Assembly (NCBI GenBank): GCA_950295325.1
Contig: OX485806.1
Span: forward strand, 8,804,001 to 8,868,000
Source of the DNA: Polytrichum commune
Lineage: Eukaryota; Streptophyta; Polytrichopsida; Polytrichales; Polytrichaceae
DNA length: 64,000 nt
Direction of reading: 5' to 3'
Part shown: positions 1 to 64,000 of the stretch, one piece after another
How the letters are laid out: every line of letters begins with the position of its first letter
Numbering within the stretch: the stretch's first letter is position 1
Notes under the pieces: model-generated
Database searches by the model: none
What the model saw: the letters and a program-made list of their open reading frames with translations, nothing else
What the model was told of the DNA's origin: nothing
Translations under genes and position numbers: made by a program

Positions 1-718
1 TCAAGTCACCAAGTTAATTCCTCACTTATAATAGGGTTCCAACGTTCCAACCTTTGACAACAAAGTTGATACATCCAAGAAAAGTGAAGTTGTTTACATG
101 ACCCTCCAAGCACAATATATCTTTTAAGTATCGAGGTTCATACAACATATACAGATAGAGGTTTACAGTAATCCGCAAAATTAGAAATCAAGAGATATTA
201 GTTAATCCAAAGCTTTTAGAGTTCCATATTCAATGCAAAGCAACCAAAAGGAAGCAATCCGAAAGTAGAGTGAATTAGAAAACAAATCACACATATGGCA
301 ATAGACAAATGGTGGCAAATCATTTGACCAGGGACCATCCACAACAATCTGCAAGGAAGAACTTAGCCACATTCCACAACATCCCCACTGACTTCATCAA
401 TTCACGGCAGTGGATCCTTGTCGTTGAGTATCCGCTACTGATCTCCAGAGGTGACGGGAATAATCAAGCAAACTGTTGTGTAGGTTGTATACTAAGACCT
501 CGAGGAAACCAGAAGGGATAAGACCAAACCCTGAAGTAGGAAAAAAAGAGCCAAGAGTTCAATTCATTCAAGAAAGCATTTTGATGAATTTCACACTTAA
601 TGAGACTTGTGATGCAAACCTATTACAGTACTTTATTTGGAAATTTCAGCAAGCTTGCAGAGGAAAGGTATTAGGGAAAGCCCTATAGAATAAAATAAAG
701 AGAGAGTCGATTACAAAC

Positions 719-951
719 CTGTGCATGACAAGGGTGGAATGACAAGAATCGGGGCTGCTGCAAAAATCCGTCCTGCAGTGCATGCACTTACAGCACGCGC
801 ACTAGCAAGCCTGCTCTGGCCAATTTCATCACCATGTTCATCAAACACTTTGATGCCCTCTAGAAATTCATCTCTGCGGGTGATTCCGAGATTGAGGACG
901 TCCGCTGCCGCAACTGCACATAATGGTACAATTCTCCGTGCTATACCTGCC
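719..951 (-). pseudogene. Sideroflexin exon fragment, unit A
   Basis: Minus-strand translation gives a stretch resembling the C-terminal half of sideroflexins, the mitochondrial inner-membrane serine carriers. Visible family-like segments are CAVAAADVLNL, FDEHGDEIGQS and APILVIPP. The block has a plausible acceptor (TTTGCAG, ending at 952) and donor (ACAG then GTTTGT, at 718), so it looks like one 233-nt internal exon. I found no upstream or downstream exons in the window. The unit B copy is truncated. It may be one exon of a gene extending off the left edge or an isolated remnant; the lack of further recognisable exons favours a remnant. Confidence 0.6.
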
Positions 952-3139
952 CTGCAAACAATTTGGAGGTTGGGACTCTTTTTCATTTTTCTTCTTCATT
1001 TGTCGTGAATCAAATCAATCTCATGTCGGACCGGGGAGAGCCGGATGGTAGTTACAGGTGAACGGGTTGAGTTTGAGGATAACATGTTGAAGTTCAAGAC
1101 CTTAGGGAAATTACCAATCGTTTTAGAGGAATTTATAGAATATACCCCAACTTCATAAAGAAAGACAATTATTAAATCAACCACACTGGTTGAAACAATC
1201 ACATAGATGTGTCACATGGTCACATGACGCCTTGGGCGAATCAACACATACACTTGTACTACGCATATCATCCATGCCACGTCATCCAAGCCCCCCTCAT
1301 CCAAATTAGGTTAACCACTTGAAGTGGTTAACCGTAGTTAGAGGGGAGCCCACTTCTACATGCTTCTGCTCGTCATCCTACTCCCGCTCCTGCTCGCCCT
1401 CCCGCTACCGCTACTGCTTTCCTGTAGTGCAAATTCACTCATTTGTTGATGTTGTTTGATCTCCTGAGGTTGCCATTGCGAGAATTCATGTTGTAGAAGC
1501 TTGGTGTGCAACACTTAGGATTCACAAATTTAGGGGTTGAGGTTCGTTTGTATTCACCTTGTTCGTTAAGTGCTCTATTGGGAACTGTATCCTTGGTTGT
1601 CTGACCATTATCGAAGGATGTTCGAGCCTCAATTAATCAAATGGCGATGATGCATTAGTGTATAGGTACATCGAAGCTCGTGGTTCCTTAACATGCACCT
1701 TACGAATCTAAACTTGTTTTCTTTTTTGCACACATAAGTGAGAATAGCTCACTTTCAAGCTCACTATACTTGAAATGTGCCATCACCATCGACACCAAGA
1801 TTGTGTCTCCGGATTGAGTTTGCTTACTCCATCTTCAAAGTTCTGATGATGGATTTAGCCTGCACATCACTCCTCCGGGTGAGAGTTCTTTCCCCAAATT
1901 GTGTAGTCTGAACTTCATGTAAGGCACTTCAAGTTGGGATGTGCCAAGGATTCACGTTGAATGACAGTTCAATCCTTGACATAGGATCCCAAATTGAAGT
2001 GCAAACTTGAAGGAACTTCTCGGGTTTACTTCCTTAGTAGGAATCTTCGTGCCCAACTAAATTCAGCTTTTGGAAGGCATCTATTGTCTCTCATGTCTAT
2101 GTGGAGACTACAAATTCACTAAATGTTTTCTTTTTTAACTGCTTCTTGGTTGCTTCAGTCCATCCATTCCTCGGCTTCCTACTTTGGGAATCTCTCATAC
2201 ACATTCTCCTAGTTCAAAGCTTGCATCTCCAAATTTATGCTCTCAAATTGGGCAGGGTTCATCACCATTGGCACATGCTCATCAGAATTCTATGGTTGTT
2301 TGCTGCATGCATCAAATTGTTGGCTGAAAATTAATTGAATGTTCTCAAGTTTCAAGGCTATTTTAAGGGTCCGGGGAAATTTTGGGCACAAACGGTCGAG
2401 ATCCAAGTGTTTTCAAGTCCAGCCTGTCACATGTTCATAACTTTCAGTTGTTTTTTTATTAAATTAAGATATATTCTATAGATTCTTCTAAATTGATCGC
2501 CAAGTGAGCAACTAGGATGGTAATAGTCACATGTTGTAATGAGAAATTCCCCGGTTGATGTAATCATATCCTACCTCACAAAAAAAACTAAATCTTTGCA
2601 ATATGAGCTGACAAGGTTAGGAAGACCCCGCTAGCTGCTTAATTGGAATCTAAATGAGTTGAATTTTTTTCCTAGATGTAGCAAGGAAGTACGTGCCAAC
2701 ACTTCCTAAGCTTTCCAAAAGAAACTATTGGGAAAGAATTCTAACAAAAATGTAATATTCTTGAATGTAATACAAAATTCTCCTTAAATTTGTATTTCAG
2801 ATTGAGGATGAGGCTTGGTTAATTTTCACAACTTAAGTTAATTATATTTAAGTTAAGTGAAGATTTTTTTTCTCATTAAATGGCTATAGATCCTCCTAGT
2901 TCTTGAGCCATTTAGTATATTAGTAAAATTACACATGTACAAATTAATTTCTAGTATATTAAAAATCTAACACCTTCTACAATATGGGTGTGTATGTTGT
3001 TTCTCTTTAGATTTTAAATGCATTGTTTTGCTTATTTTGGATTTCAGATATATACAAATTCAAAGACACATCAATTTATTGAGGGTTTGTGATTGTAAGT
3101 GTGATTGTAATTGTGAGCGGTGAATCTTCTTTATAACTT
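952..3139. other. No gene recognised
   Basis: This is AT-rich sequence without a convincing coding region. Unit B lacks it: B jumps from the equivalent of about 930 to about 3140. It is therefore either an insertion in A or a deletion in B. A 25-bp palindrome at 1309-1333 is the only clear structure. Confidence 0.6.
1309..1333. repeat. Perfect 12-bp-arm palindrome
   Basis: The arms are GGTTAACCACTT and AAGTGGTTAACC around a single central G, with no mismatch. It could form a cruciform or hairpin. It lies in the stretch unique to unit A. No function is implied. Confidence 0.8.
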
Positions 3140-3934
3140 TGATTTTGGTTGGGCTCTTATTAGGCACTTCTAATTTTTGGAGCTCATATTCAAGTTTTAG
3201 AGATTATATTGAATTATTTGTTTTTTATCTTGTGTTTTGAAATATTTAGTCATAGCGAGGGAGGGACATGTGATGGTAGAGAAGTGCCACTAACGGAGAT
3301 AACCTTGGGGAAGGCCATTGAAAAACAATATGGGATTAAACTCGTCAACGACCAAATGCCTTTCCATTATCTTATGAAAGCAAAAAGAAAGAAATGCCCA
3401 TATGGTCAATTCAAATATAGATTTCATTTCAATAACCACATGAAGAAATCTCATCTTATGGTTTTTTCTAAAATAAAGGTGGGGCTGAAAGTTACAAATA
3501 CGATTAAATAAAAAATACATTAATTTCAAGGCTATAACAAATTCATTGAAGAGGGCAATTTTTTTTGAAAGAAGCCAAAGCAAGGGAGGCAAGAACAAAT
3601 GTAACATAACAAAAAAAAAAAACAATGACAACAAACATATCGGTTCTTATCCTACACTTTTAATTTTCATTTAGAAGTCTCATAAGCTTGAAGAGCTTTT
3701 GAGAATAATGACTTTGGGCAAGAATATGATTGGTGTGACCAAATTTGAGAAGTTATACAATTCTCAAGTTTGGGTTATTTTAGTTCTTCATTGTTCTACT
3801 TCTAACAAAAGAATTACCAAAACAATGAAAATATCATTTTTACCCAAGGATTGGAAGCAAAATGAAAATGTAAAGAAGGAATTCGTGACTCCAATTTTGA
3901 CGTGGCATTGTACTAAATTTTCCTCTAACATAAA
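3140..3934. other. Non-coding block shared by both units
   Basis: This block matches 22535-23354. It carries short open frames on the plus strand (3209-3511 and 3699-3953) that are partly conserved in unit B (22856-23083 and 23119-23460), but B has frame breaks. I recognise no family. It may be a decayed gene or transposon fragment. Confidence 0.4.
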
Positions 3935-4348
3935 CTCCCTCTGTTTTTTTTAAAAAAAAACTACTTTTTGAAAAATCCACGGGCCTAAGATTATTTTTTG
4001 CACTTCTAACATGAAATTGCGTGCGTTGCATAACTCTCACTAAGAGCTTTCTGGCAAGCTATTGGTGTCCATAATAACACTTATTCATCGTCATTGACAA
4101 TTGATACGGAACGATCTCACACATAAAACTGCGTTGATGTGCGGCAACGCTTGTCGAGTCCAAATATCAATTGTCAAAGAAGTATAAACTCTTATTTGAC
4201 TTGGTAATTCATCGGCAACAACGTTTACATTATTTTTGGCAAATTCCAGGTCATTTGACAAAGTTTAAAATACATTCTACCAATTGTAGCTTTTGTTTCG
4301 TAATGTAGTTTATATCCAAACGCAACTTTTATTTTGAAACAAAGGGAG
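3935..4348. mobile_element. Stowaway-like MITE (unit A copy)
   Basis: The ends are CTCCCTCTG and CAAAGGGAG, the common plant Tc1/mariner MITE terminus, in a 414-bp element with no ORF. The right flank is TA; the left flank is AA here but TA in the unit B copy at 23353. The element predates the duplication because both units carry it at the same place. Confidence 0.8.
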
Positions 4349-4782
4349 TACGTATCTTCATTTTCAATTAAGTTATCTTATTCAATTCCAATGTTTATTT
4401 TTTTATTTTTTATTTTTTATTTTGGTCTTCAATGTTTATATTTCAAAAAAAAATTCGTTCTTTATGTCTAATGTTTACATTTTTCCTTCTAGTAAGGGTA
4501 TATTAGAGAACGAGGACTAAAGCCCATATCAAGCGCTTTAGGGAGAATTTAAAAGAATGATAGAAGTTTGAACTAAAATGCGTTGTTTTTTGCTTCAAAA
4601 ATCAATTTAAAAATATTTACAATTGATTATTTTTTAAAATTTATACAACAAGAATTTTAGATTGTGTTTAACAACTTCATTTTTTTTTTACAATTTTTAG
4701 ATGATTTTTTAGTACATACATAGGGGGGGTCAAAAGTACGCACTCACGTGATTCCTAGTCTTAACTTTAAGTGCACTCCCCG
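4349..4782. other. No gene; short LINE-like trace
   Basis: This is AT-rich sequence. At 4523-4551 there is a 29-bp match to the L1-type LINE of unit B (27748-27776), beginning ACTAAAGCCCATATCAAGCG. It may be all that survives of the LINE 5' part lost from unit A. Confidence 0.5.
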
Positions 4783-5029
4783 AGTTCCAGATATCTTAAC
4801 TAACTCTCCCTCCATGCCTTTAGGATAACTCTAAGTATAGTGAACTCATGGTCATTTCTTATGAGGTGATAACCTAGGGTAAGACCATAGTCTCAACTAG
4901 TAGTGACTCCCTTTATCTTTAGAACTGCTAGAGCACCTAGGGTGGCACTTCTAGTCTTCTAGTAAAGGAGTTTAGTTGAACTAGAGGTTGTAAATAATAA
5001 ATAATAAATAATAATAAATACACGTTACA
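4783..5029 (-). repeat. 3' LTR of chromovirus, truncated
   Basis: It shares ATCTTAACTA...CTCTCCCTCCATG through ACACGTTACA with the LTR at 6689-7400. The part matching the first 90 bp or so of that LTR is missing or unrecognisable. It contains the empty site CCTTTAGG (near 4817) for the hAT MITE present in the other LTR. Confidence 0.8.
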
Positions 5030-5372
5030 CACCTCCCCACTTAGGAATGAACGTCCGCATTCATGTATTATCCCAAATCGTAGTGCATCAAGACATAAAG
5101 TCAAGACCACCACTAATTAAAGCGAGCCCTGGGATCTGTATCAGTGTCCATGGTCCATGCCAATTGGTTGGGTGAAACAACTTAATAATAACACCCCGTT
5201 TACAGGATCTTGTGCAAGCCTGAAAGAACAGAAGGCGTCTACCCTGAAGATTCCTACCGCCTCAAACGTTTCTGTGCAGCTGGGGCTTTGCGGTCACGCT
5301 TGACACCTTTACGTGTTAGCCTGTCCTCCGACTTGGCTACCGCATCCTAGTACTCATTGAGGACTTCTACAC

Positions 5373-5882
5373 TCAAGTTGCATTCTGGCTCCCATGAATT
5401 ATACTCGGTGCATATCCGAGCCATTTGATAAGATAGAATTTCTTGGGGCGAGAACGACACCCTCTATCCTCATGTGAAAGCACACCTTCTACTTCATAAG
5501 ATGCATCTTCCGCAAAGATTGGCGGAGGGGGAGGCTGTACCCTGCCATCGGCCACATAAGGCCTAAGAAGTGATACATGAAAAACATTGTGGATCTTAAT
5601 TGTATTTGGCAGTTGCACGCGGTATGCTACAACCCCTATCCTCTTGACTATCTGAAATGGACCAATCCACCTTGGTAACAACTTTCGAGCTCCTAGGACC
5701 TTCAACTTAATGTTGGCAATACTTACAAGCACTTGCTGGTTCACCTCAAACGATACCTCTCGTCTGTGCTTGTCAACATAGAACTTTTGTCGTTGTTGCG
5801 CAGCAATCAAATGTTTCTTGGTCAAACCAATTACATTTGTCATATGCTCGACAAAATTTTGCGCAGCAAAGATTTGATACAT
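5373..5882 (-). pseudogene. Chromovirus integrase C terminus plus chromodomain
   Basis: The roughly 170-residue frame shows the gypsy integrase C-terminal signature KLLPRWIGPFQIVKRIG, then VYxVQLP-like and HNVFHVSLLRPYV, followed by a chromodomain with YEVEGVLSHE and YLIKWLGY. Chromodomains target these elements to modified histones. The frame slips just after the LGYAPS segment: the expected WEPE is readable in the next frame on the minus strand just beyond. The upstream integrase core is absent, so this is a non-functional remnant joined to a gag-like piece at about 5890. Confidence 0.85.
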
Positions 5883-5893
5883 GCTGTTCTCAC

Positions 5894-6124
5894 TTATTGG
5901 TCACACTGCGTCTCTATCCGTTGAAACTGATCATGGTCATCAATGAGTTTCCCCTCACAATATTCCCGGATATTTATGGCTACCAGATGACCCATAGCTT
6001 CATCCGTATCTACGGATGTGGGAGATGTGACCACGGGAGGAACTACAAGAGGGCTACCCTCAGTTGATGGACCAGATGTGTCCAGGTCAGTGGCCATTGG
6101 ACCAAATAAACACCCAAAACCCAA
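5894..6124 (-). pseudogene. Gag-like N terminus of the chromovirus
   Basis: This short frame lies between the primer site and the integrase remnant, where gag would start. A Ser/Thr/Pro-rich opening leads into a short segment with EYCEGKLIDDHDQF. Assignment to gag rests on position only; I see no zinc knuckle or capsid motif. Confidence 0.4.
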
Positions 6125-6675
6125 ATAAAACGTTCAAATTTTGAAGAAAACCAGAAATAAAATACCATAAAATGTTCTCAAAATTATAGAAATTGCTTCA
6201 ACTACAAATGAAAATAAATTTTTAGTTGATAACCGGCTGACCCGATACTCAAGTCGCGCTACAAAAGTTTTTCACCTCGTGTAACCGGACGAACCGGTAA
6301 CCACATGGCGGTGACCAGTCGTGTCGGTCTGCCGACGTCAGCCGTTTCTGCGCGTTCAACTGAAGCGTTCGATCTCTCGTTTCCTCATGATGCGGACCAC
6401 ATGCGATCAATACCTCGGCATTCATGTGTGCAAATCACACAGTCGTTAATATGAATGGAGATTAGCGAATTTTTCTGCGAGCTCACGGCCATCGCCCGTC
6501 GCGCTGCTCGTATGCGCGTATGCGTACGCGGCAGTTCGTACGCGTATGCGGCTCTAAATACAAAATAAATAAATTACACCATTCCCCAAATTCTGCTCCC
6601 CATTTCCCCAAATCTCAACACAACAAAATGCACAACGGAATAATAGCATCACCCAAAAATGAACAAGGTTCAAGA

Positions 6676-6687
6676 GCTCTAATACCA
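6676..6687 (-). other. Primer binding site (initiator-Met tRNA type)
   Basis: The minus strand reads TGGTATTAGAGC one base after the LTR terminus GTTACA. The common plant iMet primer site is TGGTATCAGAGC, so there is one mismatch. Confidence 0.8.
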
Positions 6688-6688
6688 A

Positions 6689-7400
6689 TGTAACATATCT
6701 CACAATAATGAGATTCAAGAGGCATGTTCCACCCAACCTTAGAGCTTATATACTAGATACTGCTATGAGTTGAGGCTCCCTTCAACTATTAGTTCTAGAT
6801 ATCTTAACTAGCTCTCCCTCCATGCTTCTAGGCTCGGGGGGGGGGGGGGGGAGGGTAGCGTGTTAAAAAGTTAAGGATCTAGGTGCGAACAACCATTATT
6901 TTATAGGGGGGTATTACTTTCAAAAAAGAAATTCACATGCTATCATTATGTAATTTTCTACTTTGGGTTGATAGAAAAATGGCTTGCATTACTTATAATT
7001 CCAAATTACCTATTATTCCATACCCTATAGTACTTTAAAGATGTCCAATGCCATTTTTGATACCCTATATTACTCTTAAGTCCATTTATAATTTTTTGCC
7101 CCCATGTTTTTAAAATACCCTATCATTTGTTCGCACGTATATTGCTACTCCAACCAATGACTACCCCCCCCCCCCGAGCCTTTAGGATAACTCCAAGTAC
7201 AGTTAACTCATGGTCGTTTCTTACGAGGTGATAACCTAGGGTAAGACCACAGTCTCAACTAGTAGTGACTCCCTTTACCTTTAGAATTGCTAGAGCACCT
7301 AGGGTGGCACCTCTAGTCTTCTAGTAAAGGAGTTTAGTTGAACTAGAGGTTGTAAATAGTAAATAGTAAATAATAAATAAATAAGTAAATACACGTTACA
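6689..7400 (-). repeat. 5' LTR of chromovirus carrying a nested MITE
   Basis: The ends on the plus strand are TGTAAC and GTTACA. It is 712 bp long, but 354 bp of this is a hAT MITE plus its duplicated target (6825-7186), so the native LTR is about 358 bp. An (AGTAA)n-like simple repeat lies near the right end. Confidence 0.85.
6833..7178. mobile_element. hAT-type MITE with poly-G termini, copy 1
   Basis: This 346-bp element begins CTCGGGGG and ends CCCCCGAG. The flanking 8-mers are CTTCTAGG (6825-6832) and CCTTTAGG (7179-7186). The paired LTR at about 4817 shows the uninterrupted CCTTTAGG, so the 8-bp target duplication is direct, with two mutations in the left copy. Eight-bp duplications are characteristic of hAT transposition. 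There is no ORF. Confidence 0.9.
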
Positions 7401-9558
7401 CAATTAACATCAACAACCAAGTAACCAAGGCCTTTGAACTCCATAGAGGAGCCCGTTAGGGCTGCACTTTAGCCCCCTATATGTTCATTATTATGGCAAA
7501 AACACTATATGCAAGAGTTAAATATGCAATGAGATGCGATAACCTCAAAGGAATTACCCTCCCTCAATATAACTCCCATCAAATCATTAGCCAATATGTA
7601 GAGGGCACATCTTCTATGGTGAAGGTGGAACAAACAATTGTTGATAACCTTGTTGGGATCTTGCACAAGTTTGGAATGGTGTCCGGATTGAAGATCAATT
7701 GGCATAAAAATGTCGCATACCGGTACGGCCAAGGATGACCACCGAGATGGGTGGAAAAATATCAATGGAAATGGGCCGCTAACGGAGACCTATCAAACTA
7801 CTAGGAATGTCATTTGGGATTCAACTAAAAATTCATGATGTTTACCAACTCTTGATAAACAATGATAAAACCAAACTCAAATATTGGAGCTCTACACATT
7901 TATCGCTTGCAGGCTGAACCCTTATTATGAACCAAGTTTTGATGTCATCCCTTTGGTACTTCATTGTTGTTTGGGTTGGGTCTGAGAGAGTTTTTGGAAA
8001 AATTAAAGCTTTACTTCGCAATTACTTGTGGTCCGGATCAAAAAATACATCCAAGGCATGGGTGAATTGGGATGATTGCACTATGCCCAAAAAAATCGGT
8101 AACCTTAGTTCTCGGGGGGGGGGGGCAGTGTGTTAAAAAGTTAAGGATATAGGTGCGAACAACCATTATTTTATAGGGGGGTATTACTTTCAATTCTCTT
8201 TTTTTTTTCACATGCTATCATTATGCAAATTTCTACTTTGGGTTAATAGAAAAATGGCTTGCATTACTTATAATTCCATATTACCTATTATTCCATACCC
8301 TATAGTTCTTTAAAGATGTCCAGTGCCATTTTTGATACCCTATATTACTCTTAAGTCCATTTATAATTTTTTGCCCCCATGTTTTTAAAATACCCTATCA
8401 TTTGTTTGCACGTATATTGCTACTCCAACCAATGACTACCCCCCCCCCCCCCCGAGCCTTAGTTTGATCTTGCTAGAAAATGCTATGAAAGGCCTTATGA
8501 GCAAATGAGCAGTACAAACTCTTCTACCTAACAACTCAAACCATTCAAATCATCCTTAGGTACCACATTACGAAGTTGCAACCAACCAACCATGATCCAT
8601 GGGCTGCATCCTCTTTGTGGTTATTCTCACCAAATTTCTCTACCAAAGGTGGAACCAAAGTCTGGCATCACAATACTCAATCATGAAAGGTGATGGCAAG
8701 GACGGTTACATACCGCCCTCCTCCAACTCCGGAGGATATTTTGCAACTTAGCCTATGGTGGAGGACATAGTATCAAAGTATTTGTTTTGGTATCACCACG
8801 AGTAGGGCTTTAACTTTGTATGGGAAAGTACTAAGGTACTTTCGGGATATTTGGGGACCTGGAAGATATGAAGTCCACAACTGGGAGGCGGCCAAAGGTA
8901 AATTCTCCAATGACGAGATTTACCACGACTTTTGGATTAAACTTCTTGAATTTTACGGACTATCCCGTGATAGGATGCTCAACCAACAAATTGCTCAACT
9001 CACTTCACAAAAATGGGTTGGCCTCTATAGAAGTGAGGACGATGCTCTACCGGAATGGGTGGTGTGCGCGGGTTAATTTAACATTGGACCAATTCAATTT
9101 AGTACGGACTTCATGAACACATTTCTGCAATCCACCGTCGGGCCGCAGTATTTCATCCCTCACAGAAATTAAGCCTAACACCAAGAATGCGACACACCAA
9201 CGGCCTTCTTAGGATGGATGTCGCAAGTTAGGGTGGATAGCCTAAAGAGAGAGAGAGCAACCAAGCCCAATTTATTTTGTTTTTTTGGCAAGCTTCATCA
9301 ATTGTTTTTTGACCCTACCCGTTGGTGGTGGTCGGAGGCTATGCCTTGTTTTTGCCTATTCGGCCAAGAAGGGAAGGAAATGGATTATTCAGCAAATGGT
9401 CCTCAAGAAAATGATTCCTCATAAATGAAGGAATGAAATTCCATCTTCCACTTCCCCTAAGTGGAATGTCATCTGGCACAAAACTAAGGCACAAAAAGAG
9501 TTCAAAGGCCTTATTGTGACTTGCAATAACTTAGTTGTCACTTGGAAGATTAGGCCAT
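7401..9558 (+). pseudogene. L1-type LINE, 3' part, unit A
   Basis: It matches 28619-30438 of unit B and starts inside the reverse transcriptase domain. The frame is recognisable in pieces: GCTLAPYMFIIM (RT motif B region, stop just before), the YVEGTS equivalent of YADD, SGLKINWHKN, then MNQVLMSSLWYFIVVW and the C-terminal part with YHDFWIKLLEFYGLS. Stops and shifts break it throughout. A hAT MITE splits it at 8111-8456. Its 5' side was lost with the chromovirus insertion. Confidence 0.8.
8111..8456. mobile_element. hAT-type MITE with poly-G termini, copy 2
   Basis: It has the same length (346 bp) and family as 6833-7178, with CTCGGGGG and CCCCCGAG termini. The 8-bp target duplication is perfect: CCTTAGTT at 8103-8110 and 8457-8464. 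Unit B has the empty site (29326-29335 region). It therefore inserted after the segmental duplication, or was never in the B lineage. Confidence 0.95.
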
Positions 9559-10329
9559 AGATGGGCATTATTTCCTAATCTCCACTTGGGTTCCGCTAGT
9601 TCGCCCATTTTGGTTGTATTTTGGTTCTCTCTTCCAATTGAGTTTTCAATTTGTGCCAAAAAAAGAAAGAAGTGGGTGCAAAGAGAAAAGTATCAATCTA
9701 AGGCACGTCTACCTTACCTACCCACCAACTTCATGGTACCAATATTGGACCGATTCACATGGAGTCCCAAGTCCCACTCATGTCAAGTCCCAAACATGAA
9801 GGCAAGATCCCAACTTTTGAGTCTCAATTTTTTTTATTAAAGTATGGTTACTTATCCATTAAAGTAAGATATTGAAAAAAAAATTATGCAAATTTTTTTC
9901 AAGACTATAATTACGAGTTGGATTTAAATTTTTACTTGACCCAACTCTCAACAAAAGTCCCTCACTTCACCTCCAAAATGAGTTGCAGTGTAAGACATCC
10001 ATGTCTTGCTTGGGACTCGAGACCCGTGTGAAGTGATGAATCACAACTTCCATGCTCTCAATGGCTGAGAATGCACTGACTGACCTCAAGTGAACTGGGA
10101 CTTGGGACTCGTATGAACTGGCCCTTACGCTACTTATAGTCAAATGGGACAAAACAATTTTCCGATAGCTCCGAACTATTTGACCACTTAGGTTTAGGAT
10201 TGTGACCTTTGATGAGCAATCAAGTTGTGGGTTTCGCGGAGGAGGTTTGCCTCTTCCCATGCAACCTTCAAATCTTCATATCAAGTTCAGTATTCCTTGC
10301 CAAGGCTGAAGAGACAGATGCTTGTTGTG
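9559..10329. other. LINE 3' flank; no gene
   Basis: AT-rich DNA is shared with unit B (30439-31225). Unit B has a 27-bp tandem duplication of the CCCAAGTCCCACTCATGTC motif (about 30647-30695) where A has one copy. I see no coding region. Confidence 0.6.
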
Positions 10330-10860
10330 GCTGAGAATCATCATCCGCATGTGTTCAGATCAAGTTGCAAGGTTGAAGTTACAATTTGTTTTGGGTTAGC
10401 AATAATCGCCATCCATGTGTAATCACATCGAGTTGCAAGGTTGAATTTACACTTTGTTTTGGGGCCACCTAGAATCACCATCTAAATGTATTGAAATTGA
10501 GTTGCAAGGTTGGAAGGTTGAAGTACCAATATATTTCGGGGCTAAAAATCAGAGATAAAATAAAAGATAATGAAACACATGTGGTTGTGACTATAGGAGT
10601 TCCTCGTAAACCAAGAAAATGACCAAAAGCACCTGCTACACAACTACCTAATAAAGGTGAAGTTACAATTAATAAATACATACATAATTTTATTTATTTT
10701 TAATGGTGACCAAAATACAATCGATTGGGTAGATAATTGATTGTATTTTGGGCGACAGCCGCAAAAACCAAGACTTAGATGAAATCATCATTCGAATGTG
10801 TTTAGATTGAGTGTGGTGCGAGGCAAGGGTGAAGTTATAATATATTTTGGGGCTAGAATC
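10330..10860 (+). repeat. Degenerate ~70-bp repeats upstream of small ORF
   Basis: At least four imperfect units share GAGTTGCAAGGTTGAAGTT then ACAATnTnTTTTGGGG (starts near 10362, 10430, 10499 and 10808). They are also present in unit B (31260 to 32410). They end just before the start codon of the 52-residue ORF. They may be a decayed tandem array or duplicated leader sequence. Confidence 0.55.
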
Positions 10861-10881
10861 ATCATCATCGGCAACGCAGCT

Positions 10882-11040
10882 ATGGCGAGCCAGAATGAGA
10901 AGGTAGCCATTGGGCTGGGCTTCGTGGGGACTTTGTTCACTCTTCTCGCCTACAACCAGACATTCATGACCACCACGCAAACCATTGTGACCGGCTTTGT
11001 GCTCATGTTCGTGGCCTTGGGTGTGAAGGAATTGAACTAA
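10882..11040 (+). CDS. 52-residue hydrophobic small protein (unit A)
   Basis: An ATG-initiated frame of 52 codons begins MASQNEKVAIGLGFVGTLFT and ends in GVKELN. It has a hydrophobic stretch at about residues 8-24 and another at about 37-47, so it could span a membrane twice. The codons are GC-richer than the surroundings. Unit B carries the same frame intact (32436-32594), with one visible amino-acid change (Leu to Ile). I do not recognise the family. It sits about 490 bp upstream of the kinase start in both units and could be a separate gene or a 5' ORF of the same transcript. Confidence 0.55.
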   Translation: MASQNEKVAIGLGFVGTLFTLLAYNQTFMTTTQTIVTGFVLMFVALGVKELN

Positions 11041-11534
11041 GATGCTGCCTCCGGACGAAGCACCAGATGGCAGGTCTGAATCGGCCTTGTCTGGGAGGTT
11101 CACATCTCTCTTTTAGAAGATTTCTGTGGAAAGGATCTCAAATAAAGAAAGATCTGTGCCCTATGTTTCAATGAGGGTTAACCCCACTGTTGTAATTTGC
11201 CTTCCAAGTTTGCAGGTGGTTGTGATAAATTCAGTACTCGTTGAGGGTTCACGCCGTGATATTAGAGGAGAATACTCGATTGTGGAGAGCTGCAGAAAAA
11301 TCTCAGTATGTGTGATGGAACATTTTCGACAGATTGCTTAGGAAATTCTCTAGTTTGCTCTAAGGCTGCATCTTTCAAGCCACTCCTGAAATGTGGAGAT
11401 TTAACATGTAGTGTTCCGGTAGTTGGAGATTGTAGAAACAAATTTTGGTGACAGGCAAATCTGTGGCTCTCATCAAATCTTTGACAGTCTGAAATAAGAG
11501 ACACATCTTATTTGCAGTTATTTAGTGTGTGAAG
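11041..11534 (+). promoter_or_regulatory. Kinase 5' flank / leader
   Basis: This is a conserved non-coding stretch between the small ORF and the kinase, about 97% identical in unit B. A possible acceptor (TTTGCAG, 11513-11519) lies about 15 bp before the kinase ATG, so a leader intron is possible. No TATA box is convincing. Confidence 0.35.
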
Positions 11535-13165
11535 ATGGCAGGTTCGGTAGACATTCTCGACCGCTGTAAAGATTTGATAAAACATGTACAGTACCTTGTA
11601 TCAGCTGAAAACTCTAACCCTCCGCAAATCAACAAGCAGCAGTGCCAGCTTTTGGCTGAAAAGCTTCCAAGGCTCCAAGGAGCCATACTCAAGTTTGAGG
11701 TAGAGACGTATCGTGAACTATTAGCAAACAAGGAGATCGAAGGCTCAGAAATTGCCTCCTTGATGACACTAGCTGCGGAGTTGAAATCAGTGCTTGAACG
11801 AATTACGGCCCTAGTTGAAGAGTGTTGTTGCGGCACCGATGAATGGTTAAACACAGCTCTCAAGCAAGGGGACCTGAAAGAGACTTTCTCGGAGATTCTC
11901 TACGACTCGGAATGGCATGAGAAACTCATCTGCAGCATTTTACTCACATCCATAACATTCGACAAAAATGTATTCCAAGCCGGAGCATGTGAAGGGAAGT
12001 TGAGTGTGGTTGAGTATCTCGCTTTATTGGTCGCAGCAAAGCAGGATCAAGAGACTCTCAAGAACCGCTTAAGAGACTTGAAGAAGAATCACGAATTTCT
12101 TGCAACGCAGCTGCTGGAAATTCTAAATGTGAAACCCTCGGACATAGCCATCGACTCTAGTGGCTTAATCTCCTCACCTCTCATCTTCTGGGTGAGCCCC
12201 AAGGATTTGTCCGAAGGCGAAGAACTCGGCAGGGGAGGGTTCGGGTGGTCGGAGAAACTACATGGTTAGGGATGAGATTTGCAAAGAAAGAGTTCAAGGG
12301 AGGAGACAACAAATTCTTCAGGCAAGAAATTGGTGCTCTTGCAGGGTTAAACCATCCACACATTGTGCGGTTGGTGTGTTGTGCGATGGACAAACGTAGC
12401 TGTTCCTTGGTGATGGAGCTAATGGACACCGATCTCTATGACTTTCTCCAAGTGTACCGAGAAAACATCCCCTCCGGAACAACAACAAAAAATTCTCCGT
12501 TCTCACACATCCAATCTGTTGACCTAATGCTTCAAATAGCCGAAGGCATCCGGTACATTCACAGCAAGGGCTTGGCACACCGAGACCTCAAGTCACCGAA
12601 CATCCTCATCAAATTCCCTGAGCCTTCCAAACCTTTGGGACCTTCAGAACCTTCAGACAGAGATTGGACATTAGTGAAGGGCAACGCTTCAGGCTGCAAC
12701 AATAGCAGGGTGTTCCTTGTTAAAGTGGCTGATTTCGGTCTCACAAATATTAAGAATGCCAGCACGTCTCACATGACATTGAACACCGGTACCCGGAAGT
12801 GGATGGCACCGGAGGTTTACAATGTTGAGGATTCTAACGGAGATGAGGAGCAGTTGCCAGATCGGTTCCAGCCTTTTAAAACCGATGTGTATAGCTTTGG
12901 AATTGTGTGCTTCGAATTGCTCACCGGTGAGGAGCCTTTTGCTAATAGCAGCCAAGGTGGGCTTTACCGCAGGTTAAAAGGCGGAGAGCGGCCTCCAATC
13001 CCTGTAGATTGCCCTGCAAGATTGACAAACCTCATTCAACGTTGCTGGGATGGCAATCCTCGCAATCGGCCGGAATTTCACGACATCTGCAAGGAGCTTC
13101 GGTACATCAAGGGTTTGCTCCTTCTTGGTAAGCTTCCATTCCGTCCCCAACTCCGGTGGATGTAA
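11535..13165 (+). pseudogene. Protein kinase, unit A copy, frameshifted
   Basis: It is the paralogue of the intact gene at 33089-34771. Translation from ATG 11535 follows B until the Gly-rich loop, where one base is missing near 12243, and the frame ends at 12269. The remaining kinase domain (Lys, HRDLKSPN, DFG, APE) continues open in another frame to 13165. Two in-frame deletions distinguish it: 45 bp after the KKNHE segment (12092 region, bounded by a short AATGT repeat in B) and 6 bp in the activation segment. There are no other breaks, so inactivation looks recent. A truncated 245-residue N-terminal domain could still be made. Confidence 0.9.
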
Positions 13166-13437
13166 ACAGATATAGTGATGTTAGATGCATTGCAGAGTAC
13201 TGAGTTCCTGTAGAATGTCCTTCTACATCTTGAATGTGCAGTGTTAATGATACGAATGCTATATATTATTGTCAATCAGAAATAGTTCGCACGGCAACAT
13301 CTTTCTATCTAGGTATTGTCTCGCTGTTTGATGTCGATACCAGTGTAGAACTGGTATCGTCTTTTTATGATACCGTTTGGGTATCTATAACAAGGATTTC
13401 ACATTTTTGGGTACCAGTAGGGTATGGGTATTTCACA
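13166..13437 (+). other. Kinase 3' flank
   Basis: This non-coding sequence is shared with unit B (34772-35042). Part of it (13186-13340) recurs diverged at about 15220-15360. GATACC motifs are frequent. Confidence 0.6.
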
Positions 13438-13446
13438 GTATTTTTG

Positions 13447-14906
13447 GGCCGGTGATTCGTGGCACTCATGTATTTTCATTAGTGTAAGTTCATTCATCTT
13501 TGCGGATGAGATGAACCACTTTAGACACTACCTTACGTCTTCAGCTCCTTGTCTCAAGGGTTTCAAAAAAATACCAAGTTTTAGTAGTTCTAAATAATCC
13601 CAATCTAATCTAATACTTAAGGCAATAATATAAAGGGTGTTAGACATTAAAAAAACAAATGCCTCATATAGAAGCAAGTGTGTGCATCATGCGTTGCCAA
13701 TCTATCATTACTAGTCTGGTTATTTTAAAGAAATTAATATGGGCGGACGTTAAATACCCCCTCACGAACTTTCGGGGGTGTTAGACCGGGTTGGGGCAAC
13801 CCTCTAAACAAATTTTTGAACCCAACTGAAAATTGATGCCCATCCCGCCTAATTTCGAAAAAAACCTTGCCCTTGCATTCTTGAAGGCCGCTTGACTGCA
13901 AATCCCATATAGAATGCACTTCACCTGCAAGGTCTAAAATCCAATATATATGTGTGCACTTCCAATTAGTAAATAAGCAATTGATTGGGATTCATTCCGG
14001 AAGTGAAACCATCAAGCAAGCACGTAATTAACTTGGAGGTGAAAAACATTACAAAATCCTCATTAATATTGAGGTTATAATTTTGTGATTTACCATTTAA
14101 AATTATCCTTGTTATTCTAATGATAGATTAGTACAAGTGTTCATAAGATGACCAAAATGAAACAATGAAGATAAAATATAAAACATATAACAAAAAAATA
14201 TTATATAGAAATCAACTTTATTTTTTAGATAATATAACATGAGGTATAAATAAATGATATGTTATTTGAAATTAGATTTGTGGGACAATCCTATGGATGG
14301 GGTATACTCAAAAAATCATAAGTTTTGATTATAGCCTATCTAAATTATTGTAATATTTTATCCTCATTATATATTGTATAATCTTTAAAATGACATGGTG
14401 TACATTATTTACTTTAATTAATTTTCATATTATTATTATTATTATTATTGAATTGATTTGTGAGTTCACCAATCTACCATAAGGTGGTATATATTATTTT
14501 GACATATTCCAAATGTTTGAGCAATCACACCCGTGCAATATAAATGAATTATGAACAAAAAAAATGTCTATGACAACACGTCATAATTATATGTTGCACA
14601 CGTTGATATCTTGCAATATTTATCAAAATAACCATGTGGAATTGAAATTCACATCATGGCCTTGGAAACAATTCATGGGAGGTTAGAAAATAGGCTTAGA
14701 GCATCCAAACCCACATCATTGCCCCTTGCCAACTAATTGATATTTACAAAATAGTTAGTAGTTCACAATAGCTATAAATGAGAAAATAGGTCTTACATGC
14801 CAACTCGGAGGTGTTTCACTAAAGTCAGCTCCATCCGAGCTTCTTGATGGACTCATCCGATTTTTGTTACCGGATGACTTTACTTGAGTGCCACGAATCC
14901 CCGGCC
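13447..14906. mobile_element. Mutator-like non-autonomous element (unit A)
   Basis: This 1460-bp element has inverted ends GGCCGGTGATTCGTGGCAC and, on the other strand, GGCCGGGGATTCGTGGCAC. A perfect 9-bp target duplication GTATTTTTG lies at 13438-13446 and 14907-14915; 9 bp is typical of Mutator elements. I see no transposase. A (TTA)n microsatellite lies inside near 14430. The same element sits in unit B (35052-36604), so it predates the duplication. Confidence 0.85.
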
Positions 14907-14915
14907 GTATTTTTG

Positions 14916-15852
14916 TTTTCGATACCATTCGGGTCTAGATACCATGCAAGAACCTTCATACCTACGCAAAAGCGCCCTAGTATCAATATGGTTTAGAATG
15001 GTATTGACACAAACAATAACTTGGTTTACAAAGATTCTCTCACCTTGACATCACACCAAATATTAATATTTGAGTGGTATTACAATTTTGAAATCCACGG
15101 GTAGGTTCTTTGATACCATTATTGGTGTTGATTATTGATACCATGTATCCACCTATACAGCAGACTGACACTGGTTGATACTAGGAGACGCACAAACAGA
15201 CATTGTACTTGTCCATGTTTTGTTGAGTTCCTATAGAGTGTATCTCTACATTATGAATGTGCAGTGTGGATGATACCACTGTTGTACAATGTCAATAGGA
15301 AATGGCTTGCACTGCAAAATCTTTGTACGTAGGCATTGTCTTTCTGTCTGATGTTGATAGTAGGAGGGGCACAATTTTTTTCGTAATGTTTGATACTTTT
15401 TGAAGTGTTGTTTTCCTGTAGAATGTGGATTAGACTTTGCAATACTTTGTAGAGAGTTGAAATCCTGTGATGATTGAATATTTGTAGAGTGTACAGTTCT
15501 GAGAATTTGACTATGGAGTTTCTTTGAAGGATTGAGGAGTTTGTTCTTATATGTGATAAATTTGCAAGCGCATGATAAGTGTTTGATCTCTCAATCTTTT
15601 TGATCTCCTTAGGGCACATTACAATTGTTGTTGATACCTTGCATTATGCAACCATTCAAAACTTTCATCTATTCCTGACTGTATTCTCATTTTGTTGATT
15701 TGAATGATTTTTATTGATTGATCGATTCTCAAATCTAAACAAGATCTTTGTAGACTGACACTCTTGAATTTTAGCTTGATGTTAACGTCATTGGTGGCTA
15801 TTGATCAGGTGATCAGTCCAAGTTGGGCAAAGTAGATGCTCCTACTTTTCAG
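14916..15852. other. Lectin upstream region with kinase 3'-flank relic
   Basis: No coding region is recognised. The part 15220-15360 is a diverged copy of the kinase 3' flank (13186-13340), including GAATGTGCAGTGT and TTGTCAAT. Unit B has lost about 14907-15430, including the target duplication of the Mutator-like element. Confidence 0.6.
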
Positions 15853-18800
15853 ATGGAAGGTGCTAAGGTAAGCCGTTGTTTAGTTTAAGATCAACGTTGG
15901 TGTTCACTAGATGTGGGCAAAATAAGGGGTTCTTAATGTGTAAACATGTTTTTCAAACATTGTATTTGTTTGCATGTCAAGCATCGGAGGTATATTATAG
16001 GAGTTCATGTTCATTGGCATTTGTTGATACTAATGAACTTACGTAGCTTAATCCCTCAAGAGGTGAAGTATAAGAATATGCAAGTTCAATGTGGGGTCTG
16101 TAAGTTAGCGATTCTCATGTTTTCTCTACTAGAAGGGAGTGCACATTATCAGCAAATCTGGTTCATCACTGGTTGCAGAATAGCAGTACATCGTTTTTCG
16201 TATTTTGTGTTAATTGTATATTAGTGTCACTTGCCCTAGTAAAAGCCATACCTTAGGTTACACTTATGGCCAACAACTTGACCATTAGTTTAACCTTATG
16301 ACACTTGGCATTAGCGCGCTTACTAATATCATGGCATTAGGATACTCATTTATATTATGAGGTCTATGCCTAGGTTACACAAGGAAACACATAACACTTG
16401 TCATTAGTATGGTTTCTTACATATCAAAATGGAAAATTTTCATCTTAAGTACTCCTAAATACCCTGAATATTTATGCACTTCAACGAGTTTCTTATGTTG
16501 GCAAATAGTGTCATGTTGACCATTAGCGGACATGGCACTACTAGGCCTCAGGCATCTAGTTTAGGCCGTTCACCAATAGTGTACATGACACTCAATACCA
16601 TAAACTGTAGTGTGTTCACCAAATCTGTCATATAATCGTAGGCATGCTACTAGCCGTGCACATTTGACTTTGATGTTTTATTTTTTGAGGTGGGTAGCAA
16701 AATTTTCCAAATTTGGTATTTGAATTAAATTAATGGCTCACTTAATATTAGTGTTGAAAAGTAAAATGGAAATTTTTATTGAAAAATCATGACCTTTTCA
16801 TAGTTCTTTATACAACTGTATTGGGCATTGGAAATTAACTACCTTAACCACTAACCGTGCAATATCAATGCTCATTCAACTTTTGCTAGAGGCGTTACAA
16901 AAGAAGCTCTTTTTTTTGGCAAACACGACTGTTGGACGTTGTTGGCTTTTAAGCCTCATTTCTTGTTTTTTCTCAACCTTATTTTTTGTTGGGCATTCTT
17001 GTTTTTCTTTCTTCTTCAGTTCTGCTACCTTCTCCTTTTCAAGTTGCTTCCAGATTTTTTCATCATTCTTCGCTTTTGCAAGGTTTGCTCTTCTTTGCTT
17101 CTTCTCTTTTTGCTTGTTAAACTCATCTTCCAACTCGTTTGCAACTCTTTGCCTTTCCAAAGTATATGTTTGTGAAGTTAAGCATTTTCCATGAGGATTC
17201 AATCTTTTAGGATTCTTAGGTTTTCTTCTAGAAGCTTTAGGGAATGAAGGAATCTTCAAGATGTTGGAAAGGTCTTCTTGTTGATGGACATTGTTCCTGT
17301 AACAACATACAAAATCGAATATTTGAAAATCAAGAATGCTTGTAAAAATTGAGAGGTTGACAAACTAACATACATGACATACAATGAAGCAAAAATCAAG
17401 TTTACATAATCAAATTGAAAATATTGTCTTACTTGTCATTGGAATTTGACGAGAAAATTGATCCACCTTGGAGCATCAATATTGTTTGTTTGATGCTCAT
17501 TCTCTTTGCATTTGCTTCTAAATCTTGAAATGTAACATTCTTGAGCTCCCACTTCAATTTCCTTAACTGTTCAATCATAAAAAGATTCAAAATTAACATG
17601 GAAGCACGGTGTCGTGATGTAAATACGTACACTATATAGATGTGTACGTATTTAATATTGCATTGTGAGTCTTGGTCTTGGAGAAAAATAATAAAGAATA
17701 GAAGTAGATTACTTTTTTTATTTACTCATAGTTTATTTTAGTTATCATTACCTAAAGATAGAAGTGGATAGAAGTTGCTTACCTTTATGTTTACTCATAG
17801 TTACTCTTAGTTACCTTTACCAAATGATAGAAATAGATTACCTTTTTATTTACTCATAGTTTATTTTTGTCTTTTAGTTATCTTGAGTTACTTTGGACCA
17901 ATGGGTGATTAGAAGCCATGTGATGAGGATAAGAGAGAACTTTATCTCTCGCATGGATAGGGAGAGGTGGTGAAGGAAAGATGTGATGTGATTATTGTGG
18001 GAGAGAAGTTGTAGAGAGAGAGAAGTGGATTCGAAGCTCACGGTGTGAGTTGTTTTTTAGAAGAATATGAAATAAAATACGAGGGATTTGTGATTCATGA
18101 GAGATCTCACTTGTTGTTTTGGAAGTTAGCAATCAAGATTTGTGCTTGTTTGAGTGGAGGAAAGTCTGTTGGTTCTTAAAAGAAGAGCTGAGACTTCGAC
18201 CGACCATAGAAGACGGACAAATTGAAGAATTGAAGGCTTCAAGACTTGAATGTGTGGTTGCTTGTGGCACGTTGTCTTTTTCTTGTGTGTGTGATTCCAA
18301 GCCGGTTTTGGAGGCTAGTTGCATTTCATTTCTGCATCGTAATTTATTTCCTGTGTGACAACGAAGTGGGATTAATGACCCACAAGGTTGTTTGTGACAA
18401 CGAAGTGGGATTGATCACCCACAAGGTTGTTTTCTGTCGTTCCCACTGGTGAGGCGCGATTGCTGGTCACCGTGGGTTTGAAAGTTTAGGAGCCAATCTT
18501 TCGGACGTCAGCTCGTGTTCTGACGTCCCGTTTTACCCGTCCGAAGCCCGTGGTTTCTTATCACACTACCCTTACCCTTTACCCATATAGAGCCGCAACA
18601 GGATAGGTCGACGGGAAAGAGGTTGAAGATTAGAAGAAATTGAAGAAATTGAAGACTAGAAGACTAGAAGACTCAATTGAAGACAAGAAGATTTGAAGGG
18701 TCCGATAAAATCTAGTTGCAGCCAAAAGCCCAGTGCTTTCCCAAGGCGGAACCCTCTCTACCCGACAACGGAGATTGGACGGTCGAGATTAAAAGTGAAC

Positions 18801-20088
18801 GGTGAAGTGCACGGTAAAGTGCACGGTTAGTGGTTGTGAGCGGTAAGTGGCCTATGTACGATAGTGAAGTGGAGGTTCCATACAAAATCTTGACTTAATT
18901 GGTGGGACAGGTGCTTGTACCTTGGGGAGGTGAAGGTGGAAGTGATTTCTTTGATGGAATATTCACCCCGTTAAAGCGGATAAGGTTGACATATGGCCCA
19001 GATTGGATTCGGTCTATTGTGGCTGATTATGAAGTCAGTGGGACAAAGTTCACATCCCGTCATGGTGATGAGAACGTTGGTGAAATTGCAGAGGTAAGTA
19101 GTACTCAAAAACAATTGTCCACTTCACAATGTGTAACTTATGTGTGTACATATTGTCTGCGAGATCCTAATCTCATCACTGAAAATGTGTCTGAAATGGT
19201 AATTGTTTTCTGACTAGCCCACTTCTCCTAGGACGTGAAACACATGATCAGAACAAGATGATCGAGGCTGAAGTCGCTTTTTGCTTATAAATTCTGGACC
19301 TCATTTGAATATGATATTCATTATCAAAGTGAAGATTCTTGTGCTCATTAAATGGTCTTATAGGTCCCCCCAATTACATTAACATTTGAGCTTGGGATGG
19401 TGAACGATTCTTGATCATATAGTCCAATCTTTTCTAAACACGTGTCTTGTTGCTATTCTTGGAGGCCATTCTTAACCACATACCACTCAAATATAGGTGT
19501 CTGATCAAGATAAGTAACTGAATTAGGCACGTCTACCTTAGTGGCTTAACATTTCCAAGTCTGTGAAGTGAAAGTTATTGGCAGTGGTTCTTTATCCCAT
19601 ACTTTTTTTCCTTCTCATTGTAATTCTCTCCATTCTGCCATTTCTCTTCAGAAATCACACATGTTTATTTACCATAGAATTTATGGTAGGAGGTTACGTG
19701 TAAGAAATCAAGCCTTACAGATGGTTCCACTTGAGTGCAACAAGAAGAGTCCTCCTTTTGGTGTGCGTTGAATTTGGATATTAATAAACTTTTGTTTGTT
19801 TTGCAGATTGTGTTCAAGAGCCCTAGTGAGTTTCTTATGCAGATTGAAGGATGGTTTGGCATAACATCTGAAATCGTAACTGTATCCCATGATGGTGGTA
19901 CAAATCCAATAATTTGCCTCAAGTCTTTAACATTTCGAACAAACCGTAAAACATATGGTCCATATGGTACTAATAGTGCACATGATACACAGTTCAAGAG
20001 TGACACTGGTAGAATATTGGGATTTTATGGTAAAAGTGGATTGGTCATGGATGCACTTGGTGTATTTATGGCTGTTGGTGAGAGCTGA
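15853..20088 (+). CDS. Jacalin-related lectin, three exons (unit A, intact)
   Basis: Exons are 15853-15867 (MEGAK), 18911-19093 and 19807-20088. Introns begin GTAAG and end CAG and join in phase 0, giving 159 residues. Exon 2 carries the VPWGGEGGSDFFDG start of the jacalin fold, and exon 3 has FRTNRKTYGPYG and IxGFYGKSG. The GLVMD near the end fits the GxxxD sugar-binding motif of mannose-type jacalins. The protein is one domain long with no signal peptide, which suggests a nucleo-cytoplasmic lectin, as in many plants. The unit B copy lacks exon 2. Exon 1 is tiny and follows a TTTTCAG that could itself be an acceptor, so the 5' end is uncertain. Confidence 0.85.
16876..17632 (-). CDS. Lys-rich two-exon ORF inside lectin intron 1
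   Basis: On the minus strand a frame (17632 to about 17434, likely starting after an acceptor GAACAG near 17573) can be spliced at GACAA/GTAAGA to TTACAG/GAACAATG (exon starting near 17297), preserving the frame to a stop at 16876. The product is highly charged, with a Lys/Glu-rich, probably coiled-coil segment (ELEDEFNKQKEKKQ, WKQLEKEKVAELKKKEKQE). I do not recognise it. It is absent from unit B because of a 2.7-kb deletion there. It may belong to a transposon rather than the host. Confidence 0.4.
18355..18432 (+). repeat. 39-bp tandem repeat, two units
   Basis: Units 18355-18393 and 18394-18432 both begin GTGACAACGAAGTGGGATT and differ at a few bases. They lie inside lectin intron 1. Nearby (18508-18532) is an interrupted inverted pair GGACGTCAG/CTGACGTCC. 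Confidence 0.85.
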
Positions 20089-20679
20089 AAATTTTGTTCA
20101 CTCTTGATTTTCCAAGACTCCTATTTTTTATTTTATGTGGATATTGATGAAAGCTTGATGCAATAAATGTAAAAGAAATCAGGGTTCTCTAGAATTCTAC
20201 AACGTTATCACCATGTTTTGTTTTTATCATTTAGTAGTGGATATGGGTATTGAAAGAGTATAACTTGATATCTTGTGGGTCATGGTGCATTCAACAGCAG
20301 CCCCATCTTTTAAGCTTGATGCTCCCATTTGTACACATTCCATATATATTGGATCCTTGTCATATTGCAAAAGGAAAAAATATAATATGAGGTTCGAAGT
20401 GTGGTTGTTATCCTGAAAGGAAGTGCAAGCTGCATCCTAAGGTCAACAACAATTTTTTTTTGGGCGCAGAAATTTGATGTCTTACTTGATTTAGGTGAAT
20501 GAGCGACCTGCTTTTCAAAGAACTTCTATCATTTGAGGCAATGAGGATAATGCTTGTGTGGCCATTCATTATGCAATGTTGGTGTAATTTCAAATGTATT
20601 GAGCTCCCACTACTTATAAAGGGAGAACCATAAAAACAATGGAGATTTTGTAGGAGACAATATGGAGCAGATCGAACTA
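20089..20679. other. Lectin 3' flank and end of unit A
   Basis: This is non-coding sequence shared with unit B (39063-39572) up to about 20607. The unit-B match stops at an ATTGAGCTCC. No gene was seen. Confidence 0.6.
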
Positions 20680-21637
20680 CAGTCTAACCTTGATAATGTC
20701 ACACCATCCGTTTCACCAAAAAGAGTGATATAAACAAGGTGTGACATATTTGATAATGTCACATTTTGAATATTTGTGCATAATGTGATATTATAAAAAA
20801 ACAGGTAGAAAATCAAAATAAAATTACAATGTAAAAAAGAAAATAACAAATACGAGACTTCAATGTTTTCTTAATGTAAAATCTAATTCAAAATTGTGAA
20901 TAACAACAAGAGCACATCATAATGTGTCATTGACATCAGGTAAAGACCTCTCACTAGAGACAAAGAAGCTTCTAATGTCACATTGTTTTGTTGATGTTAA
21001 ATGTGCAACACCAATTCTAATGAGTTTGTCATGGATTTTTTCCATTCCTAACAACTCCAGAGTGTTGAAAATCTGAGAACCTTGGCTAGCCATAAAATCC
21101 AAAACATCTTTAGCATATTTTTGTGCATCGCTTAGCTTCACTACTTTAGACTCATCATCACTGCTATCAACAATCAACAAGTCTACTTCCATGGAATCAA
21201 GGACATGTTCGCCATCTTGCACTAATTGCACAAGCTCCTCAGTAGAATATTCCACCTCAAAATCATCTTCACCTTCCATGTTTATGTACTCCAAAGGACA
21301 AAGCTTTTCTACATGCTTGCCTTCCACATCCAAACCCAAATTCAATCGTTCAGGGTTGGTGCACGATCAAGTTCCAAGAATAGCATTGCATTTATCACAG
21401 GGGGGGCGCATGACCCTTACGGCGACTATAATCTATCCATCCAACCATCACATACTATCCATCCATACTTGGTATTATCACATTTACACTATGGATTTTG
21501 GAAAAAAATTGTGACACTACCAAGGGTGATAGGGATAATAACGAGGGAGTTTTACACTATGAAAATCGGTTTCAAACTTTTAGGTGACAATATCAAGGTG
21601 TTCTATTAACAAGGGTGACATTATCAAGGTTAGACTG
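20680..21637. mobile_element. pogo/Tigger-like DNA transposon, internally deleted
   Basis: The ends are CAGTCTAACCTTGATAATGT and its inverted copy, flanked by TA on both sides (20678-20679 and 21638-21639), as expected for Tc1/mariner-pogo elements. The element is 958 bp and keeps only the C-terminal part of the transposase. It lies in the spacer between the two duplication units. Confidence 0.85.
20917..21345 (-). pseudogene. pogo-like transposase C terminus
   Basis: The 142-residue open frame contains the CPLEYINMEGEDDFEVEYST segment typical of the acidic tail after the DDE domain in plant pogo-like transposases. It ends in QCDIRSFF, which fits the PCNA-interaction consensus QxxIxxFF known for pogo-type transposases. 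The DNA-binding (HTH/CENP-B) and catalytic DDE parts are missing between here and the right terminus. Family assignment rests on the terminal repeats plus this tail. Confidence 0.65.
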
Positions 21638-22065
21638 TAGACCTACTCCTTCAATGAAGACTTAAAAATTTATTATTAACTTCACCGATAGTGTCTACTT
21701 TGGCCTTGTAGGATCTCACAAAATGGAGGTACATTTGGCTTGACCACAATTCCAAATTCTCGGAGAGAGGGAATCATCATATGCGAGTGTACCTCTCATC
21801 CATCCAACATAAAAACATGACCTCCTATAGGTCTGTTGCTGATTTATCTAAAATGACATCCTGTAGACTAATTCAGGGTCTTTTGGTATAATTCCGGTGT
21901 CAAATTATGGACAAAGGTAACCTCCAGGTGCATACTATTTCAGGGCTTTTATGTTGGAAGAATGAGAATTACACACATATACGATAATTCCCTCACTCCC
22001 AAATTCTCTAGGTTTCAAGTTTTTCAATTGTAGTGTAGTGTTATCTTTTTCACAACAGTAGTTAA
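21638..22065. other. Spacer between units A and B
   Basis: This is short AT-rich sequence with no recognised coding region. It may correspond to sequence left of the window edge in unit A. Confidence 0.5.
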
Positions 22066-22385
22066 TTCCTCACTTACAATAGGGTTCCAACGTTCCAACC
22101 CTTCACAACAAAGTTGATATATCCAAGAACAGCGAAGTGTTTACATGACCCTCCAAACACAATATATCTTTTAAGTATCGAGGTTCATATAACATATACA
22201 AATAGAGGTTTACAGTAATCCGCAAAATTAGAAATCAAGAGATATTAGTTAATCCAAAGCTTTTAGAGTTTCATATTCAATGCAAAGCAACCAAAAGGAA
22301 GCAATCCGAAAGTAGAATGACTTAGAAAACAAATCACACATATGGCAATAGACAAATGGTGGCAAATCATTTGACCAGGGACCGT

Positions 22386-22530
22386 CACTTACAGGACGCG
22401 CACCAGCAAGCCTGCTCTGGCCAATTTCATCACCATGTTCATCAAACACTTTGATGCCTCTAGAAATTCATCTCTGCGGGTGATTCCGAAATTGAGGACG
22501 TCCGCTACCGCAACTGTATAGAATGGTACA
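22386..22530 (-). pseudogene. Sideroflexin exon fragment, unit B
   Basis: The minus strand retains FDEHGDEIGQSRLAGAR and part of the preceding exon. Compared with unit A the 3' part of the exon and its donor are deleted (joined at about 22383), and the acceptor side is cut at about 22530. It cannot be functional. Confidence 0.6.
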
Positions 22531-23354
22531 TATTATTGGGCTCATATTAGGCACTTCTAATTTTTAGAGCTGATATTTAAGGTTTAGAGAACTAATTTTT
22601 TTCATTTTTTCATTTTAAAATGTTTAGTCATAGCGAGAGAGACATGTGATGGCGAAGAGGTGTCACTAACGGAGACAACCTTGGGAGAGGCCATTGAGAA
22701 GCAAGATTGGATTCAACTCGTCAATAACCAAGTGTCTTTCTATTGACTTGAGAATACAAAAAGAAATAAGTGCTCATATGGTCAATTCAAATATAGATTT
22801 TATTTGAATGACCACATGAGAAAATCCCATCTTATGATTTTTTCTAAAATAAAGCTTGAGCCGAAAGTTGCAAATACGATTAAAAAAGGTGAAAGAAAAA
22901 TTCAATAATGGTCAATGCAAAAGACTTTCATTTCAAAGCCATAACAAATTCATGAAAGAGGGTAAAAAACTTTTTTTGGAAAAAGCCAAAGCAATGGGAC
23001 GCAAGTACAAAGATAACATAACAAAAATTAAAAGCAAAAAAATAATGACAACAACCGTATTGATTCTTGTCTTACACTTTTAACTCTCATTTAGAAGTCT
23101 CATAAGCTTGAAAAACTGTTGAAAATAATATCTTTGGGTAAGGGTGTGATTGGTGTGACCAAATTTAAGAAATTACACAATTCTCAAGTTTGGATTATTT
23201 TAGTTCTTCATTGTTCTACTTCTAACAGAAGAGTTACTAAGACAATGAGGAATTTATTTCCACGCAAGGATTGGAAGCAAAATGAAAATACAAGAAAGGA
23301 ATTGGTGGCTCCAATTTTGACAGGTGTTGTGTTAAATTTTTCTTCTAACATGTA

Positions 23355-23764
23355 CTCCCTCCGTTTCAGATTAAAAATTACGTTTTGGAAAATCCGTGGC
23401 CTTAATATTATTTTTTGCACTTCTAATATGAAATTGCATTTTTTGTATACTTTTTTCTAAGATCTTTCCGGCAAGTTATAGATATCCATCACTTGTTCAT
23501 CGTCATTAACGATTGATACGGAACGATCTCACACATAAAACAACGTTGATGTGCGTCAACGTTGTCGAGTCCAAATATCAATTGTTAAACAAGTATAAAT
23601 TCTTATTTGACTTGGTAATTCATCGACAACAATATTCACATAATTTATGGCAACATTCCAAATCATTTGACGAAGTTTGAATTTTTTTTTACCAATTGTA
23701 GCTTTTGTTTTGTAACGAGGTTTGTTTTGTTTATCCAAACGCAATTGTTTTAAAATGGAGGGAG
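23355..23764. mobile_element. Stowaway-like MITE (unit B copy)
   Basis: The ends are CTCCCTCCGTTTCA and AATGGAGGGAG with TA on both sides (23353-23354 and 23765-23766). It is 410 bp, orthologous to 3935-4348 and better preserved at its termini. Confidence 0.85.
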
Positions 23765-23766
23765 TA

Positions 23767-24961
23767 AGTATCTTCATTTTCATTTGAGTTATCTTATTCA
23801 ATTCTAATTTTTATTTTATTTTATTTTATTTTTTCATCTTCAATGTTTACATTTCAATTTGTTTTTGGTTCTTTATATTTAATATTTACATTTTTCTAAA
23901 AATGGTATGTTAGAAATAAATAAGTTAGAGATTTTCAATATATAAATCTTCACAAGAAAATTTATGAGAAAAAATGTCTCTACGATGGAGAGGATAAAAA
24001 TAGCGTGTGAAAATTATAAATTAAATTGTTTCAATGATATTAAAGAGGAGGAAGATCTTTTTAAAAATAGTGTATATTTAAAAAAATTAAAAAAATTAAA
24101 AGGTGGAAGATGACGAAGGTGAAGGATGAGAGAGGAAAGATGAAGACAATGAAGATGAAAAAGATGATAATGAAGAATGATATAGATATTTTGATAAGAA
24201 TCCAAATGTATTATAATTTATTATAATCACATTTTTATGAGTGATTGTGAAATATTTCTTATATTCTTTCTTATTATAAAGATATAGAATTTAGCCTTCT
24301 ATCACACAACATATTTTAAATGCAATTTTTTTTCCTTCAAACAATGATTTTTGTTCTAATCGAATATTTTGATATGTAGTTGTTCAACTTTACATTTTAA
24401 CAATTTTGTAATATGCAATACCCATCGCGAACCAAGTAGTGATAAAATTCTAATTTTTTTTCAGTTCGTAATGGGTTTTGCTTTTACTTTCAAAAAATAA
24501 GTCAAATATGTAACACCCATCATACACCATACAATGATATAATTTCCAAAAAAATTTGGTTGGTGGTGGGTATTGATTTTACTTTTGAAAAGTTAAGTCA
24601 AATATGCAATACTCATCACGAACCAAACACTGATACTATTTTATTTTATTTTATTTTATTGAGAGGGGCAAGTAAATACAACACAAGAGGGTGGGCAATG
24701 ATGTTGCCTTGATGACTCATCAATGTTTTTTGGGTTTGATTTTAAGCTCAAAAATCTTATGTGCCAAAAAGCCAACTCACTTGGCAGAGGAGCGACACTA
24801 TGAAACTTGTGGGCATGAAAATCCTAAAAATGGGCTAGAAGAGAAATTGAAAGAGGGAAATATTCTCATTGGACACTTTACTAAATGATGCCAACTAGGT
24901 TGCCACGCTAGTGGAAGAATCCCTTCCTATGTTTCTAGCTTGTGCGGTTTGGCCCTAGTAA
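23767..24961. other. No gene; simple and tandem repeats
   Basis: (TTTTA)n tracts occur near 23810 and 24640. About three degenerate ~95-bp units with AGTCAAATATGCAATACCCATC and GTTTTGCTTTTACTTT-like parts lie at about 24410-24645. A purine-rich stretch near 24040-24180 is GA-biased on the plus strand. No coding region is supported. Confidence 0.55.
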
Positions 24962-25561
24962 GGGTTGGTTTACACCATAGACCATGAAGTTGGACCAAGG
25001 AAGATGGCCTTTTTCCATGGTCCAAATTCCATGGTCCAACTTGATAGTCCACCTCCCATGGTCCAATTTCATAAAAAATCAATTTACAAAGCCTTTGGGC
25101 TCCTCACTAGGTGTTAACTGAATGTGGACCAAGAGGAATGACCATGCACCAAAAGACATATTTTAAGGCCTACATTATCCGTTGACATTATCCAACGGAT
25201 TTTGCGGTGGGAGAGGCAAAGAGGTGCTCTAATAGAAAAGGCAAGGGCTCATGGCAAAGAAATGTTGTTATAATAAAAATTAAATGACTTCTTTTTTGGG
25301 AAAGAGAAGATGAAGACGAGAGAATGATCAAACATGATTTTTTTTTTAAATTGCCCTTTTTGGACATAAATTAAAAAATTAGCACATTTACTTTTTGGTG
25401 TATGGCCTGAAAATATGTCTTTTGGGGACCTCAAACTTCATGGTCACTCTGACATTTTTTTCTTGGTGTCAACCGAAGTGATCCCAGGACGAGTTCAACA
25501 TCCAGTCATAGATTTTATAGGGCCTTGGGTCGACTTCATGGTCCATGGTGTAAACAACCCC
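24962..25561. mobile_element. PIF/Harbinger-like MITE
   Basis: This 600-bp element has inverted ends GGGTTGGTTTACACCAT and, on the other strand, GGGGTTGTTTACACCAT. TAA lies on both sides (24959-24961 and 25562-25564), matching the 3-bp TWA target of Harbinger elements. There is no ORF, and no unit A counterpart. Confidence 0.75.
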
Positions 25562-25564
25562 TAA

Positions 25565-26086
25565 GTATACATCATCCAAAGCATGTATGGTACTAACTTA
25601 GAGCCAAGTAGGATGGTGTTGACCCAAATGAAGACTTAGAGCATACTTAAAAAAAAAAAAAAAAAAAAACTCACATCTTGCGACAAGGTAGACTTGCCTA
25701 AATTGAACACAACAATCATCTAGTCACATGTATTTGAGTGGTATGTGGTTAGGTGTGGATCTAAGAATTAGCATAAGAAAAGACACATGTTTAAAATAGA
25801 TTGGACTTTGTGCTCAAAATATGTTAATCATACTAGGTTCAATAGTCAACATCATTGGGGGGGGGGGATCTATATGACCACTTAATGAGCACAAAAATCT
25901 TCACTATGATAGCGAAAAATATATCTATATGAGCTCTAAAAAAATGTGGCAAATGGCTATGGGCATGATTTCGATTTGCTAATCATCTCACACTAATTAT
26001 GTGTTTCATATCCAGAGGAGAGTAGTATTGTTCCAATGGCCCTCTGTTCGGTGGGCATCAGGCCATTAATATTACAAACATACACT
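25565..26086. other. No gene recognised
   Basis: It contains a poly-A tract (about 25650-25669) and a short poly-G tract (near 25858). There is no coding support. Confidence 0.5.
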
Positions 26087-26117
26087 TTATTCACGCCGGC
26101 CTTGCACGAGGCCCGGA
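26087..26117 (+). repeat. LINE-type 3' hairpin, plus orientation
   Basis: TTATTCACGCCGGCC, a short loop, then GGCCCGGAG and a T-rich tail including TATC. It matches in shape and flanking bases the 3' end of the large LINE (52658-52704, minus strand) and the stub at 36086-36161, but the loop differs. It probably marks the 3' end of a related retroposon whose upstream part is not resolved. Confidence 0.55.
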
Positions 26118-26127
26118 GTTTTTTTTA

Positions 26128-29100
26128 TCATTTGTTTAATATCCTATGAGAAGTGGGTGCAAAGGTCATTGCAATTCTTGCTAACATGATGGAAGAGGGT
26201 GGTGCGAACATGTCACCCACACCAACCTTTAAACATCCAAGGAGAGGGGAGGTAGACTCAGTTCTAACAAAAGAGGGATGCTCAACCTCTATTCTATAGC
26301 ATATTGGTATCATGGAAGAGGACGATCTAGAAGTATTTGTTGATGTGCTCAATGATAGACCGGTAACACTTTCACCAACTCCCCTAAGAAATGAGGAAAG
26401 CATGACGTTGTCCCTCACCTCAGACTTTACACTGCTTGCTTTCACCAAGAACACGAAGAGAGTGGAGGACCCCACAGTGATCACAAATGATTGCCATGAC
26501 CTTAACATGGTAAGTAAGCATCCGGGGAATAAGTCATTTGCACGAAGGAAAACCCAACAAGGCAATGCAGAGGTGCCGAGTTTCAACCTATGGAGAAGCT
26601 TCAAGAGGACAACAAAAGAAGATACGAGCAACCACAACACGGGTAACACTCCCTATCCTCCACACCCATCCAATGAAAGTACACCTATTATCAATTGATG
26701 TGCGAGGCATAAATAATGACCAAAAGCTAGGGATTATTAGAGATTATATAGTAAGTCTATCCCTAAGAGTGGGTATCCTCTGCTTGCAAGAACACAAGCT
26801 CAAAGGTGGCAAGGTAGAGAAGAACATTAGGACACTATGGAAAAGTGATACGGAATACATTTTGTCTTTTGACTTGAGTAGTTTTATACATAGTAAGCAC
26901 TATAGCTCCCATTGAAGCAAGCCCAAGTAACGAAGTTGAAGATAGGAGGATAGGAGTGGGAAGAGGGGGCATTGCCTCATGTTTCCACCCTAAAATGCAA
27001 CCTTTGCTCCTTGATAAAAGATCCTTGGCTGGAAATAGAGCTCAATGAATTAGATTTGAAGAACTAGAAGGAAGGTATCTAGGCATCCTTAATCTTTATC
27101 CATCTAACATGGCCGGAGAAAGATGCACCATGTGGAATGAGGTGTTCCAATTTGTGCCAATTGATTGTAGATGTATCATAATGGAGACTTTAATATAATT
27201 GAAAGCCCATCAGATAGATCCAAAATACCATGTAGTCGGCCTATGGGGCTAAAGAAAGAATTGGCATGGGCATACGTAAAAAAAAATTACAATATTGAGG
27301 ATTTTTGTAGCAAAAAGGACGACCCCATATATTGATGGGACAACCCAAGGGAGGTTGGCATTAGGGTCTTGGCTAGACTAGATAGATTTTACTTTTATTC
27401 AAGCTCTATCCAAAATCCGGCTTCTCACATTGTGCATTACAAAATTATGGGAGACCTTCTCTGACCACCATGTGGTTTCATTTTGTATCAATCTCGGTAA
27501 CAATGCTCCAAGGGGATCCACATGGAAGGCCGATGTCATATTTCTTCAAGAGGGTAAGGATCCTATTAAAAAATGATGGGAAACCTCCCCTCCACAAATG
27601 AAGTTCTTCACTTAAGTTATGAAAATAGCTAGGTATTATAAACAGTTTTATAAAGCTAAAGCAACAAAGGCCAAATTAGAAGAGACTAGACTGAGGGAAC
27701 ACCTAGAATTTTGGCAAGTCAGACTTCATTCCGACACAACAAATGAAGCAACTAAAGCCCATATCAAGCGCTTTAGGGATCATATGCAAAACTTTGCAAA
27801 TAGGAAAGAGGATGGACAAAGAATTTAGTTTAGAACTAGATAGATGCAATCTGAAGACAAAATGAACAAACACTTCTTCGCTTCAATTCAGGAACGCCCA
27901 GGGGATGGGATTATCATGAAACTCTATGATGAAGATAATACAATTGTATCCTCGAGTGTGGACCTAGCCAAACTTCTTTTTACTCCAACTTGTATGCATG
28001 CCCAATTGAGGGTGAGAACAAAAAAAATTATAAGGATGAACTTTTAAGTTACGTACCAAGCAAATTCTCACTAACTGCAAAGAAGATTATGGAAGCACTG
28101 CTCATTGAAGAGAAACTTACCAAAGCAATCCAAACACATTGTAAATGCCAAATGTATTGGAATTTTATGAGTGGAGATTTAACAAAGATAGTGAACGAAT
28201 TGTTGCCGCTTGACCCATTTCCAAAAGGCGTAACGAGGGGGCTCATTGCACTCCTCGCTAAAGAAGGGGACCACTCAAGATTGACCAACTGGCGACCAAT
28301 TACGCTCCTCAACACCACCTACAAGATTTTTTGCTAAAGTTCTTTAACGACGACTCCAACCATTGCTAGTAGAGGCAATTGACAGTGACCAAACCGCCTT
28401 TCTCCCACTTCGATTTATCCTCGACAATATCTTGCTCACACACGAATCAATTCCATGGGTCAAGGAGTTGCGTCAAGAGGCCATATTTCTTAAACTGGAC
28501 TTTAGCAAAACATATGATAGAGTCAACTAGGCAGTTATGTTCCAAGTCATGGGGAAACTAGGAATGCCAATTGTTTTCATCAAAATGATTAGAATGTTGT
28601 TCCATGACGTTAATGTCTCAATTAACATCAACAACCAAGTAACCAAGGTCTTTGAACTCCATAGAAGAGTTCGTTAGGGCTGCACTTTAGCCCCCTATAT
28701 GTTCATTATTATGGCAAAAACACTAAATTAATGAAGGAGTTAAATATGCAATGAGATGTGATAACCTCAAAGGAATTACCCTCCCTCAGTATAACTCCCA
28801 TCAAATCATTAGCCAATATGTAGAGGACACATCTCTTATGGTGAAGGCGGAAAAAATAATTGTTGATAACCTTGTTGGGATCCTGCACAAGTTTGGAATG
28901 GTCTCCGGATTAAAGATCAATTGGCATAAAAATGTCGCATACTGGTACGGCTGAGGATGACCACCGAGATGGGTGGAAAAATATCAGTGGAAGTGGGCCG
29001 CTAACGGAGACCTGTCAAAACTACTAAAAATGCCATTTGGGATTCAACTAAAAATTCAGGATGTTTACCAATTCTTGATAAACAATGGTAAAAACAAACT

Positions 29101-30438
29101 CAAATATTGGAGCTCCACACATTTATCGCTTGGAGGCTGAACCCTTATTATGAACCAAGTTTTAATGTCAACCCTTTGGTACTTCATTGTTGTTTGGGTT
29201 GGGTCTGAGAGAGTTTTTGGAAAAATTAAAGCTTTACTTCGCAATTACTTGTGGTTCGGATCAAAAAATACAGCCATGGCATGGGTGAATTGGGACGATT
29301 GCACTATGCCCAAAAATATCGGTAGCCTTAGTTTGATCTTGCTAGAAAATGCTATGAAAGGCCTTATGAGCAAATGAGTAGCACAAACCCTTCTACCTGA
29401 CAACTCAAACCATTCAAATCATCCTTAGGTACCACGTTACGAAGCTGCAACCAACCAACCATAATCCATGGGGTCTATCCTCTTTGTGGTTATTCTCCCC
29501 AAATTTCTCTACCAAAGGTGGAACCAAAGTCTGGCATCACAATACTCAATCATGAAAGGTGATGGCAAGGATGGTTACATACCTCCCTCCTCCAACTCCG
29601 GAGGATATTTTGCAACTTAGCCTATGGTGGAGGACGGAATATCAAAGTATTTGTTTTGGTACCACCACGAGCATGGCTTTAACTTTGTATGGGAAAGTAC
29701 TGAGGTACTTTCGGGAAATTGAGGATCCCGGAAGATACGAAGTCCACAACTGGGAGGCGGTCAAAGGTAAATTCTCCCATGACGAGATTTACCACGACTT
29801 TTGGATTAAACTTCTTGAATTTTACGGACTATCCCGTAATAGGATACTCAACCAACAAATTGCTCAACTCACTTCACAAAAATGGGTTGGCTTCTATAGA
29901 AGTGAGGACGATGCTCTACCGGAATGGGTTGTGTGTGCGGGTTATCTCAAAGAATTTAACATTGGACCAATTCAATTTAGTATGGACTTCATGAACACGT
30001 TTATGAAATCCACCGTCGGGCCGCAGTATTTCACCCTCACAGAAATTAAGCCTAACACCAAGAATGCGACATCACCAACGGCCTTCTTAGGATGGATGTC
30101 GCAAGTTAGGGTGGATAGCCTTAAGAGAGAGAGAGAGCAACCAAGCCCAATTTATTTTGTTTTTTTGGCAAGCTTGATCTATTGTTTTTTGACCCCACCC
30201 GTTGGTGGTGGTCGGAGGCTATGCCTTTTTTTGCCTATTCGGCCAAGGAGGGAAGGAAATGGATTATTCAGCAAATGGTCCTCAAGAAAACAATTCCTCG
30301 TAAATGGAGGAATGAAATTCCACCCTCCACTTCCCCTAAGTGGAATGTCATCTGGCACAAAACTAAGGCACAAAAAGAGGTCAAAAGCCTTATTGTGACT
30401 TGCAGTAACTTAGTTGTCACTTGGAAGATTAGGCCATA
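26128..30438 (+). pseudogene. L1-type LINE, unit B, degraded
   Basis: Plus-strand fragments run in the order of an L1-like ORF2. An AP-endonuclease start has VHLLSIDVRGINN and VGILCLQEHKL (about 26680-26810). The reverse transcriptase has LTNWRPITLLNTTYKI (about 28285), FLKLDFSKTYDRV (about 28490), GCTLAPYMFI (about 28678) and YVEDTS in place of YADD (about 28818). A C-terminal region includes MNQVLMSTLWYFIVVW and, in one longer open stretch (29559-30398), YHDFWIKLLEFYGLS. A short frame upstream (26312-26698) may be ORF1 remains. Many stops interrupt it. I see no RNase H. Confidence 0.8.
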
Positions 30439-31597
30439 GATGGGCATTATTTCTTGATCTCCACTTGGGTTGTGCTAGTTCACCCATTTTGGTTGTATTT
30501 TGGTTCTCTCTTCCAATTGAGTTTTCAATTTGTGCCAAAAAAAGAAAGAAGTGGGTTCAAAGAGAAAAGTATCAATCTAAGGCACGTCTACCTTACCTAC
30601 CCACCAACTTCATGGTACCAATATTGGGACCGATTCACATGGAGTCCCAAGTCCCACTCATGTCAAGTCCCAAGTCCCACTCATGTCAAGTCCCAATATG
30701 AAGGCAAGATCCCAACTTTTGAGTCTCAATTTTTTTTATTAAAGTATGGTTACTTATCCATTAAAGTAAGATATTGAAAAAAAAATTATGCAAATTTTTT
30801 TCAAGACTATAATTACGAGTTGGATTTAAATTTTTACTTGACCCAACTCTCAACAAAAGTCCCTCACTTCACCTCCAAAACGAGTTGCAGTGTAAGACAT
30901 CCATGTCTTGCTTGGGACTCGAGACCCGTGTGAAGTGATAAATCTCAACTTCCATGCTCTCAATGGCTGGGAATGCACTAACTAACCTCAAGTCAACTGG
31001 GACTTGGGACTCAGATACTGGCCCTTACGCTACATATAGTCAAATGGGACAAAACAATTTTCCGATAGCTTCGAACTATTTGACCACTTAGATTTAGGAT
31101 TGTGACCTTTGATGAGCAATCATGTTGTGGGTTTCGCGGAGGAGGTTTGCCTCTTCCCATGCAACCTTCAAATCTTTAGATCAAGTTCAATATTCCTTGC
31201 CAAGGCTGAAGAGACAGATGCTTGTTGTGGCTGAGAATCATCATCCGCATGTGTTCAGATCGAGTTGCAAGGTTGAAGTTACAATTTGTTTTGGGTTAGC
31301 AAGAATCGCCATCCATGTGTAATCACATCGAGTTGCAAGGTTGAATTTACACTTTGTTTTGGGGCCACCTAGAATCACCATCTGAATGTATTGAAGTTGA
31401 GTTGCAAGGTTGGAGGGTTGAAATACCGATATATTTCGGGGCTAAAAATCAGAGATAAAATAAAAAATAATGAAACACACGTGGTTGTGACTATAGCAGT
31501 TCCTCATAAACCAAGAAAACGACCAAAAGCACATGCTACACAACTACCTAATAAAGGTGAAGTTACAAATAATAGATACATACATAATTTTATTTAT
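30439..31597. other. LINE 3' flank and degenerate repeats (unit B)
   Basis: This is the equivalent of A 9559-10690. It contains the same ~70-bp degenerate units (near 31263, 31330 and 31398) and a 27-bp tandem duplication at about 30647-30695. No gene was seen. Confidence 0.55.
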
Positions 31598-32255
31598 TGT
31601 CTCTGCCCCTAAAGGGGAGAGACCACGAAAACGCTGCGTTTTCAGGAGTTACGCTGCTGAACAGTGAAACTTTGGCATAAAGGTTAAAAGTAAAAAGTAA
31701 ACTGACTAGAACTGTAGTAGTAGTAAAAACTATGACTAAAACTGTACAATTAGAAATAGTTTTTACAACTAGAACTAGTAAAAACTCTGACTAGAACCTT
31801 GAGAGCTCCTCCTCCAAGCTCTCTCTTTTATGATCTTTTAGGGGCAGAGACCACGAAAACGCTGTGTTTTCAGGAGTAACGCTGCTGAACAGTGAAACTA
31901 TGGCGTAAAGGTTAAAAATAAAAAGTAAACTGACTAGAACTGTAGTAGTACTAGTAAAAACTATGACTAAAACTGTAGAACTAGAAATAGTAACTACAAC
32001 TAGAACTAGTAAGAACTCTGACTAGAACCTTGAGAGCTCCTCCTCCAAGCTCTCTCTTTTATATCTCCAAAAGAGCTCATAGTCTTATCCTTCTTTATCC
32101 ATAGTATCTAGGAGATACTATTAGACTCTGGGAGTTCACTAGACATGTATATATGTATACACGTGCGTGACAAGGGTATTTATTCAAGGGGTATTTAATT
32201 ATCCATCCTTAATTTTTTGTACCGTATTATTATATAATTTGCTAATTTCTTGTTT
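31598..32255. mobile_element. Unit-B-specific insertion with 228-bp tandem repeat
   Basis: Unit A runs straight through this point (near 10690). The insert contains two near-identical units (31612-31839 and 31840-32066; the CCACGAAAACGCTG motif at 31623 and 31851). The left end has the short palindrome CTCTGCCCCTaaAGGGGAGAG. There is no coding content. The termini and target duplication are not clear, so the class is unassigned. Confidence 0.6.
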
Positions 32256-32435
32256 TTAATTGTGACCAAAATACAATCGATTGGGTAGATAATTGATTGT
32301 ATTTTGGGCGACAGCCGCAAAAGCCAAAGCAATGAAATCATCATTCGAATGTGTTTAGATTGAGTGTGGTGCGAGGCAAGGGAGAAGTTATAATATATTT
32401 TTGGGGCTAGAATCATCATCATCGGCAACGCAGCT

Positions 32436-32594
32436 ATGGCGAGCCAGAATGAGAAGGTAGCCATTGGGCTGGGCTTCGTGGGGACTTTGTTCACTCTTCT
32501 CGCCTACAACCAGACATTCATGACCACCACGCAAACCATTGTGACCGGCTTTGTGATCATGTTCGTGGCCTTGGGTGTTAAGGAATTGAACTAA
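32436..32594 (+). CDS. 52-residue hydrophobic small protein (unit B)
   Basis: It has the same start, length and stop as 10882-11040. The only visible protein difference is Ile for Leu in the second hydrophobic segment. Conservation of an uninterrupted frame in both units, while neighbouring non-coding DNA has indels, is mild support that it is or recently was a gene. The function is unknown to me. Confidence 0.55.
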   Translation: MASQNEKVAIGLGFVGTLFTLLAYNQTFMTTTQTIVTGFVIMFVALGVKELN

Positions 32595-33088
32595 GATGCT
32601 GCCTCCGGACGAAGCACCAGATGGCAGGTCTGAATCGGCCTTGTCTGGGAGATTCACATCTCTCTTTTAGAAAATTCCTGTGGAAAGGACCTCAAATAAA
32701 GAAGGATCTGTGACCTATGTTTCAATGAGGGTTAACCCCACTGTTGTAATTTGCCTTCCAAGTTTGCAGATGGTTGTGATAAATTTAGTACTCGTTGAGG
32801 GTTCACGCCGTGATATTAGAGGAGAATACTCGATTGTGGAGAGCTGCAGAAAAATCTCAGTATGTGTGCTGGAACATTTTCGACAGATTGCTTAGGAAAT
32901 TCTCTAGTTTGCTCTAAGGCTGCATCTTTCAAGCCACTCCTGAAATGTGGAGATTTAACATGTAGTGTTTCGGAAGTTGGAGATTGTAGAAACAAATTTT
33001 GGTGACAGGCAAATCTGTGGCTCTCATCAAATCTTTGACAGTCTGAAATAAGAGACACATTTTATTTGCAGTTATTTAGTGTGTGAAG

Positions 33089-34771
33089 ATGGCAGGTTCG
33101 GTAGACATTCTCGACCGCTGTAAAGATTTGATAAAACATGTACAGTACCTTGTATCAGCTGAAAACTCTAACCCTCCGCAAATCAACAAGCAGCAGTGCC
33201 AGCTTTTGGCTGAAAAGCTTCCAAGGCTCCAAAGAGCCATACTCAAGTTTGAGGTAGAGACGTATAGTGAACTTTTAGCGAACACGGAAACCAAAGGCTC
33301 AGAAATTGCCTCCTTGATGATCCCAGCTGCGGAGTTGAATTCAGTGCTTGAACGAATTACGGCCCTAATTGAAGAGTGTTGTTGCGGCACCGATGAATGG
33401 TTAAACACAGCTCTCAAGCAAGGGGACCTCAAAGAAACTTTCTCGGAGATTCTCTACGACTCGGAATGGCATGAGAAACTCATCTGCAGCATTTTACTCA
33501 CATCCATAACATTCGACAAAAATGTATTCCAAGCCGGAGCATGTGAAGGGAAGTTGAGTGTGGTTGAGTATCTCGCTTTATTGGTCGCAGCAAAGCAGGA
33601 TCAAGAGACTCTCAAGAACCGCTTAAGAGACTTGAAGAAGAATCACGAATGTGACGAAGATGATGTAAGGTGTCAACGTGAACCATCCTCTCAATGTCTT
33701 GCAACGCAGCTGCTGGCAATTCTAAATGTGAAACCCTCGGACATAGCCATCGACTCGAGTGGCTTTACCCCCTCACCTCTCATCTTCTGGGTAAGCCCCA
33801 AGGATTTGTCCGAAGGCGAAGAACTCGGCAAGGGAGCGTCCGGAGTGGTCCGAGAAACTACATGGTTAGGGATGAGATTTGCAAAGAAAGAGTTCAGGGG
33901 AGGAGACAACAAATTCTTCAGGCAAGAAATTGGTGCTCTTGCAGGGTTAAACCATCCACACATTGTGCGGTTGGTGTGCTGTGCGATGGACAAACGTAGC
34001 TGTTCCTTGGTGATGGAGCTAATGGACACCGATCTCTATGACTTTCTCCAAGTGTACCGAGAAAACATCCCCTCCGGAACAACAACAAAAAATTCTCCGT
34101 TCTCACACATCCAATCTGTTGACCTAATGCTTCAAATAGCCGAAGGCATCCGGTACATTCACAGCAAGGGCTTGGCACACCGAGACCTCAAGTCACCGAA
34201 CATCCTCATCAAATTCCCTGAGCCTTCCAAGGCTTTGGGACCTCCAGAACCTTCAGACAGAGATTCGACATTAGTGAAGGGCAACGACTCAGGCTGCAAC
34301 AATAGCAGGGTGTTCCTTGTTAAAGTGGCTGATTTCGGTCTCACAAAAATTAAGAATGCCAGCACCAGATACTCTCACATGACATTGAACACCGGTACCC
34401 GGAAGTGGATGGCACCGGAGGTTTACAAGGTGCAGGATTATGATGAAGATGAGGAGCAGTTGCCAGATCGGTTCCAGCCTTTTAAAACCGATGTGTATAG
34501 CTTTGGAATTGTGTGCTTCGAATTGCTCACCGGTGAGGCGCCTTTTGCTAATAGCAGCCAAGGTGGGCTTTACCGCAGGTTAAAAGGCGGAGAGCGGCCT
34601 CCAATCCCTGTAGATTGCCCTGCAAGATTGGCAAACCTCATTCAACGTTGCTGGGATGGCAATCCTCGCAATCGGCCGGAATTTCACGACATCTGCAAGG
34701 AGCTTCGGTACATCAAGGGTTTGCTCCTTCTTGGTAAGCTTCCATTCCGTCCCCAACTCCGGTGGATGTAA
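33089..34771 (+). CDS. Protein kinase with N-terminal helical domain, intact
   Basis: This is a single open frame of 560 residues. The ATG at 33089 (MAGSVDILDR) is chosen over an in-frame GTG six bases upstream. Residues 1 to about 190 are predicted all-helical and Cys-containing, reminiscent of the N-terminal domain of plant DUF1221/MLKL-like kinases. The kinase domain (about 237-545) has the Gly loop GKGASGVV (247-254), FAKK (Lys 266/267), HRDLKSPN (364-371), DFG (415-417) and APE (442-444). All catalytic residues are present, so it is predicted to be active, unlike the MLKL pseudokinases. A Ser/Pro-rich insert of about 30 residues separates the catalytic loop from DFG. It is probably cytosolic; no signal or TM segment was seen. 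The family name is inference. Confidence 0.85.
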   Translation: MAGSVDILDRCKDLIKHVQYLVSAENSNPPQINKQQCQLLAEKLPRLQRAILKFEVETYSELLANTETKGSEIASLMIPAAELNSVLERITALIEECCCGTDEWLNTALKQGDLKETFSEILYDSEWHEKLICSILLTSITFDKNVFQAGACEGKLSVVEYLALLVAAKQDQETLKNRLRDLKKNHECDEDDVRCQREPSSQCLATQLLAILNVKPSDIAIDSSGFTPSPLIFWVSPKDLSEGEELGKGASGVVRETTWLGMRFAKKEFRGGDNKFFRQEIGALAGLNHPHIVRLVCCAMDKRSCSLVMELMDTDLYDFLQVYRENIPSGTTTKNSPFSHIQSVDLMLQIAEGIRYIHSKGLAHRDLKSPNILIKFPEPSKALGPPEPSDRDSTLVKGNDSGCNNSRVFLVKVADFGLTKIKNASTRYSHMTLNTGTRKWMAPEVYKVQDYDEDEEQLPDRFQPFKTDVYSFGIVCFELLTGEAPFANSSQGGLYRRLKGGERPPIPVDCPARLANLIQRCWDGNPRNRPEFHDICKELRYIKGLLLLGKLPFRPQLRWM

Positions 34772-35042
34772 ACAGATATAGTGATGTTAGATGCATTGCA
34801 GAGTACTGAGTTCCTGTAGAATGTCCTTCTACATCTTGAATGTGCAGTGTTAATGATACGAATGCTATATATTATTGTCAATCAGAAATAGTTCGCACGG
34901 CAACATCTTTCTATCTAGGATTGGGTCGCTGTTTGATTTCGATACCAGTGTAGAACTGGGATCGTCTTTTTATGATACCGTTTGGGTATCTATAACAAGG
35001 ATTTCACATTTTTGGGTACCAGTAGGGTATGGGTATTAGACA
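34772..35042 (+). other. Kinase 3' flank (unit B)
   Basis: It is nearly identical to 13166-13437. It probably contains the 3' UTR. No clear poly-A signal was chosen. Confidence 0.5.
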
Positions 35043-35051
35043 GTATTTTTG

Positions 35052-36604
35052 GGCCTGGGATTCGTGGCACTCATGTATTTTCATTAGTGTAAGTTCATTC
35101 ATCTTTGCGGATGAGATGAACCACTTTAGACACTACCTTACATCTTCAGCTCCTTGTCTCAAGGGTTTTAAAAAAACACCAAGTTTTAGTAGTTCTAAAT
35201 AATCCCAATCTAATCTAATACTTAAGGCAATAATATAAAGGGTGTTAGACATTTAAAAACAAATGCCTCATATAGAAGCAAGTGTGTGCATCATGCGTTG
35301 CCAATCTATCATTACTAGTCTGGTTATTTTAAAGAAATTAATATGGGCGGACGTTAAATACCCCCTCACGAACTTTCAGGGGTGTTAGACCGGGTTGGGG
35401 CAACCCTCTAAACAAATTTTTGAACCCAACTGAAAATTGTTGCCCATCCCGCCTAATTTGGAAAAAAAACCTTGCCCTTGCATTCTTGAAGGCCGCTTGA
35501 CTACAAATCCCATATTGAATGCACTTCACCTGCAAGGTCTAAAATCCAATATATATGTGTGCACTTCCAATTAGTAAATAAGCAATTGATTGGGATTTCA
35601 TTCCGGAAGTGAAACCATCAACCAAGCACGTAATTAACTTGGAGGTGAAAAACATTACAAAATCCTCATTAATATTGAGGTTATAATTTTGTGATTTACC
35701 ATTTAAAATTATCCTTGTTATTCTAATGATAGATTAGTACAAGTGTTCATAAGATGACCAAAATGAAACAATGAAGATAAAATATAAAACATATAACAAA
35801 AAAATTATATAGAAATCAATTTTATTTTTTAGATAATATAACATGAGGTATAAATAAATGATATGTTATTTGAAATTAGATTTGTGGGAGAATGTTATGG
35901 ATGGGGTATACTCAAAAAATCTCAAGTTTTGATTATAGGCTATCTAAATTATTGTAATATTTTATCCTCATCATATATTGTATAATCTTTAAAATGACAT
36001 GGTGTACATTATTTACTTTAATTAATTTTCATATTATTATTATTATTATTATTATTATTGAATTGATTTGTGAGTTCACCAATCTAGATAGATAGAAACT
36101 CCGGTCCCTATTTAAAGGGGCCGGCGTGAATGAAGTGTCCGTTCGTATTGTCAAATGACCCGTTCACCAATCTACCATAAGAAGATATATATTTTTTTGA
36201 CATATTACAAATGTTTGAGCAATCACACCCGTGCAATATAAATGAATTATGAACGAAAAAAATGTCTATGACAACACGTCATAATTATATGTTGCACACG
36301 TTGATATCTTGCGATATTTATCAAAATAACCATGTGGAATTCAAATTCACATCATGGCCTTGGAAACAATTCATGGGAGGTTAGAAAATAGGCTTAGAGC
36401 ATCCAAGGCCACATCATTGCCCCTTGCCAACAAATTGATATTTACAAAATAGTTAGTAGTTCACAATAGCTATAAATGAGAAAATAGGTCTTACATGCCA
36501 ACTCGGAGGTGTTTCACTAAAGTCGGCTCCATCCGAGCTTCTTGATGGACTCATCCGATTTTTGTTACCAGATGACTTTACTTGAGTGCCACGAATCCCC
36601 AGCC
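35052..36604. mobile_element. Mutator-like non-autonomous element (unit B)
   Basis: It is orthologous to 13447-14906. The left target copy GTATTTTTG (35043-35051) is present. The right one is missing because a deletion of about 520 bp begins right at the element end. It is 93 bp longer, mostly owing to the nested 76-bp stub and its duplicated target (36086-36173) and an expanded (TTA)n tract. Confidence 0.8.
36086..36161 (-). mobile_element. 76-bp retroposed LINE 3'-end stub
   Basis: Unit A has the empty site (14460-14480). In B the 12-bp target GTTCACCAATCT is duplicated at 36074-36085 and 36162-36173. The insert, read on the minus strand, ends CGCCGGCCCC...GGGACCGGAG followed by TTTCTATCTATCT, matching the 3' terminus of the large LINE (52658-52704). 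It is best read as an extreme 5'-truncated insertion of that family or of a SINE sharing its tail. Confidence 0.9.
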
Positions 36605-37029
36605 GATTAGACTTTGCAATACTTTGTAGATAGTTGATATCCTGTGATGATTGAATATTTGTAGAGTGTACAGTTCTGAGAATCTGACTATGGAGTTTCT
36701 TTGAAGGATTGAGGAGTTTGTTCTTATATGTGATAAATTTGCAAGCGCATGATAAGTGTTTAATCTCTCAATCTTTTTGATCTCCTTAGGGCACATTACA
36801 ATTGTTGTTGATACCTTGCATTATGCAACCATTCAAAACTTTCATCTAATCCTGACTTTATTCGCATTTTGTTGATTTTGTTGATTTTTATTGATTGATC
36901 GATTCTCAAATCTAAACAAGATCTTTGTAGACTGACACTCTTGAATTTTAGCTTGATGTTAACGTCATTGGTGGCTATTGATCAGGTGATAAGTCCAAGT
37001 TGGGCAAAGTAGGTGCTCCTACTTTTCAG

Positions 37030-39062
37030 ATGGAAGGTGCTAAGGTAAGCCGCTGTTTAGTTTAAGATCGACGTTTGTGTTCACTAGATATGGCAGAACA
37101 AGGGGTTCTTAATCTACAAACATGTTTTTTCAACATTGTATTTGTTTGCAAGTCAAGCATCTGAGTCATATTATAGGAGCTCATGTTCTTTGGCATTTGT
37201 TGATACTAATGAACTTACGTAGCTTAATCCTTCAAGAGGTGAAGTATAAGAATATACATGTTCAATGTGGGGTCTATATGTTAGCGATTCTCATGTTTTC
37301 TCTACTAGAAGGGAGTGCACATTATCAGCAATTTGGTTCATCACTGGTTGCATAATAGTAGTACATCATTTTTTGTATTTTGTGTTAATTGTGTGTTAGT
37401 GTCACCTGCCCTAGGGGGCATTCACGGTTGGGGTACTACTTTTGGATGTCTAATGGAAAAAGGACTTTTTTAGATAACTTCACATGCTTGGTATGCTTAG
37501 ATTTGTATTGTGAAGCATATTTTGGATCATACCTACAATTCATACTCCATATTGAGTACACCGACAAAGTTAATTTAGAAGGAATAGGGTCATCTAAGAT
37601 ATCATTTTGATTCCTTAAAGGACATTTGGGAGTGTTGTCTTAATTGTTCACCTTAGGATCAAGGAATGAAAAGGACAACAAGAATTAATCGAAACGATCC
37701 CAATTTTTTTCCTCACAATCATCGTTCAAGTGTGTACCAACAGAACCAAAAATGTATTGAATACCAATTGCCCAACTTTACATGTGGCACCAAACATGGC
37801 CAAAAATACATATAATCACGGCCACACCTAAAAGGAACGTCTAGTATTAGAATTGGACAAAAACAATTATATGAATGGACACATGACACTTATACCAAGG
37901 TACCAAGATGCAAAACATGAAATAATTGACCACCAATGCACACCTAAATAACAAAAAATGCCATTGATGTGGCCCAAACAAGTCATTTGACCCCTTTTCA
38001 AGTTTTATGACTTATCTACTTATTTCATAGGGAATTTCTCTATTATTGGTGATTATTTAATAAGAAATAATATCTTTCTTGATATAGCCTATGAACTATC
38101 TACTTATTTATTTAAATTTTATTGATCAAATAATAGTAAATCATGATAAACACCGAAATCCACTAGTCCTTAAGTCCTTAAGTCCTTTGTCCCAAAAGTA
38201 GTACCTCAACCGTGAATGCCCCCCTAGTAAAAACCATACCTTAGGTTACACTGATGGCCAACAGCTTGACCATTAGTGTAACCTTGTGACACTTGGCATT
38301 AGCGCGCTTACTAATATCATGGCATTAGGATACTCAATAATATTATGAGGTCTATGCCTAGGTTACACAAGGAAACACATAACACTTGTCATCAGTATGA
38401 TTTCTTGCATATCAAAATGTAAAAATTTCATGTCAGGCACTCCGAAACACCCTGAATATTTATGGACTTCAATAAGTTACTAGCCGACTTCTCCTAGGAC
38501 GTGAAACACATGATCAGAACAAGATGATCGAGGCTCAAGTCGCTTTTTGCTTATAATTTCTGGACCTCATTTGAATATGATATTCATTATCATAGTGAAG
38601 ATTCTTGTGCTCCTTAAATGGTCTTATAGGTCCCCCCCCAATGTACCATAGAATGTATGGTAGGAGGCTACGTGTAAGAAAAAAAGCCTTACAGATGGTT
38701 CCACTTGAGTGCAACAACAAGAGTCCTCCTTTTGGTGTGCGTTGAATTTGGATATTAATAAACTTTTGTTTGTTTTGCAGATTGTGTTCAAGAGCCCTAG
38801 TGAGTTTCTTATGCAGATTGAAGGATGGTTTGGCATAACATCTCAACTCGTAGCTGAATCCCATGATGGTGGTACAAATCCAATAATTTGCCTCAAGTCT
38901 TTAACATTTCGAACAAACCGTAAAACATATGGTCCATATGGTACTAATAGTGCAGATGATACACAGTTCAAGAGTGACACTGGTAGAATATTGGGATTTT
39001 ATGGCAAAAGTGGATGGGCCATTGATTCACTTGGTGTATTTATGTTTGTTAGTGAGAGCTGA
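37030..39062 (+). pseudogene. Jacalin-related lectin, unit B, exon 2 deleted
   Basis: Exon 1 (37030-37044, MEGAK, donor GTAAGC) and exon 3 (38781-39062) match unit A, and exon 3 is fully open with GWAID at the GxxxD site. The 183-nt central exon with the WGGEGG sheet is gone. A 2.7-kb stretch equal to A 16490-19214 is missing, joined at about 38479 with ACTAG microhomology. Direct splicing of exon 1 to 3 stays in phase 0 but would give only 98 residues, less than a jacalin domain. Confidence 0.85.
37414..38223. mobile_element. PIF/Harbinger-like MITE in lectin pseudogene
   Basis: This 810-bp insert is bounded by inverted GGGGGCATTCACGGTTG ends and a CTA duplication (37411-37413 and 38224-38226). 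Unit A has the empty site (CCCTAGTAAAA near 16235). It has no ORF. The 3-bp duplication and G-rich termini favour Harbinger, with moderate certainty. Confidence 0.75.
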
Positions 39063-39572
39063 AAATTTTGTTCACTCTTAATTTTCCAAGACCCTATTTT
39101 GTATTTTATTTGAATATTGATGAAAGCCTTATGCAATCAATTTTTTGAAATCAGGGTTCTGCGAGGTTATCACCATGTTTTGTTTTTATCATTTAGTAGT
39201 GGAAATGGGTATTAAAAAAAAGAGTACAATTTGATATCTTGTGGGTCATGGTGCATTCAACAACAACCCCATCTTTTAAGCTTGATGCCCTCATTTGTAC
39301 ACATTCCATATCTATTGGATCCTTGTCATATTGCAAAAAGAAAACATATAAAATGAGGTTCGAAGTGTGGTTGTTATCCTGAAAGGAATTGCAAGCTGCA
39401 TCCTAAGGTCAACAACAATTTTTTGTGGGCGCAAAAATTTGATGTCTTACCTGATTTAGGCGTATGAGCGACCTGCTTTTCAAAGTACTTCTATCATTTG
39501 AGGCAATGAGGATAATGCTTGTGTGGCCATTCATTATGCAATATTTGTTATAATTATGAATGTATTGAGCTC

Positions 39573-41699
39573 CACTAGGCGGCAGTCATTGGTGCATAAT
39601 GAGTCATCTACAATCCACGTGTGCTTGGATTGCAACACTTCAATTTGGTTTATTGCTCCTACCCTCTCGCATGCTCCTCTCGAAATTTGGTTGTTTTCAT
39701 CTTTCAATTGTCAACTTGGTAGATTCTAAATTTTTTCTATATAGTTGATTTACTCTCATCTTATTTAAAGTGCTTCATTTTGTTTCAAGTGATTAGAGTC
39801 ATCTCTCGGGAGCTCTTTGTTTCAAGTTTCTTGTCTCATCTCTGGCTCTTGGCCTTGTTGCAAATTTTGTGAAACATTTACTCATTATCATTGTTTATCA
39901 AGGGTTGCACACCTTCCTCTCTATCATCCATGTCTACGCTATTGCTACTTTTCCCACTACAAGTAAACATTTTTTTTAGCTTGCACCTAAAATAGGCTTC
40001 ACTATGCATGTGTGCATCTCATGTGGACAAATATTTTCTTGTTGACTACATTGCTAATATAGGTGTCCCTTCCTACATGCAAACCCTAAATAGAACAACA
40101 AATAAAAATCTAAAATAATACATATGTAAAAGGTGAACTGCAACAATCTTATTAAGTAGTGTAACCAACCTTATTAAGACTACCGTTTGACAAGTTTGAT
40201 TGCTCAAAGTGATCTAATTTATGAGTTCATTTGGAGGGGCATAAGACCCATGATAATCGGACTCACCTCTTGATTTCTTCAAATTTTACAATTTGGAACA
40301 TCTCAATGTGATTTGTGATTGGTATATGCCATTCAGATGCGCCCATGTCCAAACTTTTCATGTGGCACAAGGTGTGTCTTGAGCAACCTCTTATAGCCTT
40401 GCCCAAACTTGTGGTGGAATATTTTAAGTTTTGCATTTACCTTGAATGTATAAAAGAAGTGGTTTAAACTAAGACCAAAGTTAGGGTCCCGTAGAATATT
40501 TGAAGTTGTACACCTTGGTCAAAAATGATTCTTGTTGTCCAAATCCTTCTATTATATTCCTTCAATTTTCCTTTCTTTGGGTGTTTTTCTTGTTTGCACC
40601 AAGATCTGAAGACCACCAACAACAACTACTAGGTGTTTAAAATACTTTAAGAAATTTCTCCTTTCACATTGTAGTTGTCGAGGAATCCTAGACTTACTGC
40701 TCACAAGAAAGAAGACAATAAGAATTCGTGAATCTTGACCTTTATGAAAGTGGACGGTAAAATCTCATAGATCTATCATTGATGAGTACAATGATAACCT
40801 TGAATCTATTTTAATAATGTTACAAACAATTAACCTAACATTATGTAACATGCTATGTACGCAATTTCAATGAGCATCACCAAGTCTTAAAATCGTCCTA
40901 AATTACAAAGAGATTCATCTCTTTCATGATATCTGGGATGAGCATATTGTTGATTTCCTCTATTGGAAAGTGACACAACTAAAATTAGATTATGCTAACT
41001 CGGGCTAGTGGGAGCACATAGTGGACTCCACAATGAGTCCAAGGACAGGATGGCTTGTCAACACACCCTTCCATTGGAGCTTTGTGAATGGGTTGGTTTA
41101 TTCCTATATCCTTGAAAGGGCGTGGTGTTAGGGCCACTTCACACACAAGGCTGAAGGCCCTGACCATGGCAATGTAGAGCTCTCATTGGTCGAAAAGGCG
41201 GAGACCGGTTAAGTTCACTTCGCACTAGGAGGTGAAGGCCTAAATGTCCAAAGAAATGTTTGTGGGTGAAAAGTCTACATGGAGTCCTACATGGCAGGTT
41301 GTGGATAAGGGTGCATGATCTACTGGAATTTGCTTCAGACCCACCTCCAAGAGGTGAGCCTAACGCAAATTCCGGGAGACCACAACTTATTTAATACATT
41401 TTTCCAGCAAGATAGATTTTAGGACAGACTGCTTGGTGGATTCTGTAAGCCTCAATCCTCCTCACCCTTCGATTGCGTCCTAGTCCGGGTGAGGAATCAT
41501 GTGCTACACCTCAAATTGCAATTCACATGTGCAAGCAAGGGAAGAAAATTGGGAGAAGTGGTGTATATAACATCTTTTCCTTTAATAATGTAAGCATTCA
41601 CAAATGCTCAATCAAGTACAATGTCAATTAATTCCCAATGCTTGAGTTCCTTCTTGCCACTCCTCTAAATTAGCCATTTCCCCACAAGTGGAGAAGTGG
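39573..41699. other. No gene recognised
   Basis: This is AT-rich single-copy-looking sequence after the end of unit B. Short frames on both strands show no family resemblance. No transposon termini were found. Confidence 0.5.
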
Positions 41700-43800
41700 T
41701 TATTGCCTACACTAGCCACCTCCTAACAATCCTCTATCCCCCCTCCTCTCACTCACCACAGTTCCACGCTTCTCAGTGCCTAAGACCATGAAAACAATTC
41801 CTTCACTTGCAAAGAAACACACCTATGCCCTCACCACTACTTTAACTCACCACCCCAGCTTCCTGTTAATTCTGCAACATCTGCAGTTCCACTACACTTC
41901 AACTCAGACCTCGACAATGTGTTGAGATGGCTGAAGGCCTAGTCCCGAAATTAGCTCCGCACCGTACAACTCCCCCTTGTCGAAGCAGCCCCCACTGTTA
42001 CACCTGCCGCCTCCGAGCTGCCCTTCTTCTGGTAATTTCCTTACCTTCCTCCCTTGTATCAATTCCGATAACAACACAACTCCTCGAGGCCTTGCTCCAC
42101 TCCTCACCACCAACCAGCTGAACTCCCACTTGAATTTCACGAACCTGGGCGTCGGCGTCTGAGGCACATTGATGTACCCCTGCCTGCTCCAACTAAAACC
42201 ATACTCACGATAGCCGTACTCCAACAACTTTTCTCCTTTACACAACTCGGCCCAGGGTTCAAGAGTTGGAGCAAGTGCTCTCAACCTCTCTCTGCCTCTT
42301 ACCCTTGATCACTCATGGATGCACCGATCCGAAGCAAATCGTTAAACCCTCTCTCCTCATATTCGACCAATGCTAACTACAAGTTTTCTACAACTGCTTC
42401 TGCTGCGCACCCTTACTAGTCTTACTCTCCCTGTCCTGCTGCCATCCCAGTCACCAGTCCCCCCCGACAATGCCGGCTCCACGGCACCCTCAACTCCGAA
42501 TTCTTCCCGAGTCGGCCAACAACCTTAGAAGTCAGCTACCCTATCGACCTACACAACATCACCAAGCTGACCTGCATCGATTGATTCTCCTGGAGGATTG
42601 CTCCTCCCCCGTGGTCGTGCTCACAGCCGTCCAGTGTCACCTACGTACTTGCGTGATTAATGGGGCAGTTTCCCCGGAGGATCGATCCAGGCATGTACCA
42701 CAACTAATTGACACGATGCTAAGTTCTTTTTCTTGAGATTCCCTTCCAGTTGCCCTCGGCTCTTACCTTCAGGAGATGGCGAAAGGCAGGAGATCCATGC
42801 AGGATCTAGTGTGCCGAACTGGCACGCACCAGGAGTTCACCTGCAGCCCCAACTCGTCGTAACCTCCATCCTCCTGTCTCGCAATAGGAGCAGCCGATGA
42901 GGAGGGCAGCCTTCCTACGTCCCGTGAAGACCGTGCTCCGTGCAGCCATCCTCCGAAGCATCACCACTTCCGACTTCCTTCGCCGTGTACGTTTTCCGGG
43001 ACTTCGGCATCGATCCCAACCTTGCCAGTGAAACTGGAAGCCACCTATCTCCCACATGTGCTCTCATTCCCAACCCAGTGACTCCGTCGACCAACCTCTG
43101 ATCGCCATGTTAGCCACAACAATCGCCGCTCGAGCCCACCATTCTCTACCGAGACAGGGATTCCGCCTTTCTTCCCTGCCGCCCAACATCCTCCTGATTG
43201 CTATTGTGCAGCCTCAAACCAATTAGCCTCCAACAAGTGTGGCACGCCGAGGTCGTTGTTGAATGCCGATCGGATCTCTCATGTCACCCTGCTCCAGCTC
43301 CTCAACCTCCTATGACATCCAATCCACTACGAGGCAGCGCTCCCGTGTGCTGATCTCTCCCTTCCCTTTCTTTCCTACACTTCTTCTCTCTCAATGCCTC
43401 CTCCAAGAACAGTTCTTTTGCCCCTACCTCGAGTCCTTCTCCTCTCTCCCTTCCCCGTTCACTGCATCCTTCCCTCACGAAGCAGGGCTCCGCCCCACGT
43501 CCTTACCTCTCTTCACATGTGGGCAGGGCTTCGCCCTCTTGCTCCTCATCCCTCTCACCTCTATCTCTAGACATGCATAATGAGGCTCCTTGCCTCTACC
43601 TCCGGAGACCCCTCCAACCTCTACCTTTTTTCCCGGGTTGCCCGGCATCTTTCGGGCCGCCCGAGAGAAAAAGCGGGTCAAGACCTTTTCTTTTGGCCTC
43701 TCCTCCTTTCCAACCCACTTTCCCTCTTCTCCTCTTGACTTCTTCTCCCCCTAGACTCCTAGATAACTCAAACTCATTGATAGATAGATAAGAAGCAAGG
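41700..43800. other. Pyrimidine-rich, GC-richer block
   Basis: The plus strand is strongly C/T-rich and GC-richer than its flanks, ending near a short (GATA)n run at 43780-43791. Several open frames exist on both strands (for example 41904-42284 minus and 42470-42736 plus), but they look like composition effects. It could be the leader or UTR of an old retroelement. I cannot assign it. Confidence 0.4.
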
Positions 43801-43885
43801 TTAATTAAGAATAACCCCCCGGAATCGTTCGCAACTCCTTACGCTCGGTTAATGGTATAAATTGCGGTTTGTTGCCTTGGAGGTT

Positions 43886-44080
43886 GCCAAGTCATGTCTC
43901 CTTGGTTGGTTGAGGGAGGGAATTTGTACAACACTTAAGCGGTCCAGGTTCGATCCCCATAGACTCCGTTTGACTGTTTAAGATGTTTATACATGACTTG
44001 GTGTTGCTAGTGATTTCTAGGCAGGAATTTAGTATCCAACCAACCGGCTCTTACCCATCCTCCTGAGCTATCCGTGTAAA
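43886..44080 (+). mobile_element. tRNA-derived SINE, copy 1
   Basis: A Pol III B box GGTTCGATCCC (43947-43957) and a degenerate A box within CTCCTTGGTTGGTTGAGG (43899-43916) have tRNA-like spacing. The sequence is shared with 52889-53066. Two interleaved inverted pairs are present: CCAAGTCATGT with ACATGACTTGG (43991-44001), and GGTTGGTTG (43904-43912) with CCAACCAACC (44036-44045). The exact ends and target duplication are unresolved. Confidence 0.65.
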
Positions 44081-45530
44081 TATCATTCAATAAATAACGG
44101 TCATCGTTATGACCCCTTCCCTTATTCTATTGGTTTTTCTTGGTCCTTTTAAGTATGCTTTTACTAGACTCTCCATGAAACGCTTATGCCTTATTCCCCT
44201 TTAATTCCCTACGGTTAATTTCTCTTCAAGTTCCTAATCACCTTTTAGCCTCATTCCACCGAGATATTTAACACCTTACATTTCCCATCACCTGCTAGTT
44301 CTATCAAGCATGAAATCGACGTGTTAGCCATGTTTTTGCGATTAAGGATTAATGTGAGTACGATTTCGGGCTCACAGATTCCAAGACAGATTCCAGTCGA
44401 TACAAACTCCATCAAATAATTCTCTTAAATTGATAAAGTTTGAGACATATTAGAGTTATCCTTTAACTCAACCGGAGTTTTAGTAGGGAGTTGGTTGTTT
44501 CGCATGCATAACTTTCCATGTTCGGTAAGTTGTGGGTGCATGCTTGGAGTCAATGTGGAGGTTTGAACGAAGGACATTCCATATTGGTTCATTGGGTATC
44601 AAACTCATTTTGGCATGCCCAGGTTTCAGAGGTGGAAGAGGAGGTCCCAAGACTTTCAACCAACTTTCAAAAAGGTTCCAATACATGATGAGCTAATGAG
44701 CTCTTAATAGTATTTTTTTTCTCAAAGAAATATCAAACCCATGGTTTCCGTCCCTCTTTGAGGAACTTTATGGATAATTGTATTGTTCCTTGCTTTTCTG
44801 ATTCTACGTATACCTATACGACTTACATCTACCTTGGTGTGTGCAGTTAGGTTGTGGTTGGCTAGGGTTTCACAATGTCTACCTATCATTATTTTTAAGC
44901 TCAAAGCAACAGACTTTCATCTTTGTGAAACGCCAAAGTTTATTTATCATGTGGCTATAAGATTATCACTTGGTGTAAGGAGGCCCCGTGTCTAAGGGCT
45001 CTTATTTTTTATCATGACTAAATCTGGACTAATGGATTGTTGACTTTATATCTATATGTTTAGGTACCCACAACTAAGATGATTCTAGTCTCAATAAGGG
45101 CGGCCATGAGCACTTCAAAACCATATAGAAGTAATTATTTTTGACATTTTTATAATTCAATGCTTTCAATATAAGGGTTTAAATGCCAACATAGAGTCAT
45201 ACAATAAGGATTATGATATTATGTGAGAAAATATGTGTGGGTTTTTCAACAATAAGAAGACAAACATCAATCTCTATGTGATTTCTTTTAATAATATTCT
45301 AAATATATGGGCAACCCAATGAATGAGGTAGATTAGCAATAAACATGATATATATGTATATATGTATGTTTGTCCAATTTAATAAGGAGGATCCAAAGCC
45401 ATATCATGCACAACCTCTCAACCACGCTAACTCAATAATGTTGGGAAATAATATACAAACCAAGAACCAACCCTTCCAATTCCACTCAATGTTTCCTAGC
45501 TCCCCAAGTTTTGTCAAAACCTTGAAGTAA
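44081..45530. other. No gene recognised
   Basis: This is AT-rich DNA with short unrelated frames. It leads into the GC-richer 5' region of the left LINE copy; the boundary is gradual and uncertain. Confidence 0.4.
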
Positions 45531-46454
45531 CCCTTGCCATTGCTCATGGTTAAACACTTTGTCATTCTTTGGGCCATACTTCTTTGGAAGTCTTTCCCCG
45601 GGCTTGAGGGCTTGAGGGCTTGGGGGTTGTCCTTGGCCGGTGGGGTGGGGGTGGTCCTTGGCTTGGTGGTTTGGTGGGTAGTCCGCGGTGGTCTCTTGTG
45701 CGGGTTGTTGAACGGAAGGCCAAGGAACGGAGAGCTGCGACGCTGGTAGAGGCGTGGTGAGTGGCGAGAGGGCCTCGGAGAGGGAAACCCTCAGGAACTC
45801 GAAAGGTTGCTGGAGGCTAGGGAGTGGGAAAGTCGAAGCGGCACTGCATGTTGCTCCTCAACATCTCCCTAGCCACCCACCTATTGAGGAACTTAGGGCC
45901 ACTCTGCTCCGAGCCCGATCTCACCCCTCAACATAAATACCACCGAAAGCTACCCACACACCCTCTTCGCAGTCAACAGATCCACAGAGAAGACAGATAC
46001 CGCACTTATCGAAAGAGCTGCCGGAGACAAGAACTGGGATTCGTAGTACTGACAGATCCACAACAAAGAGACATACTGAAGGAGTGCCGGAGGCAGTGAC
46101 TGCGATTCGAAGTCACCCGAAGAAGTTGTTGCGGGTCCACATCACCGAAGCTCAGATCTGAGCACATCACCGAAGCGCACATCGAAGCACATAGAGAACT
46201 GCAAGAATGCCGGAGGCAGTGACTGACTAGAAGCCCTGCCGGGAGAGCTGTCAAGGGTCCACACCGCCAAAGCTCACCACCGAATCAGCCAAAGGCCCAC
46301 CGAAGCTTATCAGCTCTGAGCTCATCAAATCTGTGCTCATCACCGAATCAACCTCAAGACCACCGAAGCACCCACCGAAGCCTAGGTATACCTGTAACTT
46401 CACTTTCAGTATAGAAATCTTCAAATATCAAACTAAATCAGATCCAGAATATAG

Positions 46455-46856
46455 GTAGCCAATAGCAGCGAGGAACACAGAAAGTGAAAGCGCCGAAACA
46501 AAGGCAAGCTGAAATCCACTACTGTTGTAAGTGGAAGCTGCTGCAGCAGCTTGAACGTAGAAATAAAAGTATAGCAGCTTGAGAGCAGATAGTCAATAGC
46601 CGCGAGGAACACCGAAAGTGAAGGCGCTGAAACAAAGGCAAGCTGAAATCCACTACTACTGTAAATGGAAGTTGCTGCAGCAGCTTGAACGTAGAAATAA
46701 AAGTATTGTAGCTTGAGAGCAGATAGTCAATAGCCGCGAGGAACACCGAAAGTGTAGTCGCCGAAATAAAGGCAAGTAGAAACCCACTACTGTTGTAAGT
46801 GGAAGCTGTTGTAGCAGCTTGAGCGCAGAAACAAGAGTATAGCAACTTAAGAGTAG
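46455..46856 (+). repeat. Three 134-bp tandem repeats in LINE 5' region
   Basis: Unit starts are near 46455, 46589 and 46723, each opening with AATAGC(C/A)GCGAGGAACAC. The GAACGTAGAAATAAAAGTAT segment recurs in the first two. Tandem 5'-UTR monomers act as internal promoters in some LINEs (mouse L1); that role here is inference. Upstream (46010-46330) a second degenerate array repeats GCCGGAGGCAGTGACTG. Confidence 0.8.
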
Positions 46857-47559
46857 GAACTTGAGTGTTACAAATTGGGGGAAACAAGGAAGTGTAGCAG
46901 CCGAGTAAAGGAGCTGCGACGTAAGAACAAGAAAACTGCGGCGTGCAAAAACAGGAGTTGTGACTCCCAAGAGAAGCTCTGTAACAAACTGTTGAAGACA
47001 AAGGAGGATTACCCCGAACCAGGTGAAAATTCCGCCAACACCGCGAGTAAAATCGGTTGCAATAGCTTAGGAGATTCAAACCCAGCAAGGAGCTGAGACG
47101 AGGAGCTACAACAGAGGTGCAGACATCACCGAAATTGCTGAAGAAGGGAACTCAGAACTAGACAACCCAAAGAAAGGAGCTGTGAGGATCGGCGCAGCAC
47201 GGAGACAAGCATTACCGACTAAAAGCAACTGTTGTAGAGAATTGGCTGCAGCCAATAAGCTGCTTCAACCAAAAGGAGACGGTGTTACAGCCAAAGGAGG
47301 CGACTCAACATCAGAAAATAAGAGAGCCGCGTTGATGAACGCACAAGCACTACTAGCAAAAAAACTAACTACTGGAGCCGCAAAAGAACTGCTGCAGTTG
47401 TATTAACAATTACTGCAGCCGAAGAAGCCCCTGGTCTGATACATCTTGGAGAAGCCCCTGGTTCATCTTCGAAGGAGCTGCTGGAGCACAGAGCAGGGAG
47501 CTGCTGGAGGTTGGAGCTGCTGGAATTGAGCGAAAGGAGCACCCAACAAAACACCAAAC

Positions 47560-50500
47560 ATGGCATCGCCTTCCACATTCCGACCCATCTTGGGAGATGA
47601 TGACAACATGGAGGTAGACACACCCACACAAAACCTCATGCGGCTCTTAGCGGAGAAGGCAAAGGAGAATCAAGCTGCGAAGGAAATAGGCACCAAGAGG
47701 ACCCGGGAGAAGACAACACCGAACAAATCTCTACACCAAACCCCACAACGACGCCCACAAGTCACACATGTAAATTCTATTTTCCCGGAACAAAGGTTCC
47801 GTCAAAATTTTTGGTATGGTTTCACTAACATGGAGAAATTGGCTATGGAAGAGGGGTTGGAAGAGCTCTTCGATGGTGAATCCATCGAAGATAGGGTACT
47901 TAGGGGTGTACCAAGGAAGGAAACGGAAGAAATGGAGGGGGTCGCAATATCCTTCCCAAGGATACCCCAAATCTATTACCCAGGTAAGAGAGAGGATGGT
48001 GTCCTTGGATAACACCTCAACCTAACACAAATTCCATATGATATCCCAATCGATCCCAATACATGTCTCTCTTTGGACTTCCATGTTGCTATTGAATTTC
48101 AATTACCCAACACCCCTCTCCTCCATAACCATGTGAAAGAACTAGTAAGGAAAAGACTTGAGTTGATGCAAATACCACTTGGCACTAACCTTATCGAGCC
48201 CATATCTATCATGTGCATGAGTGTTAAGAGAGGTGGGGAGAAAGGAGTTTGGGCGGGAATTGCCAAACTCCACCTTCTCCACCCCAAAATTGATGGGGTG
48301 GCCTTGTTGAAAGGACTTAGACCATTCATTCTACAATTGGACCCCAAATCAACCCAAGGTACTCTTGGAAAGGTATGTAAGACTTACCACTCCATAGCTA
48401 GGAACAACAACCTTTCAATCAAAATCACTAGTGAAACTTTGATTGATGTCTCTTCACACATGCTCTTCAAAGATGTTGTAGAGAATAGTTTTAGGAGAGG
48501 TTATGAATTTGAGATTGTAGAGGTGCAAAAGAGCACCTCCAACAACCATGCTTACATTGTTGCACCAACCCCCTCACAAGCCAAGAAAATTCAAGAACTC
48601 CAAGTTGCAACACACCATGAAATTTTGGAAGGACAAGTGAAGAAAGGGCCTTCTCTCACCTTGGAGCAAAAACAAAGGAAAGAAGCTCTAATTCTCACCT
48701 TCTATAATCTTCCCATCTTGATGAGCATAGATGACACATCTTTTGAAATTTGCAAGATAATTGGAACCAAGAATGTTGTCTCCATTTGGTTCCATAAGCA
48801 AGATGGAATTAGACACAATGGTAGTGCAAATGTAAAATGCCTCAACCCCTTTGTATACAAAAAGTTTGTTGGAAACGAGGAAAAAATTGGTGTTTATCAT
48901 ATGGAAATCACTCCACACCGTAGAAGTCTTGATGGTATTGACAAACCTTCCAAAGATTTGTTGGTCAAGTTTGGATTTGAATATACTAACACTTGCTTGG
49001 TGAACACCATTGAAGCAATCCAAAACCAAAACCAAGATGAGAAGAATGCCACCAAAAGCGAAGTTTTTACCATCATGAAGGAGGCCATTGAAGAATGTAA
49101 CAAGAAACTCAAGCTTGAACTACACGAAGAGATGAAGGTCCTGAAGGATGACATAGTCAAAGAGGCCCACAACTATGTAGATGACATCAACGAAAAATTG
49201 AAGAAGCAAATGTTGGACATCCAAAGCACATTGTGGTACAATTTTTTGATCTCAGAATAGTCATTTTAGAATTTTGATAGGATGTGAATTCATAGTGTCA
49301 CTCAAAATGTGAAATGGACACTAAAGTAAGTCATTAGTGACCAATTATCCGAAATGAGCTAAGTGTGAGACATTTAGTTCATATGAAACAGTTTCCAAGA
49401 GGAAGAGTCTTTTGGGCAGGGCAATAGACATGTGACCAAGTCGAAGAGCCTTATGAAATCTGGCCCCAAGAGACAAGGAAGCTAGTTCAGGGGATATAGA
49501 AGAGAAGAGAGAAAGTAGAAAGTAGTTCCTCTCGAGAAGAGAGTCTCCTTTGTCTCGTAGTTTTGAGTGATTCCAGTTTGGGTGTGAAGCCCTTTTTGAA
49601 TGTACATTTTTACCCTACATAATATCATAAGCGTGAAGCTATATTATTACTTGTGTGTGTGAGGATTAAATATGTTGTGTTGGTGCTGGTCGTGAATCGT
49701 TTACATTAAAATTGTACTTTCCTGGTTCGGGAAGAATCCAGATTGAATTTGTGATACCTTATTCCTGTGAAGGGAGTGAGTCTTGATGTGTGGTTGTTTC
49801 TCTCAAGGGAATTGAGAGGAATTGCTTGTGGGAATGTTGAGTCTCTTCTGAGAAGGAAGAGATCCATCCGGGTTCATTGAAGTGAATGGAATTCCATGAA
49901 TTGTCCTGAAAGCCTCTAGTTGTAATAAGTCGTGTTGTGAATGTATCTAAGTACGAGGAAGTGCTTTAACAATGTAATCCGGTGAAAGGAGTTTGTTTGA
50001 GAAGATACACGGATTGTGTCTTGAATCCTGTCAAAGGAAATTGGGATAGTTTGTAAGTGTCCCTCTGTCTGGTGCATAGAATGTCAGAGGGAGTTGCTGT
50101 CACCGTGCTACTGCAGTTGATGTTGCAACATATTCGTAGGATTCAGAAGTGTGAACACCTACTTTAGTTTCAATTGTCCACACATTGAAGTGGTCTTGCA
50201 GAATAAGTCTGAGAGAACCTCGGATATAGAATTCTAATATATGTTTGAGTTTGAGTATGATGGTGCAGTGAATTTCTCTTGTGAAAGGAGTGAAGTAACT
50301 ACCCTTAATCTTATGAGTATGGTGAGAAGTAATGTCGAGTAGTGTGTCGTCTCCCTTGGTAATGAAGTGAATGAAGCTTGTAGGAGTGACACTACTTTTC
50401 TTCGGGTGTGTTCGGCCATGTAACTTGGCTGTGGCAAACTTGAGATACCTGATGTGAAGTCAGAGTAAATGCTTCAGCCCCCACTTCTCACATAATTTAC

Positions 50501-52134
50501 AATTTCAATAAGTGCGCACGTTGAGATATAAATCCTGCGAAAGGAAGATTGTACCTTTCGGAATGCCCAGTCGAGTAGTTCAAGAGGGAGCATCCTAACC
50601 AGTTCGCTGTGAATTTTAATTCCCGAGAAGAGATTGAGATCATGGAAATAATGATCGGAGAGAACCAGTAGGTAGTTACAAATGATTCAGTGAGTTTGGG
50701 AAATAACAAGATGAAGTTCAAGACTGCAGAAGAATCACCGGACGCTTCAGAGGGATTCACAAAATACACCTCAATTCGATCAAGAAAAACCGAGGGAGGT
50801 TATTCTGAACTGGTGGAACTTGCAGATTCTCGGATCTCAATCGATTGTGACCAAAAATTTCCTCAATTATGGAGTGAGGTTGATCGACACAGCATCCCAA
50901 TGGTTTGGGTGGAGTAGGCAGTTAAACTGGGCCTGATGAAATTGTGGAAGCCATAAATTGAAGTAGTGCGACCAGATCGTGCGAGACCTCGAGGAAAAGA
51001 GGAGCTCTAAGCTATGGAGTTTGCAGGGCTCCGAAGTTAATCACAAAATTTATGAAAGGCGAGAGAGATCGATCTGCGAATTCTTGGCCGACGTCGACAT
51101 GTCTGAACGTGAAAGGAGCAGGCGCGGTTGCGACGCGAAGGTACGTTTAGCCTATTAACCCATATGGTTTGGGTGAGGCTAACAGGGCAAGCTTAAAAGG
51201 AGGAGTGGCCAGCATCACATTCAAGAACTTGACGCTGACTTGGTTACTGGTTACTGGTGACTGGCTACTTGATACTGGTTACTAAGACTATGGCCCTCTC
51301 TATGAGACGTGACTTGACACTGGTTACTTGTGACTGTTACTGGTGACTAGACTATGGCCGTGCTGTGCAGACTATGGTCCTACCGATTAGACTCTTACGG
51401 TCCCGGTCCGGTTCAGTTCGCTTCGCTTAGATTCGTTCCCTAGGTTCCCGTCACTCGTAATTAGACTTTTGCACGTTATAACAATTAATTCTAATATGTT
51501 AAAACTCCATTTGATTTTGATAAGTCTAATATGACTCACCAGTACTTCGACTTTGAGATATTGAAGCAAATCAATTAATTCATTTGATCAAGAGGTAGGA
51601 GAGTCATGTGTGTAGGTGATGATTCCTAACCTGTGGTATGGCCTATAGTCCTTGGTTACTAATCTGAAGAGACTATGGTCACTTCAAAGAGTTTGTGCCT
51701 TGGGTTTCTGAGACTATGGCGTACTCAAATGTCTATGGCTGAGCTGTGACTCCCTGAATTGCAAAACACATTATAAAAGTGATGTTACTGACGAGAGTGG
51801 GTTGTGAGGGAGTGACTGATCAATTGCATGTACGGCTGTGAGTGACCCTCAACCTTAATTAAATCAATTCTAAAACTCACCCTAGAAGTCTTCTTCCCTG
51901 TGTTTGTTGTCCTAAATACATCCTAATTCTCTTGTAATCTATCAATTAACTCAATGGTGATCCCTAGATGCAACACCTGACACTCATTTGGTCTTCCTTG
52001 TGTGGTTTTCTTAATTGGAACCCAATCTAAAATCCTATCTACACACATTAACCATGGCACTTACCGGGATGCAACAAATTACTGGGATGGTAAACCCAAA
52101 TCTTATGATAAAAGACCTGCCAAATGTGGATTGA
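47560..52134 (+). pseudogene. LINE ORF1 protein, left copy, interrupted
   Basis: Starting at MASPSTFRPILGDD, one frame runs to 49231, breaks for a 2.8-kb LTR, and resumes at 52049 to a TGA at 52134. Without the LTR it would be 585 residues, with one internal TAA (48010-48012). The N terminus is Lys/Arg-rich (nucleic-acid binding likely). A central part with LTFYNLP, VVSIWFHKQDG and YHMEITPHRRSLDG has the spacing of an RRM-like fold. The C-terminal 120 residues (FTIMKEAIEECNKKLKLELH and onward) form a strong coiled coil. This RRM plus coiled coil plan resembles LINE ORF1p RNA chaperones, with domain order differing from mammalian L1. The assignment is inference. Confidence 0.7.
49232..52043. 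mobile_element. 2.8-kb solo LTR or LTR-only element
   Basis: The insert begins TGTGGTACAA and ends CTATCTACA, with a perfect 5-bp target duplication CACAT (49227-49231 and 52044-52048). The right LINE copy has the uninterrupted site (62890-62894). TG...CA ends and 5-bp duplications define an LTR retroelement insertion. I see no gag/pol, internal LTR pair or primer site, so a solo LTR of unusual length (2812 bp) is the simplest reading. Orientation is unknown. Confidence 0.8.
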
Positions 52135-52657
52135 CCACAAATCGCCGGGTAAAACAAAAGTATTTACTTCAATACTATCTTAGATACATACACGTATTTA
52201 GGCATAGTATTAAACATAGTATTACACATAGTATTACACATAGTATTACACATAGTATTCTATATAGTATTACACATAGAATAAATACTAGAATAAATAC
52301 TAGATACCATCGTATTACTCATAGTATTCCACAATGTCCAAAATACCATACGAAATACAAGTTATCTACTTTATATGTACAAAAATACTATACTCAAACA
52401 AAATACAAATACCATACAATACACAAAATTAATCCAAAATACACATACTTCCTATTCAAACAAATAAGAAGCATAACATCCGCCAAAACTAACCCTTTCA
52501 CTATAACCAAATACATACTCATAAAAAACCAAAGAATAAATAAGACTAAAGCCCGACCACACCCAAGCATCATATACACACCTACAACAAAGTCCGTACT
52601 CTATAATAAAAGATACCATCATACTAGTCATGATATCCTACGACGTCCAAAATACCA
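52135..52657 (+). pseudogene. LINE ORF2 start, left copy, truncated
   Basis: It is open in the ORF2 frame, which overlaps the ORF1 end. It encodes a low-complexity segment beginning LTTNRRVKQKYLLQYY and matching the right copy. It has a single TQTKYK-type unit where the right copy has about thirteen, and extra copies of a short ATAGTATTACAC unit at 52205-52260. It ends at the junction with the right copy's tail. Confidence 0.7.
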
Positions 52658-52704
52658 GATAGATAGATAGAAACTCCGGTCCCTTTTAGGGGCCGGCGTG
52701 AATA
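52658..52704 (-). repeat. LINE 3' terminus: hairpin plus (TATC)n tail
   Basis: The sense strand reads ATTCACGCCGGCCCC, loop TAAAA, GGGACCGGAG, then TTTCTATCTATCTATC. The stem pairs CCGG/CCGG and CCC/GGG. The stem and tail recur at 36086-36161 and, with another loop, at 26087-26117. It is probably the RT recognition structure for target-primed reverse transcription. Confidence 0.8.
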
Positions 52705-52888
52705 GAGTGTCCGTTCGTAATGCCAACAACTCGATGCCCACAGGACATGGGGAAGCTGGGACAAAACTACTCTCCTCTTTCGAGGATGGACACTATAGTA
52801 ACCGAGAAACAAATAACATGGGCCGATTATGGCCCACGGAGGTGCATGCCTTTTAAGGATAATTAGTGTTTTTGTAATGAGAGTGAAT

Positions 52889-53066
52889 GCCAAGTCATGA
52901 TTCCTCGGTTGGTTGTGGGAGGATGTTTGAGTTAAGACGTTCCGGGTTCGATTCCAGTTGGGTCCGTATGATCGTCTAAAATGTAACACATGACTTGGTG
53001 CGCAAGTGAATAAAAGGCAGGAAATTTGTACCAACCAACCGGCACCAGTCCCTCATTCTGAGCTGT
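52889..53066 (+). mobile_element. tRNA-derived SINE, copy 2, in LINE 3' UTR
   Basis: It carries a perfect B box GGTTCGATTCC (52945-52955) and an A-box-like TTCCTCGGTTGG. The same interleaved inverted pairs as copy 1 are present: CCAAGTCATG with CATGACTTGG (52989-52998), and GGTTGGTTG with CCAACCAACC (53031-53040). It lies antisense to the LINE, between ORF2 and the LINE 3' hairpin. Whether it is a nested insertion or part of the LINE UTR is open. Confidence 0.65.
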
Positions 53067-53179
53067 AAGTAGATACTAGGTATTATATAAGATATTATAC
53101 AAGTTTTTGGGTTTTATGGAGGGTCTAAGTTTTGGGGGAGCGGTTGGTGGTTTTCAAGTCTCCTCTTATGTAGGAGGAT

Positions 53180-53800
53180 GGACATGGCATATTGTATTGC
53201 AATGGTATTAATGTTTTTAAAGGTATTTTTGATGGTAACCATGGGTATTTTGAGATTTTCTTCTAGTATTTTCATGGATGGGATGTGGGCCGTAGCTCGG
53301 GCCCCGGCTGTGATGACAATAAGTGGTTCAATTTTCCATCCTCTGGAGGCGATACTATCAATCAGTGGTTTGTATTTGTTGTTTTTTGCTTCAATAGTTT
53401 CTGGGGAAAATCTGTCGTTACAATATGTGAATTCAATAAGTTGTATGGTGAGGTTAGGGTCAACGTCGATGGGAGGGTCATTTTGATATGGTAATCCTTT
53501 GACGCATAGTATGTCAGGGCGAAACCTTGCATTGCTTTGTGTGTTACATGCGCAGGGGAGTAGCCAATTGGGGACAGTATTTTCTTGGGGATTATTATTG
53601 AAGGTACCGGCATTCATGAGGGTAAAACATCGGGATTTTTCGGACGAGATTAGGAGCTTCCTAATTTCTCCAACTGCTTTGTTATGTCTTTTAATTCGTA
53701 GTGAGTGTATATGTTGTTGGTTACATTTCAGTAGTACATGTAGCCAAGTGTCTGGATCGTTTGAATTGCATATGGGACACGTGATAGAGGGGTACCTCTG
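53180..53800 (-). other. CCHC motif and restriction-like endonuclease domain
   Basis: The zinc motif CPIC...WLHVLLKC (near 53790-53735) is followed by KRHNKAV (near 53690), RPDILCV (near 53515), IQLIEFTYCND (near 53430) and AKNNKYKPL (near 53375). This reproduces the R2-type order: RHN, then PD, then an acidic residue, then K with KY. The catalytic D, E and K are all present. In R2 elements this domain nicks the target. It lies at the extreme C terminus, as in R2 and Dualen. Confidence 0.8.
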
Positions 53801-54149
53801 GTGACCGAAAAACATTTGTTTTCTAGCATTACCCATGTATGTTCATGTACGGAATTTAATAAGGCATGATTTTTGTTTGTCTGTGATTAAGGGATTTGTC
53901 CAGAATTCGTTGGACAGTTCTTTGTCAATGTCTATATTTTCTGTCCATTTACACGTGTTGGGGGTTTGTGTGGCCATGACTGCTATATTGGTTTCCTTGT
54001 CATATTTTTTAATTTGTTTTTCTAAGAATCTTACTGGACCTTTGTCTGGGACTTCTTCCATTGAGGCCCAGACGTCCTTTTGATAATAGTATGGGGTGGC
54101 GTGGGCATGTTCGTATGGGTGTATGGCGATTCTGTGTTCTAATTCTAAC

Positions 54150-54650
54150 CCGTCTTTTGCTAGTTTATCCGCTTTTTCATTACCGTCAATGTTGACGTGT
54201 GCTCTGACTTTGTATAGTGTGATAGGCTGTGTACGGTCTTGGAGGATTTTTACCATGGAGTTGAGTGTGGTTTGGTCTGGGTGACTATTATGGAGAGTGG
54301 GGTGTTTAATTTGTGTGTTGAGTAGATATAGTACGTTTAGACTGTCTGTGAATATAAATGCGGGTTCATTAGGGAATTGTCTATTGATGATTCTTAGTGT
54401 TTTGTATATAGCCATCATTTCTGCGCGTAGTATGTTTTGATGCCCATGGAGTCTTTTGGCGATATTTAAGCCTTTGGGGCTATAGATACCGTATCCAGCT
54501 CTTTCTCTTCTCCATATTCCAGGGGCAATTTCTTTGGGTTTTATAAAGGATCCATCTGTGTAGTAGCTAAATTGGGGGTGGAATTTTAGTGGTAAGTTGG
54601 TTTGGTAGTTTGGGAGTTGTGGGGTGGGGTTATTATTGTATAGGGGTGTG
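54150..54650 (-). other. RNase H domain
   Basis: It shows YYTDGSF (first Asp), RAEMMAIYKTL (Glu), IFTDSLNVLYL (second Asp) and KVRAHVNIDGNEKADKLA (His and last Asp) in the canonical order and spacing of RNase HI. All catalytic residues are retained. In LINEs it removes RNA from the RNA-DNA hybrid. Confidence 0.9.
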
Positions 54651-54829
54651 TTTGGGTAGTTTGATTTAGCCCATTTTTTACTAGGGTTAACGGTGATGTT
54701 CGGAGGGGTGGGTGGTGCAATTTGAGTGTGGCTTTGTAATATTTGGAGGTTATTTGCTGTGTCGTGTATTAGCTTCATTTGTTCGTAGGTACCTATGTTA
54801 TTATTTTGGTGATGGATACAGAATATTTA

Positions 54830-55260
54830 CATGGTAGATGGTTCTTTCCTTGTAGTATTGAGTTCGGGGGGTATTGTTGGTTCTTCGTATGTGATTGTGT
54901 CAGCAGCAAAATGGGCAATGACATGTGTGTCTGGGAATGGGCCTGTGTGTGGGTTCGAGTTTTGGTACCAGTCAGTGTCTGGGGATATAATTATAGTGAT
55001 TGTGTAAGGGTCATTTTGGGCCGCCATGCGTGCCCAGTGAATGGCTTGTTGTAGGTTTGTTGAGGTGTGAGGATGTGCGTATCCAATTCCTTGCCATTTA
55101 TAGTCAAACACTTTTCCTAAGGATCCAAATATTATGTCTCGTGAAAAGGGTGAGTAGAATTGGGTGAATTGTGTTGGACATGTAACCGGGGATGAAAAGT
55201 ATGAGTGGGTAATATTGAATGTTATAATTAGTAGATCCAGTATTTGAGTTGGTATTGTAT
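54830..55260 (-). other. Unassigned domain with methyltransferase-like motif
   Basis: Between the RT thumb and RNase H lies a conserved-looking block with FYSPFSRDIIFGSLGKVF, then WQGIGYAHPH, AIHWARMAA and IIISPDTDW. The SPF followed later by a hydrophobic strand ending in D-x-D-W recalls N6-adenine methyltransferases of the Dam/PCIF1 type, whose motif IV is (N/D/S)PP(F/Y/W). The usual Asn/Asp is replaced by Tyr, so activity is doubtful. Dualen is reported to carry a cysteine protease, which I could not recognise here; this block is the candidate place to test both ideas. Confidence 0.35.
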
Positions 55261-57039
55261 ATTGGGCTCTTTTGAGTGGGTCGTTCTTTGGGATACGGTA
55301 TTTGTATCTTTGGTATAGCCAGACAATTTCAGTTTCGAATGATTGGGTAGGTGGTTCTAGACCATGTGTGGTATTTTTTGCCAATTGGTATTGTTTCCAT
55401 AGCCATGTTAGTCTAGCTTTCGGGATGGTGATGAGATGCCTTCCATTGTCTTCGTATATGTGGGCGACATCGAATTGTGTTTGGATAGTATCAGAATTTG
55501 TTTCAATGTCGTTTTCTGGGTTGCATTCACTAATAGAGATATGTGCTAGCGGAATTATTGTGGATGGTGTGACGTATCTTGTGTCTCGGTGTTGTTCCGT
55601 GGTGAAGTAAGCGTTGATGATGTTTGAAAAATGATTGTGTTGTCTTTCTGTGTAATATTGGTTAAGCAAGTTTGTGTTGTGGTTGCATATGTTGGCTTCA
55701 TAGTAGGGGTATAGGTCCCTTTGGGTTCGCCATTTATTATATGTGTTGTTATTTGTTGTGGTCCATTGACACATATATGACGTAACTGTTCTTTTTATTC
55801 CATTGTTGTCGTTAGATTGTTTTTGTTTGTGATCGAGTATTTTGTGTATGGGAAATTGTCGGGGGTCTTTAAGCATGTTGTTGGGGGGAGGAGGTAGATG
55901 GGGGATGGGGGGGTTAGGGAGGTGTACGGGGGCGGTCGGTGTGTGAGGTAGGATGTTGTGATTTCTTATTATATATTTGTTTTTGAGGGATCTTGGTGGG
56001 TGGTGTTGTTGGCAGGGTAGGGGGCATTGATTGCAGGGGGGGTGGCAGAATAGTTCATTAGCTATGTTAAGTGCGCTTTGGATAAGTTTAGAAGGAGTGG
56101 AGTGGTAGATTTTGAATTCGTCCTTGTTCATCAGAGTGGTACCATTAGGCAGGGTAATTTGGTCTAGTGTGGTTATATTATGTATAAGTAATTTGTATAG
56201 TAGTTTAAGTGAGGTGTTGGGGTTTAGGCCATGTAGCATTTGTGCTTCTTGCATCCATGCCGTTTCAAGTGAGGATGGGGTTAGTAGAAAGTTATTTATT
56301 GTGCTTTTTAGATGGACTCCGGCTTTATGTTTTAGCAGGAACAGTGTTCTAGTGATGGGTGATCTAACATAGTGGTGGTATTTAATGCGAGTGATTTCTT
56401 GAGAGCCCCCATGTGTGGCGAGTATGAATTGTACTAGACCAGTATATATTCTCCCAATTCTCCCTTTGTCATTGAGGGCATTTTGTAATTGTTCTCCAAT
56501 GCACCTTAGATAGGCATTTTGTAATGAAAATGCTTCAATTCCAAATAGGTTGTGGGGGAGTTGCGTGACAATATTAGATGTGCGTTTAGGTATTCCGCAT
56601 ATTGTTTTATGGAGTGCGATGATTTTTTTGTCTAGTTTTTTTCATGGCTGGTATGGAGTATGGTACTGCATAAAAACTATATGCTATTCCAGCACGTATG
56701 ACTGTGTTTGCCATGTTGATTTTTTGTTTCATAGTAGTTGGGCAAGCTACGAGGGCTTGACATTGTTGGATTACTTTAGCTGTGGTGGTATTTATTTGTG
56801 TTTTCCATTTGAGTGATGGTGCAAGATTTATTCCTAGGTATGTATAGGGTTCATGTTGGTTTAGGACTGTTATAGGTTGGTTTTTATAGTTTATGTTAGT
56901 GGATTGGATTAGGGCCTTGAAGGTTGTGGGGTTAAGTTTAGATTTGTTTGGGCATCCAGTCACTGCACATTTTGGTATACCTAGGTCCATTCCTGCCCAT
57001 TCTCAAAATTTGTCTAGTTTATTTAATTGTGTTTGTAAT

Positions 57040-57830
57040 GCTTCTAGTTTGTTGGCGATTGCTGCAAGATCGTCTGCATATGCTGCTGATGAGATTTTCA
57101 CTCTGGACTTTCCGAAGGTATATCCATTATTTCCTTGTTACAGCCATCTAAGTAGGGGTTCCAAGAATATGATAAATAGATATGGGCTAAGGGTATCGCC
57201 TTGTATTGTACCTCTTTGGATGTGGATTGGTAGAGTTTTTCCAAAGTGTTCGCCGGTAAATATGGTTGATGATTGTGAGTATATGTTTCCTATGAGGTTT
57301 ATGGAGTCATTGGGATAACTCATGTCTTTCATTATGACTAATAGTCTGGCGTGGTCAATGGAGCCAAAGGCGTTTTTGAAGTCAATGTAAAGAATGTATA
57401 TATCTTGGTTTGTGAGTCTGGCGTCTTCAAGCGCTGCAATTAGTATTTGTATTTGTCTGGAGGTGTTTCTTTCTGCTCTGAACCCTTCTTGGCTATCGTG
57501 TAGTATTTGGTATCTTTCTCCGTATGTTGATAGGATAGAGGTTAATGTGCTTGTATATAATTTATATATAGTGTTAGCTAGTGTAATAGGTCTGTGATTT
57601 GTTAGTTGTGATGGGTTACCTTTTTTATATAGTAAAACTATTAGGCTAGTTTTCCATGATGCTGGGATTTGTTTTTGTTTATAGCAGTGTTTAAAAAATA
57701 GAAACAATATTTTGTGAAAGCGTGGAGGCATATTTTTTAGAATTGAGTTGGGGATTTTGTCTGGACCTGGGACTTTATTATTACTTAGGTTTTTAAGACA
57801 GAAGTCGTATGTTTCTTGATCAAAGTATGT
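57040..57830 (-). other. Reverse transcriptase domain
   Basis: Motifs in order: NKVPGPDKIPNSIL, LTNHRPITLANTIYKL, YIDFKNAFGSIDH (motif A, about 57351-57389), RGTIQGDTLSPYLF (motif B, about 57179-57218) and AYADDL (motif C, YADD at 57069-57080). A TAA between motifs B and C and a TGA after C kill this copy. The thumb continues with KTICGIPKRTSN and LFGIEAFSLQNAYLR. Confidence 0.95.
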
Positions 57831-58729
57831 GTACAAGGGGATTTGGGGTTCTCCTCGTCTGTCGATTATGTATCCATCTAAGTCGTGCCAAGGGTATTGC
57901 CTTACTCCACATGTACAGTGAATTGGATGTGTATTTTGATGGTGGCATGTGGGGACTGTTGGGCGGTTACTGATGGATTGTTGTGCGTAAATCTCTGAAA
58001 CAATGTCTTCAGGGTTGGTTAATATGTTGTTTTGTCTATCAATGATGGAGTCAAGAGGTGAGGTTTCAGTGTTCTTGAAGACTTTCCGATTTATTTTCTT
58101 GGGGTTTTTTTCATACATTTGACGGTATTTTGATACGGCTTTTAGGATGCAGTCTCTGGTGTATTTTGTGGTAATTTTCCTGGCTTCTTTATTTGCCGTT
58201 TTTGCGATAGTTGCTATGGTGTCAATCCATTCGACATTAGATGTTGTTGTAGTAGGTGGGTGCAGAATGTTGACGTGTTGGTGGTTTCGGATATCGTTTA
58301 GGATGGGGTGTACTTGCCAGCTTGGGTCATTTTGTACAATATAAATGGTTTTCCTGATGAGGTGATATGTGTTGAGGTGTCTTTTCCATTCTCTAGCTAG
58401 TTTGCGTGGTAAAAAACCACCTTGTTGTGATGTTATGTTTGTGAGGTTGGGTAGAGGGTCTGCTTTGCAGGTTTTTTCAATTGTTTCTGAGATTTTGTTT
58501 ATAATGTATTCTAATGATATGCAGGCATTTTGCCATTGATCAGGTGTTAAGTGTTGGTGGTCTTCTAATAGTGTGGTAAGTTCTTTAAGTTGGGTGGAGT
58601 TTTCTTCGAAGAATGTTATGTTAAATTTTTCTAGGTTTTCCGGTGGTATCGGGTTCAGTATTCTAGTTGGTGTGGTGTTTGTAGAGGGCGGAGGTCTAGC
58701 TATAAGTGTGTTGTGTGGGATGTGTAATG

Positions 58730-59500
58730 TGACTGGGTAGTGATCTAAATTTAGATTCATGTTTGTATTTGTAGTGGAGGTAAATTTGCTGTTGTCAAGG
58801 GAGTGAATGTAGAAACCATCTATTAGGCTTGTTGATGTGTAGTTGTAGCCACCTTGTCTGGAGATACTAGTGTTGGTAGTGATATATTCTAAGTCGAGAG
58901 ATGTGGTAAAAATTTTCCATTGGAAGTCCTCTTCTTGTGGGGGGGTAGTAGTGTTGTTATTTTGTCTGCCTCTAAGTGCAATATCTCTGTTAAAGTCACC
59001 GCACAGTGTGTATATGTGATTGGGGTGTGTAGTGATTTATTTAGTGATTTCATTCTTAAGGTGTGGGATAAGACATGTGTCTTCTAGGTGCGTAGGCATA
59101 TACATGTGTATAATTAGCCAAGGTGTTAGTGGATGGTTGTTTATTTTTATTACTTGTAGGTACGGGGAGATGTTTGCTGGTGTGGGAATTTTGGTGACAT
59201 TTCCCGGAAATGCATATTTGTGATGGATAAGTGTGAGTAGGCCACCTCTTCCGGGGGTATAGGGCATTCTTTGTTGGATGCACCTCGTGAGTGCGTGTGT
59301 GTTGTTGAAAGTGAGTTTGAATTCCGGAAATAAGTTTTGTATATATTTTGTAGATTTATTTGCAGTGAGTTTGGTTTCTTGGATATGAATGATTGCTGTG
59401 TTATTTAGAGAGTTGTTGATTAAGTCTTGTAAGTTTGGTAGTGATGTGTTGAGCGATGACGCATTCCAAGTTATTATGCTTGTTTCGTGCTCGGTATTAA
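58730..59500 (-). other. AP-type endonuclease domain
   Basis: SIITWNASSL, IIHIQETKL (catalytic Glu), GRGGLLTLIHHKY, then after the TAA at 59037 CGDFNRD and finally NLDHYPVTL. This is the exonuclease III/APE order found in L1, I and Dualen elements. The domain is complete apart from the one stop. Confidence 0.9.
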
Positions 59501-60128
59501 AGTTTATTCTTGTGATTGGTGTGGGAGCGGCCAGGAGTGGGGGTGGGTGTGAGTATTCGCTTATATTTTCTAAACATCTAAGTGTTTCGGTTATTAACTG
59601 GTTTGGAAGGAAGGGGAATTCTTTCTTGAGGGTGATTGGTGTGGGCGTGGTGGCTTGGTTGTGGATGAAATCGTATATTTTGGTGTGTATTGAGTTTTGG
59701 GGGAGTATTATATGTTGATTGTTTTCTATGAATATTGTGTAGGGGTGCGGTGTCAGTATGTGTCTTTCGGGGGGGTTGGTGAGGTTAGCTAGTCTAATAA
59801 TTAATGTGTTGGTCCATATGTCGTTAAAGTGGTGGTTTTGGGGTTGGGCTAGTATGCTATTGCATGTGTCTATTGATGGGTTGATGGTGATGACTATAGC
59901 ATATAGCATATGGGTTGGTGGTGATTGCCTTTGTGTTTGGATGTATTGGTGTAAATGTGGGTGGGTAATTATTGCTTGATGGTGTAGAGGGTGTGTATTC
60001 CTTAGTATGGGAGCAAATGTATTTGCTATGTGTTGGTATTCAGGTTGTAGTTTGATAGTGTTTGGAATGAAGTATATCTTGGCTCTCTTTTTGTGTGTAG
60101 CAGGATGCGTATGTAGGATGTTAGGCAT

Positions 60129-60173
60129 TGGTCCGGGGTTGGATTCTATGTCTCCGCATTTTAGTAATTCTAG
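60129..60173 (-). other. 2A-like ribosome-skipping motif
   Basis: The minus strand encodes LELLKCGDIESNPGP, followed by MPN. It satisfies the 2A consensus D(V/I)ExNPGP, with the expected Leu/Gly-rich preceding residues (LELLKCG). By analogy with 2A sequences in trypanosome and sea urchin non-LTR elements, ribosomes would release the upstream leader at Gly and restart at Pro, separating the repeat-rich leader from the catalytic polyprotein. Confidence 0.9.
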
Positions 60174-60428
60174 TTTGTTAATGAAGTAGTATCCGTGGAA
60201 GTGAATTATTTTGGGGTTTTTCGTGTTTGTTTTTAGATATATTGTGATTGTACATTTGGTTGTGGAAAATAGGTTAGGTATAGCGGGTATGGTTTTTTCT
60301 ATTTGTATGGGTGAGAAGTGTGGTTTCGTATTATTTGTAGATTTTTGGCTTGTTATTGAGTTAGGTTTCCAATTATTTATGAAGTGGTATTTGTTATTCT
60401 TTGTGTGGCGAGGCCGATAGGCCGAGGC

Positions 60429-61871
60429 CATTGTCTTTTTTGGGTGGGGTTGGTATTTTATGTGAGGGCTTAATAGGTGTTTGATTTTGTTATGGTGTTC
60501 GAAGCTAGGGTAGGGTTTCTTTTTGGAGCATTTGTTTTGTAGGTGTGCTTTGGCATTTGTTGAGAGGTGAGGTTGGTATGTTGAGGTTGCTTTGTTTTTC
60601 GGGTTGAATTTTTGTTTAATATGTATATTTAGTTTTGGGTAGGGGTGGTTTTTGGGGAATGGTTTGTGGTTTTGGTGGGTGTTGTATTTAGTTGTTAGGT
60701 GTGTATGGGAGTTGTCTTGGAGTACGTGTTTTGTAGTTGTGCTTGGTTTCCATTTGGTTGTGATAGGGTTTGGTTTGTGGTGAAGATGGTAGGTCAAGGT
60801 CATTTCGTAGTTTTGACATAATTTATTTTTCAAGTGGAGGTTGGGTTTGGAGCTAGGGTATGGTGTGCTTTTTGAGCTTAGGTTGGGATGTATTTTAGAT
60901 AGTGGATGGGGCTCTAGGTTAGGTTGGTTTTCTTGCTTTGGGTGGGTATTATGTTTTGGGCATTGTTGTGGATGCACTTTGTATTTTAGGTAGAGTTTAA
61001 CTTTTGAGTGTATTCTATATTTCGGATGAAGTTTATTATTTGGATGAGAGATGTGTCTTAGATGGGGTCTATGTTTTGGATGAGGTATGTATTGTGAGCG
61101 AAGTTGGGGGTGTTTGTGGTTTGGGGATAATTTGGTTTTTGGATGAAGTTTAAGTTTTAGGTGGACTTTATAATTTGGATGTAGCTTGTTTCTTGGATGG
61201 AGATTGTGCTTTAAGTGGGGACTATATCTTATGTGAGGGTAGTATATTGGGTGGGGCCGTGGTGGTTTTTGTTTTGGGTGGGTATGTTGTTGTGGGGGGG
61301 ATGTTATATTTCTTAGTTGATTGGGTGGAGGGTAATTGATTAGGTTAGGGTAGGTTCCTAGTTCATAATGTGGGTTATGTTTTGGATGGGATATGTATTT
61401 TGGGTAGTTTATGTATTTTGGATGGGATCTGTGTCTTGGATGAAGGAGGTGCCTTGGATGTGGTATGAATTTTGAGTATTTAGCGGAGTTCGGGTTGTGT
61501 ATTATGTTATTTGATTGTTTAGGTGTGAGGGAGGGATTTAGTTTTGAGTACATCCTTTGTTTAGGATGCAACTTATATTTTACATGTGGTTTGGAAGTAA
61601 GATGAAGTTTGTTTGTTGGTATGGTGAAGGTATCTTTGGTTTGGATGCATGATGAAGGTATCTTTGGGTTGTTCTTGTTTGATTTGTGGTATTTGTTTGG
61701 TGTGGATTTTGTTATAGGGGGGGTGATGGGTGGGGTGGGTATAATGTTTTTTAGTTGTTTAGGTATGGATTGTAATTTTGTATGTTTGCTTGTAGTTAGG
61801 TTAGTTCCCCAATATTGTGTAAAGCTATTTTTGTATTTAGTTTTATGGCGAGGCCGGTAGGCCGAGGCCAT
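60429..61871 (-). repeat. Duplicated MASAYRPRH leader, 1440 bp apart
   Basis: Two copies of an ATG-led segment encoding MASAYRPRH (ATG at 61871-61869 and 60431-60429) stand exactly 480 codons apart, each within AAAATGGCC or a similar context. Similar Lys/Asn/Pro-rich sequence follows both. Only the second copy leads into the 2A motif, 101 codons later. The DNA has imperfect inverted GGCC repeats. Confidence 0.75.
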
Positions 61872-62200
61872 TTTATTTTTTGGGTATTTGTAATTTGAGT
61901 GGTAGTTTGGTGTTGAGAACGGTAGTTTATGAGGTATGGGTTGTGTTTTGTATGTTGGGTGGGGTTTGTATTTTTGGTGGAGTTTATATGTTTGGTGGGG
62001 ATTATATTTTGGGTGTAATATGTATTTTGTGTGGGGTTTGTATTTTGGGTGTGTATATTGTTTCGTTTGAGTTTTGTCTTTGTGCATGTGTAAAGTAAAG
62101 TGATTGTATTTATATTTCATATGGTATTTTGGCCGTCGTATGGTATCATGGCTAGTATGATGGTATCTTTTATTATACCGTACGGACTTTGTTGTAGGTG
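60440..62200 (-). repeat. Degenerate HPKY-type coding repeats
   Basis: The ORF2 leader is built of loosely periodic six-residue units such as SHPKYI, NYPKYI and KLHPKY. It is rich in His, Lys, Pro, Tyr, Thr and Asn, and almost free of Gly, Val, Ala, Asp and Glu. The sense strand is A/C-rich. No fold is recognised; it is basic and probably disordered. Confidence 0.75.
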
Positions 62201-62369
62201 TGTGTATGATGTTTGGGTGTGATCGGTTTTTAGTCACATTTATTCTTTGGTTTTTTATGATTATGTTTTTGGTTATAGTGAAAGGGTTAGTTGTGGCGGG
62301 TGTTATGCTTTTTATTTGTATGAGTAGGAAGTATGTGTATTTTGGATTAATTGTATGGTATTTGTATTT

Positions 62370-62620
62370 TGTTTGAGTATAGTGTTTTGTTTGGGTATGG
62401 TATTTTGCTTGAGTATAGCATTTTTCTTGAGCATGGCATTTTGCTTGAGTATGGTATTTTGTTTGAGTATGGTGTGTTGCTTGAGTATGGCATTTTGTTT
62501 GAGTATGGTATTTTGCTTGAGTACGGTATTTTGCTTGGGTATGATATTTTGCTTGAGTATAGTATTTTGCTTGAGTATGGCATTTTGCTTGAGTATGGAA
62601 TTTGTGTTTGTATAAAGTAG
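62370..62620 (-). repeat. 18-bp coding minisatellite (about 13 units)
   Basis: The plus strand repeats TATTTTGCTTGAGTATGG with small variations; on the minus strand this encodes (Y/C)HTQAK hexapeptides. The left LINE copy has a single unit at the same place (near 52385-52405), so the array expanded in this copy. Because the unit is a multiple of three, antisense frames are open too. Confidence 0.9.
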
Positions 62621-62803
62621 ATAACTTGTATTTCATATGGTATTTTGGACATTGTGGGATACTATGAGTAGTACGATGGTATCTAGTATTTATTCTAGGT
62701 GTAATAGTATATAGAATACTATGTGTAATACTATGTCTACATATGTGTATGTATCTAAGATAGTATTGAAGTAAATACTTTTGGTTTACCCGGCGATTTG
62801 TGG

Positions 62804-64000
62804 TCAATCCACATTTGGCAGGTCTTTAATCATAAGATTTGGGTTTACCAACCCAGTAATTTGTTGCATCCCGGTAAGTGCCATGGTTAATGTGCTTTGG
62901 ATGTCCAACATTTGCTTCTTCAATTTTTCGTTGATGTCATCTACATAGTTGTGGGCCTCTTTGACTATATCATCCTTCAAGACCTTCATCTCTTCGTGTA
63001 GTTCAAGCTTGAGTTTCTTGTTGCCTTCTTCAATGGCCTCCTTCATGATGGTAAAGACTTCGCTTTTGGTGGCATTCTTCTCCCCTTGGCTTTGGTTTTG
63101 GATTGCTTCAATGGTGTTCACCAAGCAAGTGTTAGTATCCTCAAATCCAAACTTGTTCAACAAATCTTTGGAGGATTTGTCAATACCATCAAGACTTCTA
63201 CGGTGTAGAGTGATTTTCACATGATAAACACCAATTTTTTCTTCTTTTCCTACAAACTTTTTGTATACAAAGGGGTTGAGGCATTCAACATTTGCACTAC
63301 CATTGTGTCTAATTCCATCTTGCTTATGGAACCAAATGGAGACAACATTCTTGGTTCCAATTATCTTGCAAATTTCAAAAGATGTGTCATCAATGCTCAT
63401 CAAGATGAGAAGGTTGTAGAGGGTGAGAGTTAGAGCTTCTTTCCTTTGTTTTTGCTCCAAGGTGAGAGAAGGCCCTTTCTTCACTTGTCCTTCCAAAATT
63501 TCATGGTGTATTGCAACTTGGAGTTCTTGAATTTTCTTGGCTTGTGCGGGGGTAGGTGCAACAATGTAAGCATGGTTGTTGGAGGTGCCCTTTTGCACCT
63601 CTACAATCTCAAATTCATAACCTCTTCTAAAACTATTCTCTAAAACATCTTTGAAGAGCATGTGTGAAGAGACATCAATCAAAGTTTCACTAGTGATTTT
63701 GATTGAAAGGTTGTTGTTCCTAGCTATGGAGTGGTAAGTCTTACATACCTTTCCAAGAGTACCTTGGGTTGATTTGGGGTCCAATTGTAGAATGAATGGT
63801 CTAAGTCCTTTCAACAAGGCCACACCATCAATTTCGGGGTGGAGAAGGTGGAGTTTGGCAATACCCGCCCAAACTCCTTTCTCCCCACCTCTCTTGACAC
63901 TCATGCACATGATAGATATGGGCTCAATAAGATTAGTGCCAAGTGGTATTTGCATCAACTCAAGTCTTTTCCTTACTAGTTCTTTCACATGGTTATGGAG
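62804..64000 (-). CDS. LINE ORF1 protein, right copy, N terminus off window
   Basis: It is open from the window edge to a TGA at 62804-62806, more than 395 residues, about 96% identical to the left copy by eye. The end (LTMALTGMQQITGL...KDLPNVD) is intact, unlike the LTR-interrupted left copy. RRM-like centre (LTLYNL, VVSIWFHKQDG, YHVKITLHRRSLDG) and coiled-coil tail are as described for 47560-52134. The stop overlaps the start of the ORF2 frame by about 20 nt, so ORF2 may be reached by frameshifting or reinitiation. No defect is visible in the window. Confidence 0.75.
   Translation of the reverse strand, partial: LHNHVKELVRKRLELMQIPLGTNLIEPISIMCMSVKRGGEKGVWAGIAKLHLLHPEIDGVALLKGLRPFILQLDPKSTQGTLGKVCKTYHSIARNNNLSIKITSETLIDVSSHMLFKDVLENSFRRGYEFEIVEVQKGTSNNHAYIVAPTPAQAKKIQELQVAIHHEILEGQVKKGPSLTLEQKQRKEALTLTLYNLLILMSIDDTSFEICKIIGTKNVVSIWFHKQDGIRHNGSANVECLNPFVYKKFVGKEEKIGVYHVKITLHRRSLDGIDKSSKDLLNKFGFEDTNTCLVNTIEAIQNQSQGEKNATKSEVFTIMKEAIEEGNKKLKLELHEEMKVLKDDIVKEAHNYVDDINEKLKKQMLDIQSTLTMALTGMQQITGLVNPNLMIKDLPNVD

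Follow-up and report, generated by a model that had tools for sequence, protein, structure and literature searches.

Dual-endonuclease LINEs combine an AP-type endonuclease (APE) with a restriction-like endonuclease (RLE), a pairing that defines the Dualen/RandI group in the cited sections of PMC3636483 and PMC4640811. Does a land plant, Polytrichum commune, host such an element? We addressed this question in a window of 64,000 nucleotides (assembly GCA_950295325.1, contig OX485806.1, positions 8,804,001 to 8,868,000 of the forward strand), where motifs of both endonucleases, a reverse transcriptase (RT), and an RNase H had been predicted. The features identified are listed in Table 1.

Table 1. 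Features of the LINE and of its insertion site, in window coordinates.
Feature	Positions	Strand	Basis
5' part of second, opposite-strand copy (insertion host)	47559..52645	+	Self-BLAST, nested layout
Target-site duplication TGGTATTTTGGA, 12 bp, 3' side of element	52646..52657	-	Exact repeat on both sides
3' UTR, ~456 nt, short TATC repeat at end	52658..53113	-	Common to window copy (L001) and seven sisters
RLE and ORF2 C-terminus	53117..53809	-	CPIC..H..C (CCHC), RHN, RPD, E, K..KY
RNase H	54146..54568	-	Pfam RNase_H 5e-14, map; acidic residues present
CAPAM/PCIF1-like methyltransferase-fold domain, between RT and RNase H	54770..55477	-	HPHT at the NPPF position
Possible divergent chromodomain (weak), between RT and CAPAM-like domain	55655..55861	-	Pfam Chromo, PDB profiles
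RT, two stops in window copy	56751..57797	-	Pfam RVT_1 4.3e-19, map, tree; AAYADD
APE, one stop in window copy	58731..59477	-	SIITWNASSL, HIQETKL, CGDFN, LDHYP; PF14529
2A/StopGo peptide LLKCGDIESNPGP	60129..60167	-	Fits (D/G/C/N)(V/I)ExNPGP
ORF2 leader, long, low-complexity, repeat-bearing	60168..62807	-	ORF, 18-bp tandem repeats
ORF1, 3' part, extends beyond window	62804..64000	-	Comparison with sister ORF1s

Element boundaries and genomic copies

The element lies on the minus strand from 52,658 (3' end) to ~66,487 (5' end), a wider extent than the 53,114 to 62,807 of the original prediction. Because a 12-bp target-site duplication marks both ends, its length could be set at ~13.8 kb, with the 5' end outside the window; the second copy of TGGTATTTTGGA is located at ~66,488–66,499, ~2.5 kb past the window edge, and the first T of the 3'-side copy may belong to the TATC tail. 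Flanks past this tail differ among the window copy and seven sister copies. The window element is a broken copy nested antisense in another copy, within which a 2.8-kb stretch (49,232–52,044) is not shared between the two. Target-site duplications of 11–12 bp were found in three of five copies checked (12 bp in L011; 11 bp in L012, by eye), and at the assumed ends of L010 and L013 there were only 6-nt matches and no longer duplication. Inspection by eye of 12 3' junctions, one from the window copy and 11 from sister copies, showed no common flank, and a target preference was therefore rejected.

Across the 408-Mb assembly (64 contigs), the RLE piece had at least 150 matches with 86%–100% identity, 150 being scored out of 5,300 first-look candidates. 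The ORF2 frame was open in five of the 150 scored matches (2,625 codons in three, 2,663 and 2,924 in the others). Identity reaches 99.6% between L010 and L011 (11.9 kb) and 99.8% between L012 and L013 (the 3.4 kb compared), values that suggest that the element spread recently in this genome. We also detected a second family, L044, with an open ORF2 of 2,919 codons, 64% identical to P0001 in a sole BLASTP match that begins at P0001 residue 266.

ORF layout

The element comprises two ORFs, ORF1 followed by ORF2. A single ORF2 of more than 2,600 codons encodes APE, RT, the CAPAM-like domain, RNase H, and RLE, in that order, in the intact sisters L009–L013, and the one polyprotein originally predicted is thus found in these copies; in the window copy it is not, as ORF2 there has five in-frame stops (one in the APE part, two in RT, one close to where the CAPAM-like domain ends, and one before RLE) and one frame change, located after RT. 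Recoding of the stops was dismissed because sister copies are open without it. ORF1 of the window copy is 40% identical to that of L009 and 26% identical to that of L012/L013, with a mutual identity of 26%–40% among the ORF1 proteins of the subfamilies, and the scanned parts of ORF1 of L009 and L013 contained no Pfam domain above cut-off. The ORF2 AUG overlaps the end of ORF1 in L013, and the first ORF2 AUG of L009 falls at about residue 50; a common ORF2 frameshift was rejected, as the frame relation between ORF1 and ORF2 varies among subfamilies. The ORF2 leader is indeed long, as remarked in the original prediction, is variable among copies, and is fast-evolving. A forced global alignment of the P0001 and L044 leaders gave 20%–50% identity per 20 residues, and 80% just after the 2A peptide. 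These leaders are not detectably related by BLASTP, from which unrelatedness does not follow.

Enzymatic domains and selection

The predicted APE, RT, RNase H, and RLE motifs were all found on the minus strand, and sister copies have the same residues (26 copies examined, window included). For APE, the motifs were borne out, and PF14529 exceeded the Pfam cut-off in the close relatives P0121 and P0148 (PF03372 as well in P0148), but fell below it in L009 (E = 1.5e-4). Structure prediction and fold search agreed with the predicted RLE: the model of an intact sister matched R2 proteins alone at E ≤ 0.001, the R2 restriction-like endonuclease scoring far above others. Given that the same residues recur in sisters and that the RLE model matches R2, the named motifs exceed chance. 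This fold match and the RT tree also tell against an L1 or I element that has one endonuclease and only an apparent RLE.

Selection was assessed by Nei-Gojobori dN/dS between the intact copies L009 and L013, which gave 0.071 for APE, 0.053 for RT, 0.097 for the CAPAM-like domain, 0.049 for RNase H, and 0.101 for RLE, as well as 0.097 for 2A (over 19 codons only), 0.552 for the leader, and 0.378 for the linker. Comparisons of L009 with L012 and of L010 with L013, in which the lineages are partly the same, agreed with these values. Judged by these ratios, APE, RT, the CAPAM-like domain, RNase H, and RLE are each under purifying selection, and because dN/dS is low, both endonucleases and the CAPAM-like domain appear to be kept for function.

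The candidate chromodomain was not accepted and is kept as a lead: of 15 slices scanned, two matched Pfam Chromo at E ≤ 1 (lowest E = 0.051), a PDB profile search returned five matches at E ≤ 1, of which the best four were chromodomains (E 0.39–0.85), and hhalign of the region against an algal-type chromodomain gave a probability of 0.9%. P0171 bears a chromodomain (3.2e-11) and P0173 a PHD finger (1.2e-7). A Pfam scan at E ≤ 1 that covered P0001, 561 codons out of 747 in the ORF1 frame of L009, and the final 325 codons of L013 ORF1 gave no protease; Haematococcus P0195 carries a Josephin domain (1.7e-11). Jacalin domains (9.1e-8, 5.6e-16, 1.7e-17), kinase genes, and part of a Ty3-type integrase bearing a weak chromodomain were also found, in keeping with a land-plant host.

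A CAPAM-like domain without the catalytic motif

Neither the PCIF1/CAPAM-like domain nor the 2A peptide was part of the original prediction. The former was unexpected, and was detected as a Pfam PCIF1_WW match (1.1e-11) in the window ORF. Its predicted model has the CAPAM fold, covering the C-terminal part of CAPAM alone (residues 417–668), with the N-terminal part unmatched. The catalytic NPPF, however, is not kept: its Asn is replaced by His in 26 of the 27 window-lineage rows, the remaining row having Phe, and among 26 genomic copies 24 show His and two show Tyr. HPHN is the most frequent replacement in the lineage. Among 10 other rows examined (two read by eye), six have NPEY or NPEC. Algal-type P0199, with RT, RNase H, and an RLE motif, had no PF12237 match, and so the domain is either not universal or has diverged.

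It is unlikely that this domain is an active cap-adenosine methyltransferase in the window lineage too. While the fold match, the purifying selection, and the NPEY/NPEC of the six other rows are in keeping with activity, the His substitution in nearly all lineage rows and genomic copies and the confinement of the alignment to the C-terminal part of CAPAM argue against it. Most likely, the domain does not methylate the element RNA but binds it, perhaps at its capped 5' end.

A 2A/StopGo peptide upstream of APE

The 2A peptide is located upstream of the APE part, and the 2A of animal LINEs also precedes APE. It was readable in 18 of 26 copies (the window copy, five intact copies, and 20 picked from the scored matches because their frames were long or their identity was lower), near-identical ones among which are not independent: 13 were canonical, window included, four read GDIKPNPGP, and one NAGP. 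The last two forms break the 2A rule; GDIKPNPGP belongs to a subfamily of four copies (L012, L013, L034, and L035), of which L012 and L013 are intact, and NAGP to L030. The second family reads GDIETNPGP. Among 239 proteins checked, many of them fragments ending short of this region, Haematococcus P0215 and metagenome P0149 have a canonical 2A, and P0148 reads GDIQPNPGP, off the rule. Because Glu occupies its motif position almost exclusively in the data cited from PMC12846837, the GDIK subfamily is probably inactive in StopGo. The same part of that source describes a class of L-rich StopGo sequences, with Asp and Ser and a terminal (A/S/C)G, which the upstream LELLKCG here resembles.

The ORF has a high content of N and P, and Glu has been lost in an intact subfamily, as might be expected if the motif were a functionless by-product of biased composition. 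Such an origin is nonetheless decidedly improbable, given a chance expectation, from composition, of ~3e-5 per protein, a dN/dS of 0.10 at 2A (19 codons only) compared with 0.55 in the adjoining leader, and the recurrence of the motif at the same place in the second family and in Haematococcus.

RT phylogeny and classification

A phmmer search of the RT against solved structures retrieved R2 proteins (6.6e-30); no L1 protein reached E ≤ 1. The RT tree comprised 46 rows, including one long-branched L1, three R2, and 12 rows assigned to the I type by their Pfam domains, and neither RTE, CR1, nor C. reinhardtii Dualen. The window lineage (eight rows, support 100/100) and 22 algal-type rows formed one branch (100/99), in which the algal-type rows had no supported group of their own (36/0) and the position of the window lineage among them was not fixed. 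R2 rows grouped at 100/98 and I-type rows at 91/77, with the RT placed outside these and the L1 row. Named algal rows are from Haematococcus lacustris and Parachlorella kessleri, the other algal-type rows being mostly metagenome proteins, and Cymbomonas is a further named source of algal-type relatives; some of these relatives also bear APE.

The element is very probably a Dualen/RandI-like dual-endonuclease LINE, C. reinhardtii Dualen being compared by description only. This link is based on the dual-endonuclease architecture and on the algal-type relatives, the Haematococcus APE/Josephin rows serving as stand-ins, and the prediction of such an element in a land plant, with an RT apart from L1 and I-type, is accordingly supported. 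R2 membership would entail an RLE without APE and an RT inside R2, whereas here APE is present and the RT lies outside the R2 rows. That an R2-group LINE of RLE-only ancestry separately acquired APE and merely resembles Dualen, as the R2-like RLE and the nearness of the RT to R2 among solved structures could suggest, is highly unlikely, since the tree splits the element from the three R2 rows (100/98) and unites it with algal-type elements (100/99), APE also occurring in some of the latter.

Proposed mechanism

Beside the anatomy, selection, and insertion footprints observed here, a mechanism for this Dualen/RandI-like LINE may be proposed. StopGo at 2A during ORF2 translation would release the fast-evolving leader, and the enzyme chain would begin at Pro-Met-Pro-Asn after 2A. 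In target-primed reverse transcription, we infer that the two nicks would be divided between the endonucleases, the second nick falling ~12 bp from the first, and RNase H would clear the template. The CAPAM-fold domain, its catalytic Asn replaced by His, would most likely bind the element RNA, perhaps by the capped 5' end. A broader and tentative reading, which we consider possible but not probable, is that a module with a cap-methyltransferase fold is present throughout green-plant dual-endonuclease LINEs. With plausible catalysis in algae, and as a pseudo-enzyme in a land-plant lineage, this module would recognize the capped 5' end of element RNA and so link cap recognition to full-length integration, and a naturally used 2A would free the enzyme chain.

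Comparison with known systems

Kojima and Fujiwara reportedly described the green-algal Dualen/RandI LINEs in 2005, and a cysteine protease, which is not taken here as defining the group, is said to be among the Dualen components. Like Dualen/RandI, the element combines APE, a PD-(D/E)XK-type RLE, RT, and RNase H, and has an RT branch in common with algal-type elements. Its 3' tail is likewise not poly(A), non-poly(A) 3' repeats being given for eight of eight green-algal RandI families in the table of PMC3747384. Unlike Dualen/RandI as described in the cited sections of PMC3636483 and PMC4640811, it has a CAPAM-like domain and a 2A peptide; it further differs in its ORF2 of more than 2,600 codons and its land-plant host, and no cysteine protease was detected by Pfam in the parts scanned.

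Compared with the RLE and RT of R2 (PDB 9nl3, 9nl2, 9dou, 8gh6), the element adds APE and RNase H, shows no common target by eye at the 12 3' junctions, and occupies a separate RT branch. The cap-specific adenosine N6-methyltransferase PCIF1/CAPAM (PDB 6irv–6is0) has its counterpart here in a module of a LINE ORF2, without an N-terminal match and with NPPF replaced. APE-type LINEs bearing 2A are known in animals (Odon 2013, as cited in part of PMC4981915; also the cited part of PMC12846837) and share with this element the canonical D(V/I)ExNPGP in a LINE ORF, whereas the present element is a dual-endonuclease LINE in a plant genome.

For land plants, the cited section of a 2022 review names only L1 and RTE LINEs (PMC9033089), and two complete LINEs, named LINE-1 and LINE-2, are given for Physcomitrium in the cited part of PMC7466625. 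Neither a land-plant Dualen nor a PCIF1-like domain in a LINE appeared in open-licence PMC titles among the matches listed. According to the cited part of PMC12846837, plant viruses have no natural StopGo, though StopGo works in plant cells; a conserved 2A, if used, would represent a natural StopGo in plants. The presence of a CAPAM fold in a LINE points to a possible handling of mRNA caps by retrotransposons themselves. An abundant dual-endonuclease LINE with several intact, near-identical copies makes the role of each endonuclease testable.

Relatives of the dual-endonuclease LINE

Downstream of the LINE reverse transcriptase, one algal-type relative (P0171) carries a clear chromodomain (3.2e-11) and another (P0173) a PHD finger (1.2e-7), domains that suggest some algal-type LINEs may read histone marks. 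A fragment of the window lineage (P0030) was also detected in an archaeal metagenome-assembled genome labelled Candidatus Nitrosocosmicus, where it most likely represents contamination.

Repeats and retroelement remnants in the window

Within the ORF2 leader, a segment beginning MASAYRPRH occurs twice (61846-61885 and 60406-60445), a sign of internal duplication. Two arms of a segmental duplication share pieces of 92-97% identity, and jacalin-domain exons lie within another repeated piece. The weak reverse-transcriptase-like stretch at 28221-28725 is probably a further decayed LINE.

Other features of the window
Feature	Position	Strand	Evidence
Ty3/chromovirus-type element, C-terminal integrase piece	5373-5882	-	SH3_Tf2-1, 1.5e-20; Chromo, 0.0055 (weak)
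Reverse-transcriptase similarity, short and weak	28221-28725	+	3.7e-8
Segmental duplication, kinase genes inside	7400-16500 and 28600-38500		
Repeated piece with jacalin-domain exons	19.7-20.6 and 38.6-39.6 kb
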